Shown here: piece after piece, positions 1 through 64,000 of the stretch
Layout: the number at the start of each line of letters is the position of its first letter
Position numbering within the stretch: the first letter of the stretch is position 1
Program-made: the position numbers and the translations under genes
The notes under the pieces: generated by a model
Told to the model about the DNA's origin: nothing
What the model saw: only the letters and a program-made list of their open reading frames with translations
Databases searched by the model: none
DNA from: Phyllobacterium sp. T1293
Lineage (GTDB): Bacteria > Pseudomonadota > Alphaproteobacteria > Rhizobiales > Rhizobiaceae
Assembly: GCF_020731415.2 (NCBI RefSeq)
Contig: NZ_CP088274.1
Location: 1-64,000 of the forward strand
Length of the DNA: 64,000 nt
Direction of reading: 5' to 3'

Positions 1-505
1 CCTGACCATCGCCGCAATCCCCGACCAGCGTGATATTCTTGCCCATCAGCTTGAACAGCGGCAAAGCCCGGTCGAAGGCGCTTTGTTCGCCGCCTGCCAT
101 AATGCTGAGCGTGGCGTTCTTGGCACCGACCTCACCACCGGAAACCGGCGCATCAATATATTCGCTTCCGGTTTCCCGAACTTTTTTGGCGAATTCCTTG
201 GTCTCGATCGGTGAGATCGAACTCATATCGATAACGAGTTTGCCGGGCTTCAATCCGAAAACCACGCCGTTCTCGCCAAAGAGAACATCCTTCACCTCAG
301 GTGTATCAGGCAGCATCAGGATGATGATGTCTGTCTTCTCGGCCAAAGCCTTCGGGCTATCGACGATCTTCAGCCCGTTTTCGACAAGCTCCGGGCGCGG
401 CTCGATGAAGAACTTCGACGTATAGAGGCTGTGTCCGGCATCCTGAAGATGCCGTGCCATGGGTGTTCCCATGATTCCCAACCCGATGAAACCTATGTCA
501 GCCAT
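1..505 (-). CDS. glxR: Tartronate semialdehyde (2-hydroxy-3-oxopropionate) reductase, 3' end outside the window
   Basis: The visible N-terminal 168 codons begin MADIGFIGLGIMGTPMARHL, the GxGxxG dinucleotide-binding fold of the beta-hydroxyacid dehydrogenase family. Further on is the substrate-loop motif DAPVSGGEVGA, which is diagnostic for this family. GlxR reduces tartronate semialdehyde, made by glyoxylate carboligase, to D-glycerate in the cytosol. The gene starts four bases after the hyi stop on the same strand, so it is the third gene of the gcl-hyi-glxR operon. The reading frame is open to the window edge; the C-terminal cofactor-clamping domain is not visible. Confidence 0.93.
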   Translation of the reverse strand, partial: MADIGFIGLGIMGTPMARHLQDAGHSLYTSKFFIEPRPELVENGLKIVDSPKALAEKTDIIILMLPDTPEVKDVLFGENGVVFGLKPGKLVIDMSSISPIETKEFAKKVRETGSEYIDAPVSGGEVGAKNATLSIMAGGEQSAFDRALPLFKLMGKNITLVGDCGDGQ

Positions 506-509
506 TCGT

Positions 510-1325
510 TCAGCTCCTCATTCTCAAAATATCGGCGGATTTCTGTGCCGCTGAAACATCGTTCAGCCAGCCAAGCCCGCGTTGCGTTTCTGCTTTTGGT
601 TTGTATTCACAGCCGATCCAACCGTCGTAACCGGCCTGATCCAGCGCTTCGAAAACGAAGGGATAATTGATCTCGCCCGTGCCCGGTTCGTGCCTTCCGG
701 GATTGTCTGCAAGCTGCACGTGGGCAATGAGGTTCTTGTAACGCTCATAGGTCGCGATCAGTTCGCCACGTGTGCGTTGCTGATGATAGAGATCGTACTG
801 GATAAAGAGATTGTTGCTGCCAACCTCTTCGATAATCGACCCGGCCTGTTCAACAGTGTTCAGATAAAAGCCGGGAATATCATAATGATTGATCGGTTCT
901 ATCAGCAGGCGAATGTCATGTTTGGCCAGTTCGCTGGCTGCAAGCCGCAGATTGCTTATGAATGTGGTACGCAGGACGTCATCGGCCAGACCGGCAGGTG
1001 CGATGCCCGAAAGACAATTAATCCGGTTACAGCCAAGCGCTGTTGCATAGTCGATTGCTTGAATGACGCCACGGCGGAACTCGTCAATACGATCCGGCAG
1101 GACGGCTATGCCTCGCTCGCCCCTGCCCCAGTCGCCCGCAGGCAGATTGTGCAAAACCTGTGTCAGATCATTGCGATCAAGGGCGGCTCGCAACTCCTGT
1201 TTGCCGAAGTCATAGGGGAAGAGGAATTCCACTCCCTCAAACCCCGCTTTGGCCGCGGCATCGAAGCGTTCCAGAAACGGAACCTCGTTGAACAGCATTG
1301 TCAGATTGGCAGCAAATTTCGGCAT
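510..1325 (-). CDS. hyi: Hydroxypyruvate isomerase
   Basis: Encodes 271 residues of a xylose-isomerase-like TIM barrel. It interconverts hydroxypyruvate and tartronate semialdehyde beside Gcl and GlxR. Visible family motifs are PKFAANLTMLF at the N-terminus, LIEPINHYDIPGFYL near residue 150, where a metal-binding Glu is expected, and IGCEYKPKAETQRGLGWL near the C-terminus. An upstream in-frame ATG at 1337 exists, but GGAGG lies five bases before the ATG at 1325, so the shorter start is preferred. The gene lies between gcl and glxR on the same strand, separated from gcl by a strong hairpin. Function is confident from both sequence and operon context. Confidence 0.93.
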   Translation of the reverse strand: MPKFAANLTMLFNEVPFLERFDAAAKAGFEGVEFLFPYDFGKQELRAALDRNDLTQVLHNLPAGDWGRGERGIAVLPDRIDEFRRGVIQAIDYATALGCNRINCLSGIAPAGLADDVLRTTFISNLRLAASELAKHDIRLLIEPINHYDIPGFYLNTVEQAGSIIEEVGSNNLFIQYDLYHQQRTRGELIATYERYKNLIAHVQLADNPGRHEPGTGEINYPFVFEALDQAGYDGWIGCEYKPKAETQRGLGWLNDVSAAQKSADILRMRS

Positions 1326-1348
1326 GGGTTCCTCCATCGTTGGGGTCT

Positions 1349-1377
1349 CGGCAGGGTGGTCTCATTGCACCCTGCCG
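1349..1377. other. Intercistronic hairpin between gcl and hyi
   Basis: CGGCAGGGTG at 1349-1358 is matched by CACCCTGCCG at 1368-1377, a perfect 10-bp stem with a 9-base loop. No T tract follows on the minus strand, so it is more likely an mRNA-stabilising or partial-termination element that sets gcl expression above hyi-glxR than a full terminator. Confidence 0.6.
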
Positions 1378-1410
1378 GGATGGATATGCGTGGGAATGGC
1401 ATTCACTTGT

Positions 1411-3192
1411 TCAGTTGAAAGCGCCAACTGTGGCGGGTGCATCCTCGGGCTGTGCTGCCAGTTCTTCGAATTCGACAACGGAATTGATATCCAGACCCAT
1501 TGCGATGTTAGTGACCCGTTCGAGAATGACCTCGACAACAACGGGAACCTGATGCTCTTCCATCAGCGCCTTCGCCTGTTCGAAAGCTTCCGTGAACTGG
1601 TTGGGACTGCGAACACGAATGGCCTTGCAGCCCAACCCTTCTGCAACGGCAACATGATCAACGCCGTAGCCTTTCTCCGCATCTCCCGACGCATTGATAT
1701 TGTCGAAGGCAAGCGACACTTCGAAATCCATGTTGAAGCCGCGCTGCGCCTGACGGATAAGACCGAGATAGGAATTGTTCACAACCACATGCAGGTACGG
1801 CAGTTTGTGCTGGGCACCAACGGCCAGTTCTTCAATCATGAACTGGAAGTCATAGTCACCAGACAATGCCACAATAGTCCGCTGTGGATCGGCGGCACGC
1901 ACCCCAAGGGCTGCGGGTAATGTCCAGCCAAGTGGTCCGGCCTGACCACAATTGATCCAGTTGCGTGGACGGTACACATGCAGGAACTGTGCCCCGGCTA
2001 TCTGGCTCAGACCGATGGTGGTCACGTAACATGTATCCCGGCCAAATGCCTTGTTCATCTCCTCATAAACCCGCTGTGGCTTCAGCGGTATCTGATCGAA
2101 ATGCGTCTTGCGCAGCATGGTCCGCTTGCGTTCGCCACATTCAAGCGCCCAATGCGACCAGTCGCGCAGCTTTCCCGCAGTTTTCCACTCCGTGGCAACA
2201 TCGAGGAAGAGTTTCAGCGCCTCGCCTGCATCGGAGACGATGCCAAAGTCAGGCGCAAAGACACGTCCGATCTGGGTTGGTTCGATATCGACATGGACGA
2301 ATTTGCGCCCTTCCGTATAGGTGGAAACGTTACCGGTGTGGCGGTTGGCCCAGCGATTACCGACACCAAGGACAAAATCCGATGCAAGCAATGTCGCGTT
2401 GCCGTAGCGATGTGAGGTCTGCAGGCCGCACATACCAGCCATCAGTGCATGATCATCCGGGATGGTCCCCCAACCCATCAATGTAGGAATAACCGGAACA
2501 CCTGTTATTTCGGCGAACTCAACCAGAAGATCGGAAGCATCGGCATTGATAATCCCGCCACCTGCAATGATCACGGGACGTTCCGATGCATTGAGCATCG
2601 CAAGCGCTTTTTCCGCCTGCGCGCGGGTCGCTACCGGCTTATAGGGCTCCAATGGCTCATAGGTATCAGCATCAAATTCGATTTCTGCCAACTGGACATC
2701 AACGGGCAGATCGATCAGCACCGGACCCGGACGGCCCGAGCGCATGATATGAAAGGCCTTCTGGAAAACATAGGGAACAAGGCCGGGCTCCATCACTGTC
2801 ACCGCCCATTTGGTCACCGGCTTGGCAATCGAGGCAATGTCAACCGCCTGAAAATCTTCCTTATCAAGGCGCGCACGCGGCGCTTGCCCAGTGATGCAAA
2901 GGATTGGGATTGAATCAGCCGATGCGGAATAAAGACCGGTGATCATATCCGTTCCTGCAGGCCCTGATGTGCCGATGCAAACACCAATATTGCCGTGATT
3001 TGCACGGGTATAGCCTTCCGCCATATGCGACGCACCTTCCACATGGCGCGCCAGAATGTGGCGAACAGACCCCCGCGCCCTAAGCGCAGAGTAGAATGGA
3101 TTGATGGCCGCACCGGGCACTCCAAAGGCGCAATCAATCCCCTCTTTTTCAAGGATAAGAACTGCAGCATCGACAGCACGCATTTTGGTCAT
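1411..3192 (-). CDS. gcl: Glyoxylate carboligase (tartronate-semialdehyde synthase)
   Basis: A 593-residue ThDP enzyme, the same length as E. coli Gcl. It condenses two glyoxylates to tartronate semialdehyde and CO2. Near-identical family stretches are visible: [33 protein letters not shown] and the ThDP/Mg motif region GDYDFQF...NNSYLG. As in known Gcl, the usual catalytic Glu of ThDP enzymes is replaced by Val ([13 protein letters not shown], Val about residue 51). Two in-frame ATGs lie six bases apart; GGAGG is seven bases from the one at 3192, but only one base from the one at 3198, so 3192 is chosen. It is the first gene of a leftward operon with hyi and glxR, for glyoxylate salvage, for example from purine or glycolate breakdown. 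Confidence 0.96.
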
Positions 3193-3215
3193 GATCATTC
3201 CTCCAATTTAGTGAG

Positions 3216-3243
3216 ATCATAATCCATAAAATTTCTATATCAA
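3216..3243 (-). promoter_or_regulatory. Probable sigma-70-type promoter of gcl
   Basis: On the minus strand TTGATA (3243-3238) and TATGAT (3221-3216) are separated by 16 bases. The -10 box lies about 25 bases before the gcl start, leaving a short leader that contains the GGAGG. Confidence 0.5.
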
Positions 3244-3250
3244 CATTAAA

Positions 3251-3265
3251 TGGAATTAATTTTCA
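3251..3265. promoter_or_regulatory. IclR-like operator candidate upstream of gcl
   Basis: TGGAATTAATTTTCA matches the IclR-family consensus TGGAAATnATTTCCA at 12 of 14 defined positions. It sits just upstream of the -35 box of gcl. In E. coli, gcl is controlled by the IclR-family repressor AllR, so the type of site fits. No IclR gene is visible in the window, and the assignment is inference. Confidence 0.35.
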
Positions 3266-3419
3266 TATTATGGAAATAAACACTTTCAACAAAATGGCGA
3301 AACCCAAACTCGCCCTATTAGGGTAAGGGCAGAAAACTGGACGCAACTTCACCTCCCTGATGTTCCAAGGATGGGTAGATTTACGGATGCTGGGGTGTGG
3401 TAGGGGAAATTGCTGAGGC

Positions 3420-4280
3420 TTACGTTGCCACCGGGAAATTCCTGACATTCCAGAGAATTTCCTTGGACAAGGCAGAGATCAGGTTCCGGTCCGTACCGTC
3501 TCGCGGAACAAGCACGAACTCAACATCTTCGAGCGGCGGCAGACGTCCGGCGGGAAATTCCTGCAAGCCCAATGGCATCATACTTTTCGACTGCACGAGA
3601 ATACCCATTCCTGCTCGTGCTGCTGCAATAAGGCCACTCAGACTGCCGCATGTGCAGACAATCCGCCATGGGATTTGATGTCTTTCCAAAGCTTGGAGCA
3701 CAGCGCTGCGTGTAAGGCTGGGTGGCGGGAAAGCGATCAATGGCAATGCCTTGTGTCCCGCCAATATGCGATCGGGATCACGCGCAAGCCAGACGCGCGG
3801 TTCGCGAAACGCAACCTGGCCACGCGCATCGCCCGGCTTGCGCTTGGCGAGCAGAAGGTCGATCTCACCACTATCCAGCATTTCATAGAGAACACCGCTT
3901 ATCGCTACCGTGAGTTCGAGGTCTACCGAGGGATGTGCGCGAGCAAAATCTTCAAGGACGCCGGGGAGCCGACTGGTCACGAAATCTTCCGAAACGCCGA
4001 GGCGAAAATGCCCACGCAAACTGCTTTCCGCGAACAGCGCCTGCACTTCGCCATTAATGCTGAGCATATTGCGCGCATGGGCGAGCAGCGCTTCGCCATC
4101 GGACGTAAGGGCCAGATGATGTGTATCACGCTGGACAAGATTGCGTCCAAGCTGCGCCTCAAGCCTCTGGATATGCTGACTGACTGTGGACTGCCCCAGC
4201 CCAAGCTTTTTGGCTGCAAGCGAAAAGCTCCCCATTTGTTCAAGGGCAACAAAACTGCGCAATTGCGTGAGATCGAGCAT
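3420..4280 (-). CDS. LysR-family transcriptional regulator
   Basis: A 286-residue LysR-type regulator. Its N-terminal winged helix-turn-helix is clear (LRSFVALEQMGSFSLAAKK, then LGLGQSTVSQHIQRLE, residues about 8-45), followed by a periplasmic-binding-like effector domain. It is divergent from the SBF-like transporter at 4382, and the 101-bp gap holds a large dyad, the usual arrangement for a LysR protein controlling itself and its neighbour. The effector cannot be deduced. It lies upstream of gcl on the same strand, but 220 bp away with a separate gcl promoter, so control of gcl is not implied. Confidence 0.88.
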   Translation of the reverse strand: MLDLTQLRSFVALEQMGSFSLAAKKLGLGQSTVSQHIQRLEAQLGRNLVQRDTHHLALTSDGEALLAHARNMLSINGEVQALFAESSLRGHFRLGVSEDFVTSRLPGVLEDFARAHPSVDLELTVAISGVLYEMLDSGEIDLLLAKRKPGDARGQVAFREPRVWLARDPDRILAGHKALPLIAFPPPSLTRSAVLQALERHQIPWRIVCTCGSLSGLIAAARAGMGILVQSKSMMPLGLQEFPAGRLPPLEDVEFVLVPRDGTDRNLISALSKEILWNVRNFPVAT

Positions 4281-4322
4281 AGATGATCCTGAAATCCAGA
4301 AACATGATAAGTGTTATTTCTT

Positions 4323-4348
4323 GCATCTTGTATCATGATAGTAGATGC
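4323..4348. promoter_or_regulatory. 26-bp dyad, likely operator of the LysR/transporter pair
   Basis: Outer arms GCATCT (4323-4328) and AGATGC (4343-4348) flank the perfect 10-bp palindrome TATCATGATA (4331-4340), separated by two-base gaps. Of the 26 bases, 22 obey the symmetry. It lies in the middle of the divergent promoter region, 34 bp before the transporter start. Confidence 0.55.
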
Positions 4349-4381
4349 TACCGCAAACATATCGTGCTGGACTAATCTATC

Positions 4382-5410
4382 ATGCGCCGCTTTTTGCCTG
4401 ACAATTTCACCCTGATGCTCGTTGCGATGATCGCGTTGGCATCCCTCTTTCCGGTGAGTGGTATTGCCGCTGATTATTTCGGCTTGGCAACGAAAGTGGC
4501 GATCGGACTGTTGTTTTTTCTGCATGGCGCTCGCCTGTCCCGCAGCGTGGTGATTGCCGGGTTCCTCCATTGGCGGCTGCACCTGACAATTCTCGCAGCA
4601 ACATTTGTGTTGTTCCCGATTTTCGGACTTGCCGCCGGATCGCTGGTTCCCACCATTCTGCCAGCTTCCTTCTATACGGGTATCCTGTTTCTCTGCGTGC
4701 TCCCCTCCACCGTGCAATCCTCCATTGCATTCACTTCTATTGCTGGCGGAAATGTACCTGCCGCCATTTGTGCGGCGTCCGCCTCAAATATCTTCGGCAT
4801 GTTTTTAACGCCGCTACTGGCGGGCATATTGTTCTCGGCCAGCGGCCATGTCGGGTTCTCGCTTGATGCCCTGCTGTCCATCCTCCTGCAATTGCTCGCA
4901 CCATTTGTTCTCGGCCAAATTCTGCAGCCACTAATTGGCGAATTTATCCGCCGTCAGAAGAAGATTTTGATGCCGGTTGATCGCGGCTCCATCCTGATGG
5001 TGGTTTATCTCGCCTTCAGTGACTCGGTGAATGAAGGCCTGTGGCAAACGACATCACTGCGCGATCTCGCAGTCATCATTGGTGTGGATATCGTCATTCT
5101 TGCACTGGTTCTGACAACGACCATGTATGGAAGCCGCGTGCTCGGCTTTTCGAAAGAGGACGAAATCGCCATCACGTTCTGCGGTTCGAAGAAAAGTCTT
5201 GCCAGCGGTGTGCCAATCGCCACCGTGATCTTTGCCGGGCAGAGCATTGGCAGCATTGTCCTGCCGCTCATGCTGTTCCATCAGATCCAGCTTATGACCT
5301 GTGCCGTCATTGCACAGAGATATGCCGATGCGAGGAAGAAAAAAGCCGCCGAGGCTTTGGCCGAGCCCGCGAAAGACAAGGGCAGTCTCCCTGTCAAAGC
5401 CGCTGGCTAA
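4382..5410 (+). CDS. SBF-like (bile acid:sodium symporter family) transporter
   Basis: Encodes 342 residues, with about ten hydrophobic membrane segments and a charged cytosolic tail rich in Lys, Ala and Glu. The pattern (MRRFLPDNFTLMLVAMIALA, LFFLHGARLS, LCVLPSTVQSSIAFTSIAGG, ITFCGSKKSLASGVPIA) is that of the SBF-like group related to YfeH and SLC10A7, in which the sodium-site region carries the LPSTVQSS and FCGSKKSLA stretches. Substrate is unknown for most members. No strong ribosome-binding site precedes the ATG. It is divergent from a LysR gene and is probably its target. A role in uptake or export of an organic anion is inference. Confidence 0.82.
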   Translation: MRRFLPDNFTLMLVAMIALASLFPVSGIAADYFGLATKVAIGLLFFLHGARLSRSVVIAGFLHWRLHLTILAATFVLFPIFGLAAGSLVPTILPASFYTGILFLCVLPSTVQSSIAFTSIAGGNVPAAICAASASNIFGMFLTPLLAGILFSASGHVGFSLDALLSILLQLLAPFVLGQILQPLIGEFIRRQKKILMPVDRGSILMVVYLAFSDSVNEGLWQTTSLRDLAVIIGVDIVILALVLTTTMYGSRVLGFSKEDEIAITFCGSKKSLASGVPIATVIFAGQSIGSIVLPLMLFHQIQLMTCAVIAQRYADARKKKAAEALAEPAKDKGSLPVKAAG

Positions 5411-5645
5411 CGGGCGCTCCGTGCAGGTTTTCCTATATTGCATTTGATGCATGACGGGCGACGTCGGACCGCTCGACCGAGAATAATTCATAGAAGCCCG
5501 AATTGGTGACGACAATCACTCAGAACCCCTTCGCACCGGCAATCTGCCATTGGCGCAGCATAATTTCAGATATAAAATCAAGCTTCTTGCTTGCAGACTT
5601 AGCCTGACATCGGGCAAATCAGAGTTGTAAGTGCTTTTCAAATGC

Positions 5646-5676
5646 TTCGAATGCGGCCATAGTCGCGGCATTCGAA
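5646..5676. promoter_or_regulatory. Inverted repeat in the leader of the amino-acid ABC operon
   Basis: TTCGAATGC (5646-5654) and GCATTCGAA (5668-5676) form a perfect 9-bp stem with a 13-base loop, ending only three bases before the GGAGG of the next gene. It could be an operator or an mRNA hairpin that masks or protects the ribosome-binding site. The rest of the 278-bp gap 5411-5688 holds only a short TGCAT-N3-ATGCA repeat at 5439-5451. Confidence 0.45.
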
Positions 5677-5688
5677 CTGGAGGAAAAA

Positions 5689-6591
5689 ATGAAAAAAATT
5701 CTGATCGCGGCAACAATAATCGTTGCTGCCCTTGGGTCTGCAGCCCATGCTGACGGCACTTTGGACAAAATCAAGTCCTCGGGCTCTATTACGCAGGGCG
5801 TAAGAGAATCTTCTGGATTGGCCTACACGCTCGGTAATGGCGTCTATACGGGTTATCATTATGATGTCTGTCAGAATATTATTGCGGATATCAAAAAGAA
5901 ACTTGGTCTCGAAAAACTTGATATTCGATATCAACCCGTGACATCACAAAATCGTGTGCCTCTGGTTCAAAACGGCACTGTTGATCTCGAATGTGGGTCA
6001 ACGACAAATAATGCTGCCCGTGCAAAAGATGTTGCATTTGCCGACACTGTCTATGTCGAGGAAATTAAGATCGCCGTCCGTGCGAACTCCGGCATCAACA
6101 AGCTGGAGGATCTGAACGGCAAGAACGTTGCGACCACAACTGGCACGACCTCCGTACAGACACTGCGGAAAAACAAGCGGGCCAAAGACGTAACGTTCGG
6201 CGAAGTTTATGGCAAAGACCATGCAGACAGCTTCCTCCTGCTGCAAAGCGGCCGGGCCGATGCCTTTGTCATGGACGTTTCGATCCTTGCTGCGAATATT
6301 GCAAGGGCGCAAAATCCTGGTGATTTTAAGATTTTGCCGGAAGTTTTGTCTGTTGAGCCTATCGCGATCATGATCCGCAAGGACGATCCTGAGTTCAAGA
6401 AAGCGGTCGACGAAAGCGTTGTCGAACAGATCAAATCGGGTGCCATCGCCAAGCTTTATGACAAGTGGTTCATGCAGCCGATTCCACCGAACAATGTTTC
6501 GCTGAACATGCCAGCTTCCGAAGCAACCAAGGAAGCTTGGGCTAATCCGAACGACAAGCCAACTGAAGAATATAAGCAACCCGGTCAATAG
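5689..6591 (+). CDS. Amino-acid ABC transporter, periplasmic binding protein (glutamate/aspartate type)
   Basis: A 300-residue exported protein with a clear signal peptide (MKKILIAATIIVAALGSAAHA) and a GGAGG six bases before its ATG. The mature part is a family 3 solute-binding protein: GVRESSGLAYTLGNG, YHYDVCQNI, and VDLECGSTTNNAARAKDVAFA, which resembles GltI of the glutamate/aspartate system. It captures the amino acid in the periplasm and delivers it to the two permeases encoded downstream. The specific ligand is inferred from resemblance to GltI. A strong hairpin follows its stop, consistent with higher expression than the permeases. Confidence 0.9.
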   Translation: MKKILIAATIIVAALGSAAHADGTLDKIKSSGSITQGVRESSGLAYTLGNGVYTGYHYDVCQNIIADIKKKLGLEKLDIRYQPVTSQNRVPLVQNGTVDLECGSTTNNAARAKDVAFADTVYVEEIKIAVRANSGINKLEDLNGKNVATTTGTTSVQTLRKNKRAKDVTFGEVYGKDHADSFLLLQSGRADAFVMDVSILAANIARAQNPGDFKILPEVLSVEPIAIMIRKDDPEFKKAVDESVVEQIKSGAIAKLYDKWFMQPIPPNNVSLNMPASEATKEAWANPNDKPTEEYKQPGQ

Positions 6592-6626
6592 TCCCACGGT
6601 CATTGCCAGGTTTGATCGGAAGTATC

Positions 6627-6660
6627 TGGACGCGCCCTCACTGATCGTGTAGCGCGTCCA
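6627..6660. other. Intercistronic hairpin after the binding-protein gene
   Basis: TGGACGCGC (6627-6635) pairs with GCGCGTCCA (6652-6660), with a 16-base loop that can itself pair CAC with GTG. It lies in the 200-bp gap between the binding protein and first permease. Such hairpins typically protect the upstream mRNA or partly terminate transcription, so that binding protein exceeds permease. Confidence 0.6.
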
Positions 6661-6793
6661 AAGCGATCTGAGGCAATATCCTTCGTTCGCATGGCAGTTG
6701 GAGCAAGTGTGGCAGCCGGTTGGTCTTGTCCTCACCTGTTCTTCTGTTCAAGCTGATCGACCGGGGATTGATTTGTGGACGAGTGGGCAAAGT

Positions 6794-7531
6794 ATGATGG
6801 CATATTGGCAGAACGTGTGGGACCACTGGCAGTTTCTCTGGGACGACCGGGGTGACGGTGTAACCTACTTTCAATGGATGATGTCTGCGTGGGGATATAC
6901 AGTCGCGGTTGCATTTTGCTCTCTCGTGATTGCTCTGGTGTTCGGCATCATCATTGGCACCTTGCGAACGATTACCGGACACAAGATCATCTCTACCTTT
7001 GCCGCAACATGGGTTGAGCTGTTCCGTAACATCCCGATCCTCGTCCAGCTCTTTATCTGGTTCTTTGTGATCTCGGAGCTTGTACCGGGAATGAGAAGCG
7101 TGCCCGGCTTCGTACTGGCATGCTGCGCTCTTGGATTTTTCACTTCAGCTCGGATCGCCGAGCAGATTCGAGCTGGTATTCAGGCTTTGCCCGCCGGCCA
7201 GCGTAATGCCGGTCTTGCGGTTGGCTTCACCCAGTTGCAAACCTATCGCTATGTGATTTTACCGCAGACGTTTCGCATCATTATTCCACCGCTGACCAGC
7301 GAAGCGATGAACATCGTCAAGAACTCGTCGGTAGCCTTCGCGGTATCGATACCGGAATTGATCAGCTTTGCCATGCAGACGCAGGAAGAGACCTCGCGTG
7401 GTGTGGAAGTCTATCTGGCGGCGACTTTGCTCTATGCCATCACCGCACTGGCAGTTAATCGGGTTATGTCCCTCATCGAACGGCGAACGTCCATACCCGG
7501 CCTCACGCCGCAGGCACAGGGGGGACACTGA
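6794..7531 (+). CDS. Amino-acid ABC transporter permease (GltJ-like)
   Basis: Inner-membrane permease of the His/Glu/Gln type, about 245 residues. After an aromatic N-terminus (MMAYWQNVWDHWQFLWDD) come about five membrane segments. The cytosolic EAA-like loop that docks on the ATPase is seen as EQIRAGIQALPAGQRNAGLAVG. The start is uncertain: ATG 6794 (or 6797) is chosen by family fit, and a TTG at 6773 preceded by CGGGGA is an alternative. An open frame reaches back to 6698 but that extension is not protein-like. It overlaps the next permease gene by one base. Confidence 0.87.
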   Translation: MMAYWQNVWDHWQFLWDDRGDGVTYFQWMMSAWGYTVAVAFCSLVIALVFGIIIGTLRTITGHKIISTFAATWVELFRNIPILVQLFIWFFVISELVPGMRSVPGFVLACCALGFFTSARIAEQIRAGIQALPAGQRNAGLAVGFTQLQTYRYVILPQTFRIIIPPLTSEAMNIVKNSSVAFAVSIPELISFAMQTQEETSRGVEVYLAATLLYAITALAVNRVMSLIERRTSIPGLTPQAQGGH

Positions 7532-8223
7532 TGACTACGCTTGATTTTTCTTTTTATACCTGGGCCAATATCAGCAACTATCTGATCAGTGGCTTGTACT
7601 TCAGTATTTCCCTCACCATCGCAGCCACGATTGGCGGTATTGCGCTGGGAACAATCATTGCCCTGCTGCGTCTGTCCGGTATCAAACCACTGGTATATCT
7701 TTCGACCTGGTATGTTAACGTGTTTCGCAGTGTTCCGCTTGTAATGGTGCTCCTCTGGTTTTTCCTGCTGGTCCCATCAAGCTTTTATGATCTGTTTCCC
7801 GGTGGTAGCGGCCAGAAATACAGGGCCGAGATTTGCGCCCTGATCACCTTCATTGTGTTCGAAGCTGCATTCTTCAGCGAGATCGTACGCGCTGGTATTC
7901 AATCCCTGCCCCGTGGTCAAAGTTCCGCAGGTCAAGCCCTTGGGATGACCTATGGACAGAATATGCGTTATATTATCCTGCCCCAGGCGATCCGGAACAT
8001 GCTCCCGGTTTTCCTGACCCAGACAATCGTGCTGTTTCAGGATACGTCGCTGGTTTATGCCATCGGCGCCTATGACATCCTCAAGGGATTTGAGATCATG
8101 GGGAACACGTTTGGCCGGAGAATTGAAACATATCTTCTTGCCGCCGTGGTCTACTTTGCTATCTCTTTTTTCCTATCCATGCTCGTCAAGAGACTGAACC
8201 AAAAAATCCGCATTGTGCGCTGA
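7531..8223 (+). CDS. Amino-acid ABC transporter permease (GltK-like)
   Basis: Second inner-membrane permease, 230 residues, with about five hydrophobic segments and the EAA loop EIVRAGIQSLPRGQSSAGQALG. NVFRSVPLVMVLLWFFLLVP is the conserved first-half motif of GltK-type permeases. Its ATG overlaps the stop of the previous gene by one base, indicating translational coupling. It forms a heterodimeric channel with the preceding protein and is driven by the ATPase encoded 20 bases downstream. Confidence 0.9.
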   Translation: MTTLDFSFYTWANISNYLISGLYFSISLTIAATIGGIALGTIIALLRLSGIKPLVYLSTWYVNVFRSVPLVMVLLWFFLLVPSSFYDLFPGGSGQKYRAEICALITFIVFEAAFFSEIVRAGIQSLPRGQSSAGQALGMTYGQNMRYIILPQAIRNMLPVFLTQTIVLFQDTSLVYAIGAYDILKGFEIMGNTFGRRIETYLLAAVVYFAISFFLSMLVKRLNQKIRIVR

Positions 8224-8243
8224 ACTGAAGGACGCCAATCAAA

Positions 8244-8981
8244 ATGATCGAGATGAAAAGCGTTTCAAAATGGTACGGCGCGACCCAGGTTCTCAACGAC
8301 TGCTCCGTTAAAATCAACAAGGGTGAAGTCGTTGTTGTCTGTGGGCCGTCCGGTTCCGGCAAGTCCACATTGATCAAGACCATCAATGCCCTGGAACCCA
8401 TCCAGAAGGGCGAGATCTGGATCGACGGCGTCGCTGTCCACGACAAGGCGACTGACCTGCCCAAACTGCGAAGCCGCGTCGGGATGGTCTTTCAGCATTT
8501 CGAGCTGTTCCCGCATCTGTCAGTGACTGACAATCTCACCATTGCTCAGATGAAAGTGCTTGGCCGCCGCAAGGACGAAGCCAGAAAGCGCGGCCTGCAA
8601 ATGCTGGAACGCGTTGGCCTCATCGATCACCAGAACAAGTTTCCGGGCCAACTCTCGGGCGGCCAGCAACAGCGCGTGGCTATCGCGCGCGCCCTGTCGA
8701 TGGACCCGATTATCATGCTGTTTGACGAGCCCACATCGGCGCTTGATCCAGAGATGGTGGGCGAAGTGCTTGACGTTATGGTGGGTCTTGCCTCCGAAGG
8801 CATGACCATGATGGTGGTGACACACGAAATGGGCTTTGCCCGGAAGGTATCAAACCGCGTCATTTTCATGGATGTCGGTGGCCGGATCCTTGAAGATACG
8901 ACCAAGGATGAGTTCTTTGGCAAAATCGAAGATCGCCAGCCCCGCACGCGGGAATTTCTCAATAAGATTCTGCAGTACTAA
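8244..8981 (+). CDS. Amino-acid ABC transporter ATP-binding protein (GltL-like)
   Basis: A 245-residue cytosolic ATPase with all ABC motifs: Walker [10 protein letters not shown] (about residues 35-43), Q-loop [10 protein letters not shown], signature [15 protein letters not shown], Walker [16 protein letters not shown] and switch His in VVTHEMGFA. The closest subgroup is the polar amino-acid uptake ATPases (GltL/GlnQ). It is the last gene of the transporter operon and is followed by a hairpin terminator at 9094-9115. Confidence 0.93.
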
Positions 8982-9093
8982 TGCAACCTGCGTGTGATCT
9001 TTCCGCCACCATAGGTGACGGAGCAAAGGCGTGTGGAGCATGACCCGCTAATTTCTCCTCCTCGCATGTCACCAGCGTTGGTCTTTTGGACAG

Positions 9094-9115
9094 CTCGCCG
9101 CCAAAGAGCGGCGAG
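9094..9115. terminator. Hairpin between convergent ABC operon and FkbM gene
   Basis: CTCGCCGC (9094-9101) pairs with GCGGCGAG (9108-9115), an 8-bp GC-rich stem with a 6-base loop. It sits 24 bp before the end of the convergent methyltransferase gene. There is no long T tract on either strand. Confidence 0.55.
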
Positions 9116-9138
9116 TACGCCTATTGGACAGTGGCGGT

Positions 9139-9894
9139 TTATACTGGCGTGCAGAAGAGTTGCGCAAATTTGAAGCTCGTCAACCAAGCAATGTCCGGGG
9201 ACATACCAGCGTCGACAACTTCCTTCCCGTCATAACCATCCACTGTGAAGCTGTATTCCAGATCTTGAAATATTTTGATGATCTTCGACATAGTCCTAAC
9301 TGGATCATCGAAGAGATAATTGTGTATTTCGAGGTTGATATAAGGCCGATCAGACAAAATCTTTGGTGCCCCGAGAATCACTTCCAGTTCGGCACCATCC
9401 ACGTCGATTTTTAAAAAATCGACCTTTCTGGAGCGATCATAATCATCATCGAGCCTGACGACTTCGACTTTCGTCGACATTCTTGGATCTTGATCCGAGG
9501 GGAGAACTACAAAGGCGCCTGAATTGTCCAGAACCGGCAACATACCTTTCCGATCCCCAGCCGCGCGAGGATGAACAACAATGTTCTTAAGATTGTTCAG
9601 CTTTGCATTGCGCTCAATCATGGCCGCGTTGCTCGGCGACGCCTCCCAAGCGTGAACCACACCTGTTGGCCCCGTGCATAGGGCTAAGAGAACAGTGGTT
9701 ACACCCTGATGGGCACCACAATCAAGGACTGTCGAGCCAGGCTTGATTGTGTCGATCCACCATTGCCGCTCGACCTGCCATTGATTGGGATAATTGTACC
9801 ACTGGCTAGCCAGCTTGTCCTCAATATGGACGTCAAACTTATGTGGCCCAACAATTCTCTCTCTAGCGATAAACGGTTCAAAGACTTCTGACAT
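9139..9894 (-). CDS. FkbM-family SAM-dependent methyltransferase
   Basis: About 251 residues. SAM motif I is visible as VLDCGAHQGVTTVLLA (about residues 55-70), then the acidic motif HAWEASPSNAAMIERN, and the FkbM hallmark VDFLKIDVDGAELEVI near residue 175. Members methylate sugar or polyketide hydroxyls and often occur in polysaccharide clusters, but here no such genes are adjacent. The ATG at 9894 is preferred over an upstream TTG because GGGG precedes it. It stands alone beside an AT-rich gap, which suggests acquisition by transfer. The substrate is unknown. Confidence 0.82.
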   Translation of the reverse strand: MSEVFEPFIARERIVGPHKFDVHIEDKLASQWYNYPNQWQVERQWWIDTIKPGSTVLDCGAHQGVTTVLLALCTGPTGVVHAWEASPSNAAMIERNAKLNNLKNIVVHPRAAGDRKGMLPVLDNSGAFVVLPSDQDPRMSTKVEVVRLDDDYDRSRKVDFLKIDVDGAELEVILGAPKILSDRPYINLEIHNYLFDDPVRTMSKIIKIFQDLEYSFTVDGYDGKEVVDAGMSPDIAWLTSFKFAQLFCTPV

Positions 9895-10293
9895 GTTAGT
9901 TCGCCCCTTATACAAGACTAGCGTGATCAACTGAAAGAAAACTTACTGCAACCCATCGCAGTGATACATGATCGACTGAGGTCAATCAACCAGAGGCATC
10001 ATTTAATGTCTTGATATGGATAAATAAATTTTTAATATTCTACATATAAATATTCACATTCACAACTTGAAGATTTCTTTTTATTTCTTAAAATTTTTTA
10101 TTTTAAATACTGACAATTACATAGAGGTAATATTTTTAATTGACGTCGAAAATCAATTTAAACACAGAATTATTGCGGAAACTAATAGAAAAAATACTTA
10201 TATTATTTTTTATAATCAATTGCTTCTACTCCCCAGTTAATTATAAGATCGCAAGTCCATCTTCCTCTGGTAGAAGTTATGGGGCACGGCTCG
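9895..10293. other. AT-rich gene-free stretch
   Basis: This 399-bp gap is visibly poorer in G and C than anything else in the window, with runs of A and T from about 10000 to 10230. An open frame of 84 codons on the plus strand (10140-10394) runs into the LysR gene and looks fortuitous. No repeat, integrase or tRNA was seen. It probably marks the edge of an inserted segment together with the FkbM gene. Confidence 0.5.
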
Positions 10294-11229
10294 TTATTGG
10301 CGGATTGTACTCAGCGCCGCACGTTCAAAAAGTTTATGCAGCCATTGCATCTCAGGCTGAGCGGCAAGAGGGGTTAAAGCCAACATGCTGCTGATGATAG
10401 GCTCGATTTTTAAGGGCAGGTCAAAAATCATCAATGAACCGGCCCCAGCGATTTGAACCGCCAAACGTTCAGGTAAAACCCCGATGAGGTCGGTACTTTG
10501 CACGATCAATGGCAAAGTGAGGAAATTCGGCACGGTAATCGCGATCCGCCGTTCCCGGCCAAGAAGTTTGAGCGCTTCATCAATGTCACCGCGAGCCTCG
10601 CCGCCCGGCGATATCAAGACCTGTGGCGTGTCGACAAAATCATCGAGCGTCATGGTTCCATTGCCAAGACGTGGATGATCTCGTCGCGCAACGCCTACGA
10701 ACCGGTCTGCAAAAACGACACTGCGTGTCACCCGCTCGGCCTTCAGCCCGTGAAGCCCGCCTAAGGCACAATCCACCGTCCCGCGGTCGAGTTCTTCTAA
10801 AACCTTTTCGGGATGGATGTTGATACACCGCAAGTCCACCCCGGGCGCTTCCGTTCTCAAAGAGGCCATAAGCGGCGCGACAAGCACAGCAATGGCATAG
10901 TCGTGAGTGGCGATACGAAATGTACGCTGCAGCTTGGCCGGATCAAACGCAGCGACAGGGTTTAAGAACCCCCTGATCTGCGTGAGCGTATCGCTGATTG
11001 ATTGCGACAATTCCCTGGATCGCGGCGTTGGCTCGATGCCGCGAGGGTTGCGGACGAAAAGTGGATCGTTGAACATGCCACGCAGGCGACCAAGGGCATG
11101 ACTGGTGGCCGATTGAGACAAGCAAAGCCGCTTGGCGGCCCGGCCGACATGCCGCTCCTCCATCAAAACCTCAAAAACGACCAGCAGATTGAGATCGGCG
11201 CGTGATAAATCAATTTGGTGCATGGACAT
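10294..11229 (-). CDS. LysR-family transcriptional regulator (NodD/LinR-like group)
   Basis: About 311 residues. The N-terminus DLNLLVVFEVLMEERHVGRA and the recognition helix LSQSATSHALGRLRGMFNDP, followed by FVRNPRGIEPTPRS, place it in the NodD/LeuO/LinR-like branch, which often responds to aromatic or hydrophobic ligands. It is divergent from the FAD monooxygenase gene at 11363 and probably controls it. Two ATGs, at 11229 and 11223, are possible starts and neither has a clear ribosome-binding site. The 133-bp divergent gap contains no dyad as obvious as at the other LysR pairs. Confidence 0.88.
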   Translation of the reverse strand: MSMHQIDLSRADLNLLVVFEVLMEERHVGRAAKRLCLSQSATSHALGRLRGMFNDPLFVRNPRGIEPTPRSRELSQSISDTLTQIRGFLNPVAAFDPAKLQRTFRIATHDYAIAVLVAPLMASLRTEAPGVDLRCINIHPEKVLEELDRGTVDCALGGLHGLKAERVTRSVVFADRFVGVARRDHPRLGNGTMTLDDFVDTPQVLISPGGEARGDIDEALKLLGRERRIAITVPNFLTLPLIVQSTDLIGVLPERLAVQIAGAGSLMIFDLPLKIEPIISSMLALTPLAAQPEMQWLHKLFERAALSTIRQ

Positions 11230-11362
11230 GATGAAGATATATCATTGGATCGATAATTGCGAAAGAATTACTGTGCAGCGATGAGCACCAAATCCCGAGA
11301 TCAACCTGAAATGTCAGGTACGTTCGATGGGGTAACGTTGAAACTGACCAAGGAATTTATCC

Positions 11363-12880
11363 ATGATCTATGATGTCGTCATCGCTGGCGCTGGCCCCGT
11401 TGGCCTGTTTCTCGCCTGTGAGCTGCGCCTTGCAGACATCTCGGTATTGGTATTGGAACAAGCTGAAGGCCCGCAATCTCCCTTAAAGCGCCTCCCGTTC
11501 GGTATGCGCGGCCTTTCACTGCCCACCATCGAAGCTTTCTACCGCCGCGGATTGCTTGACAGCATCGCGATACCACAGCGTGCGAAAGATGGCTCGAGCA
11601 GCAATTCCTCGAGTGCCGCACATTGGATGCAACAGCCGCGCCGTCCGGGAGGGCATTTCGCAGGTATCCAGTTCTACGACGACAACATCGACACCTCGAA
11701 GTGGCAATACCGTCTCCCAAGCCCTGCTGGCACCAGCATGGCAGTCGAAATGGAGCATCTCGAATCCACCCTCGCCGCCCGCGCAAGCGCGATGGGGGTG
11801 GAGATCAGACGTGGCTTCAGCGTCGAAGGCTTCGAACAATCAGATGGCGACGTAACTATTCGTGCTGGAGTTGAGACGTTTCGCGGACGCTGGCTCGTCG
11901 GTTGTGACGGCGGTCGCAGTGCCGTGCGCAAGGCGGGTGACTTTGAATTCGTCGGTACTGATCCGGAATTCACCGGCTATTCCGTTGAAGTCGAGATGGT
12001 CGATCCAGATAAGCTCAGCCTGGGCCGCCAATACACTCCGACGGGCATGTTTACATACTCACGCCCCGGAACCATCGCGATGGTTGAATTCGACGGGGGC
12101 GACTTCCATAGAACCCGACCGATAACGCTTGAGCACGTACAGGCAGTATTGCGCCGTGTCTCCGGTGTTGACGTCACCTTGGCGGCATTGAAGCTCGCCA
12201 CGACCTGGACCGATCGCGCCTACCAGGCGACCGATTACCGCAAAGGGCGGGTGTTGCTCGCCGGTGACGCAGCACATATCCATTCCCCCTTGGGCGGCCA
12301 AGGGCTCAACCTCGGGCTTGGTGACGCGATGAACCTCGGTTGGAAACTGGTTTCGACAATTCGCGGCAATGCACCGACGGATCTGCTTGACACTTATTTC
12401 AGCGAGCGACATCCGGTGGGCGCGCAGGTTCTTGACTGGTCACGCGCCCAGGTCGCTCTCATGCGGCCAACCCGGAGTACGCGCGCTCTCGAAGCCATCA
12501 TTCGCGATCTCATCGACACACGCGACGGCGCGACCTACTTCGCCGAACGTGTGTGGGGTGTTTCTCTCTGCTACGATCTTGGCGACAGCCATCCGCTGGT
12601 AGGCCGCAGCGCTCCCGACTTCGAGTTGGCAGACAGAAGAAAGCTCGGCGAGCTTCTCAGGGACGGAAAGGGCCTGCTGCTGGACTTTGATGCTGATACC
12701 TCACTTCGGACGCTCGGGCGCCGCTGGGGCAACCGGATCACGTATGTCGCGAGTGACGTCAAGGACCGAATGGGCCTGTGTGCAGTGCTCGTGCGCCCCG
12801 ATGGTTTTGTCGCTTGGGCCAGCGACGGTCCTCCTAACATCGAAGACCTCGCCCAAGCCGCATCGCGGTGGTTCGGTTAA
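11363..12880 (+). CDS. FAD-dependent aromatic-ring monooxygenase (PheA/TfdB family)
   Basis: A 505-residue flavoprotein hydroxylase. The N-terminal FAD fold is VVIAGAGPVGLFLACEL (about residues 5-21); the DG motif appears as LVGCDGGRSAVRKA, and the second FAD motif as LLAGDAAHIHSPLGGQGLN (about residue 300). A C-terminal thioredoxin-like domain, typical of phenol hydroxylase relatives, covers the last 110 residues (GRSAPDFELADRRKLGELL). The family inserts one oxygen from O2 using NAD(P)H into aromatic or polyketide substrates. AAGGA lies eight bases before the ATG. The divergent LysR regulator suggests induction by the substrate, which is unknown; antibiotic-inactivating members (rifampicin or tetracycline type) are an alternative. 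Confidence 0.85.
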   Translation: MIYDVVIAGAGPVGLFLACELRLADISVLVLEQAEGPQSPLKRLPFGMRGLSLPTIEAFYRRGLLDSIAIPQRAKDGSSSNSSSAAHWMQQPRRPGGHFAGIQFYDDNIDTSKWQYRLPSPAGTSMAVEMEHLESTLAARASAMGVEIRRGFSVEGFEQSDGDVTIRAGVETFRGRWLVGCDGGRSAVRKAGDFEFVGTDPEFTGYSVEVEMVDPDKLSLGRQYTPTGMFTYSRPGTIAMVEFDGGDFHRTRPITLEHVQAVLRRVSGVDVTLAALKLATTWTDRAYQATDYRKGRVLLAGDAAHIHSPLGGQGLNLGLGDAMNLGWKLVSTIRGNAPTDLLDTYFSERHPVGAQVLDWSRAQVALMRPTRSTRALEAIIRDLIDTRDGATYFAERVWGVSLCYDLGDSHPLVGRSAPDFELADRRKLGELLRDGKGLLLDFDADTSLRTLGRRWGNRITYVASDVKDRMGLCAVLVRPDGFVAWASDGPPNIEDLAQAASRWFG

Positions 12881-12893
12881 GCCTGAAAGCAGA

Positions 12894-12922
12894 GCGATTG
12901 TGAAAGACTTATGAGCAATCGC
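12894..12922. terminator. Hairpin at the convergent ends of the monooxygenase and exported-protein genes
   Basis: GCGATTG (12894-12900) pairs with CAATCGC (12916-12922) around a 15-base loop. The second arm lies inside the last codons of the leftward gene ending at 12909. The site would serve the rightward monooxygenase transcript. Confidence 0.4.
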
Positions 12923-13352
12923 CTTTGACAGGAACGAAGGCAAACACACGGACACTTGTTGTCTCAGCCGACAGACCGACCCATGCATCCATATCGAGAC
13001 GACCGCAAACATGCACGGTTTCAATGACGTCCGCCCCCTTAAGGGCTGTCGCTGTAAAACCCACGGCGACGGCCGTTCGCTCAAAGACATGGAGCTTTGC
13101 GACGCCAACGGCACCCCCAGCAGGCGCGAGGCCGATGGTAATCTCACCGGCTCCTGTGCTATCGGGCCCGATCCGCGAGCGTCGCTGCGTGCCGAGCGAT
13201 AAAGCCGTTTTTCCCGAAACGGTGAAGGTCTTTTGGAATCCGGACGAAACCTCCACGTGGGATTCCACTGGCGCCGCGCGGGTTGAGACCGAGGTTCCGC
13301 TCATGAAAAGACAGATTGCGATACCTGTTAACCGCATGGGTAAAGTCGACAT
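12909..13352 (-). CDS. Small exported protein of unknown function
   Basis: About 147 residues beginning MSTLPMRLTGIAICLFMSGTS, a plausible signal peptide with cleavage after TRA. The mature part is rich in short alternating hydrophobic/polar stretches (VEVSSGFQKTFTVSG, VAVGFTATALKGADVIETV), suggesting a beta-sandwich. Two Cys near the end (HVCGRL and KGDCS) could form a disulphide. An in-frame upstream ATG at 13391 is possible, but 13352 gives a standard signal peptide. It is followed on the same strand by no gene, and the next gene upstream is another small exported protein. I do not recognise the family. Confidence 0.6.
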   Translation of the reverse strand: MSTLPMRLTGIAICLFMSGTSVSTRAAPVESHVEVSSGFQKTFTVSGKTALSLGTQRRSRIGPDSTGAGEITIGLAPAGGAVGVAKLHVFERTAVAVGFTATALKGADVIETVHVCGRLDMDAWVGLSAETTSVRVFAFVPVKGDCS

Positions 13353-13450
13353 GAGAAACCTTTGAAATCGAGGACGGAAAATGGCCTTCATCAGTTTTGA
13401 TCCGGGTCGGCGCAGTCGAGTATAAATGCCTATTTGAGGGAGAGTTTCTT

Positions 13451-13786
13451 CTACTCCCCAAGCTTGGTCCTGAGTTCTATCTCCAAGTCTATGATCGCAT
13501 CCGACAGAGGTTGGCTGGGCATCGCTCTACATTTGTTTTCGACCGCCCTGAAATATTGATCTTGTTGGCCTTCCTTCAAGGCGTCTGGCCCAGGCAAGGT
13601 CTCATTGAACCCGCTCAAGAAACCAGCAATCCAGTTGCGGTAGTCTTGACCCATAACATGGTGCTTTCGAATGTCTTTCAGGAAAGTCGCACAGGTCACA
13701 GCACCCGGCCCGAACTGGGTTTTGGCTCCGGCCAAGGAAGTCCAGACCAGTGAAAGACTGATCGCCACGATGATTATCAGGCGCAT
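13451..13786 (-). CDS. Small exported HdeA-like or Rap1a-like protein
   Basis: About 111 residues: signal peptide MRLIIIVAISLSLVWTSLAGA, then a helical domain with two Cys (AVTCATFLKDIRKHH and VENKCRAMPSQPLSDAI) and the segment YRNWIAGFLSGFNETLPG. The paired Cys with the WIAGFLSG helix recall small periplasmic HdeA/Rap1a-type proteins, but the match is by eye only. An upstream in-frame start (13834) would add a non-signal extension, so the ATG at 13786 is preferred. It lies upstream of the other small exported protein on the same strand, 98 bp apart. Function is unknown. Confidence 0.6.
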   Translation of the reverse strand: MRLIIIVAISLSLVWTSLAGAKTQFGPGAVTCATFLKDIRKHHVMGQDYRNWIAGFLSGFNETLPGPDALKEGQQDQYFRAVENKCRAMPSQPLSDAIIDLEIELRTKLGE

Positions 13787-13999
13787 TCGTTCGGTTTTAT
13801 CGAATGCAAGGATCGAAGCTATAGACAATGACATCGGTTCCCCGGATAGGCGCCAAACTGTTTCACCAAAACGGACTGAGATTGTAAGTGAACAAAGTTT
13901 TGCAAGTTCGTGGACAATGCTTAAAGGAACTCAAAAATCTGTTCTGCTGGCATTTGCCGGTAATTGAGACATTGTCTTAGCCATGCCTCCAAATTTCTG

Positions 14000-14022
14000 G
14001 CCGCGTTTGACCCTGACGCGGC
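14000..14022 (-). terminator. Hairpin after the polyol operon
   Basis: GCCGCGT (14000-14006) pairs with ACGCGGC (14016-14022) with a 9-base loop, 18 bp beyond the AraC stop. On the minus strand the stem is followed by CAGAAATTT, a weak T stretch. Confidence 0.45.
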
Positions 14023-14039
14023 AAATAGCTGCCCCACTG

Positions 14040-14933
14040 CTAGAACTGTTTCGTGCGGGGGGCTGCAGCGAGCTTTCTGTAATCTGACGGGGTTAACCCG
14101 CACTCCCTTTTGAAATGGCGGTTAAAGTTTGAAATATTCTTGTAGCCGACATTAAAGCAAATCGACGTGATCGGCTCTGTCTGCTCATTGATCATATTAC
14201 AGGCCCGACTAATCCGGAGCTTGTGGATATAGTCCACGAAATTTTTGCCTGTGGTTTTCTTGAAGTAGCGAGAGAATGTGGAAGGTGTCATCCCCGCCAA
14301 ATCTGCGGCAACGGACATGCGCACATCATTGTAAAGATTGCCAAGAATATAGGATGTCACGCGCTGCATGATTGCTGCGCTGTCAGCGTCCAGATTGGGA
14401 GCGTAGTCACGGCTTGAAAGAATGACCTTCTCATCGCTTTCGGCCATCAGCGATATAAGCTCAAAGAACAAAGCGAGTCTCTGCAGCCCATGAACCTTGC
14501 CGATCCTACGCATCAGATCAATACCCTGTTCTTCGGCTGTCCCGTAAAATTGCAGACCCCGCAAAGCCTGATCAAGCAGGATACGGGGCGTTGCCATTTC
14601 TGGCATGATTTCGGCGGTACGCGCGAAAATCTGCGGATCGAATTGCAGAACCATATCCCGGTCCTTGAGCACCTCATCTCCGAAATTGGTGCTTACCCAT
14701 TCGTGCGGCAAATTGGAGCCAACAAGGCACAGGTTTCCCGGTTGAAAATCACCGATATAATCACCCACAAAAGCTGTTCCACTTGATTGGGTAATCAGGT
14801 GAATTTCGTATTCAGGATGATAGTTCCAGCATGCCAGCCGGTACGGATAGTCATGCGTGAACCACCGGAACGATTGGCCCGGATCACAAAATATGTGCTC
14901 GAGTTCTGCGTTTTTTGCAACGCCGATCGCCAT
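14040..14933 (-). CDS. AraC-family transcriptional regulator
   Basis: About 297 residues. The N-terminal cupin-like ligand domain includes WNYHPEYEIHLITQSSGTAFVGD. The C-terminal double helix-turn-helix includes MSVAADLAGMTPSTFSRYFKKTTG and ISNFNRHFKRECGLTPSDYRKL, the AraC signature. GAGG lies five bases before the ATG at 14933; an in-frame GTG at 14939 overlaps this site and is less likely. It is the last gene of the leftward sugar/polyol operon, 12 bp after the ATPase gene, so it is probably its activator and autoregulated. The inducer is presumably the transported polyol. Confidence 0.9.
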   Translation of the reverse strand: MAIGVAKNAELEHIFCDPGQSFRWFTHDYPYRLACWNYHPEYEIHLITQSSGTAFVGDYIGDFQPGNLCLVGSNLPHEWVSTNFGDEVLKDRDMVLQFDPQIFARTAEIMPEMATPRILLDQALRGLQFYGTAEEQGIDLMRRIGKVHGLQRLALFFELISLMAESDEKVILSSRDYAPNLDADSAAIMQRVTSYILGNLYNDVRMSVAADLAGMTPSTFSRYFKKTTGKNFVDYIHKLRISRACNMINEQTEPITSICFNVGYKNISNFNRHFKRECGLTPSDYRKLAAAPRTKQF

Positions 14934-14945
14934 TGTCACCTCGCG

Positions 14946-16046
14946 TCACGCCTGGAGTGCGTGGCAGATTAATGTCCGCTCCGTCTCCTTGTCGAAGATA
15001 TGAATATGCTTTTCATCCACGGTCAACCGGCAGGGCTGCTTGAGCTGCGGACACGCGCCGGAATCAAGCAATGCGCCTATTTCTACCGTGCCCAGACTGA
15101 AATTTATCAGGGCCTCATTGCCAAGATATTCGATCAGATCGACAGCTCCAGAAAGGATGTTCGTATTATTGGCTGATGTAGCCACATCCAGATGGGCAGG
15201 TCGTATCCCAACGGTAACGGTCTTGCCGTCTTCAAGGGTATATCGCTGCCTGCTGACCTCCAGCTTTGTATCACCATTGGACAATATGTATTTCGAACCC
15301 CCTGATGATACGGTCATGTCGATGAAATTCATCGGAGGGGTACCAATGAAGCTAGCGACAAATTTGGTGAGGGGATTTTCGTAAATCTCTCTTGGCGTAC
15401 CCAGTTGTTCAATCCGTCCATCCTTCAACAGAACTATTCTGTCTGCCAGTGTCATGGCTTCCAACTGGTCATGCGTGACGTAAACGGTGGTGGTTTTTAA
15501 TGACTGATGCAGACGCGCAATTTCGACACGCATATGATTGCGCAGTTTTGCATCGAGATTGGAAAGCGGCTCATCAAAGAGAAAGACCGCAGGCGTCTTG
15601 ATCATGGCCCGGGCAATTGCAACGCGTTGCTGCTGTCCACCTGATAGAGCTGCGGGCTTGCGCTCCAGATAAGGGTCGAGACCAAGCAGTGAAGCCACTT
15701 CCTTCACACGCCGCTCGATTTCCGGTTTTGAAACTTTCAGACGTTTGAGACCAAAGGCTATGTTGCCGAATACGCTCATATGCGGATAGAGCGCATAGTT
15801 CTGAAAGACCATGGCAATGTCGCGATCACGCGGTGGCAGATCATTGACAATCTTGCCAGCAATAGTGAGTTCGCCATCCGAGATCTCCTCGAGGCCAGCC
15901 AGCATGCGCAATATCGTGGATTTGCCGCAACCTGATGGGCCGAGGAACACCACAAATTCATTCTCCTCAACGGAAAGATCGAATTTGTGTACAACCTGAT
16001 GCGTGCCATAGCGCTTGGTTATCTCATTGCAGACTATAGCAGCCAT
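14946..16046 (-). CDS. Sugar/polyol ABC transporter ATP-binding protein (UgpC/MalK type)
   Basis: A 366-residue ATPase: Walker A LGPSGCGKSTI, Q-loop VFQNYALYPHMSV, signature [15 protein letters not shown], Walker B VFLFDEPLSNLDA, switch VYVTHDQLEA. The C-terminal 130 residues form the TOBE regulatory domain (VTVGIRPAHLDVA). It energises the two permeases of the same operon. Its start overlaps the stop of the dehydrogenase gene by one base. Confidence 0.93.
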   Translation of the reverse strand: MAAIVCNEITKRYGTHQVVHKFDLSVEENEFVVFLGPSGCGKSTILRMLAGLEEISDGELTIAGKIVNDLPPRDRDIAMVFQNYALYPHMSVFGNIAFGLKRLKVSKPEIERRVKEVASLLGLDPYLERKPAALSGGQQQRVAIARAMIKTPAVFLFDEPLSNLDAKLRNHMRVEIARLHQSLKTTTVYVTHDQLEAMTLADRIVLLKDGRIEQLGTPREIYENPLTKFVASFIGTPPMNFIDMTVSSGGSKYILSNGDTKLEVSRQRYTLEDGKTVTVGIRPAHLDVATSANNTNILSGAVDLIEYLGNEALINFSLGTVEIGALLDSGACPQLKQPCRLTVDEKHIHIFDKETERTLICHALQA

Positions 16047-17092
16047 CAGTATGTATCCTCTCCCAAATGTATCTGTAGCTTGACGTCAGCAGGACGGCCT
16101 TCTGCGGCGCGTTCAAAAGCTGCAATGCTGTCCTTGAAAGCGTACGTTGCCGCGATAAGCGGTTTTAGATCAACCTTACCGGATGCAATGAGGGCGAGCG
16201 CCCGGTCATAGACATTCGCGTAACGGAACACCGTTTCCATACGCACTTCCTTGGATTGTGCTGCAACAAGATCGAGGCTGACCGGCTCAACCGGCATACC
16301 AACGAAAACAGCGGTGCCACCCGGCCGCACAAAATCAAAGATACCTTTAAATGCACTCGGATGACCGCTCGCTTCGAAGACAATATCCACACCCCAATTG
16401 TCAGTCTCTTTTCTGACAAGAGCAGCAAGATTGTCGTGGCGGCTGTTCACGGCAATGATCCCATCGTAGCGGGCTGCGATTGCCAGCTTCGGGTCCTGAA
16501 TATCCGATATGATGATGCGGCTGCAGCCACCCGCTAGCGCCGCCAGAGCAACCATAATGCCGATTGGACCCGCACCAATGACGAGTGCGGTATCGCCGGG
16601 CGCTACGCGCGCCTTTGTGACCGCCTGCATACCGACGGCAAATGGCTCGATCATTGCGCCTTCAGCAAATGAAACATTCTCAGGCAATCGGAATGTCAAA
16701 TTAGCGGGATGAATGACAAACGGCGTGAGACAGCCATGCACCGGCGGTGTCGCCCAAAATACTACATCGGGATCAAGATTATAAAGTCCAAGCCGGGTGG
16801 CCCGGGATTTGTCGTTTGCAATACCGGGTTCCATGCAGACCCGGTCGCCCTTGCGCAAGCTTCGAACGTTGGCACCAATCTCGACGACAGTCCCCGACGC
16901 TTCGTGCCCCAGGACCATCGGCTCGTTGACAATATAAGGTCCGATGCGGCCATGGGTATAGTAATGCACATCGCTACCGCAGATACCGACTGTATCAATA
17001 GCAATTTTAACGTCATCGGGACCAAGATCGAGTGGAAGATCAATGTCGCGTAACGACAGGTGGCGGGTTTTCTCCAGAACAAGAGCCTGCAT
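16046..17092 (-). CDS. Zinc-dependent polyol dehydrogenase (xylitol/sorbitol dehydrogenase-like)
   Basis: A 348-residue medium-chain dehydrogenase. Catalytic-zinc ligands are visible in [10 protein letters not shown] (Cys about 38) and LGHEASG (His about 63). The Rossmann motif is [15 protein letters not shown] near residue 170. Residues around YYTHGRIG and MEPG resemble xylitol and sorbitol dehydrogenases that oxidise C2 of the polyol with NAD. The usual structural-zinc Cys cluster is absent: the loop after MEPG reads [19 protein letters not shown] with no Cys. Located inside an ABC transporter operon, it likely performs the first oxidation of the imported polyol. Confidence 0.87.
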
Positions 17093-17098
17093 GCTCCA

Positions 17099-17914
17099 TT
17101 AGTCCTTTTTCTTGAGTGCTGAATTGATGAAACCGCTCATGACACCAACAAAGATCAAAGGCGGCAGGGAAAGAACGATGACCGAGGCATTGAGAATGCC
17201 CCACGGAACATTGCGTCCAAGGAGCGTAAACTCCGAGGCGATGATGGGCAGTGTCTTGGCGTCTGATGTGGTCAGCATCAGTGCAATGAGGAACTCGTTC
17301 CAGACAAGAATGAAACTGAAGATGACGGCACCGATCAGTGATTTCGCAGCAACCGGCAGAGCAACCTTAAAGAACACGGCACAGGGACCATACCCATCAA
17401 CAATTGCAGCCTCCTCGATTTCTCGGGGTACGCGACTGAATGCCGGAATTGCCAGCCAGATGATCGTTGACATGGTCAACAGCGTGTAGGTGGTCACGAG
17501 GGCCGTGCGGGTATCGTAAAGGCCAAGATCCAGCCAGATGGCAATCAGTGGAATGGCCACGGCAACCGGCGGAAGGAAACGCAGCGACAGAACGAAGAAC
17601 TGGATATCGTCGGAAAAGCGGTTCGGGTATCGGGCAACCGCGTAGGCTGCCGGTATGCCAAGAACCGCGCCGATCAATACGGATGAACCCGCAATGATGA
17701 TGGAATTGAACAATCCGTGCTGCACATTATCGCGTCCGAGCACGTAGATGTAATTATCCAGCGTCGGCGTAAAGATGAATTTCGGTGTCGTCGAAACGAT
17801 GTCGATCAACTGCTTGAATGAATTCAGAAACACCCAGAAGATCGGAAAAATCGCGACCAGAACAAGGGCTGCAAGCGCGATCTTTGAGATCGCATATCCT
17901 GATTTTACTGCCAT
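17099..17914 (-). CDS. Sugar/polyol ABC transporter permease (MalG type)
   Basis: About 271 residues with six hydrophobic segments. The EAA loop is IPAFSRVPREIEEAAIVDGYG near residue 190, the MalG/UgpE-type docking site for the ATPase. The ATG at 17914 gives a standard short cytosolic N-terminus (MAVKSGYAISKIALAALVL) and overlaps the end of the upstream permease by ten bases; TTG at 17932 is an alternative start. Confidence 0.9.
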   Translation of the reverse strand: MAVKSGYAISKIALAALVLVAIFPIFWVFLNSFKQLIDIVSTTPKFIFTPTLDNYIYVLGRDNVQHGLFNSIIIAGSSVLIGAVLGIPAAYAVARYPNRFSDDIQFFVLSLRFLPPVAVAIPLIAIWLDLGLYDTRTALVTTYTLLTMSTIIWLAIPAFSRVPREIEEAAIVDGYGPCAVFFKVALPVAAKSLIGAVIFSFILVWNEFLIALMLTTSDAKTLPIIASEFTLLGRNVPWGILNASVIVLSLPPLIFVGVMSGFINSALKKKD

Positions 17915-18774
17915 TTGCGCACCCACTTCCAAAGAACTGTAAAGGCGATGATGGTGGCAAACATCATCAGGACGGCCATGCTGGACGCATAGGAGATCTT
18001 TCCGGCTTCCACGAACCCTTGAGAAAACGCGTACATATCAAGCGTTTCGGTCGCGATACCCGGACCACCGCGGGTCATGACATAGATCAGGTCGAAGGCG
18101 CGCAGAGATTCCACCATCTTGACAAAGACAAGACTTAGTAAAGGGGCAGCGAGCATGGGGATGCCGATATAGAAATGCACTTCCCATGTCCTCGCATTAT
18201 CGAGCCGGGCAGCTTCAAATGGCTGGGGTGGCAAGGTCTCAAGCAATTTCAGAATGATGACCGAGAAGAACAATCCCCACTGCCAGACATCAACGACAGC
18301 TACTGACGCCAATGCCGTCGACGGCAGGGAGAGAAAATCAATGGGGGCGCCAGTCAGCAATTTGATCGGATAATTGACGAGGCCAAAGAGTGGATTGAAC
18401 ATGAATTTCCACACAAAGGCTGCAGAAACACGGGGCAACATCACCGGGATGATAAAGAGCACCGTGACCAGGTTTCGCATGCGGGGCGAGGCAGTCTCGT
18501 AAAGAAAGATGGCCAGAAGAATGGCGACCAGCATCGTTGCAGTTACCGTCACCACCTCCCAGATCAGCGATATCCGGATCGCATTGAGAAAACGTCGGTC
18601 ATTGAACAAATCTATAAAATTGGCAAACCAGACATAGCTGCTATCAGGGAAACTCAGCTCCCGGTTCTGCAATGCAATATTGACAGCAGCAATAGTCGGG
18701 ACAAACGCAAGGATCGCCAGAACCACGAGCGGCGGTATGAGAAAAAGCAGAGGTAGACTTGTTTTCCTGTTCAT
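17905..18774 (-). CDS. Sugar/polyol ABC transporter permease (MalF type)
   Basis: A 289-residue inner-membrane permease with six hydrophobic segments and the EAA-like loop ILKLLETLPPQPFEAARLDNA, followed by FYIGIPMLAAPLLS. It pairs with the MalG-type permease that overlaps its 3' end. The gap of 104 bp to the upstream binding-protein gene holds two strong hairpins, suggesting lower expression of this and later genes. Confidence 0.9.
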   Translation of the reverse strand: MNRKTSLPLLFLIPPLVVLAILAFVPTIAAVNIALQNRELSFPDSSYVWFANFIDLFNDRRFLNAIRISLIWEVVTVTATMLVAILLAIFLYETASPRMRNLVTVLFIIPVMLPRVSAAFVWKFMFNPLFGLVNYPIKLLTGAPIDFLSLPSTALASVAVVDVWQWGLFFSVIILKLLETLPPQPFEAARLDNARTWEVHFYIGIPMLAAPLLSLVFVKMVESLRAFDLIYVMTRGGPGIATETLDMYAFSQGFVEAGKISYASSMAVLMMFATIIAFTVLWKWVRKWQ

Positions 18775-18813
18775 TTCGGTAATCCGGCAAAATCTTCAAA
18801 GATAGGTGAGGAA

Positions 18814-18848
18814 CGGGGCTTCACATGGGGGAGCATTGTGAAGCCCCG
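18814..18848. other. First intercistronic hairpin after the polyol binding protein
   Basis: CGGGGCTTCAC (18814-18824) pairs perfectly with GTGAAGCCCCG (18838-18848), an 11-bp stem with a 13-base loop. It lies between the binding-protein and permease genes. Confidence 0.65.
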
Positions 18849-18850
18849 GA

Positions 18851-18874
18851 CAGCGACACGAAGGAATGTCGCTG
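18851..18874. other. Second intercistronic hairpin after the polyol binding protein
   Basis: CAGCGACA (18851-18858) pairs with TGTCGCTG (18867-18874) with an 8-base loop. It stands two bases from the first hairpin and four bases from the stop codon of the binding-protein gene, so the 3' end of that mRNA segment is doubly capped. Confidence 0.6.
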
Positions 18875-18878
18875 CGGA

Positions 18879-20144
18879 TCAGCGGCGTGCGATCAACTTG
18901 TTGGCGTAGGCCTCAAGCTCATCGAGACCACCTTTGATATCTGTCCGGCTGCCGGTGATCAGTTCTTCGAGGATGATGCCCCAGCGGTCACCAAGATCAG
19001 GCCAATCCGCATTGACCCAGAAATTGACATCGGTGTACTGCGCTGTCTCGTTAAGCGCATTGCCAATTTCCGCACCATATTTCTTTTTGAACGCATCGCT
19101 GTTGATGACGCTGGTTCGATTGATGTCACCAAAGATACCCTGCTCAAGCCGCCGCTCTTCATTCTGTTTCGATGTGGCCCAGGCTATAAAAGCACCAGCG
19201 CATTTCTTTGCGGCATCGTCGGTATTTGCCTTTGCGCCGATGGCAAGGCCATGGCCATAGCCGCCCCCGACGAGCGGACGTGGCGGAACGGTGTAACCGA
19301 CCTTGCCCGCCACCGATGATTGTTTTGGATCTTCCGTCTGGCCAGCAAGCGGACTTGACTCGATGATCATCGCGACATTGCCGGAGTTGAAGGCTTCGGT
19401 GACTTCAGTCCAGCTGCCGGTCTGTGTGCCTGGTGCCGAATATTTGAAAAGACGCAGATAGGTCTCTGTCGCTTTAACAGCCGCATCGGAATTAAAGGCC
19501 GGTTTGCCATCGACAAACCACTGACCGCCGAATGCCTTGAAATAGGTCATCCACCGCCAGACATTTGCGCCAGAACCACGCCCACCGCGCAACGCAGTGC
19601 CGTAGAAGCCCTTGGCCGGATCGTTCAATTTGGCAAGTGCGGCTTCATACTCCTCCAAGGTCTTGGGCGGCGTGATCCCGGTCTTTTCCAGGACATCCTT
19701 ACGATAGTAAAGCAGATCACCGCCGCCCTGAATGGGGGCGAAATAGGCGATGCCGTTGTAGCTGGCAACCTTCTTTCGTCCCGCATCGAAATCATCATAA
19801 TTGGCGTCCGCCGGGTAGTAATCGAGCAAAGGCACGATCCATTTTGACTCAGCGAAAAGCGCGACATTAGCCTCGTCAATATAATAGACATTGTACTTAC
19901 CTGTTGTTGCTGCTTCCGCACGCGATTTGGCGCGCCGATCATTTTCATTCAGGTAGTCAAACTCGAACGAAGCACCCGAAAGCTTCTTGAATTCATCCTT
20001 GTAATTTTCGAGCAGGGTAAGACTGTCGCGGGGTTGCGCCAGAACCCGGACTGTACTGTTGCAGATTTGTGCATTTGCGCTATTTGCAAAAATGAGTAGA
20101 GCGGCACTCCCGAACAAGGCAGTGCGATATAGTCTATCGATCAT
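18879..20144 (-). CDS. Sugar/polyol ABC transporter periplasmic binding protein (family 1)
   Basis: About 421 residues: signal peptide MIDRLYRTALFGSAALLIFA..NSANAQ, then a family 1 extracellular binding protein (YYRKDVLEKTGITPPKTLEE, GGRGSGANVWRWMTYFKAFGG, MIIESSPLAGQ). Upstream in-frame starts reach 20255, but GGGAGG sits seven bases before the ATG at 20144 and gives the proper signal peptide. It is the first gene of the leftward operon with two permeases, a polyol dehydrogenase, an ATPase and an AraC regulator, and delivers the ligand to the permeases. Ligand identity (xylitol, sorbitol, mannitol or similar) is inferred from the dehydrogenase. Confidence 0.9.
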   Translation of the reverse strand: MIDRLYRTALFGSAALLIFANSANAQICNSTVRVLAQPRDSLTLLENYKDEFKKLSGASFEFDYLNENDRRAKSRAEAATTGKYNVYYIDEANVALFAESKWIVPLLDYYPADANYDDFDAGRKKVASYNGIAYFAPIQGGGDLLYYRKDVLEKTGITPPKTLEEYEAALAKLNDPAKGFYGTALRGGRGSGANVWRWMTYFKAFGGQWFVDGKPAFNSDAAVKATETYLRLFKYSAPGTQTGSWTEVTEAFNSGNVAMIIESSPLAGQTEDPKQSSVAGKVGYTVPPRPLVGGGYGHGLAIGAKANTDDAAKKCAGAFIAWATSKQNEERRLEQGIFGDINRTSVINSDAFKKKYGAEIGNALNETAQYTDVNFWVNADWPDLGDRWGIILEELITGSRTDIKGGLDELEAYANKLIARR

Positions 20145-20379
20145 TGGTTGTCCTCCCAAGGTCACCATTATTGGGGATATGGCAGGCATTTCTCCTCTTA
20201 CCTGTCCAATCCTGAATGAAAATTGACAGGGGCGAAACAATCTCGATAGCGGCAAATTTTCACAAAACTAATACGAATTTGCAATTTCTGGGCTTGAGAA
20301 CGAACGGCCAAAATCACGGAACATGGCTCTGTTGAGCTGGTTATCGTATCTCGGCCAGTCCAACATTACCGGTATGGCA

Positions 20380-21369
20380 TTAAACGCCCCAGACTAAAGC
20401 GCCACCTGTCAAGCCAGCGCCAGCTGCGGTTAGCAGCAGTTTTTCGCCCGGCACCAAGGATCGGCTGTGATGCGCAAGACATAGCGAGAGCGGAATGGTT
20501 GCGGCAGAGGAATTGCCATACTCTGCTATGGTGCGCACGGTTCGGGAAGCGTCAATGCCAAGATTATCCGATACCACATCGAAAATACGCGCATTGGCCT
20601 GATGTGGTACAAACCTGTCCATGTCTGCCGAACAGAGATTCGCATCTGCCATCGCTCGCTGCGCGCATGTGGTCATCATCTGGACAGCTTGCGTGAACAT
20701 TTCCTTGCCACTACGCATCGTCATCAGGCATTCCTCGTTTGCAATGCCTGAAACAAACGGCTTTGTGGAACCTCCTGCGGGAATTGAAATCAGATCATAA
20801 TAGCTGCCGTCCGATGCCAGATTCATGCCAAGCAAACCAACATCTGAATCGCCTGACGGCACCAGAACGACCGCACCCGCGGCATCGGCAAAGAGAACGG
20901 CACTTGCGCGTTCAGCCGGATTAATACGCCTGCTCAAAATATTTGCGGCCACGACAAGAACCGGGCGTCCTTGCGCACGGACGAAACCATCAGCAAGCGT
21001 TAAGGCGTAGAGGAAACCCGAGCACGCACCGGCAAGATCAATAGCACCGGAGTTAACGAGCCGGAGACGATGCGCCAGCAATGGCGCTGAGGGTGGTAAA
21101 AGATGATCAGGGGTTGATGTGGCAAGGATCGTCAGGGCGATGTCATCAGGCAGAAGATCGGCGTCGTCTAAAGCCGATGCCCCTGCCTTTGCGGCAATAT
21201 CGGTGAGGAATTCGCCGTCTTCGACCCAATGCCGGGTGCGAATGCCGGTTCTTCGCTCAATCCAGCCGGGCTCCAGCCCGAGCTTGTTTTCTATCTCTGC
21301 ATTTTCCACGCGGCGCGCGGGCACGTAATGGCCAAGTCCGGCAATTCGACTTGCCGCTGCCTGGCTCAT
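20380..21369 (-). CDS. bioZ: BioZ, KASIII-like 3-ketoacyl-ACP synthase of biotin synthesis
   Basis: A 329-residue FabH-like condensing enzyme. The nucleophilic Cys is in [13 protein letters not shown] (about residue 115), the His in [12 protein letters not shown] and the Asn in [12 protein letters not shown], forming the Cys-His-Asn triad. In Brucella and Agrobacterium, BioZ condenses glutaryl-CoA with malonyl-ACP to start the pimeloyl moiety, replacing BioC/BioH. Its position as the last gene of bioBFDAZ, with a four-base overlap with bioA, supports BioZ rather than a housekeeping FabH. Confidence 0.93.
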
Positions 21370-22646
21370 CGGACACCCACTGCAAGCATATCCGCCGCCT
21401 CATCAATAGCACCATAGGCACGATCCAGATCAGTTTCATCGACGCAATAGGGGGTCATCAGATAAATGACATTGCCAAGAGGGCGGATCAGGAGATTTCT
21501 GGATCGGAAGAAAGCGCGCAGTTTTGGTCCAGCGTCGGAAAGATAGCCTGAGGCCGAGACACTAAGGTCTAGTGCAACAATCGTCCCGGTCTGGCGTATA
21601 TTGCTGAATCGTGGATCTATGGCGAACCGTTCAAGCCTTTCACGATGCATGGCTTCCAGCGATCGAATGCGCGCATGCACGGGCTCATTCTTCCACACTT
21701 CAAGATTGGCAAGCCCCGCTGCGCAAGCAATCGGATTGGCGGTGTAGGAACTTGAATGAAAGAAAGTCTTGGTACGATCGGTGGATAGATGCGCGTCAAA
21801 TATCTGCGGGCAACACAAGGTTGCCGCCAGCGGCAAAGCACCACCGGTCAATCCTTTCGACGTGCATAATATATCCGGCGTAATACCGGCCTGATCGCAG
21901 GCAAACAGTGTTCCGGTTCGCCCCCAGCCGGTCATCACCTCGTCAGCGATCAGCAAGGTGCCATATTTTTCAGCGATGCGCTTCAGTTCGGTCAAGAGCG
22001 ATGCGGGATACATCAGCATTCCCCCTGCCCCGAGCACAAGCGGTTCGATCAGCAATGCAGCGACCTGCCCGCTCCGGCACAGCTGTTCGAAAGCATCGAG
22101 TGTATTCTGCTCATGTCCGGGCAGCGGAAACGGCACCTGATCGACACTGAAAAGCAATGACTGGTAGGCTGCGTTGAAAACCCCACGCTCTCCCGCAGAC
22201 ATGGTCCCGATTGTATCGCCGTGATAGCTGTGTTCCATAACGACGATGCGCGACCGTGGCTCTCCGATATTGTGGAAATAGCCCAATGCCATCTTCAGCG
22301 CGACTTCCACGCAGGTTGACCCGCTGTCCGAATAAAAGACGTGTGCAAGTCCTTCCGGAGCGATGGCGAGCAATCCCTTTGCAAGTTCTTCGGCGGGCTC
22401 GTGGGTATATTCAGCAAAGATGATCTGATCGAAGCTGTCGCAAGCCTCGCGGATCGCCTTCATGATAAGCGGATGGCGATGACCGTGTGTGATAACCCAC
22501 CAGGAGGAAATCGCATCGAGAATGGCTGACCCCTCGTCGTCATGGAGCCATGCGCCTTCCGTTCTGAGGATACGCCTCATCGCAGGCTCCAGCGCGTGTT
22601 GGGTGAACGGATGCCAAACGGGTGATGATGCAAGAAAATGAGTCAC
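21366..22646 (-). CDS. bioA: Adenosylmethionine-8-amino-7-oxononanoate aminotransferase
   Basis: A 426-residue class III PLP aminotransferase. Motifs: [14 protein letters not shown] at the N-terminus, [32 protein letters not shown], and [19 protein letters not shown]; the PLP Lys is in [16 protein letters not shown]. It converts 8-amino-7-oxononanoate (KAPA) to DAPA using SAM as amino donor. Start and stop each overlap neighbouring bio genes by four bases. Confidence 0.95.
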
Positions 22647-23281
22647 GGGTTCACCATCTGAAAATGCGCTGTATCGAAATTTTCCTGAAAAGCCTTGTGC
22701 AATGCGTCGGATGTCAACGGCTCAAGCAATGGCAATCGGCCAAGGCAGTGAACACGACCCAACGTCCCGATAATGTACTGCGTATCCATATGTTCATCGC
22801 CGATGAAGGCAACGCCGAACACCGGTACGGAACGTTGGCGCAAAGCTTCCAATGAGAGCAATGTGTGGTTGATCGTACCAAGACCCGTGCGAGCACATAG
22901 GATAACGGGGATTTGCCAGCGGGAGAAAAGATCGGCGAATATTTCGGTTTCCGTCAGCGGAACCATCACACCACCAGCGCCTTCGATAATGAGCGGGCCG
23001 TCTATGGAAGGCGGATTCAGCAACTCCGGTTGTATGCGAACATTGTCCAACCGCGCAGCAAGATGTGGCGAAGCAGGCGTATGAAGCCGCCAACTCTCTG
23101 CAATAATCCTATGCGGCGGAATCTGACCGAGGCGGGCAACGGTTTCGCTATCGGTTTCTTCCTCAAGCCCAGCCTGAACAGGTTTCCAGTAAGAGGCACC
23201 GAGTGCATTGGCTAGCGCCGCCGAAAATATTGTCTTGCCAATATTTGTATCGGTACCCGTAACAACAAAACGCAAACTCAT
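22643..23281 (-). CDS. bioD: Dethiobiotin synthetase
   Basis: A 212-residue P-loop ATPase. The Walker A region [19 protein letters not shown] is at residues about 5-22; [14 protein letters not shown] and [12 protein letters not shown] are the substrate and Mg regions typical of BioD. It carboxylates and ring-closes DAPA to dethiobiotin. It overlaps bioF and bioA by four bases on each side within the bioBFDAZ operon. Confidence 0.95.
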
Positions 23282-24423
23282 ATGATTTCCTCTGCCAATG
23301 CGACTTTCAATTGATTGAGCATCCGCTCGATTTCGTACTCGTCGACATTCAGTGTGATGGCTATGCGCAAGCGCGATGTTCCCTCGGGAACCGTAGGCGG
23401 ACGGATTGCACGGATGTCGAAACCACTCGCTTGCAGTCGCGTCGCAACACGCGTTGCACGCACATTATCACCAATCAGGATGGGCAGAATTTGTGACCCG
23501 CTGCCCTCAACTCCAAACATCGCAGCAAGTTGTGTGTTGGCGAACGTGAAAAGCTTCTGCAGACCCAGTCTACGCTGAGGTTCATCTGCAAGCATCTTCA
23601 GTGCCTCGCGAACACCAGTCGCCATGAGTGGCGACGGCGCGGTGGAATAAATGAAGGCGCGGGCGCGGTTAACGAGATAATTGCATATGGTATCATTTGC
23701 TCCCAAAAGCGCGCCGGAAACGCCAAGTGCCTTGCCGCAAGTGTGCAACAGGATAACGTTATCCCGTCCCTCAAGGCCCGTCGCGAGCCCACGACCTTCG
23801 CTACCAAATACGCCGGTCGCGTGTGCCTCATCGACGACGAGAAAACTGTCATATCGATCCGCAATCGCCATCAGTTCGGCTAACGGCGCGCGATCACCAT
23901 CCATGGAATAGAGGCTCTCGACCGCTATCCACGCATGCCCCTTACCGCCTGCCATGCGCCACTGTCTTAATGCGCTCTCGAAATTCCCGAGATCATTGTG
24001 TCTGACCATGACTGATTGCGCCCGGCTGGCCGCAATACCCTCACGAGCGCTGGCGTGTATGAACGCATCGTAGACAATGAGATCATCGCGTTGCGCCAGT
24101 GTCGAAAACAGCGCGGCATTGGCGGCATAACCGCTTGAGAAATAGAGCATCTTCTCCACACCGAAAAAGGCAGATGCTTCATCTTCAAGCGCCTCATGCT
24201 CGGGGTGATTGCCACGAAGCAAACGGGATCCGCCAGAACCAGCCGGGACGCCGCGCTCCAAAGCTGCAGCTATCGCCGCTGCAATACGTGGGGAACCGGC
24301 AAAACCGAGATAGTCATTTGATGTAAAATCAACACCGTTGCACGGCACCAGCGTCCGCAACCTTCCCTTGCGTTCTAATCCGTTCAACGTCCTGTCATAA
24401 CGGGCAAGATAATGGGACGTCAT
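23278..24423 (-). CDS. bioF: 8-Amino-7-oxononanoate synthase
   Basis: A 381-residue alpha-oxoamine synthase. Visible: [58 protein letters not shown], and the PLP Lys in [14 protein letters not shown]. It condenses the pimeloyl thioester with alanine to give KAPA. It is the second gene of the operon, with a four-base overlap with bioB. Confidence 0.95.
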
Positions 24424-25424
24424 TCGGCAATACGCGGAGGCATTGCTTTCAGTCCCAATCGCCGAAACAGTCCGGTATCGTGATCATCGCCGGGATTTTC
24501 CGCAGTGAGCAGCGTGTCGCCGACGAAGATCGAGTTTGCACCGGCAAAGAAACACAGAGCCTGCATCTCGTCGCTCATTTCCGTACGCCCCGCGGACAGA
24601 CGAACATGCGTTTGAGGCATGAGAATACGGGCAAGTGCCGTGGCCCGTACAAATGCAATGGGATCAACAGGAACTGCGTTGGCCAGCTTTGATCCGGGGA
24701 TCGGGATCAGCATATTGATCGGCACACTTTCCGGCTGTACCGGAAGGTTGGCAAGGGTAACGAGCATTGAGATATGGTCATCCGTCGTCTCGCCCATGCC
24801 GAGAATGCCACCGGCACAGACCTTGATCCCGGCCTCCCGCACATTTCCGAGTGTTTCCAGACGATCCGCAAAACTGCGGGTACTGATGATCTCGCTGTAA
24901 AAGCGCTCGGACGTATCAATGTTGTGATTGTAGTAATCAAGTCCCGCCTCTGCGAGCCGGTTCGCCTGTCCTGAAGACAGCATACCAAGCGTCATGCAGG
25001 TCTCCATGCCCAACGCCCGCACGCCCTCGACCATGGCAACCACCATGTCCATGTCACGATCTTTGGGACTGCGCCACGCTGCACCCATGCAGTATCGCGT
25101 TGCACCACCGTCGCGAGCCTTGCTTGCCTCTTCAAGCACCTTTTCGACTTGCAGCAGCTTCGATGCCTTGAGCCCGGTGGGGTAATGTGCGGACTGGCTG
25201 CAATAGCCACAATCCTCAGGGCATCCGCCCGTTTTGATCGACAACAATTTGCTGAGTTGAATGGCATTGGGGTCGAACTGTGCCCTATGCACACTATGCG
25301 CCTCGAACAGCAGATCATTGAACGGCAAATTATAGATTTTTTTTGCCTCATGGAAATCCCAGCGTTCAGCGGGGATTCCAGATGCACTCAAACCTTCGGA
25401 TTCCTGTATCGCAGATACTGACAT
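24420..25424 (-). CDS. bioB: Biotin synthase
   Basis: A 334-residue radical-SAM enzyme with the Cys motif [11 protein letters not shown] (CxxxCxxC) near residue 68, and conserved [16 protein letters not shown] and GGILGMGE. It inserts sulphur into dethiobiotin. AAAGG lies seven bases before the ATG at 25424. It heads the bioBFDAZ operon, and its leader holds two BioR boxes, so it is the main point of biotin control. Confidence 0.96.
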
Positions 25425-25452
25425 TGATAACCTTTCGGGCTCATATGCGTAA

Positions 25453-25462
25453 TTATAGATAG
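25453..25462. promoter_or_regulatory. BioR box 1, upstream of bioB
   Basis: TTATAGATAG matches the BioR consensus TTATMKATAA at nine of ten positions. It lies about 28 bp before bioB and holds a TATAAT on the minus strand, so bound BioR would block the polymerase. Confidence 0.75.
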
Positions 25463-25471
25463 AATCGTAAA

Positions 25472-25481
25472 TTATCTATAA
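25472..25481. promoter_or_regulatory. BioR box 2, upstream of bioB
   Basis: TTATCTATAA fits the BioR consensus TTATMKATAA perfectly. It is spaced 19 bp from box 1 (start to start), close to two helical turns, so two BioR dimers could bind one face. Confidence 0.85.
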
Positions 25482-25585
25482 TTTTATTCAGGCCGCAAGA
25501 AAACGCAAGCCGCTTCGAACGGTCGAAAATTTAAATCGAGCTATGGCTGTCTAAAAATGCCTAGGGAGATGAACGACAGCGGCAA

Positions 25586-26254
25586 TTAGCCGACAATGGC
25601 AAAGACATCGCGCGTTGAGCCTGTCGGGCCTTTAATCGGTTTTTGCCCGATCCATTGAACGTGGCGTTCAAGCACGGCAACAGCGTTGTCAGTATTGCGC
25701 TGACGCAGAAACCCGAGGATTGCTCGATGATCGTGATCGGTCCGGACTTCCCATTCCGAACGCCAAGCTGAAAACAGAAAACGCGCACTCACCGCATGAA
25801 GATCGTCGATTGCCGCCAACAGACGCGGCATTTCGCATGGGGTCAGGATCAGCCTGTGAAACCGCCGATTGGCCTCTTCCCAAGAGCGCACATCCCGCGA
25901 ATTATCGCCAGCGAAGGTTGCCTCTTCGGCCTGCTCAAGAATTGACGCCGTCAAATGCGGCACCGCATGGCGAAGTGCAAGCCCCTCAAGCTCGGCACGC
26001 ATCAGCGCCACTTCGCGAACCTCTTTCAGATCAAAGGAGGCCACCCGCACGCCCCGTCGCGGTTCGCTGACGGCCAAACCCTGGGCCTCAAGCTTGCGAA
26101 ATGCCTCTCTCACCGGAACGTGGCTTGCTCCAAACTCTTCAGCAACATGGTCCTGCCGCAGCTTGGCACCCGGCTCCAGCTGGCCCGTTACAATCCTGTC
26201 TGCAAGGATGCGGCTGATGCGGTTGGCAATGGTGTCTTCGTTGGCTGCGGTCAT
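25586..26254 (-). CDS. bioR: BioR, GntR-family biotin regulator
   Basis: A 222-residue FadR/GntR-type protein. The winged helix at residues about 10-75 includes ISRILADRIVTGQLEPGAKL and FGASHVPVREAFRKLEAQGL; the C-terminal helical FCD domain follows (LRHAVPHLTASILEQAEEA, WEEANRRFHRLIL). Its place directly upstream of bioB on the same strand, with BioR boxes before bioB and before its own start, identifies it as the repressor of biotin synthesis known from Brucella and Agrobacterium. Confidence 0.9.
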   Translation of the reverse strand: MTAANEDTIANRISRILADRIVTGQLEPGAKLRQDHVAEEFGASHVPVREAFRKLEAQGLAVSEPRRGVRVASFDLKEVREVALMRAELEGLALRHAVPHLTASILEQAEEATFAGDNSRDVRSWEEANRRFHRLILTPCEMPRLLAAIDDLHAVSARFLFSAWRSEWEVRTDHDHRAILGFLRQRNTDNAVAVLERHVQWIGQKPIKGPTGSTRDVFAIVG

Positions 26255-26257
26255 GTT

Positions 26258-26267
26258 CTATAGATAT
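26258..26267. promoter_or_regulatory. Likely BioR box before bioR (autoregulation)
   Basis: CTATAGATAT matches the BioR consensus core TATAGATA at eight of ten positions, with both end bases deviating. It ends only four bases from the bioR ATG. Autoregulation by BioR is known in Brucella. Confidence 0.55.
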
Positions 26268-26409
26268 TTTGCTTCTGATCCCCTGTCGAGCCAGCCGCGT
26301 TGTATTTGTTGTGGGGCACCTTCCGAGCATGTTGGGAACCGAATTTCAGCATCGTCATTGCAGTCGACCAACCAAGTCACGTAAAATTCATGGCACTGAA
26401 GGGCAGTAT

Positions 26410-27300
26410 TTACCGCATCGTCTCAATGTACTTGATGTTAAAATTGATATAGCCAGCCTCGGTTTCCTTGAGCTGGGTCTCTATCAGCTCGTGGAATTCC
26501 GGCAGCCGGTGAAAAGGCACACCGGGATATGAGTGGTGTTCGGCATGATATGGCATGTTCCATGCAAGCTTACGAACAAGCCAATTCGTAGTGGTGGTCC
26601 TGCTATTTTCCAGCATATTTGCAACAAATGGGCAGCGACCATGCTCGGCAAGAAGATAGAGACGCAAGAACGGCTGCCCAAGCAATGCTGGTAACACCCA
26701 GACATAGAGAAGAAGTGCCGTGTGCAGATAGAGCGAGAGCCCAAGCATGATGGCATAAACAATCATCATCATCCGAGCTTCAGCTCGCACTTTTGGACGC
26801 CCCTTTTCGGGAACAAACGTGTCGGAGCAGCGGCCAGCCGCATTCCTGACCAACGTTTTCAGATGACTTACCCAAACTGGAAAACCCGAGACGTGTACAA
26901 TATATTGTCGTAAAAATTCTGGTTTCGGAGATGCCAATTCGGGATCGTTTTCAGGGTCTTGGGTAAAGCGGTGATGGGCAAAATGGAAATACCGAAACCA
27001 GTCCGTCGGCAGCACAAGGATGAAACTGCATGTACGGGCAACGAAATCATTCAGCCACTGGCTTCTGAACGGTGTACGGTGCACCGACTCGTGCAGCAGG
27101 GTGAATAAAAACACGAGCAGGATGCCTTGCGGCAGCATCAAAAGCGGCCAAAAAGTTACGCGCATTGCGATCAACGACCCGAGAAAAACAATCGCGCCCC
27201 AATGGGCGGCGAGCTGAATCATGCCCGCTCGGTTTGATTTGGCAGTCAGATGGTCGCGCTGCTCAGACGTCAGTGATGCGATAATCGTCCGGTGATCCAT
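26410..27300 (-). CDS. Membrane fatty-acid desaturase/hydroxylase-type protein
   Basis: A 296-residue integral-membrane di-iron protein. The three His boxes are HESVH (about residue 70), HFAHH (about 107) and HAEHH (about 255), between four predicted membrane segments. This is the FA_desaturase fold, which acts on acyl chains, carotenoids or other lipids with O2. GAGG lies five bases before the ATG. It is divergent from a LysR regulator at 27414, which probably controls it. Whether it is a desaturase, hydroxylase or epoxidase cannot be told. Confidence 0.83.
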   Translation of the reverse strand: MDHRTIIASLTSEQRDHLTAKSNRAGMIQLAAHWGAIVFLGSLIAMRVTFWPLLMLPQGILLVFLFTLLHESVHRTPFRSQWLNDFVARTCSFILVLPTDWFRYFHFAHHRFTQDPENDPELASPKPEFLRQYIVHVSGFPVWVSHLKTLVRNAAGRCSDTFVPEKGRPKVRAEARMMMIVYAIMLGLSLYLHTALLLYVWVLPALLGQPFLRLYLLAEHGRCPFVANMLENSRTTTTNWLVRKLAWNMPYHAEHHSYPGVPFHRLPEFHELIETQLKETEAGYINFNIKYIETMR

Positions 27301-27385
27301 GGATGCCTCAAACAGATGGTCTCAGATGAATGAGAGTATTCAATATTTAATCTTTTTTAAAACGATAATTCCTGCCATATTGGAA

Positions 27386-27399
27386 AGATAGGCTTATCT
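27386..27399. promoter_or_regulatory. Dyad in the desaturase/LysR divergent gap
   Basis: AGATA and TATCT are separated by four bases in the 113-bp divergent gap, 15 bp before the LysR start. It may be the LysR operator. A BioR-like word overlaps it with two mismatches. Confidence 0.3.
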
Positions 27400-27413
27400 A
27401 TTTCAGGTGAACA

Positions 27414-28340
27414 ATGTTGTTTCCATCCTTACGTGGATTGCAGGCATTCGAGGCAGCCGCGCGAACTGGCAGTTTTATGTCTGCTGCCAAAGAGCTTTCA
27501 ATTTCCCCTGCGGCAGTCAGTCAGCTTATTCGTGCTCTCGAAGCACAAGTAGCACGCAAACTGTTCCAAAGGATCAACCGGCGAGCTGTACTCACGGAAG
27601 CAGGCCGAGAAATTCTGCCCCGGCTTTCAATGGCTTTCGACGAGTTAAGAAGTGCTTCAAGTGAACTGTCCGGTGGTCAACGACGATCTTCACTCGTCAT
27701 ATCGGTACCGCCTTCGATGGCAATGGGTTGGCTCTCGCACCGTTTACCTGATTTCATCACCATACATGGCCCGGTAGATATCTCTTTGAGGGGTGAGGAA
27801 GACCCTGTTTCATTTGAGCGCGATCTGATTGACATTCGCCTGTCCTATGGGCGCTTCCATTATCGCGAACACAGCACTGAAGAAATTGCCGTTGATGCGG
27901 TTTTTCCCGTCTGCACACCGGGTTTTCTGGCACAGCACGGCCCCGTCAATACCACCGCAAATCTACTGGCCTTGCCATTGATTCATACCGACTGGGGACC
28001 GGCTGCGTCTTCGTTTCCCTCTTGGCGAAGCTGGTTTGAAACAGCGCTTCTGACACCCGGTCGCGACATTCAACGGGGCCTGACCGCAAACTCGTCAAAG
28101 GCTGCTCTTGATCTTGCGCTTGGTGGATTGGGAGTCGCTCTGGGGCAAGGCATTTATTCTGCTGACCTAATTGAAAAGGGCCTGCTGATCAGACCGGTAA
28201 GACGCGTACTTGAACTCGGACAGCCTTACTGCCTGACAATACCGCAACGAAGCGCCCGGAAAACAGCGGTATCGGCTTTCAGATCATGGTTTACCAATGA
28301 ATGCTTGCGCTCGATAAAGTCACCATCCCTTACGATATAG
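27414..28340 (+). CDS. LysR-family regulator (GcvA-like)
   Basis: A 308-residue LysR protein with the GcvA-like N-terminus LFPSLRGLQAFEAAARTGSF and recognition region LSISPAAVSQLIRALEAQV. A type 2 periplasmic-binding effector domain follows. AGGTG lies six bases before the ATG. It is divergent from the desaturase gene and therefore its likely regulator. The effector is unknown. Confidence 0.87.
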   Translation: MLFPSLRGLQAFEAAARTGSFMSAAKELSISPAAVSQLIRALEAQVARKLFQRINRRAVLTEAGREILPRLSMAFDELRSASSELSGGQRRSSLVISVPPSMAMGWLSHRLPDFITIHGPVDISLRGEEDPVSFERDLIDIRLSYGRFHYREHSTEEIAVDAVFPVCTPGFLAQHGPVNTTANLLALPLIHTDWGPAASSFPSWRSWFETALLTPGRDIQRGLTANSSKAALDLALGGLGVALGQGIYSADLIEKGLLIRPVRRVLELGQPYCLTIPQRSARKTAVSAFRSWFTNECLRSIKSPSLTI

Positions 28341-28443
28341 GCCGATACTCGCATTCGGGTTCCAACGTCATCTCCTGTATATTCTCAAACAGCTCTTGTT
28401 CCAGCCCCATCTAGGCTGGGAATGGTCGCGAAGGAAAAATACC

Positions 28444-29160
28444 ATGTCCCAAGATTCCGCTGCCAAATTTGATAGTTCCCGAGCTGCGGAGTACGCACGG
28501 CAAAGCCGGATTGCTTTGGCGGGCTACGATGCTTGCCACGAGCTTTCGGCCTGCATGCTTTCGGCAGTGCTTGGTGCGGGAACAAAGGCGAGGTTATTGG
28601 TCGTTGGAGCCGGTGGAACAGCCGGTGAGATCATAGCCGCCGCAACACTGGAACCAGATTGGTCATTTGTCGCCGTTGATCCGTCACCACCAATGCTGGA
28701 GCTGGCGAAGGCCGAATTGGCTGCAGCCGGATTGGAGCAGCGTGTGAAAACGGTCCTTGGTCACCTTGCCGAAATCTCCATAACACCATCTTTTGACGCG
28801 GCTATCATGATTGGCGTCCTGCATCACCTGCAAGATGACGAAGCAAAAAGCGAAATCCTCACGCAGATTGCAGCGCGTCTTAGACCGGGCGCTCCACTGG
28901 TCCTTGCCGGAAATTATCGAACCTATGCTTCGCAGCCGCTCCTGATGAAAGCTTGGGCCACACGTTGGCGGATGAATGGTGCCGGTCCCGAGGAAATCGA
29001 GGTCAAGATGGGCAAGATATTGCAGGGAGCCGAACCACCTGAATCGGAAGAGGCTATTGCCATTTTGCTCTCCGAGGCGGGGTTTGATACTCCATGCCGC
29101 TTCTTTTCCAGCCTGTTCTGGGGCGCTTGGTTGACACGCCGTATATCTGACGGTCTGTGA
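28444..29160 (+). CDS. Class I SAM-dependent methyltransferase
   Basis: About 238 residues. SAM motif I is LLVVGAGGTAGEIIAAATLE (about residues 50-70), then FVAVDPSPPMLELAKAELAA and the motif II/III segment FDAAIMIGVLHHLQDDEAKSE. A longer frame begins at 28396, but GAAGGA precedes the ATG at 28444 and the extension is not conserved-looking. It stands alone between a LysR gene and a convergent MocR gene. The substrate is unknown. Confidence 0.8.
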   Translation: MSQDSAAKFDSSRAAEYARQSRIALAGYDACHELSACMLSAVLGAGTKARLLVVGAGGTAGEIIAAATLEPDWSFVAVDPSPPMLELAKAELAAAGLEQRVKTVLGHLAEISITPSFDAAIMIGVLHHLQDDEAKSEILTQIAARLRPGAPLVLAGNYRTYASQPLLMKAWATRWRMNGAGPEEIEVKMGKILQGAEPPESEEAIAILLSEAGFDTPCRFFSSLFWGAWLTRRISDGL

Positions 29161-29264
29161 CGCGGACACGGTTCATTCAGATCAAGAACGAACTATTTGG
29201 CGACATACCATGATAGCGCATCATCAAACCTCAACTGGTTCGACGTCTCTGTGGGAATTCACAA

Positions 29265-30755
29265 TCATGATGGTTTGAAATCCGCGAAGACAGCGGCCAA
29301 ACGTCTTGTACCGATATCGGCCTCGGCATCTGTTAAAGCGGAGAAACCCAATAACAGACCTTGATCGGAAGTAGGCGCGATATGCATTGGCGAAATAGGC
29401 AGAACAGAAACGCCATGGTCGCGTGCGCCACGCGCTAACACTGTGTCATCATTTTTCGCACGAACGCGCGCCAGAAGATGGACTCCCTGTTGGGGCGGGC
29501 TCACTTTCAGATGTTCGAAGAGGCGCTCATGCAACAGTGACACCAACACATCACGCGACTGCCGGTAGGCATCGCGCAATCGTCGTAAATGGCTTGAGAA
29601 ATGTCCTTCAGCCAGAAAGTCAGCGACCACCAATTGTTGAAATGGCGCGGGAAAACGATCAAGGAGTGCGCGCATGGCGCGAAACGCCGGAACCAAATCG
29701 TCCGGCACCACCAGATAGCCAAGACGAAATCCGGGGAGCAGAGCCTTGCTGAAAGTGCCGACATAGATGACACAGTGATGCTCATCAATCCCCTGCAGGG
29801 CGGCAAGTGGCGGCCCATCATAACGGAACTCGCTGTCGTAATCATCTTCAATGACCCAGGCCCCGGCGGTTGCAGCCCAATCAAGGAGCGCCAGCCTGCG
29901 CGCCATGGGAAGCACCACGCCCGTGGGATATTGATGCGATGGGGTGACATAAACAGCCCGTGGTCTGACGGTGAGTGCTGCGAGGGCGGAAACGTCAATG
30001 CCATTGTCGTCAATCGGTACGGGCGCAAGGGTTGCCCCGTGCGCCATCAAGGCATGCCGGGCGGGCGGATAACAAGGGTCTTCCACCGCAACGACATCGC
30101 CCGGATCAAGTAAAGCACGGATTGCCAGATCGATTGCCTGTTGTGACCCCGCCGTGATGAAGATGCGGTCCGGTAAACAGCGCACACCACGCGCCGCAAG
30201 AAGATAAGCAGCCACCGCTTCCCGCAGCCACGCTTCCCCCTGTGGGTTGCGGTAATGATCCGACAAGGTGCCGACATGGCGATGAGCGATACGATTGAGG
30301 ATCGCGCGCGTCTTTTCGTCCGGTGGCGTGCGTCCCGTAGCAAACGGGACCTGCGGTGGCGGATCGGGCTGATGGAACGTAGTGATGACAGTACGGGCAG
30401 CGCGGGAAAGAAGGCGATCCCGTTCCGGCCCCGACCATCCCTCTCCGCCCGGACGTCCGGAGCGTTCAGGCACATCGGACGAAACGAAAGTGCCCGAGCC
30501 GATGCGGCCAACGGCATAACCTTCGCTCAGGAGTGTTTCATAGGCCTCGATGACCAGGCCACGGGACACACCCCAAAATTGTGCGCCCGCACGCGACGAG
30601 GGAAGCCGTGTCCCCGGCTGCATCGCCCCGGCGATGATCGCCGCCCGCAGAGCGAGATAAAGCTGTCGGACAAGCGGCACCGGAGAAGCCCTGTCGATGC
30701 CGATAGTAACCAGATGTGATGTGCCCTCGCGCCGGCGCGAGCCTTCAACTGTCAC
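29265..30755 (-). CDS. MocR-family regulator (GntR domain fused to aminotransferase domain)
   Basis: A 496-residue fusion. The N-terminal winged helix includes PLVRQLYLALRAAIIAGAM and VSRGLVIEAYETLLSEGY. The C-terminal class I aminotransferase domain has YRNPQGEAWLREAVAAYL, FITAGSQQAIDLAIRALL and the PLP-Lys motif GTFSKALLPGFRLGY. Family members such as PdxR and GabR sense PLP or an amino-acid aldimine. The start is a GTG at 30755. It is divergent from the MFS exporter at 30860 and probably regulates it. Confidence 0.9.
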   Translation of the reverse strand: MTVEGSRRREGTSHLVTIGIDRASPVPLVRQLYLALRAAIIAGAMQPGTRLPSSRAGAQFWGVSRGLVIEAYETLLSEGYAVGRIGSGTFVSSDVPERSGRPGGEGWSGPERDRLLSRAARTVITTFHQPDPPPQVPFATGRTPPDEKTRAILNRIAHRHVGTLSDHYRNPQGEAWLREAVAAYLLAARGVRCLPDRIFITAGSQQAIDLAIRALLDPGDVVAVEDPCYPPARHALMAHGATLAPVPIDDNGIDVSALAALTVRPRAVYVTPSHQYPTGVVLPMARRLALLDWAATAGAWVIEDDYDSEFRYDGPPLAALQGIDEHHCVIYVGTFSKALLPGFRLGYLVVPDDLVPAFRAMRALLDRFPAPFQQLVVADFLAEGHFSSHLRRLRDAYRQSRDVLVSLLHERLFEHLKVSPPQQGVHLLARVRAKNDDTVLARGARDHGVSVLPISPMHIAPTSDQGLLLGFSALTDAEADIGTRRLAAVFADFKPS

Positions 30756-30859
30756 GTTTGATACCCCAAGTGGTTCCCGCGAGCGGCTTCAAGTGGTCCT
30801 GTTATTTGATGTCGAATGGCAAGATAATCGAACCAATTATTCATTTGAGTCAAGAGATC

Positions 30860-32044
30860 ATGCGCACATCACACGCCAACTACCTGTTTATGGGAAGCCT
30901 TCTAACTGCCGCTGGCTATGGAGCGACATTCCTCCTTACCGAGCATTTCCGCGCATTTGGCGGTAGCGAGATCGACACGGGCATTACGCTTGGCGGCGCA
31001 ATGTTCGGCACCTTGATTGGAGTGCCTTTGGTGGGCTGGTTTGCTGGCCGGTTCGGCGCAGCTCGTATGGGAGCGCTGGGCGCGCTGGCCGTGTGCGCCG
31101 GTTACATTATCCTTGCTTCCCTGAAGACCTTGTCGCCGCTGATCGGCGGAGCTGGCTTTCTCATTGGGCTTGGGTGGGGAATATTCTATCTCGCTGCACC
31201 AATGGCATTGTCCGAGCGCGTCACCGATACAGAGCGTGGCTTCTGGTTCGCACGCTACGGAGCGTTCCTGATGGCGGGAATTGGCGGCAGCCCGGTTATT
31301 GCTGGCACACTGACGGGCAGTCTTGGGTTTTCTACTCCCGCTGCGTTTCGCCTGATTGCGGCCGCCTGTGTTCTTGCGGCCGTGCTTCTGTGGGTTTTTG
31401 ACAGACTGGCACCAAAGGGTGCTGCTGTTGCACCGGCCTCTTTCAGTGAAGGCTGGGTGCGCAAATTGCCTGATATCGCCCGGACGCGGGCCATCTACCC
31501 GATCCTGATGGTAGGGCTCGGCGCTTGTGTCTTTGGTGGTATTTTGACATTTCAGACCTCGCTGGTACGAGGCACCGGCCTTCAGGCCAGCACGTTCTTT
31601 AGTGTTTACGCCTTAACCGTGGTGGCATCCCGTTTTGTATTGGCACCGGTGGTCAACCGGGCCAATGGTGATCATGTCGCCATTATTCTCCTGTCGCTGA
31701 TGATCCTTGGCGTGGTGGTAAGCTTCGGATTTCACTATGGCGTCTTGGTCCAAATCGCCAGTGCTGTTCTGCTCGGCCTTGGTTATGGCTTGGTTTACGC
31801 AGTGATCCAGACACAAGCGGTGAATGATGGCCCTATCGATCAACGTAACGCTGCAATGACGTGGTTTGTAATCGCTTATTTCGTCGGCATATTCGGATTT
31901 CCCCTACTTGGTGGCTGGATGATTGTCAATTTCGGCACGAATGGCTTACTTGGCGCCATATTGGCCTTCGCGATTGCAGAGCTGGCCGTGGCGCTGCTAC
32001 GTCTGCGCCACGGCCTCTACGCTCTGCCAAAGGAAGCCTCATGA
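30860..32044 (+). CDS. MFS transporter
   Basis: About 394 residues with twelve hydrophobic segments. The MFS loop-2 region is GWFAGRFGAARMG, and the second half begins near VMVG/ILMVGLGACVFGGILTF. It starts at ATG 30860, after AAGAGATC; an open frame upstream to 30716 is not protein-like. It is divergent from a MocR regulator, which suggests transport of an amino acid-related or vitamin B6-related compound, by inference. A small coupled gene overlaps its stop codon. Confidence 0.85.
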   Translation: MRTSHANYLFMGSLLTAAGYGATFLLTEHFRAFGGSEIDTGITLGGAMFGTLIGVPLVGWFAGRFGAARMGALGALAVCAGYIILASLKTLSPLIGGAGFLIGLGWGIFYLAAPMALSERVTDTERGFWFARYGAFLMAGIGGSPVIAGTLTGSLGFSTPAAFRLIAAACVLAAVLLWVFDRLAPKGAAVAPASFSEGWVRKLPDIARTRAIYPILMVGLGACVFGGILTFQTSLVRGTGLQASTFFSVYALTVVASRFVLAPVVNRANGDHVAIILLSLMILGVVVSFGFHYGVLVQIASAVLLGLGYGLVYAVIQTQAVNDGPIDQRNAAMTWFVIAYFVGIFGFPLLGGWMIVNFGTNGLLGAILAFAIAELAVALLRLRHGLYALPKEAS

Positions 32045-32271
32045 GCAAGCCATCGATCACGGATTACCAAGGAGCAGAGAGGGGCCGCACAGAGGCATTG
32101 CCTATACGACCCACGCGATTATACGCGCGCGTCTTCCGGCAGATCTCTTTTATGGGAGCATTGCTTCAGCACCCAAATGATATCAGTGGAAGATGGTCGG
32201 ACCGTTTGGAACGCGATATCGCCGATCGCCTGCTTGTCACGGATCAGGATTGGTCAGATCCGCTTGAATAG
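32041..32271 (+). CDS. Small hypothetical protein coupled to the MFS gene
   Basis: A 76-residue frame whose ATG overlaps the MFS stop (ATGA), so translation is probably coupled. The sequence (MSKPSITDYQGAERGRTEAL..., ISGRWSDRLERDIADRLL) is hydrophilic, with no signal peptide or membrane segment. I recognise no family. It ends 57 bp before the convergent SDR gene. The evidence for a real gene is the coupling and a plausible composition only. Confidence 0.4.
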   Translation: MSKPSITDYQGAERGRTEALPIRPTRLYARVFRQISFMGALLQHPNDISGRWSDRLERDIADRLLVTDQDWSDPLE

Positions 32272-32327
32272 TCACGCTGACCGCCACTGCCATTTTGCCC
32301 AATAAATCCTCATCCTTGGGGATTTGC

Positions 32328-33158
32328 CTATTCCGCATTCTCGAAATCAGTACTGCGGGTAACGGTTTCCCAAGCATCGATCTCATCGGCAATCTGATCC
32401 AGTTTGCTGCGAGCACGGCGCAGCGCGTCGCTGCCAAGCAGTAAATGAAGAGGCGGATTATCGGAGCGAACCAGGGCGATGATTGCTTGCGCCGCGTGAT
32501 CCGGATTGCCCAGCTGTCGACCTGCAGCGGTATCGAAGGCGGCAGAACTCCGTCCGATGGTCTCAGCATATGCAGCATCTTCAGCGTCACTTTTGCGTAT
32601 CGAGTGAGACGAAAGGAAATCCGTCCGGAATGCCCCGGGGGCAACCGCCGTTACTTTGATTCCAAGTGGTGCAACTTCCAGAGCCAGTCCTGATGAAAGC
32701 CCTTCAAGCGCGTATTTGGCGGCAGCATAGACTGCCGATCCGGTGGTTGGCGCACGCCCGGCGATCGACGTGATGTTGATGATGTGCCCGTGGCCCTGTG
32801 TACGAAGGTAAGGCAATGCCGCCCGAATGATCTGGAATGGCGCAAAGACATCGACAGCAAACAGCCGCTCGACATCTGCGTCTGATGCCTTCTCCAAAGC
32901 ACCAAGCAACCCGTATCCGGCATTGTTTACGATGACGTCGATCTGGCCCGCTATCTCGAACGCCTTCGTCACGCTGGCAGCCGCTGCGCTGCCATCGACC
33001 AGATCAACATTCAAGATGTGCAAGGTACCGCGATTATGATCAAGTTCGAATTGCCCGGCTCGAACCGTCCCAATCACAGTATCCCCTTCTGCCAATGCTG
33101 CCTTGGCAAGTGCCTTGCCAAGGCCACGCGAAATCCCAGTGATAAACCAAGTTGTCAT
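32328..33158 (-). CDS. Short-chain dehydrogenase/reductase
   Basis: A 276-residue SDR: cofactor motif TWFITGISRGLGKALAKAAL with an Arg typical of NADP preference, NNAGYGLLGAL, the catalytic Ser in NITSIAGRAPTTGSA, and YxxxK as VYAAAKYALEGL. The C-terminus resembles the classical oxidoreductases often annotated as ketoreductases. It is divergent from the LysR gene at 33272 with a short gap, and is its probable target. Substrate unknown. Confidence 0.87.
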   Translation of the reverse strand: MTTWFITGISRGLGKALAKAALAEGDTVIGTVRAGQFELDHNRGTLHILNVDLVDGSAAAASVTKAFEIAGQIDVIVNNAGYGLLGALEKASDADVERLFAVDVFAPFQIIRAALPYLRTQGHGHIINITSIAGRAPTTGSAVYAAAKYALEGLSSGLALEVAPLGIKVTAVAPGAFRTDFLSSHSIRKSDAEDAAYAETIGRSSAAFDTAAGRQLGNPDHAAQAIIALVRSDNPPLHLLLGSDALRRARSKLDQIADEIDAWETVTRSTDFENAE

Positions 33159-33271
33159 TTTCTATCCTCTTCAATGAACCCAAGAGAAAATGACAGAATG
33201 GCATCGCCTTTATAATACATTCAAAAATTATAGAACTTGTTAGTTTGCCTAAGCAATGTAAGGTGTCAAGA

Positions 33272-34210
33272 ATGGATAGCCTACTCGCCGCTCATGACTA
33301 CAACCAGCTTCGCGCTTTTATTGCCGTTGCTGAATTTCTGAGTTTTACCCGAGCTGCCGATAGCCTCGGCGTTTCCCCTTCAGCTTTAAGCCAGATGGTA
33401 CGAAGTTTAGAGGAACGACTGGAGATGCGCCTTCTCCACCGGACGACACGAAATGTGTCACTGACAGAGGCCGGTGAAAATTTGCTTCAGCGGGTGAAGC
33501 CTGCGGCATTCGAACTCGGAAGTGCTGTCGCACAGGCCCGCCGCTCAGGAGAAAATCCTGCTGGAACAGTAAAGGTACATTCGTTTCGATCTGCAGCCCG
33601 AAAGCATATCGAACCCATTCTTGCCAGCTTCACCGAACGCTATCCCGAGGTGCTACTCGATATCACGCTTGATGACGAAGTTATTGATATCGTTGCAGGA
33701 GGCTTCGATGTCGGCCTGCGCATAGGGGAAGTGATCGAGCGCGACATGATTGCCGTTCGTCTGGGATCAGAACTCCGGCAGGTTGTTGTGGCGACACCTG
33801 ATTACCTCGCCCGTCATGGATATCCGGAGCACCCACGAGACCTCGTTCGTCATCGTTGCATACGCTGGCGCTGGCCGGGCCGGGCGACGCCCTACGCTTG
33901 GGAATTCTTCGAGAATGAAACCTGGTTCAGTGTCTCTGTCGAAGGTCCGTTGATTTTCAGTGACAAGGAAATGGCACTGACAGCAACGCTCAAAGGCATC
34001 GGGATCGGATTTCCAATCGAAGACACGGTTGAAGACCATATCGCCGAAGGAAGGCTCATCAGCCTTCTCGATCCGTGGTGCGCTCTGTTTCCAGGACTGT
34101 TTTTATGCTATCCCAAGCAGCGCCATATGGCACCAGCCCTGCGGGCTTTCATCGATGCCCTGCGAGCCGGGCAGCAGAAAACAGGCGACATGCATGCCTA
34201 TCAAATTTGA
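33272..34210 (+). CDS. LysR-family transcriptional regulator
   Basis: About 312 residues of the LysR family with the N-terminus NQLRAFIAVAEFLSFTRAAD, recognition helix LGVSPSALSQMVRSLEERL and LLHRTTRNVSLTEAGE. This is the common group beside SDR and aldo-keto reductase genes. AAGG lies eight bases before the ATG at 33272. It is divergent from the SDR gene and probably represses it until an aldehyde or ketone is present. Confidence 0.88.
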   Translation: MDSLLAAHDYNQLRAFIAVAEFLSFTRAADSLGVSPSALSQMVRSLEERLEMRLLHRTTRNVSLTEAGENLLQRVKPAAFELGSAVAQARRSGENPAGTVKVHSFRSAARKHIEPILASFTERYPEVLLDITLDDEVIDIVAGGFDVGLRIGEVIERDMIAVRLGSELRQVVVATPDYLARHGYPEHPRDLVRHRCIRWRWPGRATPYAWEFFENETWFSVSVEGPLIFSDKEMALTATLKGIGIGFPIEDTVEDHIAEGRLISLLDPWCALFPGLFLCYPKQRHMAPALRAFIDALRAGQQKTGDMHAYQI

Positions 34211-34273
34211 AGCCTATGGCTGTCGACCGACCGGTTTACTCCAGGCTAAGATTTCTTTGGGCACACGTTTAAT

Positions 34274-34468
34274 TCAATCGCGCACAAGACATGCCATAGG
34301 ATCGAGGCTCGAAGCTTTGCGTGCCGGAACAACGCCAAAGAAAATACCGATGACCCTGGATCAGACAAGAGCCGCGATGATTGAAGCCGGGGAATAGATC
34401 AACTCAAATGGTGTGCTGAACTGACAGAACAGCCAGCCAAACCCCAATGCGACAGCAATTCCACCGCA
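34274..34468 (-). pseudogene. C-terminal remnant of a MacB-type ABC transporter permease
   Basis: The minus strand reads GGIAVALGFGWLFCQFSTP then FELIYSPASIIAALV, a TGA stop (34361-34363), and SRVIGIFFGVVPARKASSLD followed by PMACLVRD and stop. FFGVVPARKASSLDPMACL matches the end of MacB/FtsX permeases (FGxxPARKAAxLDPIEAL), and TPFELIYSPASIIAA matches the last extracellular loop and membrane segment. The first part of the gene is absent; the weak AVAREIGWRG reading near 34560 may be a further trace. The fragment is out of context beside the thiolase operon and marks a deletion or insertion junction. Confidence 0.7.
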
Positions 34469-34593
34469 CCAACTGCTGCAGGCTGCCCATGGCATGACCA
34501 GCAATCAATGTCGAAGAGTCCATGCTCGTGCGCCATTAGCCACGCCACCCAATCTCACGCGCAACCGCAGTTAACAGCCGATCACTTATTTTC

Positions 34594-34607
34594 TTGACAG
34601 TTGTCAA
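34594..34607. promoter_or_regulatory. Shared dyad A upstream of the thiolase gene
   Basis: TTGACAGTTGTCAA is a perfect TTGACA-N2-TGTCAA dyad. TTGACA could also be the -35 box, with AATCAT 17 bp later as a weak -10. Two nearly identical copies occur in the cluster, before the SDR and TetR genes. Confidence 0.7.
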
Positions 34608-34684
34608 AATTAATTAAATCATTTGTCATAGAATTTCAAAGATTATGTGTTTCGACGCACACTTCGAAGATGGAGGCGGGTGAG

Positions 34685-35866
34685 ATGTCACGGCAGGTTG
34701 TCGTTGCCGGAGTCGGCACAGTTCCCTTTTCAAAGCCAACAGCCGGACGGACCTATGTCCAGATGGGAACAGAAGCGATCCGCTTGAGCCTTGCCGACGC
34801 TGGCCTTGAATACAGGCACATCCGGCAAGTATACGCCGGGTATGTTTATGGAGATAGTTGTAGCGGGCAACGCGTAGCCTATGAAAGCGGAATGACCGGT
34901 ATTCCGGTGATCAATGTGAACAACAATTGCGCAACCGGGTCCACTGCGCTTTTTCTGGCGCGGCAAGCCGTCGCGAGTGGCGCCGTTAACTGCGCTCTTG
35001 CGGTCGGATTCGAACAGATGACGGCCGGCGCACTTCACAATGTCTTCGATGATCGCCCCGGCCCGCTCGACAGGTTTGAACAGGAAACCAATGCGTTGAT
35101 TGGTGATATTGGTTTGCCCCCTGCTCTGCGCTATTTCGGCGGTGCCGGTCTTGCTCACATGCAGCAATACGGCACGAAACTCTCCACCTTTGCCAAGATC
35201 CGTGCGAAGGCGAGCCGTCACGCGGTAAACAACCCGCATGCCCTGTTTCGCACCGAATTATCCGAGGATGAAGTCCTGGCATCACCGGTGTTGTGGGAAG
35301 GTGTCATGACACGTCTGATGGCATGCCCGCCTACCTGCGGAGCAGCTGCCGCCATCATTTGCTCGCGCGATTTTGCAAACCGTCATGGTTTGAGCAAACC
35401 CGTGCGTATCAGAGCGCAATCGATGATGACCGATACTCCATCCAGCTTACACGCCCATGATATGCGTAAGGTCGTTGGCTTCAACCTCACATCAAATGCT
35501 TCGGAAGCTGCGTACGACGAAGCCGGTATTGGCCCGGAAGATATGAATGTGGTCGAACTCCACGATTGTTTCGCTCACAATGAACTGATCAGCTATGAGG
35601 CCCTTGGGCTTTGTGCGGAGGGTGCATCAGAAGCATTCGTGGTGGATGGTCGCAATACCTATGGCGGCGATATCGTCACCAACCCTTCCGGTGGACTTTT
35701 GTCAAAGGGACATCCACTCGGGGCAACAGGCATCGCCCAATGTGCAGAACTTGTGCAGCAGTTGCGTGGTCAATCCGGGCATGGGCAGGTGGATGGAGCA
35801 CGACTGGCCTTGCAGCATAATCTTGGTCTTGGAGGAGCCTGTGTTGTCACGATCTACGGCGACTGA
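34685..35866 (+). CDS. SCP2-type thiolase / lipid-transfer acetyltransferase
   Basis: About 393 residues. Nucleophilic Cys82 is in VINVNNNCATGSTALFL; the C-terminal active site has NVVELHDCFAHNELISYE and PSGGLLSKGHPLGATGIAQC, with the second His. The pattern is that of SCPx-like (non-classical) thiolases, which cleave or condense 3-ketoacyl-CoAs of long, branched or sterol-like chains. GGAGG lies eight bases before the ATG at 34685. It is the first gene of the cluster and has a TetR-type dyad in front. The substrate is unknown; release of acetyl- or propionyl-CoA is the family norm. Confidence 0.87.
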   Translation: MSRQVVVAGVGTVPFSKPTAGRTYVQMGTEAIRLSLADAGLEYRHIRQVYAGYVYGDSCSGQRVAYESGMTGIPVINVNNNCATGSTALFLARQAVASGAVNCALAVGFEQMTAGALHNVFDDRPGPLDRFEQETNALIGDIGLPPALRYFGGAGLAHMQQYGTKLSTFAKIRAKASRHAVNNPHALFRTELSEDEVLASPVLWEGVMTRLMACPPTCGAAAAIICSRDFANRHGLSKPVRIRAQSMMTDTPSSLHAHDMRKVVGFNLTSNASEAAYDEAGIGPEDMNVVELHDCFAHNELISYEALGLCAEGASEAFVVDGRNTYGGDIVTNPSGGLLSKGHPLGATGIAQCAELVQQLRGQSGHGQVDGARLALQHNLGLGGACVVTIYGD

Positions 35867-36030
35867 GGCAACGACCGCTGCGTTTGAAAGCGCCTGAAAA
35901 TGTGTGGAGACCAAAGAGTACATTCGAACTAAGCATATGATTTTACAAGATATAAATTGCGAACGCTTCGATGCGTATGCGTCGGATTTTTAAGTCCAAT
36001 TGCCTAGCAGTACAATCGACAAATAAAATC

Positions 36031-36044
36031 TTGACATTTGTCAT
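36031..36044. promoter_or_regulatory. Shared dyad B upstream of the SDR-reductase-ligase unit
   Basis: TTGACATTTGTCAT matches dyad A at 12 of 14 positions and lies 90 bp before the SDR start, in a 267-bp gap. I see no convincing -10 box at the right spacing from its TTGACA. Confidence 0.6.
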
Positions 36045-36133
36045 AAAATAAACGGAACTAAGTTATCCCCGCCACAAGGGGCAAGAGCCGGGCACGAGGA
36101 ATGCACCAGCTCACAAATCAGGAGGAGACGTGC

Positions 36134-36940
36134 ATGGTTGACAAATTGAATTTGGCTGGCCGCAAGGCGCTCGTAACTGGTGGTGCCCGTTCTATCGGCG
36201 CCAATATCGCAGCCGCGCTTACCGCCGCCGGTGCATCTGTCGTCATTGGCGACATTCTCGATGATCTCGGACGCGAAACCGCTGCCAATCTGGCAGCGCC
36301 CGGCATAAAGACCGGCTTTGTACATCTTGACGTAGCCGACGACGCACAATGGGCTAATGCGATACCGAGCGTCATCCAGCAGATCGGCGGCTTTGATATT
36401 CTTATCAATAACGCCGGTATAGAAGTGACCGCATTGGTTGCTGATATCGACGCTGCCAGTTTGCGCCGCATGCTCGATGTGAATGTCCTCGGTACAGCAT
36501 TGGGCATGAAGCACGCGTTCCTTGCAATGCGGCCCGGCGGCCCGGCTGGTGCCGGGGGTGCTGTGGTCAATATTTCCTCAGTGGCTGCCACCATCGCTTT
36601 TCCGGCGATTGCCGGATACTCCGCCAGTAAATCCGCCGTAGATCGCATGACGCGTGTTGCCGCCGTTGAGGCCGGAAAGCTTGGTTACGGCATTCGCGTT
36701 AATTGTATTTTCCCAGGTCTGATTGCCAATGAAATGGGCATAAAGCTTGCCGAAGATATTGTTGCCTTTGGTTTGGCCCCCGATGTGGCAACCGCTGTTG
36801 CCGGTGTTATCGGGCAAACGCCAATGGGCCGCCTTGCAGAGATGCCTGAGGTCGCAGATGCGGCTGTGTTTCTCTGCTCTGACGCCGCCAAATTTGTCAC
36901 TGGTATTGGCCTGCCAGTAGATGGCGGCATGGGAACTTAA
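36134..36940 (+). CDS. Short-chain dehydrogenase/reductase (3-hydroxyacyl-CoA dehydrogenase-like)
   Basis: A 268-residue SDR: KALVTGGARSIGANIAAAL (TGxxxGxG), DILINNAGIEVTALV, catalytic VNISSVAATIAFPAIAGYSA with Tyr and SKSAVDRM (YxxxK). The C-terminus VTGIGLPVDGGMGT is FabG-like. AGGAGG lies eight bases before the ATG at 36134. In this cluster it probably oxidises or reduces a 3-hydroxyacyl-CoA, either in breakdown by the thiolase or in making monomers for the PHA synthase. Direction cannot be told. Confidence 0.85.
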   Translation: MVDKLNLAGRKALVTGGARSIGANIAAALTAAGASVVIGDILDDLGRETAANLAAPGIKTGFVHLDVADDAQWANAIPSVIQQIGGFDILINNAGIEVTALVADIDAASLRRMLDVNVLGTALGMKHAFLAMRPGGPAGAGGAVVNISSVAATIAFPAIAGYSASKSAVDRMTRVAAVEAGKLGYGIRVNCIFPGLIANEMGIKLAEDIVAFGLAPDVATAVAGVIGQTPMGRLAEMPEVADAAVFLCSDAAKFVTGIGLPVDGGMGT

Positions 36941-37050
36941 ACAGCCAAACGGATGATCTGCTTGATGGCAACGATGCCCGATGCTGACCACCCAAATCAC
37001 AGCAATTGATTTCATCAACCGCATACCCAAAACAGGGGAGGATTATTGAA

Positions 37051-38172
37051 GTGTCCGACAAGAGACCCGTTATTGTCTATGGCGTATCCGGCTACACCGG
37101 TCGTCTGGTTTGCGAATATCTGCGCGAATACAATATCCCTTTTATTGCCGCAGGCCGCGATAAGAAAAAGGTGCAGGATGTCGTGGATAAGATTCCAGGC
37201 ATTGAAACTGCCGACTACGAAGTCGTCGCTGTAGAACACAATGTTGAGGCGCTCACCAAGCTGTTCAGGGGCGCAAAAGTCGTCTCCAACATGGTCGGCC
37301 CCTTCATCAAATTTGGCCCTGAAGTCGTCGAAGCCTGCCTGGCGGCAGGTTGTCACTACACCGACACAACCGGCGAACAGGACTGGGTTTTGATGGCGCA
37401 GGACCGCTGGGGCGATGCCTTTGCGAAAAAGGGCCTGCTTCTGTCGCCCAACCTTGCGCAAATGTACACAACAGGCGAAATCGCCGCCAATATTTGTCTC
37501 GAAACGCCTGGACTGGACACCTTGGATATCCAGGTATTCTGGAAAGGTTTTCCGACCTATGCCTCGACACAGACAATTTTTACGATCCTCAAAGCGAGCT
37601 GGTATTATCTGGAACAGAACAAATATGTCGAATGGGACGTTACGGCCCGAGCCGACGTCGCCGTCCCCGGACAGCACGAAACTGCTATCGCCGTTCCCTG
37701 GGGTGGAACTGCCCATCCAGTCTGGTTCAAGAATGACCCACGTGTTGCCAATGTCCGCGTTCTTGGAGGCGTTCTTGCAAGACCTGTTATGGAGGGAGTG
37801 GTCGCCACCACGCAAATGGTCAAAGAGAAAATCAAACCACTCCCTCCAGAAGAGCAGGAGAAGGCTCTTGGCGAAATTGCTGCGTCATTGCAGGCGGCAA
37901 TGCCACCACGAGAAAACCCTCGCATCAACACAACTGTAGACTCGGTTCATGCATCAGGCCCGTTGAGCCGTGCCCACTGCGTGATCCATGGCAATTGCAA
38001 CTATAAACAGACGGGAGTGCTGCAGGCATATGCTGCTTATTCCCTGTTGCAGACAGCACCGAGAAAGGTTGGCTTCGCTTCGGGCTGTCAGGCTTTCGGT
38101 TATCGGGAGCTTCTAGGTCAGCTCCGCAGTTTCGGCCTTGTCGCGAAACCAATTGTAACTGTCCACGACTGA
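37051..38172 (+). CDS. Saccharopine-dehydrogenase-like NAD(P)-binding protein
   Basis: About 373 residues. The N-terminal Rossmann motif is VIVYGVSGYTGRLVCEYL (residues about 7-24), followed by AGCHYTDTTGEQDWV near residue 110, a hallmark of the saccharopine reductase/trans-acting enoyl reductase superfamily. The start is a GTG at 37051, with GGGGAGG about ten bases before. No saccharopine pathway is nearby; neighbours are an SDR and an acyl-CoA ligase. A C=C or carbonyl reduction on an acyl substrate is the best guess. I do not know the substrate. Confidence 0.75.
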   Translation: MSDKRPVIVYGVSGYTGRLVCEYLREYNIPFIAAGRDKKKVQDVVDKIPGIETADYEVVAVEHNVEALTKLFRGAKVVSNMVGPFIKFGPEVVEACLAAGCHYTDTTGEQDWVLMAQDRWGDAFAKKGLLLSPNLAQMYTTGEIAANICLETPGLDTLDIQVFWKGFPTYASTQTIFTILKASWYYLEQNKYVEWDVTARADVAVPGQHETAIAVPWGGTAHPVWFKNDPRVANVRVLGGVLARPVMEGVVATTQMVKEKIKPLPPEEQEKALGEIAASLQAAMPPRENPRINTTVDSVHASGPLSRAHCVIHGNCNYKQTGVLQAYAAYSLLQTAPRKVGFASGCQAFGYRELLGQLRSFGLVAKPIVTVHD

Positions 38173-38216
38173 CGCCCGATCAAGTCAGAGATCAAGGCAA
38201 GTCGCAAAACCACCTT

Positions 38217-38237
38217 CAGCGGGGCGCACCCCCGCTG
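38217..38237. other. Hairpin between reductase-like and acyl-CoA ligase genes
   Basis: CAGCGGGG (38217-38224) and CCCCGCTG (38230-38237) form a perfect 8-bp GC stem with a 5-base loop in the 140-bp gap. No T tract follows, so it may attenuate or stabilise rather than end the transcript. Confidence 0.5.
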
Positions 38238-38312
38238 GAAACGAAGAGCTGTATCCATACCCTGAAAACCACCACGTCGGAAACGTCGCCAAGCGACTTG
38301 AGGAAATCCATC

Positions 38313-40349
38313 ATGGTTAGCGAAGGACAATTACTATGGGAGCCGCGCGCAGAATTCGCTGCTGATGCCAATATTACGCATTTCATGAAATGGCTGGCAG
38401 AGACACGCGGCGTCAATGTCGATGATTATGAGGCCTTGCGCCAATGGTCCGTCACTGACATTGAGGCATTCTGGGCCTCCATATGGGACTACTTCGCGGT
38501 GGAGTCCTCGGCACCGTACAAGCAGGTTCTCGATCACAGGGCAATGCCCGGCGCCAAATGGTTTGAAGGCTCACGCGTAAACTATGCGGAACACCTGCTG
38601 CGGTATGAACGGCGCGCCAAGCCATCGGACGTTGCTTTCCATCATTTGACTGAAACGCGCCCCCTTCAGACGCTGGGTTGGCATGAACTTGCAGGGAAAG
38701 TGCGCATCCTCGCAACGCAATTGCGGGCTTTCGGCATCAAACCCGGCGATCGTGTCGTCTCGTACATGCCCAATGTTCCAGAGACCGCAATTGCAATGAT
38801 TGCAACGATTGCCATTGGCGCCGTCTGGTCATCCGCAGCACCCGAATTCGGTGTGAAAACCGTGATAGAGCGTTTCGCTCAAATCGAGCCCAAACTGTTA
38901 TTTGCGGCTGACGGCTACCGCTTCGCTGGCAAGGATTTTTCCCGAGAAAATGAAGTCGGCGCCATATGTGAGGCTCTACCAACCCTCGATCACGTCGTCT
39001 GGCTTCCTTATCTTCATGAAGAAGCCGCCACGCCGGACATGAACAAGCTTGTCACATGGCCCGCCTTGATGACCCATCCCGTTGTGACACAGGAGCAGTT
39101 CAAGTTTGAACGTGTCGAACATGATCATCCGATATGGATACTGTTTTCCTCCGGCACAACAGGTCTGCCCAAGGCAATTGTTCATAGCCACGTCGGTGTC
39201 TTGCTTGAACATCTGAAGCTGATGCATTTCCACCTTGGCCTGCGCCCGGGTTCCAACATGTTCTTCTACAGTACGACCGGTTGGATGATGTTCAATCTTC
39301 TGGTGGCGGCACTGCTGACTGGCTCATCCGCTGTTCTTTATGACGGGAACCCCGCCTACCCCACACAGGATCTCCTTTGGAAACTTGCTGCCGATACCGG
39401 CGCCACGATGTTCGGTGCCAGCCCGACATTTGTTCAGATGATGGAAAAAGCCGGATTGAAGCCCGGACAACAGTTCGACTTGTCCCGTCTCGAATGCGTG
39501 ATGGCAGCGGGCGCGCCTTCAACACCCGAAACTTTCGATTGGTTCTATCACAGCGTGAAAACAGACCTGTGGGTTACTTCACAATCGGGCGGAACTGAAA
39601 TTTGCAGTGGTTTTGTTGGAGCAGTACCCGTGCTGCCTGTGTATGCGGGGGAAATCCAGACCCGCATGCTTGGCATGGACGTGCATTCCTGGAGCGATGG
39701 CGGCGAAGAACTGGTTGACGAAGTTGGAGAACTTGTCGTCACCAATCCGTTCCCCTCGATGCCAATCAAATTCTGGAATGATACTGATGGAAAGCGCTAC
39801 CATGAGTCATATTTTGACACCTTCCCCGGTGTGTGGCGGCATGGCGATTTCATCAAGATCAACAAGCGCGGCGGCTGCTATATCTACGGACGTTCGGACT
39901 CCACCCTGAACCGCTTTGGCGTGCGGATCGGTACCGCAGAAATCTATCGGGCGGTAGAACAGGAACCGGAGATTGCCGACAGCCTTATCGTCTGCTGCGA
40001 ACTGCCGGGCGGTGCATTCTTCATGCCACTGTTCCTGCACCTGAAAGCCGGATTCGCACTCACGGATGAGGTTATAGGCCGCATCAACAGAAGGTTGCGG
40101 CAGGATTGTAGCCCACGTCACGTACCAGACCGCATCTACGCGGTTGAAGCCATTCCCTACACGCTGACGGGCAAGAAGATGGAAGTACCGGTTCGCAAGA
40201 TTCTGATGGGGTGGCCGATGGAAAAAGCTGCCAGCCGCGATGCTATGTCGAACCCCGAAGCGATCGACTACTTCGTCAAGTTCGCCGCCGACTCCACTGA
40301 CTACCAATGGCGCACTGCCGAACAGCTGCTGAAGGGGGCCAGCATATGA
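38313..40349 (+). CDS. Acetoacetyl-CoA synthetase-like acyl-CoA ligase
   Basis: A 678-residue adenylating enzyme of the acetoacetate-CoA ligase size class. P-loop-like A3 motif: WILFSSGTTGLPKAIVHSH; A8 motif: YGRSDSTLNRFGVRIGTAEIY (hinge); catalytic Lys in PYTLTGKKMEVPVRK. It activates a carboxylate (acetoacetate or another beta-keto or short acid) with ATP and CoA. GAGGAAA precedes the ATG at 38313. Its last codons overlap the PHA synthase gene by four bases, so it may supply acyl-CoA to the synthase. The exact acid is not determined from sequence. Confidence 0.88.
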   Translation: MVSEGQLLWEPRAEFAADANITHFMKWLAETRGVNVDDYEALRQWSVTDIEAFWASIWDYFAVESSAPYKQVLDHRAMPGAKWFEGSRVNYAEHLLRYERRAKPSDVAFHHLTETRPLQTLGWHELAGKVRILATQLRAFGIKPGDRVVSYMPNVPETAIAMIATIAIGAVWSSAAPEFGVKTVIERFAQIEPKLLFAADGYRFAGKDFSRENEVGAICEALPTLDHVVWLPYLHEEAATPDMNKLVTWPALMTHPVVTQEQFKFERVEHDHPIWILFSSGTTGLPKAIVHSHVGVLLEHLKLMHFHLGLRPGSNMFFYSTTGWMMFNLLVAALLTGSSAVLYDGNPAYPTQDLLWKLAADTGATMFGASPTFVQMMEKAGLKPGQQFDLSRLECVMAAGAPSTPETFDWFYHSVKTDLWVTSQSGGTEICSGFVGAVPVLPVYAGEIQTRMLGMDVHSWSDGGEELVDEVGELVVTNPFPSMPIKFWNDTDGKRYHESYFDTFPGVWRHGDFIKINKRGGCYIYGRSDSTLNRFGVRIGTAEIYRAVEQEPEIADSLIVCCELPGGAFFMPLFLHLKAGFALTDEVIGRINRRLRQDCSPRHVPDRIYAVEAIPYTLTGKKMEVPVRKILMGWPMEKAASRDAMSNPEAIDYFVKFAADSTDYQWRTAEQLLKGASI

Positions 40350-42127
40350 CAACCGGGGCTAGAACCACAGCAAATCGTCTCAACCGCAAGGCAGGAAAAT
40401 CAGACCGGGCACCCCAAGGTGGTGCGGAGACAACAGCACATACCAAAAGCAGTGACGACCGTTCTGCCGAAAATGTGCAGGGTCAGAACAGCATGGGGGA
40501 TTTTCGCCCATCTGATCTTCTCGCCACGGCGGGCGTTCTGGCGAAACAGGCAATGAAACGGCCTTTTGCCCTTGCCAAAGCAGGGCTGGGCTTTTGGGGT
40601 GACATTGCGAAAATGGTGGCAGGTCAATCGCGGTTGACACCGGAAGCCGGAGACAGACGCTTCAACGATCCCGCATGGGAAGCCAATCCACTTTATTCAA
40701 GCATGCTTCAGGGCTATCTCGCCCTGCGCAAATCGATGATGCACTACGCCAAAACATCGGGACTGAATGCGCGTGAAGTTGAACGCGCGCAATTTCTGCT
40801 CTCTCAAGTTGGTGATGCCATTGCCCCCAGCAATTTTCTCCTCGGCAACCCGGCTGCCCTTCGCAAAGCCAAGGAAACCAAGGGACTGAGCCTGCTGCAT
40901 GGTGCGCGCAATCTCGTCGACGACGTTTTAAGTCAGCGCCCGATACCGTCCCAGGTTGATGAAAAGGCCTTTACTGTCGGCAAGAATCTGGCTGTCACCC
41001 CCGGTGCGGTTGTCTTGCGTACTGAAATGTTTGAGCTGATCCAATACGCGCCGCAAACCGCAAATGTGCGTGAGCGTCCAATGCTTGTGGTGCCGTCAAT
41101 CGTCAACAAGTTCTATGTGTTTGATCTCGCTCCTGATCGCAGCGTGCTGGAATATTTCATCCAGCGGGAAATCCCGGTCTTCGTCATGGTGTGGCGTAAT
41201 CCACAACCCCGGCACGACAGGTGGGGTATGGCGGATTATCAGGACGCCATCGATGCTGCCATTGATGCAACATGCTCCATCGCGAAGTCACCTGATGTCA
41301 ATCTTTGGGCAGTGTGCGGTGCGGGACCGGCGGCCGTGTCCTTGGCGGGATATTATGCTGCCGTTAAAACACGCAAGATCAACAGCCTGCTTCTCGTGGT
41401 GTCACCTCTCGATACCAAAGCAATGTCCGACGCACCGGGTGTCGGCGCCTTTGCCGACGCAGGAGACAACAATCTGGCGGTCGCCAAGAAAAGCACCCGC
41501 AACAGGCGAATAAGCGCAAGGGAATTTACCCTGCTCTTTGCCATGCTTCGTTCGAATGAGATGATCTGGAACTACTGGGTAAACAACTATCTTTTGGGCA
41601 ACAAGCCGTCTGCTTTCGATGTTCTCTATTGGAACGGTGACGGCACCGGAATGACAGCGCAGTTCAATCAGGATTTCAGTGCTTTCATTGAAGCAAATCC
41701 GTTTGTAACGCCGGGCAAGATGAAGGTGCGCGGCAAGCCAATTGCCGATCTATCCGAACTTGATATCGACAGCTATGTGCTTGGGGCTGCCAACGATCAT
41801 CTTTGCCTCTGGCAAGGGGTCTATCGCAGCGCCCAGCTTTTCGGTAATCGCAGTCAGTTTGTACTTGGAAACAGCGGCCACATCCAGACGATCGTGTGCC
41901 CACCCGGCAATCCGAAGTCGAGCTTTTCAACCAACGACGAACTGCCAGCCACCGCTGAAGAGTGGCTGAAGACCTCAACACGCCATGAGGGCAGTTGGTG
42001 GGATCATGGCGTGGCGTGGACCACCCAACGTTCGGGAGAGTTAGTCGTGGCTCCCGAGACACTCGGCAATGAAGATCATCCTGTCCTTTGCGCTGCGCCG
42101 GGGACCTATGTTCATGAGCGCGTATAG
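40346..42127 (+). CDS. phaC: Polyhydroxyalkanoate synthase, class II (Pseudomonas medium-chain) type, altered lipase box
   Basis: 593 residues. The order RRFNDPAWEANPLYSSMLQGYLA, VTPGAVVLRTEMFELIQY, VPSIVNKFYVFDLAPDRS, IWNYWVNNYLLGN, SGHIQTIVCPPGNPK and the terminal APGTYVHERV follows Pseudomonas PhaC1/PhaC2 closely. The triad is Cys324, Asp484 (in GAANDHLCLW) and His512 (in GNSGHIQ); the 28-residue Asp-His spacing equals that of C. necator PhaC. The lipase box GxCxG reads AVCGAG here, so the Gly two before Cys is Ala. The N-terminus has a basic, low-complexity extension of about 50 residues. It starts in an ATGA overlap with the ligase gene and is followed by a depolymerase. Product inferred: PHA of medium chain. 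Confidence 0.88.
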   Translation: MTTGARTTANRLNRKAGKSDRAPQGGAETTAHTKSSDDRSAENVQGQNSMGDFRPSDLLATAGVLAKQAMKRPFALAKAGLGFWGDIAKMVAGQSRLTPEAGDRRFNDPAWEANPLYSSMLQGYLALRKSMMHYAKTSGLNAREVERAQFLLSQVGDAIAPSNFLLGNPAALRKAKETKGLSLLHGARNLVDDVLSQRPIPSQVDEKAFTVGKNLAVTPGAVVLRTEMFELIQYAPQTANVRERPMLVVPSIVNKFYVFDLAPDRSVLEYFIQREIPVFVMVWRNPQPRHDRWGMADYQDAIDAAIDATCSIAKSPDVNLWAVCGAGPAAVSLAGYYAAVKTRKINSLLLVVSPLDTKAMSDAPGVGAFADAGDNNLAVAKKSTRNRRISAREFTLLFAMLRSNEMIWNYWVNNYLLGNKPSAFDVLYWNGDGTGMTAQFNQDFSAFIEANPFVTPGKMKVRGKPIADLSELDIDSYVLGAANDHLCLWQGVYRSAQLFGNRSQFVLGNSGHIQTIVCPPGNPKSSFSTNDELPATAEEWLKTSTRHEGSWWDHGVAWTTQRSGELVVAPETLGNEDHPVLCAAPGTYVHERV

Positions 42128-42136
42128 GGAAATCAG

Positions 42137-42997
42137 ATGAAGCAGGCAACCGCGACACTGGTTCGAAATCTCTCCAGCCGCAAAATGGAAATCAGCCAGA
42201 TTGTTCTTTATGGCATGACGTTGCGCGTGGCTGTCTGGCCCGGAACAGATAAAAAAACACCGCTACTGATGTTCAATGGCATCGGTGCGAGCCTTGAGCT
42301 TCTGGCGCCATTCGCCGATGCGATGGGCGACGTCGAAATGATTGCATTCGACGTGCCGGGCACGGGCGAATCCTCCACATCACGTATCCCCTACCGTCTC
42401 TGGATGTTGTCGATGCTGGCATCCAGGCTTTTGGACAAACTCGGTTACGGCGATGTCAACGTACTTGGTGTCTCATGGGGCGGAGCAGTGGCACAACAAT
42501 TTGCTCTTCAGAACCCCAAACGGTGCCGTCGCCTTGTGCTGGCTGCAACGTCACACGGACTACTGATGATCCCGGGAAAGTTGTCCGTTCTGGCAAAATT
42601 CCTGACACCTCGCCGTTTCAACGATGCCGGTTATCGCAATGATATTGCCGGTGACATTTACGGCGGAAAGGCGCGGCTGCACCCTGGATTGATCAACGAA
42701 TTTCGCAAGACGAGCAAACTTGGTTACCTGATGCAGCAGTTTGCACTTCTCGGCTGGACCAGCCTGCCTTGGTTACCACTTCTGCGGCAGCCAACCTTGA
42801 TCCTTGCGGGTGATGACGACCCCGTCATCCCTCTCGTTAATGCCCGAGTGATGACGCAATTGATACCGGACAGCCGGCTCCACGTATTCAACGACGGCCA
42901 TCTGTTTCTGGTGTCTGCGGCCGAAGAAGCCGGCCGTATCGTTCGTGATTTCCTTAACCCTGCGGATGGAACCCAAGATGAAGAAACTGGACGGTAA
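42137..42997 (+). CDS. phaZ: Intracellular PHA depolymerase (PhaZ, medium-chain type)
   Basis: A 286-residue alpha/beta hydrolase that tracks Pseudomonas PhaZ: LLMFNGIGASLELLAPFADA, MIAFDVPGTGESST, VLGVSWGGAVAQQFAL (nucleophile Ser), RLVLAATSHGLLMIPGK, LAGDDDPVIPLVNAR and the catalytic His in FNDGHLFLV. It hydrolyses stored PHA to 3-hydroxy acids on the granule surface. It follows phaC by nine bases with AGGGA before its ATG. In Pseudomonas the order is phaC1-phaZ-phaC2-phaD; here one synthase and a nearby TetR gene recall that layout. Confidence 0.87.
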   Translation: MKQATATLVRNLSSRKMEISQIVLYGMTLRVAVWPGTDKKTPLLMFNGIGASLELLAPFADAMGDVEMIAFDVPGTGESSTSRIPYRLWMLSMLASRLLDKLGYGDVNVLGVSWGGAVAQQFALQNPKRCRRLVLAATSHGLLMIPGKLSVLAKFLTPRRFNDAGYRNDIAGDIYGGKARLHPGLINEFRKTSKLGYLMQQFALLGWTSLPWLPLLRQPTLILAGDDDPVIPLVNARVMTQLIPDSRLHVFNDGHLFLVSAAEEAGRIVRDFLNPADGTQDEETGR

Positions 42998-43802
42998 GGT
43001 TGCATTGATTTCCGGCTCCGGCCGCGGGATTGGTCGTGAGATTGCGGTTAAGCTGGCAAGGGATGGCGCACTGATCGTTGTCAATGATCTCGATGCGGCA
43101 CTTGCCGACGAAACAATTGCCGCAGTTCGCAATGCGGGTTCAGATGCCACCGCCTGCGTTGGCAGTGTTACCGATCCTGATTTTGCCGGGCGCTTTGTGA
43201 ACACCGGGATAGAGGCGTTTGGCGGTATCGACATCATCATCAACAACGCCGGATATACGTGGGACAATGTCATTCAGAACATGACTGACGAACAGTGGTA
43301 CGCAATGATCGACGTGCATATGACTGCACCATTTCGAATACTGCGTGCGGCCGCGGATTTCATCAGAAAGGCCGCCAGACAGGAAGCGGATGAAGGTCGC
43401 GAGGTCTTTCGCAAGGTCGTCAATATTTCATCGCTTGCAGGCGTTGGCGGCAACGCCGGACAGCTCGGATATGGCGCTGCCAAATCCGGTGTGAATGGTA
43501 TGACGCGGGTTATGGCCAAGGAATGGGGACGCTTCAAGGTCAATGTAAACAGCGTGGCATTCGGCTTGATCCGCACACGTCTTACCGAGGCCGCAGCTGG
43601 AACAGGTGCCATTCAAGTCGAGGGCCGGGAAATCAAGGTGGGCGTCAATCCGGATGTGATGAAAACAATGGAGAGTGGAATTCCGCTTGGACGCGGCGGT
43701 ACTCCCGAAGAAGCTGCAGGTGCAATCTATCTCTTGTGCATCCCGGAATCGAACTACATCAGCGGCCAGGTACTTGTGTGCAGTGGCGGCTTTATGTTCT
43801 AG
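42978..43802 (+). CDS. Short-chain dehydrogenase/reductase, second of the PHA cluster
   Basis: About 274 residues. VALISGSGRGIGREIAVKLA (TGxxxGxG-type), DIIINNAGYTWDNVIQNMTD, catalytic VVNISSLAGVGGNAGQLGYG with AAKSGVNGM (YxxxK), and PESNYISGQVLVCSGGF at the C-terminus. This resembles the hydroxyacyl-CoA dehydrogenase/FabG-type SDRs. The coding region begins inside phaZ by 20 bp; ATG 42978 is chosen, and 42969 is an alternative. In this context it may interconvert 3-ketoacyl-CoA and 3-hydroxyacyl-CoA, as PhaB does, but it is not a clear PhaB. Confidence 0.83.
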   Translation: MKKLDGKVALISGSGRGIGREIAVKLARDGALIVVNDLDAALADETIAAVRNAGSDATACVGSVTDPDFAGRFVNTGIEAFGGIDIIINNAGYTWDNVIQNMTDEQWYAMIDVHMTAPFRILRAAADFIRKAARQEADEGREVFRKVVNISSLAGVGGNAGQLGYGAAKSGVNGMTRVMAKEWGRFKVNVNSVAFGLIRTRLTEAAAGTGAIQVEGREIKVGVNPDVMKTMESGIPLGRGGTPEEAAGAIYLLCIPESNYISGQVLVCSGGFMF

Positions 43803-43834
43803 GTTGCATTTTATGACAATAGTATAATAATTTC

Positions 43835-43848
43835 TTGACAGTTGTTAA
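43835..43848. promoter_or_regulatory. Shared dyad C and promoter of the TetR gene
   Basis: TTGACAGTTGTTAA differs from dyad A by one base. TTGACA as -35 and TACAGT (43857-43862) as -10, 16 bp apart, form a good promoter, so the repressor would cover its own -35. Confidence 0.7.
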
Positions 43849-43949
43849 GTTTTCTCTACAGTTATTTCAGGTTGATGGATTGGGTGGGTCCGTCGTAGTT
43901 TACGATCTTTCTCACTCCCCTTTAACCTGAGATGCACTGAGAGGACGAA

Positions 43950-44597
43950 ATGAAGGAGCAAACAGCTGGTACGATGGAACCGGCAAGCAAGGTGATGGTT
44001 CGCAGGCGGAGGTCTGAAGTGGACAAGTTCGAAGTCCGCCGTTCTGAACTGGCGGAAGCTGCATTGGAAACGCTTGCCGAGCTTGGTTATGCGCGAACCA
44101 GTCTGCGGGAAATTGCGCAGAACTCTGATTTTACCCATGGGGTGATGCACTATTACTTCACGGATAAATTCGATCTGATTTGCTGCAGTGTTCAGCATTA
44201 CAAATCGAAATGCATCACACGCTATGATCAGGTTACGGATACGGCAACTACCCGTGAGGAGCTATTGAAAGGTTTCCTGGATAAACTCGGTGAAACGCTG
44301 GAAATAGAGCCACATCTGCATCGCCTCTGGTACGATTTGCGTGCTCAGGCACTTTTCGAGACGGCCTTCCGTGATGATGTCATCGCAATTGACCAAAGTC
44401 TTGAAGATATGATGTGGCGTATCGTTTCCAGATATGCCGAGCTTGGCGGCACGCAGCCGACTGTTTCGTCAAGCGCTGTCTATGCATTGGTTGATGGGTT
44501 GTTTCAAAAGTACCTGCTGAAACATCTATCGGGAGACAAGAATGCCATTCGCGATTTGCAGGAGAACGCGAGACAACTCCTGCCGGCAATCGTTTGA
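43950..44597 (+). CDS. TetR-family regulator of the PHA/thiolase cluster
   Basis: A 215-residue TetR protein. The N-terminal HTH is RRSELAEAALETLAELGYAR, then TSLREIAQNSDFTHGVMHYYFTDK; the C-terminal helices bind the ligand. GAGGA lies five bases before the ATG. Dyad C covers the -35 box of its promoter, and copies precede the thiolase and first SDR, so it probably represses itself and both units. The ligand may be an acyl-CoA or the compound entering through the downstream porin. It is reminiscent in context of PhaD of Pseudomonas, but not shown to be orthologous. Confidence 0.85.
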   Translation: MKEQTAGTMEPASKVMVRRRRSEVDKFEVRRSELAEAALETLAELGYARTSLREIAQNSDFTHGVMHYYFTDKFDLICCSVQHYKSKCITRYDQVTDTATTREELLKGFLDKLGETLEIEPHLHRLWYDLRAQALFETAFRDDVIAIDQSLEDMMWRIVSRYAELGGTQPTVSSSAVYALVDGLFQKYLLKHLSGDKNAIRDLQENARQLLPAIV

Positions 44598-44773
44598 GAG
44601 TTTGAGATACATCTCGCAAGATTCGTGACAACCGCTGACGTTTGCGGTGAGGCTTGAAGCCTGGGAGGGCTTTTCCAAGCAAGCATAGACTTACGGTTTT
44701 TTCAGCGTGGCTTCGGCTGCGAACGGGAGAGCTTTGCCTAAATGCATCTGATCTTATCAAAGGGGAGATTGAT

Positions 44774-45664
44774 ATGGTGAATATCAGGGGACTGGGCCTT
44801 GTGCTCGCAATGGCAGCTAGTTTTGCGGCGCCGAGTGCGTCCTATGCCATTGACATTATGCCGGGTGACTACGTCCCGTTGCCCAAAGGAACCAATCTTG
44901 GGTTGCTTTATCTACAGTATCAAACGAATAAAAACCTGAATATCGATCTTAACGGTGTCGGCGATGTACCGAAGTCCTCATATGATCTTCCGCTGTCACT
45001 CTTACGCTACTTGCACTACAGCGAAATCGGCGGCGTCCCCGTGGCATTTCAAGGTTATTTGCCCATTGGCAGCTTCACGGAAAACCGCATTGGTGGCGTT
45101 GACCAACGGACAAAAGATGGCATTGGCGATCTGACGCTTGGGGCCACCGTTTTTCCACTCACAGGTGCCGATAAGCCGGGTGGAACAACAGTTGGCATCA
45201 CCGCATATGTGACATTGCCAACGGGAAGTTACGATTCAAAGGTGCCGTTCAATATTGGCAACGGCACGACGACCTTCACACCCCAGCTTGGCATCATTCA
45301 GAATCTCGGGCACGGATTTTCCATTGATGCTGCCGCGGATGTGGCTATTTATCTCAACCACGACGAGGACGGAGCAAAATTCTCGCAAGATCCGTCCGTG
45401 CAGTTGCAGGCCTATTTGAGATATAATTTTTCCGCTGCAACGGCGGTATCATTTGGCTATTCCGGCAAATTTGGCGGGAAGCAGTATGTCGAAGACATCT
45501 ATAATGGCCAAAAAACGGATTCTCACGGCCTTCGCGCGTTTGCCAGCACTTTCATCACACCAACTGTACAAGTTCAAGCGATGGTTGGAACGGACCTGTC
45601 CTCCGCAGACGGTGGGTTCAAACAAGATTTCATCGGCACGCTTCGGCTGCTAAAAGTCTTCTAG
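44774..45664 (+). CDS. Outer-membrane MetA-type (phenol degradation family) channel
   Basis: About 296 residues: signal peptide MVNIRGLGLVLAMAASFAAP..ASYA, then beta strands with DIMPGDYVPLPKGTNLGLLYLQY, GVPVAFQGYLPIG, GDLTLGATVFPL, GITAYVTLPTGSYD and a terminal strand FIGTLRLLKVF ending in Phe. This is the MetA-pathway outer-membrane family (COG4313), whose members help hydrophobic substrates cross the outer membrane. GGGGAGA precedes the ATG. It follows TetR by 176 bp, a gap holding only a short AGGCTT-N-AAGCCT repeat. It suggests that the cluster uses a hydrophobic growth substrate. Confidence 0.83.
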   Translation: MVNIRGLGLVLAMAASFAAPSASYAIDIMPGDYVPLPKGTNLGLLYLQYQTNKNLNIDLNGVGDVPKSSYDLPLSLLRYLHYSEIGGVPVAFQGYLPIGSFTENRIGGVDQRTKDGIGDLTLGATVFPLTGADKPGGTTVGITAYVTLPTGSYDSKVPFNIGNGTTTFTPQLGIIQNLGHGFSIDAAADVAIYLNHDEDGAKFSQDPSVQLQAYLRYNFSAATAVSFGYSGKFGGKQYVEDIYNGQKTDSHGLRAFASTFITPTVQVQAMVGTDLSSADGGFKQDFIGTLRLLKVF

Positions 45665-45681
45665 ACCAACGCTTTAAACAG

Positions 45682-45715
45682 GAGGCTATATTGTCATGAA
45701 CGACAATATAGCCTC
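45682..45715. terminator. Strong bidirectional hairpin after the MetA-type gene
   Basis: GAGGCTATATTGTC (45682-45695) is perfectly matched by GACAATATAGCCTC (45702-45715), a 14-bp stem with a 6-base loop, 17 bp beyond the stop. Confidence 0.7.
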
Positions 45716-45729
45716 GAGATGCTTCATAT

Positions 45730-45755
45730 CCGCCCTGCTCGATGGAACAGGGCGG
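45730..45755. terminator. Second hairpin, serving the convergent autotransporter gene
   Basis: CCGCCCTG (45730-45737) pairs with CAGGGCGG (45748-45755), an 8-bp stem with a 10-base loop, 7 bp past the autotransporter stop. A run of five A follows on the plus strand. Confidence 0.6.
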
Positions 45756-45762
45756 AAAAACT

Positions 45763-48700
45763 TTAGAACTTCACCGTTAGATCTGCTTTGACGGCGTTGT
45801 CATTTGCCTGACTTGAGAACTGACCATTGTAGCTGATACCAATACTCGTAGCCTTGCCGATGGCAACGTCAAAGCCTGCTTCAACCAGCGCCGTATCTTC
45901 GGCAATCGGCAATCCGTCGATGGAGAAGCTAGAACCGCCGGCAAAGGCGAAAGTTGCCGTTGGTGTTGTATCGCCAAAATTATGCCGCCAACCCGCCATG
46001 CCATGGGCAGTGAGTATGGTGGCGTCGCTCAAGCTAAAGTCGCGTGAGACCCTCACACCCAGTGTCGTTGTCGTCAGATCCGTCGTATCGGCCCTGGCCG
46101 ATAGTGCTGTAATACCGCCTGTCTCGGTAAAACCGTCCGTCTTCAAACGCACATAGGCTGCTCCGGCAAAAGGTTCGAAGGCGGCATAGGGCGTGTCGAT
46201 ACGATAACTCGCTTCACCGAACACCTGAACGGATTTGGCACTATAAGATGCATTGTCATCTTCATTGATGGCTGCAAGATGAGCTTTGCGATCCGTGTCG
46301 ATCTCATGATGGGCAAGGCTCGCACCAAGACTTAAGGTCAACGCATCAATCCGCGTGCCACCATAGACGCCAACCTGATAGCTATCGGCAGAAGCATGAC
46401 CTCGATTCGTGTTAAGGGTTGTGCTGCCATAACCAGCCAGAAGGCCAACCCGCCAGCTATCGGCAATTATCCCGTCAAGGCCGGTAACAAAGCCGCCAAT
46501 GTTGCGCGACAGGCCTGCAGCATTGCCGTCACTGTCGCGTTGGCTCCAAGAACCATAGCCTTGTGCCCAGATCGCGGTGGTGCGAGCATCGGCATTGGTG
46601 AGCGCTGCATCACTTGCGCCATCCGTACCATAGGCTAGTACCGGCAAAGTGTTACCGTTTACCTTGTCGCCAAATGCTGTTCTGATCCGGTTGGTTGCCG
46701 CATCACGGACAAACCTGCTGTCATCGGCCAAAACACCCTTCATCGATGCGTGAACCTCACCGGAGAGCGAGTCAAAATCGGCAGCGAGATTGGTAGCAAA
46801 GGTTGCCGTTGCGACCGTATCATAGAGCAAATTGCCCTGCCCAAGCTTCTGGATGGCGGAAGCAACGGACCTCTGATTTTTTGTCCAGACCACACTACTG
46901 AAGGAACGCCCATTGCTTGATAATGACAGCGTGACGTTGTTGGCATCATAAGCCAGCGCACCGCCGATGAAGTAATAATTGGGAATGACAGCGTCGAAAG
47001 CACCACTCAATCCGCCCGCGGCGCTGAGGATCGTATACTTCTTGCCAAGCAACCCCAGCGTTTCAGTTGCCGTGCCATTCTCCGTCCCCACCATGACAAT
47101 ACCGCCCAAGAGACTTGTTGCGCCGTTCACTGCCAGTTTGTCGCCGCGCCCGTCAGGTGCTACCTGGATCGACAGACCACTGCCCTTGTCGAAAGTGGCA
47201 TTGCCATTGACAGTCAACAACCCGATGGAGTTACCAGGTGCAACGACGCCACCTGCATGTGCGATTAACCCGCCAGCGAACCCATTGCCGCCGAGTGTGC
47301 CGCCATCATTGACAATCACCGTTGATGTCAATGAACCGTTCACCGCCAGAAGCCCGCCATTAATCAGCGTATCACCCGTGTAGGTGTTCTGACCGGTCAG
47401 TTCGAGCCTGCCCGCGCCAAGTTTGGTCAGACCGCCCTGATAGAGACGGGAGAGGTAGGCATTGTCGCGGTCTTTGCCGATATCAAAAGCAACCTTGTCT
47501 TCCGGGCTGGCGTTGGCGGGAAGGCCATTTTGCCAACCTTTGGCTGTCTTGGTCTGCTCCCACGCGTCATGCTCGGCATTGTCCTCGACCTGTCGTGCCC
47601 GGATCGCGACATCCGAAATGTCGTTGCTCCAGACATCGCTTACGCCGGTGCCCAGATTTGCCTCAAATCGGCCCAGGAACTGTCCCGGGCCATTCATGGC
47701 TTTCTTGAGATCCAGCTGCCCCCAGCCAAAAACCGCGTCTGGCACGCCCGCTGCGCTCGTGCCTATGTGTTGGGCGGTTGTCAGCAGAACATCCCGCACC
47801 TGCGCGTTGGTCAGATAGGGATAGCGCTCCATCAACACAGCCAAGGACCCGGTGACCATTGGTGCGGCCATGGACGTTCCGCTTAACCGTGCATAACCCG
47901 GCGAATCTCCATCTCCGTCTTGTTCATAGACAGTGCTATAGATCGATGTCCCGGGAGCTGAAATGCAATAGTATTTTGCCATTCCGCAAACACTCGAACT
48001 GGCGGAAAGCTTGGGTGTTGGACTGAAAGCCGACATATTGGCGACTGAAACCCAATAATTTTCAATATCGGGATGAAAATAGGGCAAGGCACCAAGGGAA
48101 TCCGGCTCTGAACCATACTTGTTACCAGCTGATTTCACGAATAATATTCCGGAACGCGCCACACTTGCCGCTGCGTTCATCGTACCGTCATTGGGTGCAG
48201 AACTGAACTGCGCTATTACATCTGCCTTTGTGGCCTTTGGGCCTCTTGAACTTCCCATCGTACCGAGAAAGCCAATTCCCCAACTGTTGTTGATGACACG
48301 AACACCACTTCCGATCAGCGCATTGAAACCGGCTGTATAGGCATTGGCATCATTGCCCGCGATGACACCATCTTCAGGACCGGGATCACTGGTAATGGCG
48401 GCGATCAACTTCGCATCGAATGCAACACCTTGCATGCCCGTCCCATTGCGATTTGCCGCAACAATACCTCCAACATGCGTTCCATGCGTATCAGGGCTCT
48501 TTAACCCGATACCGTTCAGCGGATCATTGCCGTTGAAGGAAAAGGGATCGCCCGCCTTATAGTAGTTTTGATAGGTATAGGCATAGGTGCCTTCAGTGTG
48601 TAATCCGGTGAGTTTGCCGTCTCCAGCAAATTCCGGATGCTTTCCATAAACGCCGGTATCAAAAATTCCGACATTCACGTTTTTGCCGGTAAAGCCCATG

Positions 48701-48957
48701 GCATAGGCATACTCCGCCTTGACGTTACCCAGTCCCGCATTGGCCTTGAATTCGGTATCATTGCGCCAACTCGTGGCGGCAGTTTCCAGATCTGTTGTCT
48801 TGCTTCCATCAGCCTTGAAATATTGTGCCTGTTGCGCGAATGCTGATGCTGAAAACATAACTGCAGAGAACACAACACATCGGTAGAGGCTGTTTTTTAG
48901 GTCCAAATTGCGCGTGATACGGGCAGGCTTTGCCTGCGCGGTGGAGGTTGGATACAT
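45763..48957 (-). CDS. Subtilisin-like serine protease autotransporter
   Basis: About 1064 residues. A long autotransporter-type signal (residues 1-42, MYPTSTAQAKPARITRNLDL... to SAFAQ) precedes an S8 protease domain: Asp100 in VGIFDTGVYG, His158 in DTHGTHVGG and Ser362 in LSGTSMAAP. A passenger-associated repeat region follows (LTKLGAGRLELTGQNTYTGD). The C-terminal about 280 residues are the beta-barrel (TTAIWAQGYGSWSQRDSDG to NAVKADLTVKF, ending in Phe). The protease is exposed on the cell surface or released. AGGGG lies seven bases before the ATG at 48957, so the upstream ATG at 48978 is less likely. A 15-bp direct repeat lies just upstream. Confidence 0.93.
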   Translation of the reverse strand: MYPTSTAQAKPARITRNLDLKNSLYRCVVFSAVMFSASAFAQQAQYFKADGSKTTDLETAATSWRNDTEFKANAGLGNVKAEYAYAMGFTGKNVNVGIFDTGVYGKHPEFAGDGKLTGLHTEGTYAYTYQNYYKAGDPFSFNGNDPLNGIGLKSPDTHGTHVGGIVAANRNGTGMQGVAFDAKLIAAITSDPGPEDGVIAGNDANAYTAGFNALIGSGVRVINNSWGIGFLGTMGSSRGPKATKADVIAQFSSAPNDGTMNAAASVARSGILFVKSAGNKYGSEPDSLGALPYFHPDIENYWVSVANMSAFSPTPKLSASSSVCGMAKYYCISAPGTSIYSTVYEQDGDGDSPGYARLSGTSMAAPMVTGSLAVLMERYPYLTNAQVRDVLLTTAQHIGTSAAGVPDAVFGWGQLDLKKAMNGPGQFLGRFEANLGTGVSDVWSNDISDVAIRARQVEDNAEHDAWEQTKTAKGWQNGLPANASPEDKVAFDIGKDRDNAYLSRLYQGGLTKLGAGRLELTGQNTYTGDTLINGGLLAVNGSLTSTVIVNDGGTLGGNGFAGGLIAHAGGVVAPGNSIGLLTVNGNATFDKGSGLSIQVAPDGRGDKLAVNGATSLLGGIVMVGTENGTATETLGLLGKKYTILSAAGGLSGAFDAVIPNYYFIGGALAYDANNVTLSLSSNGRSFSSVVWTKNQRSVASAIQKLGQGNLLYDTVATATFATNLAADFDSLSGEVHASMKGVLADDSRFVRDAATNRIRTAFGDKVNGNTLPVLAYGTDGASDAALTNADARTTAIWAQGYGSWSQRDSDGNAAGLSRNIGGFVTGLDGIIADSWRVGLLAGYGSTTLNTNRGHASADSYQVGVYGGTRIDALTLSLGASLAHHEIDTDRKAHLAAINEDDNASYSAKSVQVFGEASYRIDTPYAAFEPFAGAAYVRLKTDGFTETGGITALSARADTTDLTTTTLGVRVSRDFSLSDATILTAHGMAGWRHNFGDTTPTATFAFAGGSSFSIDGLPIAEDTALVEAGFDVAIGKATSIGISYNGQFSSQANDNAVKADLTVKF

Positions 48958-49473
48958 GGATAGTCCCCTCTTTGACATAAAATGATCAGTTCAACTCCCC
49001 CGAGTTCAACTAAAATTTCCCACCACCGTTATGTTATAAAGTGTTTTAGGCTAAAGTAGTAGATCAGGGACCTCAAGCTTTGGGTAGCAATTCAAACTTT
49101 CATCCCCAGTTCTTTGCCCATGGCCCGAACTCCATTCGAGAGGCAGAACAGGAGCTATTCCCTCATTAAAAGTAGCCACAAACGATACAGGCCGCCGAGA
49201 TCAGTTGTCCGGCGTCTCCAGATACCCATTGGCCCGTTATTCTTTTCAGACCAGATATCCCAAGCTAAATGCCTCCGTTTCGTCGCAACCGATAGCCCAT
49301 CTTTTTGCATAGAAATTCCGGCAAACATGGGAGTTCCTATGTTCAACGTCGCCATTTCGACCAGACTACTCAATGCCAATTGCACAAAGCCAGTATTGAT
49401 CGATATCGTAGCGATAGTGCAAAGCTGAAGATGCTCAGTTTTCCTGCCGCCGCGTAAAAAGGAAACCACGAAG
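48958..49473. other. Divergent gene-free gap
   Basis: This 516-bp region separates the autotransporter and the 608-residue exported protein. Besides the direct repeat it holds open frames of 104 and 117 codons on opposite strands at 49114-49508. Neither has a ribosome-binding site or any recognisable domain, and they overlap each other, so I call neither. It probably holds two promoters; I could not place them with confidence. Confidence 0.4.
48988..49011. promoter_or_regulatory. Direct repeat upstream of the autotransporter gene
   Basis: AGTTCAACT occurs at 48988-48996 and 49003-49011, a 9-base repeat with a 15-bp period, 31 bp before the ATG at 48957. It could be a paired activator site of the response-regulator type. 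Function not known. Confidence 0.4.
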
Positions 49474-51300
49474 ATGTATAACGGGTCGCGCGGTACAGCG
49501 AGGATCATTTTGAGTTTACTTCTCGGCCTGGCGACTCATTCTGCCATGGCTCAAGAAGTTGTCACCATTCCTGCCTATACGCCGACTATTGGTGCCATCA
49601 GCACATTCCGAACAGAAAAGAGCATTGAAACGGATATGTCTATCTGGCTGGAAAAGCCAAGCATCACCATGCGTGGTGACTTTCTCCAGCAAATGATGGT
49701 TGTATCCAAGGATGAGCAAGCGATACGCGTGCGTTGGTCATTGAGTTCCGATGTCCCTGCAAAGGCAGCGGGAAATTACGATCTCAATTCACAATATAAG
49801 ACCACGCTGGACCTTTACGGTGTTAGGCAACTGGAATTTGAGACAGATTTAAATGGCTTCCCGTTTTCGTTGATCGGGTTCGATTCGATTCGGCAGAATA
49901 TGCAGGACAAAATCGCAAGTTTTTTTGGCAATGGGCCAGTGCCTAAAGGGTCCGCACTATCAAGTCTTATGAAAAAACTGGATAATAATCCCTCGCTTCT
50001 GACTGATATTCTTGTGCCAGAGGCTAGGCTTTTGGCACGTGGCCAGTGGTACAAGCGCGCGTCGCTCAAGGTGGGGGATCAGTGGCAGGCATCGCGCGAC
50101 GACGACATCAATGGAACCGCCGTCAATATTGTCACAACGTCGTTGCTAGAAAGTGTCGATCACTCAACCCAGACGGCTGTTATCACGTGGGATGAAATAT
50201 CCGATAAGGAAGCACTGACAAAGGCATCTCAGCCGGGAATTGATGCAATGATTGCGGCATCAAAAGAGCGTGCAGCAAAACTGACCACTGATCAACTAGC
50301 CACCATCAAAAGCGCCAGCAGTCGGCGCCTTGGTCGTTCCGTGGTTTCGTTGGTTGATGGTTCCACAACAGAGGTGACTGAAACGCTGACTACTCAGCTC
50401 GGTGGTCTCAAAACCACCACTGTAACGCATGTCAAACGTGAAGATGGCATATCCTCAGACTTGGCTGCCGAAAGCCGTAATCCGGTATCTGGTGCGATGC
50501 AGCCGGTACCACCAAATTGGCAAAACCCTTCCAATCTTGAACAAATGCTCAATGAGCCGAAGAGCAATGATAAAGACACTCAAGGAAAGCAGGCGGGTGT
50601 TGAACAACTGCTCGGTAGCGCAACCGCGCCCGCAAAACCCAATAAAACACTGCCGACAACTCTTCCAGAGAAAGTAAAGTATTCCGAGCCGGTGGTACTC
50701 AAAATATCGAGCGCGACGGTAATGAAATCACCAATCTCTTATGGATATGAGCTGAAAATCATCCTTCAACCGGAGAGTAGCGCTTTGTTTGGCGCTTTCA
50801 CAAAAGCTGCAATTGGACAGAAAACGCAATTGCGGGTTGAAGGCGAGACAATTTCGGAGCCGGTGGTGATGTCACCTATCGTGGACGGGAGAGTACAGAT
50901 TTCGGGTGATGATAAAGACAAGCTGGATGCCATGGCGCGTCACTTATTATCGCCTGACGCTCATGTTGAGGTGCAAGCGATACCAGAGGCGCTTCCACTT
51001 CAGGTGGAAAATGCAACAGCCTCAAAACTCGGTTCCGGTGGCGTGGCGGTGGATATCGTCCTCAGTCCACAAAGTGCGGCGCTTTACAGGGATTTTACCA
51101 GGCAAGCAGTCGGTCGGGCTATCGAACTGCGTGTTAATTCTCAGGTGATGGGTTCAATGGTGCTGAAAGACGAAAACGCCACCGGAAAAATCCAATTGAC
51201 GGATGGCTCCAGCACACAGGAGCAATCCGAATCTTTTGCCAGCTTGCTTCCTGACGCCACTGTCGAAGTAATCGTCATCATCAAGCCACCCACCCAATAA
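49474..51300 (+). CDS. Exported protein with two SecD-P1-head-like modules
   Basis: 608 residues. Signal peptide: RIILSLLLGLATHSAMAQ (about 10-27). The N-terminal about 300 residues are beta-rich with no match that I recognise (FRTEKSIETDMSIWLEKPSI, ARLLARGQWYKRASLKVGDQW). A Pro/Asn/Lys/Gln-rich linker follows. Two tandem modules then appear: about 410-510, with ILQPESSALFGAFTKAAIGQ and EGETISEPVVMSPIVDGRVQ, and about 520-600, with VLSPQSAALYRDFTRQAVGR and NSQVMGSMVLKDENATGKIQ. Both follow the LTPESAxxFxxxTxxxVGxxLAI / GxxISxPVIxxPI pattern of the SecD P1 head. There are no membrane segments, so it is not SecD itself. Start ATG 49474. Periplasmic. Confidence 0.7.
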   Translation: MYNGSRGTARIILSLLLGLATHSAMAQEVVTIPAYTPTIGAISTFRTEKSIETDMSIWLEKPSITMRGDFLQQMMVVSKDEQAIRVRWSLSSDVPAKAAGNYDLNSQYKTTLDLYGVRQLEFETDLNGFPFSLIGFDSIRQNMQDKIASFFGNGPVPKGSALSSLMKKLDNNPSLLTDILVPEARLLARGQWYKRASLKVGDQWQASRDDDINGTAVNIVTTSLLESVDHSTQTAVITWDEISDKEALTKASQPGIDAMIAASKERAAKLTTDQLATIKSASSRRLGRSVVSLVDGSTTEVTETLTTQLGGLKTTTVTHVKREDGISSDLAAESRNPVSGAMQPVPPNWQNPSNLEQMLNEPKSNDKDTQGKQAGVEQLLGSATAPAKPNKTLPTTLPEKVKYSEPVVLKISSATVMKSPISYGYELKIILQPESSALFGAFTKAAIGQKTQLRVEGETISEPVVMSPIVDGRVQISGDDKDKLDAMARHLLSPDAHVEVQAIPEALPLQVENATASKLGSGGVAVDIVLSPQSAALYRDFTRQAVGRAIELRVNSQVMGSMVLKDENATGKIQLTDGSSTQEQSESFASLLPDATVEVIVIIKPPTQ

Positions 51301-51371
51301 AGGGCTGATTTGCAAACCCGCGCACTATCTGATCTGCGGTGCCTTCAGTGGAACGAAGCCCCGCGCTATCG

Positions 51372-52202
51372 TCACTCGCTGCGTAAGTGATCGCGTTGCC
51401 GAAACAGTATTTCACCTTTACCTGATACGGCAGTATCGCCGCCATATTTTCCCGGCTTCGAGCCGAGCAGCGGCTTGTTCATAATTTTCTCAGCCATAAG
51501 AAAACGATCGAACAGACTGGCAAAGGCAATATCCGGTTTGCCACACGGCACAAAAGTCGGCGACGGATTTTCGGGCGGCCGATCAAACAGCAGCGAGCCG
51601 CGTTTCATCAGATAACCCGGCATAGCACCGGTACGACCGCAGACCACAATGGTTCCGGCAATCATGCGATACCCGGCATAATCGCCACAACCCTTCAGTA
51701 CGGCAATAACACCACGACGCAGACGATCTCCCGTATAATCTCCGGCCCTGCCGCGAACAATCAATATGCCGCCTTCCATGCCGGTGGTTTCACCTGCCAG
51801 TGGTCCACCCAGATAGTTTCCGGCATTCCCTTTGATCTCCAGCCGTCCGCCAGTCATACATGATCCCGCGTGGTCACCGGCGCTGCCTTCAATATACAAT
51901 GATCCACCGGATATTCGCCTGCCAGCCTGATCACCAACGTCACCGATGATACGCATTGATCCGGAGTTCAATCCTGCTCCGACCTTATCGAAACGCCGGC
52001 TGCCGCCTTCGAAAATAATGTTGTTTACATCTTTGCCAGCGACCTTGAACACATCACCAACGAAGGCTGGATTGCGGCTCGTTCCAATATGCAGCCTGGT
52101 GACTTGAGTCTCCGATAATCCGGCCAGTGCGACGGGCGTTAATCCGGATAAATCCAAACGCTCTTCAGGTTGCTCAATCAGTGTGAACGTCAACGCTTTC
52201 AT
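51372..52202 (-). CDS. fhcC: Formyltransferase/hydrolase complex subunit C
   Basis: A 276-residue protein homologous to formylmethanofuran dehydrogenase subunit C. Its body is a beta-helix of repeated Gly-rich strips (GDVGDQAGRRISGGSLYIEG, GSAGDHAGSCMTGGRLEIKG, GNAGNYLGGPLAGETTGMEG, GRAGDYTGDRLRRGVIAVLK), shared with the glutamate synthase C-terminal domain. In the bacterial Fhc complex it supports the transfer of formyl from H4MPT to methylofuran and on to formate, without the redox subunits. It starts in a four-base overlap with fhcD and ends the leftward operon. Confidence 0.93.
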   Translation of the reverse strand: MKALTFTLIEQPEERLDLSGLTPVALAGLSETQVTRLHIGTSRNPAFVGDVFKVAGKDVNNIIFEGGSRRFDKVGAGLNSGSMRIIGDVGDQAGRRISGGSLYIEGSAGDHAGSCMTGGRLEIKGNAGNYLGGPLAGETTGMEGGILIVRGRAGDYTGDRLRRGVIAVLKGCGDYAGYRMIAGTIVVCGRTGAMPGYLMKRGSLLFDRPPENPSPTFVPCGKPDIAFASLFDRFLMAEKIMNKPLLGSKPGKYGGDTAVSGKGEILFRQRDHLRSE

Positions 52203-53107
52203 GGCAGCAAATCCTTGAGATGATAATGAAATTTGCCGAGCTTGCCGCCATAATTGCCGGCGCTTATCCGTAACGCACCTTTCTTGGGACCAAAATCGAT
52301 AACAGCCTTCAATCCTGCCCGCATAGCGGCAGCAACTGCATCACTGGTTTCACCATCGATAACGATTTCGAGCACCGCGTTGATGTCAGGCGTCAAGGCC
52401 GTGTCAACGACACCGCGCAATGTGGGCGCGAAAGCATCATTCGTCGAGGCCATCATCCCCTTATACTTTCCACCAACTTTCGAACCTGAGCGAACGATGC
52501 CACCTGGAAATGGCATGATCGCGCCCGGTATTTTTTCGATGGCAGCAACAGCTCGTTCGGCTGCGTTCAAGGCTTTGGTGTTGTCAGCCGCAAGAAACAG
52601 AAGGTTACCGCCGCCAACGGCCAGTTTGGTCAACCCCGTTGTAGCTTCGCAAAGGAATTCACCATCCATGACAGGTACGCGCCAATAGTGCTTTCCACCA
52701 AATTTCTTTGATATTTGCCAGCCATCACCAAAGTAGCGCAGTGAATTGCCGAGATCGAGCGGTGCCATTCCTTCAAGACCAGCGAAACAGGCGCTGCCAG
52801 GCGACGTCAGCACGCATTGGCCGAGCCGACTCTTCAATTGCTTCTGTAGTTCATCCGTACCCATGGCAAAAATCATGACGCGGCATCCCGGACGCCCATC
52901 CGGTGTCTTTGAAGCTGGTAAATCAACATCGATCGCCGCTTCGCAGCCGCAACCTATAACCGATGTTGCATAGCCCGTCATGGTAATGGCCGCCTGACGG
53001 GCCCATTTCAGCGTGGGCGCGGTGATGACGATTGCTGTCGCACGCATACCGAAAGCTTCAGCAAAAGTGTCATCGATGAGGATACCATTGCGGCTTAGCT
53101 GTTGCAT
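52199..53107 (-). CDS. fhcD: Formylmethanofuran:H4MPT formyltransferase, complex subunit D
   Basis: 302 residues of the Ftr family: IDDTFAEAFGMRATAIVITA, GYATSVIGCGCEAAID, and SVIGCG/PGRPGCR-type loops; C-terminal GKFHYHLKDLLP. It moves the formyl group from N5-formyl-H4MPT to methylofuran within the Fhc complex. GAGG lies before its ATG, which sits inside the last codons of fhcA. It overlaps fhcC by four bases. Confidence 0.95.
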   Translation of the reverse strand: MQQLSRNGILIDDTFAEAFGMRATAIVITAPTLKWARQAAITMTGYATSVIGCGCEAAIDVDLPASKTPDGRPGCRVMIFAMGTDELQKQLKSRLGQCVLTSPGSACFAGLEGMAPLDLGNSLRYFGDGWQISKKFGGKHYWRVPVMDGEFLCEATTGLTKLAVGGGNLLFLAADNTKALNAAERAVAAIEKIPGAIMPFPGGIVRSGSKVGGKYKGMMASTNDAFAPTLRGVVDTALTPDINAVLEIVIDGETSDAVAAAMRAGLKAVIDFGPKKGALRISAGNYGGKLGKFHYHLKDLLP

Positions 53108-54729
53108 GATACCTCCGCAAACGGCTCGTCGCGTTGGATCGCCGAGTCTGGGAAGGTGAACCAGTCGAGCGACAGGCCATAGCGCTCTTCATGATAAGCG
53201 TTCATACGTTTGGCCATTGCCTTATCCGGTGGCGGATTAAGCCTGAGCGTTTTGCCCCAGCGGTATTGCGTTACCTTGCCGTTTTTGACCACCAGATCGC
53301 CGTTCTTGAAGACCAGTGCCGCCTCGCGGAACATCTTCGCGATATCCTTGCCCTTACGGTATACCGCGACATCAGCAATTGCCCCTGCCCCAAGATGACC
53401 GCGGTCCTTGAGACCAAGCAGTTTCGCGGGCGCGGCGCGGGTCATAATCGCAATCTCTTCCAGATTGTATTCACGGCGAATGGACGCGAGTGTCGTAAGC
53501 TCCAGTGCGGATGCATTCAGTTCCGTGCATTTCGCGTCACGGGCAGCACTGCTCATCAACAGCTCAAACAATTCGGGATAGGCCGTAAACGGCGCTCCAT
53601 TGGGATGATCAGTGGTGAAGAACACCCGCCATGGATCGGTAACAAGCAGGAAAAGCTCGAGCCCGACAGCCCATTGTATCGAACCATAGTAATCCTGCTT
53701 GTAACGGTAGGGCACAATTCCACCACCACCATTGCCGTCGCCGTCAAAAATCACCGTTTTCTTCGGACTGGCATTGCCGAGGGCTGCGAATTGGCGCATC
53801 ACGTCAGAGGAAATCGTAACTGTCTGGCCAAACATGACCTGACCGATGTCTATGGTGACATCGGGATTGCTGTTAACGGCTTCAGCCAGTCGCGCCGCTT
53901 CAGACGAGAATCTTCGTTTCCCTTCGGTGCCGTAACCATAGAATTGAAGATGGGCCAGATGCAGCGGTGCCCCTTCGGTTGCGGCGATGGTGGCAGCAGC
54001 CGTATTGGCGCTGCCAGCAATGCCAAGATTATTGGCATGAACATGCAGCGGATGAGGAATACCCAGCCGGGTAACAGATGCCTGCATCGATTTCACTATC
54101 TTGCGCGAGCTGACGCCATATTCCGGCACCACATCATCCAGCGAAAAGGATCGTACATTCTCTTTGAATGCCGCCGCGGCGCCAGCATTGATGACTTTGA
54201 CACCAAGCGCACGCGTCGAACCCACGACCCACGCCACGTAATCATCGATCATTGCCGAAGATTTGCCGTCGCGCAGCAAGGACAGCGTGAAATCATCATT
54301 GCCAAGAATGGCCAGTGTCGCCTTGTCGATGATTGGTATGTCAGCCAGTTCCAGATGCGTGTGCAGAGCAGTATAAGGCGCCATTGCAGGTTCCACCACT
54401 GTCGTGAATCCCATTTGCGCATAAAGACAACCGGTCCGGAACGTAGACCAACCGGCATTGGATAAGGGCGTGTTGGCTGGCCGCGGCTGGTGCGCCGCAT
54501 GATATTCCGGCAAGAGTAAACGTGCGGTATTCACATTGCCGCCACCGATGTGAGAATGAATATCAATGGCGCCTGCCATGACGATGCAACCCGAAACATT
54601 ATGCGTCTGATCGGCTGTTTCACCCTCGGGCATGTCGATCAACACGCCATCTCTGATCCACACGTCGCGCTGGCTGGTTTTGCCATTAACGGGATCGATG
54701 ACTTCGCCGCCTGACAAACGGATCAGCAT
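53095..54729 (-). CDS. fhcA: Formyltransferase/hydrolase complex subunit A (formylmethanofuran hydrolase)
   Basis: A 544-residue amidohydrolase-fold subunit homologous to FwdA/FmdA. The metal-binding HxH is IDIHSHIGGGNVNTARLLLP (His58 and His60), with further His/Asp sites in HPLHVHANNLG, LHLAHLQFYGYG and FTTDHPNGAPFTAYPE. It hydrolyses formylmethylofuran to formate and methylofuran. Its ATG lies within the end of fhcB (seven-base overlap) and its stop is inside fhcD. Confidence 0.95.
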   Translation of the reverse strand: MLIRLSGGEVIDPVNGKTSQRDVWIRDGVLIDMPEGETADQTHNVSGCIVMAGAIDIHSHIGGGNVNTARLLLPEYHAAHQPRPANTPLSNAGWSTFRTGCLYAQMGFTTVVEPAMAPYTALHTHLELADIPIIDKATLAILGNDDFTLSLLRDGKSSAMIDDYVAWVVGSTRALGVKVINAGAAAAFKENVRSFSLDDVVPEYGVSSRKIVKSMQASVTRLGIPHPLHVHANNLGIAGSANTAAATIAATEGAPLHLAHLQFYGYGTEGKRRFSSEAARLAEAVNSNPDVTIDIGQVMFGQTVTISSDVMRQFAALGNASPKKTVIFDGDGNGGGGIVPYRYKQDYYGSIQWAVGLELFLLVTDPWRVFFTTDHPNGAPFTAYPELFELLMSSAARDAKCTELNASALELTTLASIRREYNLEEIAIMTRAAPAKLLGLKDRGHLGAGAIADVAVYRKGKDIAKMFREAALVFKNGDLVVKNGKVTQYRWGKTLRLNPPPDKAMAKRMNAYHEERYGLSLDWFTFPDSAIQRDEPFAEVSCNS

Positions 54730-55819
54730 GCGAACTCCTTTTTTCCGGGCAATGCATCGGCCAATTGACGTATGATGTTTGAAACGCTTGGCAAATGCGA
54801 TGGCGCCATCGCTTGTACAAATCCGAACGTGCCAATCCGACTTGAATAGGCAACGCCATCATGATCAATCCCGGCTTTACCGACAGCAATCGTTATCATA
54901 GCGCCAGCGGTTGGGGCGTGGGTTCGGGTCAGGGAAATCAATCTGGCCTTTCCCCTTTGGGGGATGCTTCGCCCTCACGTGTAGACACCCAGACGTGCAG
55001 GTCCGCTTCCTTCTGGCGGAGCATGCGCTGAACATCCCAACGCACCGGGTCATAGCTTGGGAGGCTATTGATAAAACCTGTTCGAGGTGGAAATCCGGTC
55101 ATCCAAAGCGAGGTGAGAGCGGAACCCCATGCATCATCATCTGCCGGTAGGAACAGACTGCTGGCGCGCCCTTTTTTGTTCAAATCGGCGATCAAATCCT
55201 GCAACATAACGAGACCAGCTGTTTCAACCGAACCGCCGGAAAAAACGAACACCGGAAACTGCGCTGCAGTAAGCGCGCTTTTCAACCGGTCGATATTGCT
55301 CAATGATGATATTGTCTGGCGGTTTTGCAATTGCGCGCGGAGAACTGCCAATGCTGCATTCAGCGACAGTTTCTCGCCACCGACTGGTACAGCCTTCATG
55401 GGGCGCAGCAATTTGTTGTCTAATGAATTTGTTTCCGCACCGGCAACATGGAACCAATGACGGCTGTGCTTGTCTCCAAGGTCGGGTTTCGAGCTCGCCC
55501 ATGTTTGCAGCAGAGCGTGATGGAATACGGGAATTTCGCCGACAAGAACGATCAGGCTGCAACGGCGGCGGACCTCACCCGGTGTCGTGAACATGCCGCC
55601 ATGATCTGTAATCAGCGCAATTTCATTGGCAAGCAACCGACCCCTCGTGTGATCATAAGCACCGCCCAATATCGTCGCCAGAGCTATGGCACTGCGCGTA
55701 CCATGCACATCCGTATCCAAGGAGAAAACCGGACAGCGGCTTGATGCCAGAAGCTTCACAGCATTCTGAATTGCATCCGTTAAAGATACCGGCTGGCTGC
55801 CAATCCATGCAACCGACAT
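54723..55819 (-). pseudogene. fhcB: Formyltransferase/hydrolase complex subunit B, with a frameshift
   Basis: The first frame (55819 to the TGA at 54938) encodes the N-terminal about 290 residues of an FwdB/FmdB-like subunit: VFSLDTDVHGTRSAIALA, LITDHGGMFTTPGEVRRR, LPSYDPVRWDVQRMLRQKEA, DLHVWVST. The missing C-terminus lies in another frame from about 54960 to the TGA at 54723: ISLTRTHAPTAGAMITIAVG, KAGIDHDGVAYSSRIGTFGF. One extra base in the run CCCCCAAAGGGG near 54955-54965 would restore SPQRGKARLISLTRTH. The joined gene would be about 365 residues, the usual length. It is either a sequencing error in the homopolymer or a true mutation. The bacterial subunit lacks the Mo/W redox role of methanogens. 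Confidence 0.85.
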
Positions 55820-55901
55820 ATTCCGCAACTTTCTGGTGCCAATTTGAGCTTAGCCATTTTTTCTCGAATGTGAACCCTATCGAGATGCAAAATTTACAAG
55901 G

Positions 55902-56300
55902 TCAACTGTCATACTTGATATAGGCAAAGCGCTGATCCGTTTGCGGTGTCCCTTCAAGCGATCCCGCCTCTTCACCGGGCTGCCACTGAACAACACTCTC
56001 GATCTTTGCCGCAAGCTCGAAGTCCTTGTCCGTGATGCCTTTTGCCGCATGGTTCATCAGCAAGACCTCAACCCACGCATAGGACGCTTTGAGATCCGGA
56101 TGATGCCAGGCGGCCTCGGCGAGATGCCCAACGGTGTTGATAACCATGAGGGTCGCTTTCCAGCTGTGTGTCTTGTATTTCCGGCGAATCCAGCCGTTCT
56201 CGAATCGCCACTGGGGCAAATCTTTCTTGAGTTTTGCGATCACTTCGCTTTCGGAATAAACTTTTTCCGTAGGCTTCGTCCCCTTTGATTCCTCAGCCAT
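55902..56300 (-). CDS. Pterin-4a-carbinolamine dehydratase-like protein
   Basis: 132 residues of the DCoH/PCD fold: LPQWRFENGWIRRKYKTHSW and HHPDLKASYAWVEVLLMNHA, with the catalytic-type His cluster in AEAAWHHPD and MNHAAKGITDKD. The N-terminal extension is Lys/Glu-rich. GGAGG lies eight bases before the ATG at 56300. Such genes occur in the methanopterin islands of methylotrophs, so a role in H4MPT metabolism rather than phenylalanine hydroxylation is likely. It heads the leftward fhc operon, divergent from the RFAP synthase gene. Confidence 0.87.
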   Translation of the reverse strand: MAEESKGTKPTEKVYSESEVIAKLKKDLPQWRFENGWIRRKYKTHSWKATLMVINTVGHLAEAAWHHPDLKASYAWVEVLLMNHAAKGITDKDFELAAKIESVVQWQPGEEAGSLEGTPQTDQRFAYIKYDS

Positions 56301-56332
56301 TCACCAATCCTCCACTTCTTTGCGTATGGTGC

Positions 56333-56360
56333 TTGCACCTCGCTCGAAAGACGATATCAT
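56333..56360 (+). promoter_or_regulatory. Probable promoter of the rightward methanopterin operon
   Basis: TTGCAC (56333-56338) and TATCAT (56355-56360) are spaced by 16 bp, 41 bp before the ATG at 56401. The leftward fhc promoter must lie in the same 100-bp divergent gap but was not identified. Confidence 0.45.
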
Positions 56361-56400
56361 ACTGCAGGGCCCGATTTTCGAGATTGTGTAAATTAAGCAA

Positions 56401-57417
56401 ATGTCGGAATCCGTCACTATTGAAGTCCCGGCCCGTCTTCACCTTGGCTTCCTTGATATACCACGCCACGTCCCTGAACCTGGTCATGACCGGTTCGGCA
56501 GTGTTGGCCTGCCTATACAGGATATTGCAACCGTCCTCACGATCTCCCGTGCTGCGAAGGCTCATGTGGAAGGCGATGAACAGGAACGCGTCGCGCAGCA
56601 TGTTGCAACGCTCTCCCATCACCTTGGTATCAAGGCACAACATAGGGTTGTCGTTCATCAAACCATCCCGCAACATATCGGCCTCGGCTCCGGCACCCAG
56701 ATTGCCCTCGCTATTGCAGCAGCTCTCCGCTCTCTGCACTCCCTGCCGCTTGATATCGTCAACGACGCCTCCCTGCTCGGACGCGGGACACGCTCCGGCA
56801 TAGGCATAGCAGCGTTTGAAAAGGGCGGTGTCATTGTTGATGCCGGCAAGGGGCCAAACAGTGCAGCGCCCACGATTGTCGCACGGATACCGTTTCCTGA
56901 GGACTGGCGCATCATCCTTGTCTTCGATACATCCACACAAGGCATTCATGGTGATGCCGAGATCGAAGCTTTCAAAGCATTGCCCCCATTCCCGTTGGCA
57001 ACATCGGCCGCGATCAATCGTCATGTTTTGATGGGTATTATGCCGGGACTCATCGAGAACAACCTACCTCTGTTTGGGCAGGCAATCGCCGCCATCCAGA
57101 CCGAGATCGGCAACTATTTTGCACCGGCACAGGGCGGTATTTTCACCAGTAAGCGGGTTGAAGCCACTACCAATCAACTTGTCCGGGCTGGTGCCGTTGG
57201 TATCGGCCAGAGTTCGTGGGGACCCACCGGTTTTGCTTTTGCAGCATCACAAATGGATGCCGAGCGGATCGTCGATACGATAGACCAGGATGCTTACGGC
57301 ACCGCCATCCAGATTGTTGCGGGCCGCAATGCCGGGGCGGATATTACGCATGCCGCTTTGAATCTTGCCAGAGCTTGTACCATGGGCGCCTTCATCAAAA
57401 AGGAGCGGATATTATGA
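56401..57417 (+). CDS. mptG: Beta-ribofuranosylaminobenzene 5'-phosphate (RFAP) synthase
   Basis: 338 residues of the GHMP-kinase-like RFAP synthase family: VEVPARLHLGFLDI-like N-terminus (VTIEVPARLHLGFLDIPRHV), PQHIGLGSGTQIALAIAAAL (GHMP glycine loop), GRGTRSGIGIAAFEKGGVIV and SSWGPTGFAFA. It condenses 4-aminobenzoate with PRPP, the first committed step of methanopterin synthesis. It starts at 56401 with only weak Shine-Dalgarno pairing, heads the rightward operon and overlaps mtdB by four bases. Confidence 0.93.
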   Translation: MSESVTIEVPARLHLGFLDIPRHVPEPGHDRFGSVGLPIQDIATVLTISRAAKAHVEGDEQERVAQHVATLSHHLGIKAQHRVVVHQTIPQHIGLGSGTQIALAIAAALRSLHSLPLDIVNDASLLGRGTRSGIGIAAFEKGGVIVDAGKGPNSAAPTIVARIPFPEDWRIILVFDTSTQGIHGDAEIEAFKALPPFPLATSAAINRHVLMGIMPGLIENNLPLFGQAIAAIQTEIGNYFAPAQGGIFTSKRVEATTNQLVRAGAVGIGQSSWGPTGFAFAASQMDAERIVDTIDQDAYGTAIQIVAGRNAGADITHAALNLARACTMGAFIKKERIL

Positions 57418-58310
57418 GCCGCAAAATGATCCTGCATATGCTAACCCCGCTTCGGCAAATGAGCCCATTTGATGTCAACATGGCACTTGATGCCGGTTAC
57501 GACGCGGTTGTGCCATACACCGATGTCGCTCTTTCAGACGTGGGCAATCTTGTTCAGGACGCCATATTCTCACGACCGCCGGATGCGGGTGTGGCAACCG
57601 GCATTTTCATTGCCGGAAAGGATGCCCCAATCGCGCTCGACATGCTCGACGCTGCAAAGAATGCTATGGTTCCGCCCTTTGAAATCTCGGTCTTTGCCGA
57701 CCCTGCCGGGTCCTTTACAACCGCCGCTGCCATGGTTGCCAAGGTAGAAAAGGCATTGTTGAAACATCACGATCGCAAGCTGGAGGGTGCCAGTGTAGTG
57801 ATCTTTGGCGCTACTGGCGTCGTCGGCTATTGCACAGCGGTGATTACCGCGCAACAGGGCGCAAATGTGACGATTGTCGGTCACGATGGCATTGAACGGG
57901 TGAAGACCGTTGCAACCTCAATCAGGCAAAGATTCAATCTTTCCGTTGAGCCCGCTGACGGGTCAAATGAGGAGAAAAAGTCCGCCATTCTTCAGAACAC
58001 GGAAGTGGTTCTAGCGGCGGCAAAAGCGGGTGTGCAGGTCTTATCGACGGCACAGCTGGGTAAAGCCGACAAGCTTCTCGTCGCCGCCGATGTCAACGCT
58101 GTTCCACCAGCCGGTATTGAGGGATTGAAAGTCAATGCCAACGGTGAGCCGCTCGATGCGACAGAGGCTGTCGGCATTGGCCCGCTTTCCATCGGTAATG
58201 TCAAATACAAGACTCAAGCCGGTTTGTTTGAACAGATGATCAGAGCCAAAAAGGCAGTCATCTTTGATTTTCGGGACGCATTTGCCCTTGCTCGCGAACT
58301 CGTTAAATAA
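57414..58310 (+). CDS. mtdB: NAD(P)-dependent methylene-H4MPT dehydrogenase
   Basis: 298 residues. N-terminal MILHMLTPLRQMSPFDVNMA and DAGYDAVVPYTDV match MtdA/MtdB; the dinucleotide site is SVVIFGATGVVGYCTAVITA (about 130-150), and ADVNAVPPAGIEGL follows. MtdB oxidises methylene-H4MPT to methenyl-H4MPT with NAD or NADP. Placement beside mch, fae and fhc favours MtdB over MtdA. AAGGAG lies eight bases before the ATG. Confidence 0.93.
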   Translation: MSRKMILHMLTPLRQMSPFDVNMALDAGYDAVVPYTDVALSDVGNLVQDAIFSRPPDAGVATGIFIAGKDAPIALDMLDAAKNAMVPPFEISVFADPAGSFTTAAAMVAKVEKALLKHHDRKLEGASVVIFGATGVVGYCTAVITAQQGANVTIVGHDGIERVKTVATSIRQRFNLSVEPADGSNEEKKSAILQNTEVVLAAAKAGVQVLSTAQLGKADKLLVAADVNAVPPAGIEGLKVNANGEPLDATEAVGIGPLSIGNVKYKTQAGLFEQMIRAKKAVIFDFRDAFALARELVK

Positions 58311-59412
58311 CGCGGTCTTGATCGCCGCAGTTTCAGGACGCTCGCTAGCTGCGGCTGCGCGCCGTGCAGGCTTTCGGCCACTGGTTGCGGATCTTTTCAA
58401 CGACGCAGACACGCTCGCACTGGCAGAGCGTGCCGTGAAACTTTCGGGCAGTCTGCAAGAGGGTATCAACGAACAATATCTGGTTGAAACACTTCAGGAC
58501 CTTGCCGATGACGACAAGCCGATTGCTGTCATTTACGGCTCCGGTTTCGAGCGCAATCCGGAAATGATAGAGGCACTCTCGCAAAAGTTCACGGTCGCTG
58601 GAAACAACACCGAGACAGTTCGGCTCATCAAAGATCCAGCATATCTGGCACAGCTATGTAGTGAGTTTGGCATAAGACATCCTGAAATACAGTTTGACCC
58701 TCCAAACAATCCTAAGGGTTGGCTGAGTAAATTGGCTGGAGGCGCAGGTGGCTCGCACGTAAAGCCTCTAAACGGTGGAACTGCGGGCCTGAAGCACTAT
58801 TTTCAACGCTTTATCTCTGGCCGAAATTTATCGGCGCTGTTTCTTGCCGACCGGGAGAAAGCCCATATTATCGGGTTCAGTCAACAGTGGTCTGCTCCGT
58901 CAAAGATCAGCCCCTACCGCTATGGCGGCGCGGTACGGCTACGCCGCTTCAACAAGAAAAAAGCGAAAGATATAGAGGACTGGCTGACAGCTTTAACCCG
59001 TCGCACCAATCTGATCGGTTTGTGCAGTGCTGACTTTATTGTTGGTGACACTGATCTCTATCTGATCGAAATCAACCCGCGGCCAGGTGCGACGCTCGAT
59101 ATTTTCGATACTGAAGAAGCACCTCTTTTGCGCCAACATTTACAGGCCCTGACAGGGTACGGCATCTCCATACCCAGCTATAAGGGCTCAACTGCTTCGG
59201 CAATCGCCTATACCGCCAAAGCCATCAGCGTCTTTCCCGAAATTATTTGGCCGACGATGACCGCAGATCATCAAAGGGCAGGCACCGCGCTTCAGGCAGG
59301 CGATCCTGTCTGTACTGTATTCGCCACGGCTCCCTCCGCCTCAGCAGCGATGAAAGCCGTGAAGAGCCGCGTCGAAAAACTCGCGGTTAACTGGAGGGAG
59401 GAGTTTTCATGA
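58282..59412 (+). CDS. ATP-grasp protein of the methanopterin/methylofuran cluster (orf5 type)
   Basis: About 376 residues with an ATP-grasp core: GGAGGSHVKPLNGGTAGLKH (nucleotide loop), LIGLCSADFIVGDTDLYLIE and INPRPGATLDIFD (Mg ligands). No ATG is available near the front; a TTG at 58282 or 58288, after GGGA, is the likely start, inside the end of mtdB. It corresponds to the ATP-grasp gene called orf5 in methylotroph islands and may act as a MfnD-like tyramine-glutamate ligase in methylofuran synthesis, by inference. It overlaps mch by four bases. Confidence 0.85.
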   Translation: MPLLANSLNNAVLIAAVSGRSLAAAARRAGFRPLVADLFNDADTLALAERAVKLSGSLQEGINEQYLVETLQDLADDDKPIAVIYGSGFERNPEMIEALSQKFTVAGNNTETVRLIKDPAYLAQLCSEFGIRHPEIQFDPPNNPKGWLSKLAGGAGGSHVKPLNGGTAGLKHYFQRFISGRNLSALFLADREKAHIIGFSQQWSAPSKISPYRYGGAVRLRRFNKKKAKDIEDWLTALTRRTNLIGLCSADFIVGDTDLYLIEINPRPGATLDIFDTEEAPLLRQHLQALTGYGISIPSYKGSTASAIAYTAKAISVFPEIIWPTMTADHQRAGTALQAGDPVCTVFATAPSASAAMKAVKSRVEKLAVNWREEFS

Positions 59413-60362
59413 GAGACGGTCATGCCTATCTCAACCGAAGCGCTCAACGCCTGGCCGACAAGATGATTGAGGATGCGAGCAGGCTTGGTATCAACTATAG
59501 CCGCGGCAGCATAGGCGAACACGTCATCGACGCGGGCGCTAATTGTCAGGGCGGTGTGGACGCCGGGCTTCGCATTATTGAAATCTGTATGGGCGGGCTC
59601 GGCACGGCCTCAGCTACACTCGGCCTAGGCAAATGGCCTTTTGTTGTAAATGTGCGTTCCTCCCAGCCGGTTCTGGCCTGTCTTGCCAGTCAATATGCCG
59701 GCTGGAATCTCTCGCATGAGAAATACTTCGCCATGGGATCGGGACCAGCACGCACACTGGCACGGGTGGAACCATTGTTTGATGAAATCCTCTACCGCGA
59801 ACCCGACGCAGAATCTGCTGTCGTCATTCTTGAAACTGCGACACCGCCACCTCAAGCTATTGTTGAAAAAGTGTCCAAGGCGACGGGTTTTACACCTGAG
59901 AAGCTGACGTTCATTTATGCGCCGACGCAGAGTCTGACGGGGGCAGTACAGATTGTCGGACGTGTGCTTGAGGTCGCAATGCACAAGGCGCATGATCTAA
60001 AATTTCCACTGGGTAACATTGTGGATGGTGCCGGACGCGCTCCAATCCCTGCCCCGCACCCGGATTTTCTCAAAGCCATGGGCAGAACCAATGATGCGAT
60101 CATCTATGGCGGTACGGTTCAACTTTTCGTACGCGGCAGTTCGGCAGCGGCTCGCAAGCTGGCTGAACAGCTTCCTAGCCATACATCACGCGATCATGGC
60201 CAGCCTTTCGCCGATATATTCAAGAAATTCAAAGGAGATTTCTATGCCATTGACCCACACCTGTTCAGCCCCGCGGAAGTAATCGTTACAGCTATTGAGA
60301 CTGGTGATACCTTTCGCAACGGGGGAGTCCACGAAGCAATGCTCGAACAATCTCTGGGTTGA
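59409..60362 (+). CDS. mch: Methenyl-H4MPT cyclohydrolase
   Basis: 317 residues of the Mch family: YLNRSAQRLADKMIEDASRL, GANCQGGVDAGLRIIEICMG, PVLACLASQYAGWNLSHEKY, FAMGSGPARTLARVEPLFDE. It hydrolyses methenyl-H4MPT to formyl-H4MPT. It starts in an ATGA overlap with the preceding ATP-grasp gene and its last codon is near the start of the RimK-like gene. Confidence 0.95.
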   Translation: MRDGHAYLNRSAQRLADKMIEDASRLGINYSRGSIGEHVIDAGANCQGGVDAGLRIIEICMGGLGTASATLGLGKWPFVVNVRSSQPVLACLASQYAGWNLSHEKYFAMGSGPARTLARVEPLFDEILYREPDAESAVVILETATPPPQAIVEKVSKATGFTPEKLTFIYAPTQSLTGAVQIVGRVLEVAMHKAHDLKFPLGNIVDGAGRAPIPAPHPDFLKAMGRTNDAIIYGGTVQLFVRGSSAAARKLAEQLPSHTSRDHGQPFADIFKKFKGDFYAIDPHLFSPAEVIVTAIETGDTFRNGGVHEAMLEQSLG

Positions 60363-60370
60363 AAGACAAA

Positions 60371-61285
60371 ATGACAGAAACCATATTGATCCTTTCCGAC
60401 CGACCCGATAGCCAGGTGAAACAGCTTCGTGCTGCGCTAAAGACCCACGGTCTTAACGTTCAGACATTACCACTAGCCGACATCGGTTTCGATAGCCGCT
60501 ATCCCTCCGGCATAGCCATTCCCCGCATGAACGGTACATTGCCCGCTGCCGTTATCGTGCGGTCAATCTCTTCGGGCACATTCGAAGCAATCACCCGTCG
60601 CCTCGGGATTCTGCATGCCTTTGCCCATCTCGGCGTCCCGGTATGGAACTCCGCCAAGGCAATCGAACGCTGTGTCGACAAGTCCACGACGACGTTCTTC
60701 CTCGCGCAAGCCGGGTTGCCCACGCCAGAAACCTTTGCCGTTGAAAGCCTTGCAAACGCCAGAATGATCGCGGAGCGGGAACTCGCGCACGGGCCATTGG
60801 TGCTCAAACCCCTGTTCGGGTCACAAGGCCGCGGCATCAGGTTGGTCCGCAGCGTCGCGGATTTGCCCGAGCCGGAAGAAATGGATAACGTTTATTATCT
60901 GCAGCGCTTTGTGGCCAGGCCAGGCCCGCCCTACTGCGATTATCGGGTCTTCACCTGTGCGGGTGAGGTCCTAGGTATGATGGCACGGCGCGCCGAAGGA
61001 TGGATCACCAACATTGCCAAGGGCGCAAAGGCGGAGCCCATCATTGGGCCATTGCGGAATAAACTTGAAGAGCTTGCGCTTGCAGCTTCCGCCGCAATTG
61101 GCACCGATTTTGCAGGAATCGACATCATTCCTGCAGCAGACGGAAAGCTCCTTGTTCTCGAGGTCAATAGCATGCCTGCCTGGTCCGGATTGCAATCAGT
61201 TGTTCCTGTCCGGATTGCCGACTGCATTGCCAGTGCTCTCATCGCGCAAATTGAAACCGAACTGGACGAAAGACCTGCCGCTTGA
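60371..61285 (+). CDS. RimK-like ATP-grasp ligase (orf7 type, MptN-like)
   Basis: About 304 residues of the RimK/MptN ATP-grasp family: KSTTTFFLAQAGLPTPETFA, VLKPLFGSQGRGIRLVRSV (nucleotide loop), FAGIDIIPAADGKLLVLEV and NSMPAWSGLQSV (Mg ligands). The related MptN adds glutamate to tetrahydromethanopterin. ATG 60371 is preferred over a TTG at 60359 because GAAAG precedes it. In this cluster it likely glutamylates the H4MPT or methylofuran side chain, by inference. Confidence 0.85.
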   Translation: MTETILILSDRPDSQVKQLRAALKTHGLNVQTLPLADIGFDSRYPSGIAIPRMNGTLPAAVIVRSISSGTFEAITRRLGILHAFAHLGVPVWNSAKAIERCVDKSTTTFFLAQAGLPTPETFAVESLANARMIAERELAHGPLVLKPLFGSQGRGIRLVRSVADLPEPEEMDNVYYLQRFVARPGPPYCDYRVFTCAGEVLGMMARRAEGWITNIAKGAKAEPIIGPLRNKLEELALAASAAIGTDFAGIDIIPAADGKLLVLEVNSMPAWSGLQSVVPVRIADCIASALIAQIETELDERPAA

Positions 61286-62145
61286 CCTTGACGCGTGAAC
61301 AGATCCGCCGCGCTTATGTCGATGCCTGCTACCAGGAGATTGAGGCGCTGAAACCGGGCAATGTGCATATATTTGCGGACGGGCATCGCATGAATGCGCG
61401 GCAGTTTTTCGACAGCGCACAGGTTTCATCCGGCCCAGTGACTGATCCTGCCCTTTCCGTTGGCGGACGCATTCTTGCTGCAGTAGCGGCTACCCGATCT
61501 CAAGTAGGGACCAATACAAATCTCGGTATACTTCTTCTCTGTGTTCCGCTTGCCCAAGCAGCAGCCGAGGGCACTTCCGGTCTACAATCTGGTCTCGCCA
61601 AAACACTCGAGATGCTCGATATGGCCGATGCGCGGGATGTATTTTCAGCAATCACATTGGCACAGCCGGGCGGCCTTGGGACGACATCGGAACATGATGT
61701 TGCCAATGAACCGGATGTCTCGCTTCTGGATGCGATGCGCGCGGCGTCAGACCGTGATATGATTGCCCGGCAATATGTGACAGGCTTTTCCGACGTTTTC
61801 GCCGGTGGTCTGTCCGCCTATAGTTCGGCTGTTGGACGCAACGAACACGCAATGTGGCCAAGCATATTCGTCTATCTCTACTTCCTGTCAAATTTTCCGG
61901 ATAGCCATATCGTGCGCAAGCATGGCGCCACTATTGCCGAAGAAACGCGGCTAGCGGCGGAGAAAATCCTTACCCGGATTATTCAACTGCATGATGGCAA
62001 GGAACGTGAAAAAATACTCCTTGCTTTCGATGCTCAACTCAAAGCCAAAAGTATCAATCCCGGCACTTCTGCAGACCTTACAGTTGCAAGCCTTTTTGCT
62101 TCAAAACTCATCTGGCTCTTGCATAATGGCGAGGTAAATGCTTGA
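61282..62145 (+). CDS. CitG/MdcB-like protein of the methanopterin cluster (orf9 type)
   Basis: A 287-residue triphosphoribosyl-dephospho-CoA synthase family member: YVDACYQEIEALKPGNVHIF, VGTNTNLGILLLCVPLAQAA and AQPGGLGTTSEHDVANEPDV. The known CitG enzymes join ATP ribose to dephospho-CoA, but no citrate or malonate decarboxylase genes are present, so this is the orf9-type paralogue conserved in methanopterin islands. The start is a TTG at 61282 overlapping the upstream TGA by three bases, or TTG 61288. Its step in cofactor synthesis is not known to me. Confidence 0.85.
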   Translation: MTLTREQIRRAYVDACYQEIEALKPGNVHIFADGHRMNARQFFDSAQVSSGPVTDPALSVGGRILAAVAATRSQVGTNTNLGILLLCVPLAQAAAEGTSGLQSGLAKTLEMLDMADARDVFSAITLAQPGGLGTTSEHDVANEPDVSLLDAMRAASDRDMIARQYVTGFSDVFAGGLSAYSSAVGRNEHAMWPSIFVYLYFLSNFPDSHIVRKHGATIAEETRLAAEKILTRIIQLHDGKEREKILLAFDAQLKAKSINPGTSADLTVASLFASKLIWLLHNGEVNA

Positions 62146-62153
62146 ATTTCCCC

Positions 62154-62244
62154 AGCGGATTTTGTCCGCTGCTATCTGGCCAACCGACCCCGGACTGAGG
62201 GTGCTGTGAACAAGGATAGCTGTCCATCGAGAGTCGTGTCTCGA
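62154..62244. other. Two short inverted repeats in the fae upstream region
   Basis: AGCGGA (62154-62159) pairs with TCCGCT (62165-62170) with a 5-base loop, just after the CitG-like stop. TCGAGA (62227-62232) pairs with TCTCGA (62239-62244) with a 6-base loop, 57 bp before fae. They may be a weak terminator and an operator or leader element. No clear promoter boxes were found in the 155-bp gap. Confidence 0.35.
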
Positions 62245-62300
62245 GAGGTACGGCGTCTTTGGACAAACCACTTGGAAACGGTTTAGGGAGGTATTTGGCC

Positions 62301-62807
62301 GTGGCTAAAATCAACAAGGTAATGGTTGGCGAATCGCTGGTTGGCGATGGTAATGAAGTTGCGCATATCGATCTGTTGATCGGACCGCGCGGCAGTGCAG
62401 TTGAAACAGCATTCTGCAACGCTTTGACAAATAACAAGGATGGATTCACCTCTCTCCTTGCGGTAATCGCGCCGAATTTGGCATGTAAGCCAAACACCAT
62501 TCTGTTTAACAAGGTTACCATCAAGGGAGCCAAACAGGCTGTCCAGATGTTTGGCCCCGCACAGCACGCAGTGGCCAAAGCGGTTCAGGACAGTGTAGCC
62601 GATGGCACTATTCCAGCTGATGAAGCCGACGATCTGTTTATATGCGTTGGTGTTTTCATCCATTGGGAGGCTGAGGACGACGCGAAGATTCAGGACTTCA
62701 ATTATCGGGCAACCAAGGAAGCTCTCGAACGTGCAGTATCGGGCAAGCCGACTGCCGCCGAAGCAACAGCTCAGCGCGATGCTGTAAAGCATCCGTTCAG
62801 CGCTTAG
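62301..62807 (+). CDS. fae: Formaldehyde-activating enzyme
   Basis: About 168 residues, very close to the Methylobacterium Fae: [20 protein letters not shown] with the conserved His, [40 protein letters not shown] and the terminal KHPFSA. It joins formaldehyde to H4MPT to give methylene-H4MPT. A longer frame starts at 62259, but the GTG at 62301 gives the family-standard length and is preceded by AGGGAGG. It probably has its own promoter. A strong convergent hairpin follows. Confidence 0.97.
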
Positions 62808-62893
62808 ACACGAGACAACCTCGCACAGAGTACGCCCTCTGTTGCACCGGATGGTCTGTTGCGCCGGTTGGCAAAACGTTTGGGCTTCTAGAA

Positions 62894-62929
62894 TTGAGCA
62901 AGGGGAAAGCAAGCAATCCCCTTGCTCAA
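62894..62929. terminator. Bidirectional hairpin between fae and the HisA-like gene
   Basis: TTGAGCAAGGGGA (62894-62906) and TCCCCTTGCTCAA (62917-62929) form a perfect 13-bp stem with a 10-base loop between convergent genes. Confidence 0.75.
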
Positions 62930-62936
62930 ACCTGCC

Positions 62937-63641
62937 TCAATCGCTGTTTTTCATCAGAGACGAGATTGTCTCCGATGTCAGTGATCCATTGTGCAGCGAG
63001 GTAGCGACAAGTGCTGCTGAGATGCCGATTGCTTCCAGTTGTTCAAGATCATGGACATGGCGAACGCCGCCCGCAGCGATAACTGCACGATTGCCGGCAC
63101 GGCGCTTGATTTCGGTCAATCGTTTCAAATCGGGGCCCGAATTGGCGCCGACACGGCCTAGCGTCATGACGATGATCCGGGATGGCCAGTTATCAGCATT
63201 TTCAAGAATAGACGGCGGCCCGAGAAATTCGTCCTCTTTGAAATCCAGGGATAGAACCAGCCGTGGATTTTCGCGTAATTTCTCAAGCACGGAAGCATCG
63301 GATTGAGACTCTGAACCCAACACAGGTGATAGGCCATCCATATTCAAGGCTTGTTCCAGCTGGCTAAGGGTCGAAAAACCAGCGTCCAGCCAGACATGGG
63401 CTACGGCGAATAATGGCCTCAACCTTTTCAACGTATCATCAGAAGGTCCGCGCTGTATTGCGTCGAGTTCGGCAATATAGAAGGCTGGAAAAGGATAGAG
63501 TTTGCGCAAACCTTCGGCCACATCAAGTACTTCAGCAGTGGGGCTAAGGGGTGTTTCGATAGGACGATAAGTCTCGCGCTCGCCCATATAGGCGCGAACA
63601 ACGAGTCCATCTTTTATGTCGAGTACCGGAATGATATGCAC
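62937..63641 (-). CDS. HisA/HisF-related TIM-barrel protein of the C1 cluster
   Basis: About 234 residues. HIIPVLDIKDGLVVRAYMGE is the HisA-like first strand; AFYIAELDAIQRG and GNRAVIAAGGVRHVHDLEQL resemble the HisA/HisF phosphate-binding Gly loops. Members of this side branch occur in methanogens, planctomycetes and methylotrophs next to H4MPT genes, not in histidine operons. A GTG at 63641 is taken as the start; the longer frame to 63749 would run into the divergent gene at 63663. Its reaction is not known to me. Confidence 0.8.
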   Translation of the reverse strand: MHIIPVLDIKDGLVVRAYMGERETYRPIETPLSPTAEVLDVAEGLRKLYPFPAFYIAELDAIQRGPSDDTLKRLRPLFAVAHVWLDAGFSTLSQLEQALNMDGLSPVLGSESQSDASVLEKLRENPRLVLSLDFKEDEFLGPPSILENADNWPSRIIVMTLGRVGANSGPDLKRLTEIKRRAGNRAVIAAGGVRHVHDLEQLEAIGISAALVATSLHNGSLTSETISSLMKNSD

Positions 63642-63662
63642 TTGTAGAATCCAAGGAATGTT

Positions 63663-64000
63663 ATGCTCATGAAACGCCGATTTGCTGCTGAAGGAAAGCC
63701 CCTGATTACCGGCTGGGACGTTGGGGGAGCCCATCTCAAGATGGCGCAATGCCAGAATGGCGAGATCGTCTCAGCAAAAATTTTCAAAACCCCACTCTGG
63801 CTCGGTGTCGATCAAGTGCGCGAGGTCCTGCACGAAATTGCGCCATTGGGGGCAGATGGTCATCTCAATGTGTTCACGATGACCGGAGAACTCTCGGATA
63901 CATTCACCTCACGCGACGCAGGAATTGCAGGGCTGCTTGATTTTATCGCAGAGCAATTCGGAGACAAGAACACGCTCATCTATGCTGGCCGTGCAGGCTT
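63663..64000 (+). CDS. H4MPT-linked C1-transfer protein OrfY (MfnF-like), 3' end outside the window
   Basis: The first 112 codons are visible. RRFAAEGKPLITGWDVGGAH followed by LKMAQCQNGEIV is the ASKHA-type phosphate loop (DxGGxxxK), and VFTMTGELSDTFTSRDAGI is typical of COG1548 proteins. In methanogens this family includes MfnF, which joins furan and glutamyl-tyramine parts of methanofuran, so a role in methylofuran synthesis is inferred. AAGGA lies five bases before the ATG at 63663; ATG 63669 is an alternative. Confidence 0.82.
   Translation, partial: MLMKRRFAAEGKPLITGWDVGGAHLKMAQCQNGEIVSAKIFKTPLWLGVDQVREVLHEIAPLGADGHLNVFTMTGELSDTFTSRDAGIAGLLDFIAEQFGDKNTLIYAGRAG

Follow-up and report, generated by a model that had tools for sequence, protein, structure and literature searches.

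What does a polyhydroxyalkanoate (PHA) synthase that resembles a Pseudomonas enzyme do in an alphaproteobacterium, encoded among genes for a thiolase, short-chain dehydrogenases (SDRs) and an acyl-CoA ligase? We asked this of a 64,000-nucleotide stretch of Phyllobacterium sp. T1293 (contig NZ_CP088274.1; hereafter the window), where an initial annotation had proposed a medium-chain (class II) synthase and its depolymerase within an eight-gene catabolic-plus-storage set. All genes it named were found, on the forward strand between positions 34685 and 45664, though we count nine rather than eight (Table 1). Evaluating these for a complete PHA cycle, we found candidates for the synthase, depolymerase, 3-hydroxy acid dehydrogenase, acetoacetate-CoA ligase (AACS), thiolase and reductase all encoded.

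Table 1. Coordinates of the nine genes, the putative operators and the segment missing from a congener.
Feature	Position	Strand	Basis
Segment missing from congener G015	34171..49261		Spans an S8 autotransporter as well as the nine genes
Operator-like palindrome TTGACAGTTGTCAA	34594..34607		Upstream of thiolase; 0 mismatches to TTGACANNTGTCAA; shuffles as good 0/2000
SCP2-type thiolase	34685..35866	+	'Lipid-transfer protein' model NF006102, 630 bits (cut-off 436)
Operator-like palindrome TTGACATTTGTCAT	36031..36044		Upstream of SDR1; 1 mismatch; shuffles as good 2/2000
SDR1, short-chain dehydrogenase	36134..36940	+	PF13561, 178.4 bits
DUF5938 protein, saccharopine-dehydrogenase-like NADP domain	37051..38172	+	PF19362, 452 bits; PF03435, 44.5 bits
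AACS, acetoacetate-CoA ligase	38313..40349	+	TIGR01217, 816.9 bits (cut-off 520.9, passed)
PhaC, PHA synthase of separate lineage	40346..42127	+	4-bp overlap with AACS
PhaZ, intracellular PHA depolymerase	42137..42997	+	TIGR02240, 298 bits (cut-off 250.6)
SDR2, FabG/3-hydroxyacyl dehydrogenase type	42966..43802	+	Overlaps phaZ; start picked by eye
Operator-like palindrome TTGACAGTTGTTAA	43835..43848		Upstream of TetR; 1 mismatch; shuffles as good 1/2000
TetR-family regulator	43950..44597	+	PF00440, 33.2 bits
Outer-membrane channel, Phenol_MetA_deg family	44774..45664	+	PF13557, 93.6 bits

PhaC has the catalytic fold of PHA synthases with its Cys-Asp-His residues (Cys324, Asp484 and His512 in 593-residue numbering), and it does resemble class II enzymes end to end, with positions 7-560 of the 560-position model TIGR01839 aligned to residues 47-605 of a 606-residue frame. 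Because its score of 572.7 bits falls short of the cut-off of 855.4, which 13 of 398 genomes of the phylum pass (all in one family), the claim that it resembles class II holds and the claim that it is class II fails. The class I and class III models also score below their cut-offs (TIGR01838, 425.2 against 622.65 bits; TIGR01836, 91.5 against 365.3 bits). In two trees, drawn from sequences of classes I to III, the PhaC lineage forms its own clade (100/100 and 98/100), separate from class I, far from four class III rows, and outside a class II clade (99/95 in both trees) that includes class II-like enzymes of its own bacterial class. Nor is a class II-like PhaC unusual for an alphaproteobacterium, as had been supposed: 14 of the 398 sampled genomes, all of the window's class, hold one (601-692 bits), and an ordinary class I PhaC is indeed present elsewhere in the host genome. 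On these sequence comparisons PhaC keeps the fold and the catalytic residues of a PHA synthase without belonging to class II proper. Its nucleophile box reads AVCGA, and since the GxCxG box is thus altered, polymerase activity is not to be assumed. We dropped the stronger reading that this box breaks the PhaC rule, because the looser published form (G/S)XCX(G/A)G permits Ala at +2 and differs from AVCGA at the first residue only [PMC8686332].

Among the proteins encoded around PhaC, PhaZ passes the cut-off of its family and is 61-71% identical to its counterparts in four relatives, while SDR2 reaches 77-84% in four. AACS is 72-77% identical to three cluster-linked AACS and 40-46% identical to three other AACS of the same relatives, so the substrate of the cluster enzyme may differ from acetoacetate. 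For neither SDR did any of its 25 best-listed NCBIfam families pass a cut-off. We rejected an assignment of SDR2 as a (3R)-hydroxyacyl-CoA dehydrogenase from its best PDB match, 2et6, whose score is a sum over a repeat that occurs twice within a single chain (93.1 and 84.6 bits, against 143.6 for FabG 3ftp), and the likeness to that enzyme is weak. The best solved match of the thiolase is the type-1 SCP2-thiolase 6hsj (414.8 bits), and the best PDB match of the DUF5938 protein by sequence has an E of 0.014. TetR has homologues in four other loci (49-61%), and the channel has one (51%) downstream of TetR in Mesorhizobium albiziae. Neither the phaJ nor the phaG family was seen among the nine genes, as the initial annotation had said; its statement that phasins are absent stands for the cluster, but two phasin genes score above cut-off on contig C1 of the genome.

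The set looks foreign to the genus. Its PhaC was found in none of 19 congeners and is missing from 58 other relatives, and the site that spans 15.1 kb in the host is reduced to 1,137 bp (1.1 kb) between two matching flanks in congener G015, an empty site in which the nine genes give no match at E up to 1. Given the 58 other relatives without the island PhaC, gain in the host is simpler than deletion in the congener, which we treat as the less likely event. Base composition carries no foreign signal (53.5% GC in the island, 53.4% in the remainder of the window). What stands of the catabolic-plus-storage proposal is that storage genes (phaC, phaZ) lie with CoA-metabolism genes; the storage-plus-catabolism view is plausible, if unproven. 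A search of open-licence PubMed Central articles returned no match for the gene set or the AVCGA lineage, and no mention of DUF5938 or of Phyllobacterium together with polyhydroxyalkanoate or PHA synthase, and a description could have escaped it.

A core of AACS-PhaC-PhaZ-SDR2-DUF5938 is shared with two Gammaproteobacteria and one actinomycete, with a shorter version in Mesorhizobium, and PhaZ adjoins PhaC in all seven relatives' loci. Holders other than the host include Stenotrophobium, Rudaea and Mesorhizobium albiziae. The full cycle is not conserved, as AACS is found in three and SDR2 in four of the seven. Neither the thiolase nor SDR1 (at 50% identity or more) lies in the phaC flanks of any of the seven, so these two may form a separate module with DUF5938; thiolase relatives (58-66%) sit away from phaC in four of those genomes.

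We scored palindromes against TTGACANNTGTCAA in 2000 shuffles of each intergenic gap. Matches precede the thiolase, SDR1 and TetR genes, and palindromes of this type also adjoin TetR orthologues in three other loci, from which the nine-gene island looks like one regulon. In a further locus (L016) the best match is weaker (22/2000 shuffles) and stands before the channel gene, with none before TetR. We did not count a palindrome at L073, where the TetR bears little resemblance to the island regulator (28% over 57 residues), and likewise left out one at L076. TTGACA is the -35 consensus. The left halves of TTGACAGTTGTCAA and TTGACAGTTGTTAA also read as a -35 hexamer, and two of the three palindromes are among the promoter-like sites, of which 13 were seen where 8.6 would be expected; some of the motif may therefore belong to promoters.

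The reading that we favour, at about an even chance of being right, is an acquired, self-contained PHA cycle (synthesis, mobilisation, reactivation) under one TetR regulator. Weighing against it are the uneven conservation of its genes among the relatives' loci, the low identity of its AACS to other AACS, the weak SDR2 match, the altered PhaC box, the overlap of the motif with promoter-like sites and the exception at L016. TetR would repress three predicted transcripts (the thiolase; SDR1-DUF5938-AACS-PhaC-PhaZ-SDR2; TetR-channel) until a ligand, probably an acyl-CoA, relieves repression. SDR2 would interconvert 3-ketoacyl-CoA and (R)-3-hydroxyacyl-CoA, the latter to be polymerised by PhaC, and because SDR2 would supply this substrate, PhaJ or PhaG would not be required in the island. 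On demand PhaZ would release 3-hydroxy acids, an SDR would oxidise them to 3-oxo acids, AACS would use ATP and CoA to re-activate the 3-oxo acids, and cleavage by the SCP2-type thiolase would then give acetyl-CoA and a shorter acyl-CoA. The channel may import the parent substrate, and DUF5938 is probably an NADP-dependent reductase in the feeding pathway. Monomers that are short or branched seem more likely than the medium chains of Pseudomonas.

Against this cycle we weighed the original proposal of a true medium-chain class II system. Class II is the closest curated model, and PhaC shares with class II rows its catalytic residues, Ser at '325' and Gln at '481', has a TIGR02240-family PhaZ next door, and is 37.8-43.6% identical to rows above the class II cut-off (from genomes taken as Pseudomonas). 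The missed cut-off, the separate clade and position '484' weaken the proposal: at this position, reported to affect chain length, PhaC and 17 of 17 lineage rows carry the class I type of residue, Val, in place of the Leu of class II (Leu being missing also in 2 of 15 class II-like rows). The AVCGA box, a single phaC, other neighbours and the lack of phaJ and phaG families also set the island apart, and we regard a class II system as unlikely. It seems more improbable again that PhaC works beside PhaZ not as a polymerase but as an acyltransferase or a thioesterase-like enzyme. This would suit Ala at +2 of the catalytic Cys (17 of 17 lineage rows and the window PhaC; Gly in all 38 reference rows) and a non-Gly at -2 (16 of 17 and the window PhaC; Gly in 35 of 38), but fold and catalytic residues are retained, PhaZ is the constant neighbour, Ala at +2 is within the published box, and a Rhodococcus PhaC is reported with Ala at the first place [PMC2667194].

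A different weighting of the same genes would put catabolism first and storage second: SDR1, DUF5938, the ligase and the thiolase would degrade a hydrophobic compound of branched, cyclic or ketone type, and PhaC and PhaZ would buffer 3-hydroxyacyl-CoA intermediates. The island's outer-membrane channel fits this, as does a Variovorax PBL-E5 plasmid module (DUF5938, AMP ligase, lipid-transfer thiolase, SDR, TetR) with the same palindrome in front, whose TetR, SDR1, DUF5938 and thiolase are 60-68% identical to the island's (68% for the SDR adjoining DUF5938); unlike the island it lacks phaC and phaZ, and its ligase is a different one that does not match AACS. Other plasmids carry the module in part. 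In Pseudosulfitobacter a thiolase-SDR2 pair (66 and 69%) adjoins AtuA-family and biotin-carboxylase genes, the annotation of that cluster including an acyclic-terpene-utilisation protein, and in Rudaea hydantoinase A/B-type genes lie upstream of the cluster. However, no domain of an oxygenase, an acyl-CoA dehydrogenase or an enoyl-CoA hydratase was seen among the nine genes, and four relatives have PhaC-PhaZ-SDR2 without the thiolase in the flanks, leaving catabolism first as a possibility that we rate below an even chance.

The self-contained cycle has a close parallel in the PHB cycle of Sinorhizobium meliloti (phbC, phaZ, bdhA, acsA2), which involves the same predicted reactions with a synthase, depolymerase, SDR and acetoacetyl-CoA synthetase [PMC5596199]; in the island the genes lie together, apparently under one TetR, and PhaC is not class I. 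The phaC2 cluster of Cupriavidus pinatubonensis likewise has a single class II-like phaC with phaZ in the cluster and a class I phaC elsewhere, and its enzyme produced short-chain PHA only, but it has a GXCXG box and phaJ, phaP and fadE as neighbours [PMC4636328]. Two kinds of PhaC for which a new class has been proposed, Janthinobacterium PhaC2 and that of Burkholderia group D, lie outside classes I-IV, as the island PhaC does outside classes I-III, a comparison made by published box and neighbours only; phaJ-pta and ackA are the reported neighbours of group D1, and Burkholderia sensu lato PhaC is described with a G-X-C-X-G-G/A box [PMC8231600].

More tentatively, PhaC may represent an additional class of single-subunit PHA synthases, recognisable by AVCGA. 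As part of a TetR-controlled module with an AACS, PhaZ and SDR of its own, it would move from phylum to phylum and would turn into stored polyester the 3-oxo or 3-hydroxy acids that an unusual substrate, branched or derived from a ketone, would yield. PhaC classes guide the choice of enzymes for bioplastics, and some members of this lineage carry a 'class II' label in public records though the lineage lies outside class II; with a different nucleophile box and a class I-type chain-length residue, it may yield polymers unlike that label. A TetR-gated unit with making and reuse arms would be a portable part between hosts, and its putative operator offers a direct route to the inducer and therefore to the substrate.

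All nine genes of the initial annotation (thiolase, two SDRs, a saccharopine-reductase-like protein, ligase, phaC, phaZ, TetR and a MetA-type channel) were found in the island, in the order SCP2-type thiolase, SDR1, DUF5938, acetoacetate-CoA ligase (AACS), PhaC, PhaZ, SDR2, TetR and Phenol_MetA_deg outer-membrane channel, with the AACS and PhaC reading frames sharing 4 bp and those of PhaZ and SDR2 overlapping. The genome (5.07 Mb, 4 contigs) carries the window as bases 1-64000 of contig C2, and Phyllobacterium is among the best or near-best plasmid DNA matches to the window's left and right parts, so the host is taken to belong to this genus.

Coordinates of the island and of features in the window and in related loci
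Sequence	Position	Strand	Feature
Window	20380-25424	-	Biotin-synthesis type operon: BATS/radical SAM, class I/II and class III aminotransferases, AAA_26, KAS III-like gene (presumably bioB, bioF, bioA, bioD, bioZ)
Window	34269-34463		Between LysR and thiolase; 195 bp matching congener G012 C3:146805-146999 (other contig) at 80% identity
Window	34594; 43835		Palindrome sites also scored as promoter-like
Window	34685-45664	+	Nine-gene island
Window	45763-48978	-	S8-peptidase autotransporter, within the segment that congener G015 lacks
Window	51403-63188		C1-type gene cluster, 76% DNA match to a Phyllobacterium zundukense plasmid (features there: formylmethanofuran dehydrogenase, methenyltetrahydromethanopterin cyclohydrolase)
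Rudaea L015	371-4815		Hydantoinase A and B type genes upstream of AACS-PhaC cluster
Rudaea L015	7382-7843		DUF3237 gene just upstream of AACS
Stenotrophobium L018	6502-7041		DUF3237 gene just upstream of AACS
Pseudosulfitobacter L073, plasmid	6777-8810		SCP2-type thiolase, then directly SDR2 homologue (66 and 69% to window's)

Against the class profiles the synthase stays below every cut-off, scoring 572.7 bits where class II requires 855.4, 425.2 where class I requires 622.65 and 91.5 where class III requires 365.3; judged by sequence, it is a PHA synthase and not a proper class II enzyme. A 56-row tree, in which rows L054, L055 and P0119 were flagged by the program as long-branched, placed it inside an 18-row lineage (support 100/100) beside a class II plus class II-like clade (99/95), with class I apart (100/100). 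A second tree of 47 rows (13 removed, four class III rows added as outgroup) kept all three lineages (window lineage 98/100, class II plus class II-like 99/95, class I 94/83) and left their branching order without resolution. The Pseudomonas-type class II assignment proposed initially is thus not borne out, nor is a class II-like PhaC unusual for an alphaproteobacterium: the class II cut-off was passed in 13 of 398 phylum genomes, all of one family (taken to be Pseudomonas and kin), and such synthases are not rare in the window's bacterial class, since 14 further genomes, all of that class, score 601-692 bits (window 572.7, next match after it 471.7). The lineage rows were drawn from the window's best matches (best 120 of 4532, out of 8000 scored candidates), a sample that does not fix its outer limits, and the trees cover classes I and II, the second also class III, with class IV, Janthinobacterium and Burkholderia group D sequences absent from both. 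The lineage may be the same as the further class proposed for Janthinobacterium and Burkholderia group D PhaC, although PMC8231600 describes the Burkholderia sensu lato box as G-X-C-X-G-G/A and places group D1 next to phaJ-pta and ackA, so that published box and neighbours both differ from those of the lineage.

Two lineage peptides, run against 84,980 species genomes, revealed at least seven loci with a lineage PhaC. The synteny of the whole set is kept in part: PhaZ follows PhaC in 7/7, and counting neighbours at ≥50% identity within up to 10 kb, SDR2 is present in four (77-84%), AACS in three (72-77%), DUF5938 in three (63-71%), TetR in two (53-57%), the channel in one (51%), and thiolase and SDR1 in none. 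The four richer loci belong to Rudaea and Stenotrophobium (Gammaproteobacteria), Mesorhizobium albiziae and Pseudonocardia (Actinomycetota); of 85 genomes in Stenotrophobium's order, its own is the one that reaches lineage level (1042 bits), and the next scores 584.9. The hydantoinase A/B family, present in the Rudaea locus, takes in acetone and acetophenone carboxylases, and these genes hint at a ketone-derived substrate in that locus. No DUF3237 gene is among the island's nine.

The island looks acquired. No PhaC match in the 58 other relatives, of which 19 are congeners, exceeded 35% identity to the window's, and the second PhaC of the window's genome, on contig C1, is class I and over cut-off. 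Of the 385 genomes searched in the class, the window's own is alone in passing the DUF5938 cut-off; a further one holds a sub-threshold match containing stops. Congener G015 matches the left flank as far as 34170 and the right from 49262 on, with 1,137 bp between them (no match to any island gene) versus 15,091 in the window, and the left-flank match stops at 34170 in three further congeners (G004, G012, G016). With 15 candidates scored per genome, the longest DNA match to 34211-45664 in another genome was 195 bp. The stretch at 34269-34463 is possibly a trace of the insertion. Base composition gave no sign of foreign origin. The S8 autotransporter has diverged copies, partly matching at 64-73% DNA identity, at other places in this genome and in congeners.

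The palindrome TTGACANNTGTCAA, picked up as a direct repeat without prior model, precedes thiolase by 77 bp, SDR1 by 89 bp and TetR by 101 bp, measured to start codons chosen by eye; per-gap shuffles were as good in 0, 2 and 1 of 2000, respectively, and three other island gaps have no site. With at most one mismatch there are 3 sites in 64 kb, all before island genes, against 0.28 expected (maximum over 100 shuffles, 4); the two-mismatch pattern (5 sites, 2.84 expected) alone is not significant, because 16/100 shuffles reach as many. The site recurs near TetR homologues in Variovorax (0/2000 shuffles as good), Tsukamurella (two sites, 5/2000) and Pseudonocardia (two sites, 0/2000). In Mesorhizobium a weaker site precedes the channel gene (22/2000) and none precedes TetR; none occurs in the gaps tested in Rudaea (one) or Stenotrophobium (two), whose loci showed no TetR homologue. 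The island therefore looks like one predicted TetR regulon, and because TTGACA equally fits the -35 consensus and two sites are promoter-like, the motif may serve partly as promoter and partly as operator.

The AACS, the only copy over cut-off in this genome, is nearer to three cluster-linked AACS (72-77%) than to three of the four others in the same relatives' genomes (40-46%), so it probably moves together with the synthase and may act on a substrate of its own; the cluster-linked group has tree support of 85/92 only. The gene list matches that of the published S. meliloti PHB cycle (PMC5596199), in which PhaZ frees 3-hydroxybutyrate for oxidation by an SDR, and AACS activates acetoacetate again. 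The island thiolase is of SCP2 type (414.8 bits to type-1 SCP2-thiolase), and in three of six thiolase loci from seven relatives' genomes an SDR2 homologue (60-70%) lies ≤1.2 kb from such a thiolase; the Pseudosulfitobacter cluster also holds AtuA-family and biotin-carboxylase genes. SDR2 could pass (R)-3-hydroxyacyl-CoA straight to PhaC, which would account for an island holding neither PhaJ nor PhaG. Because the TetR-SDR1-DUF5938-ligase-thiolase module occurs elsewhere without phaC, the island looks like two modules joined under one regulator. As a whole it probably works as a PHA cycle.
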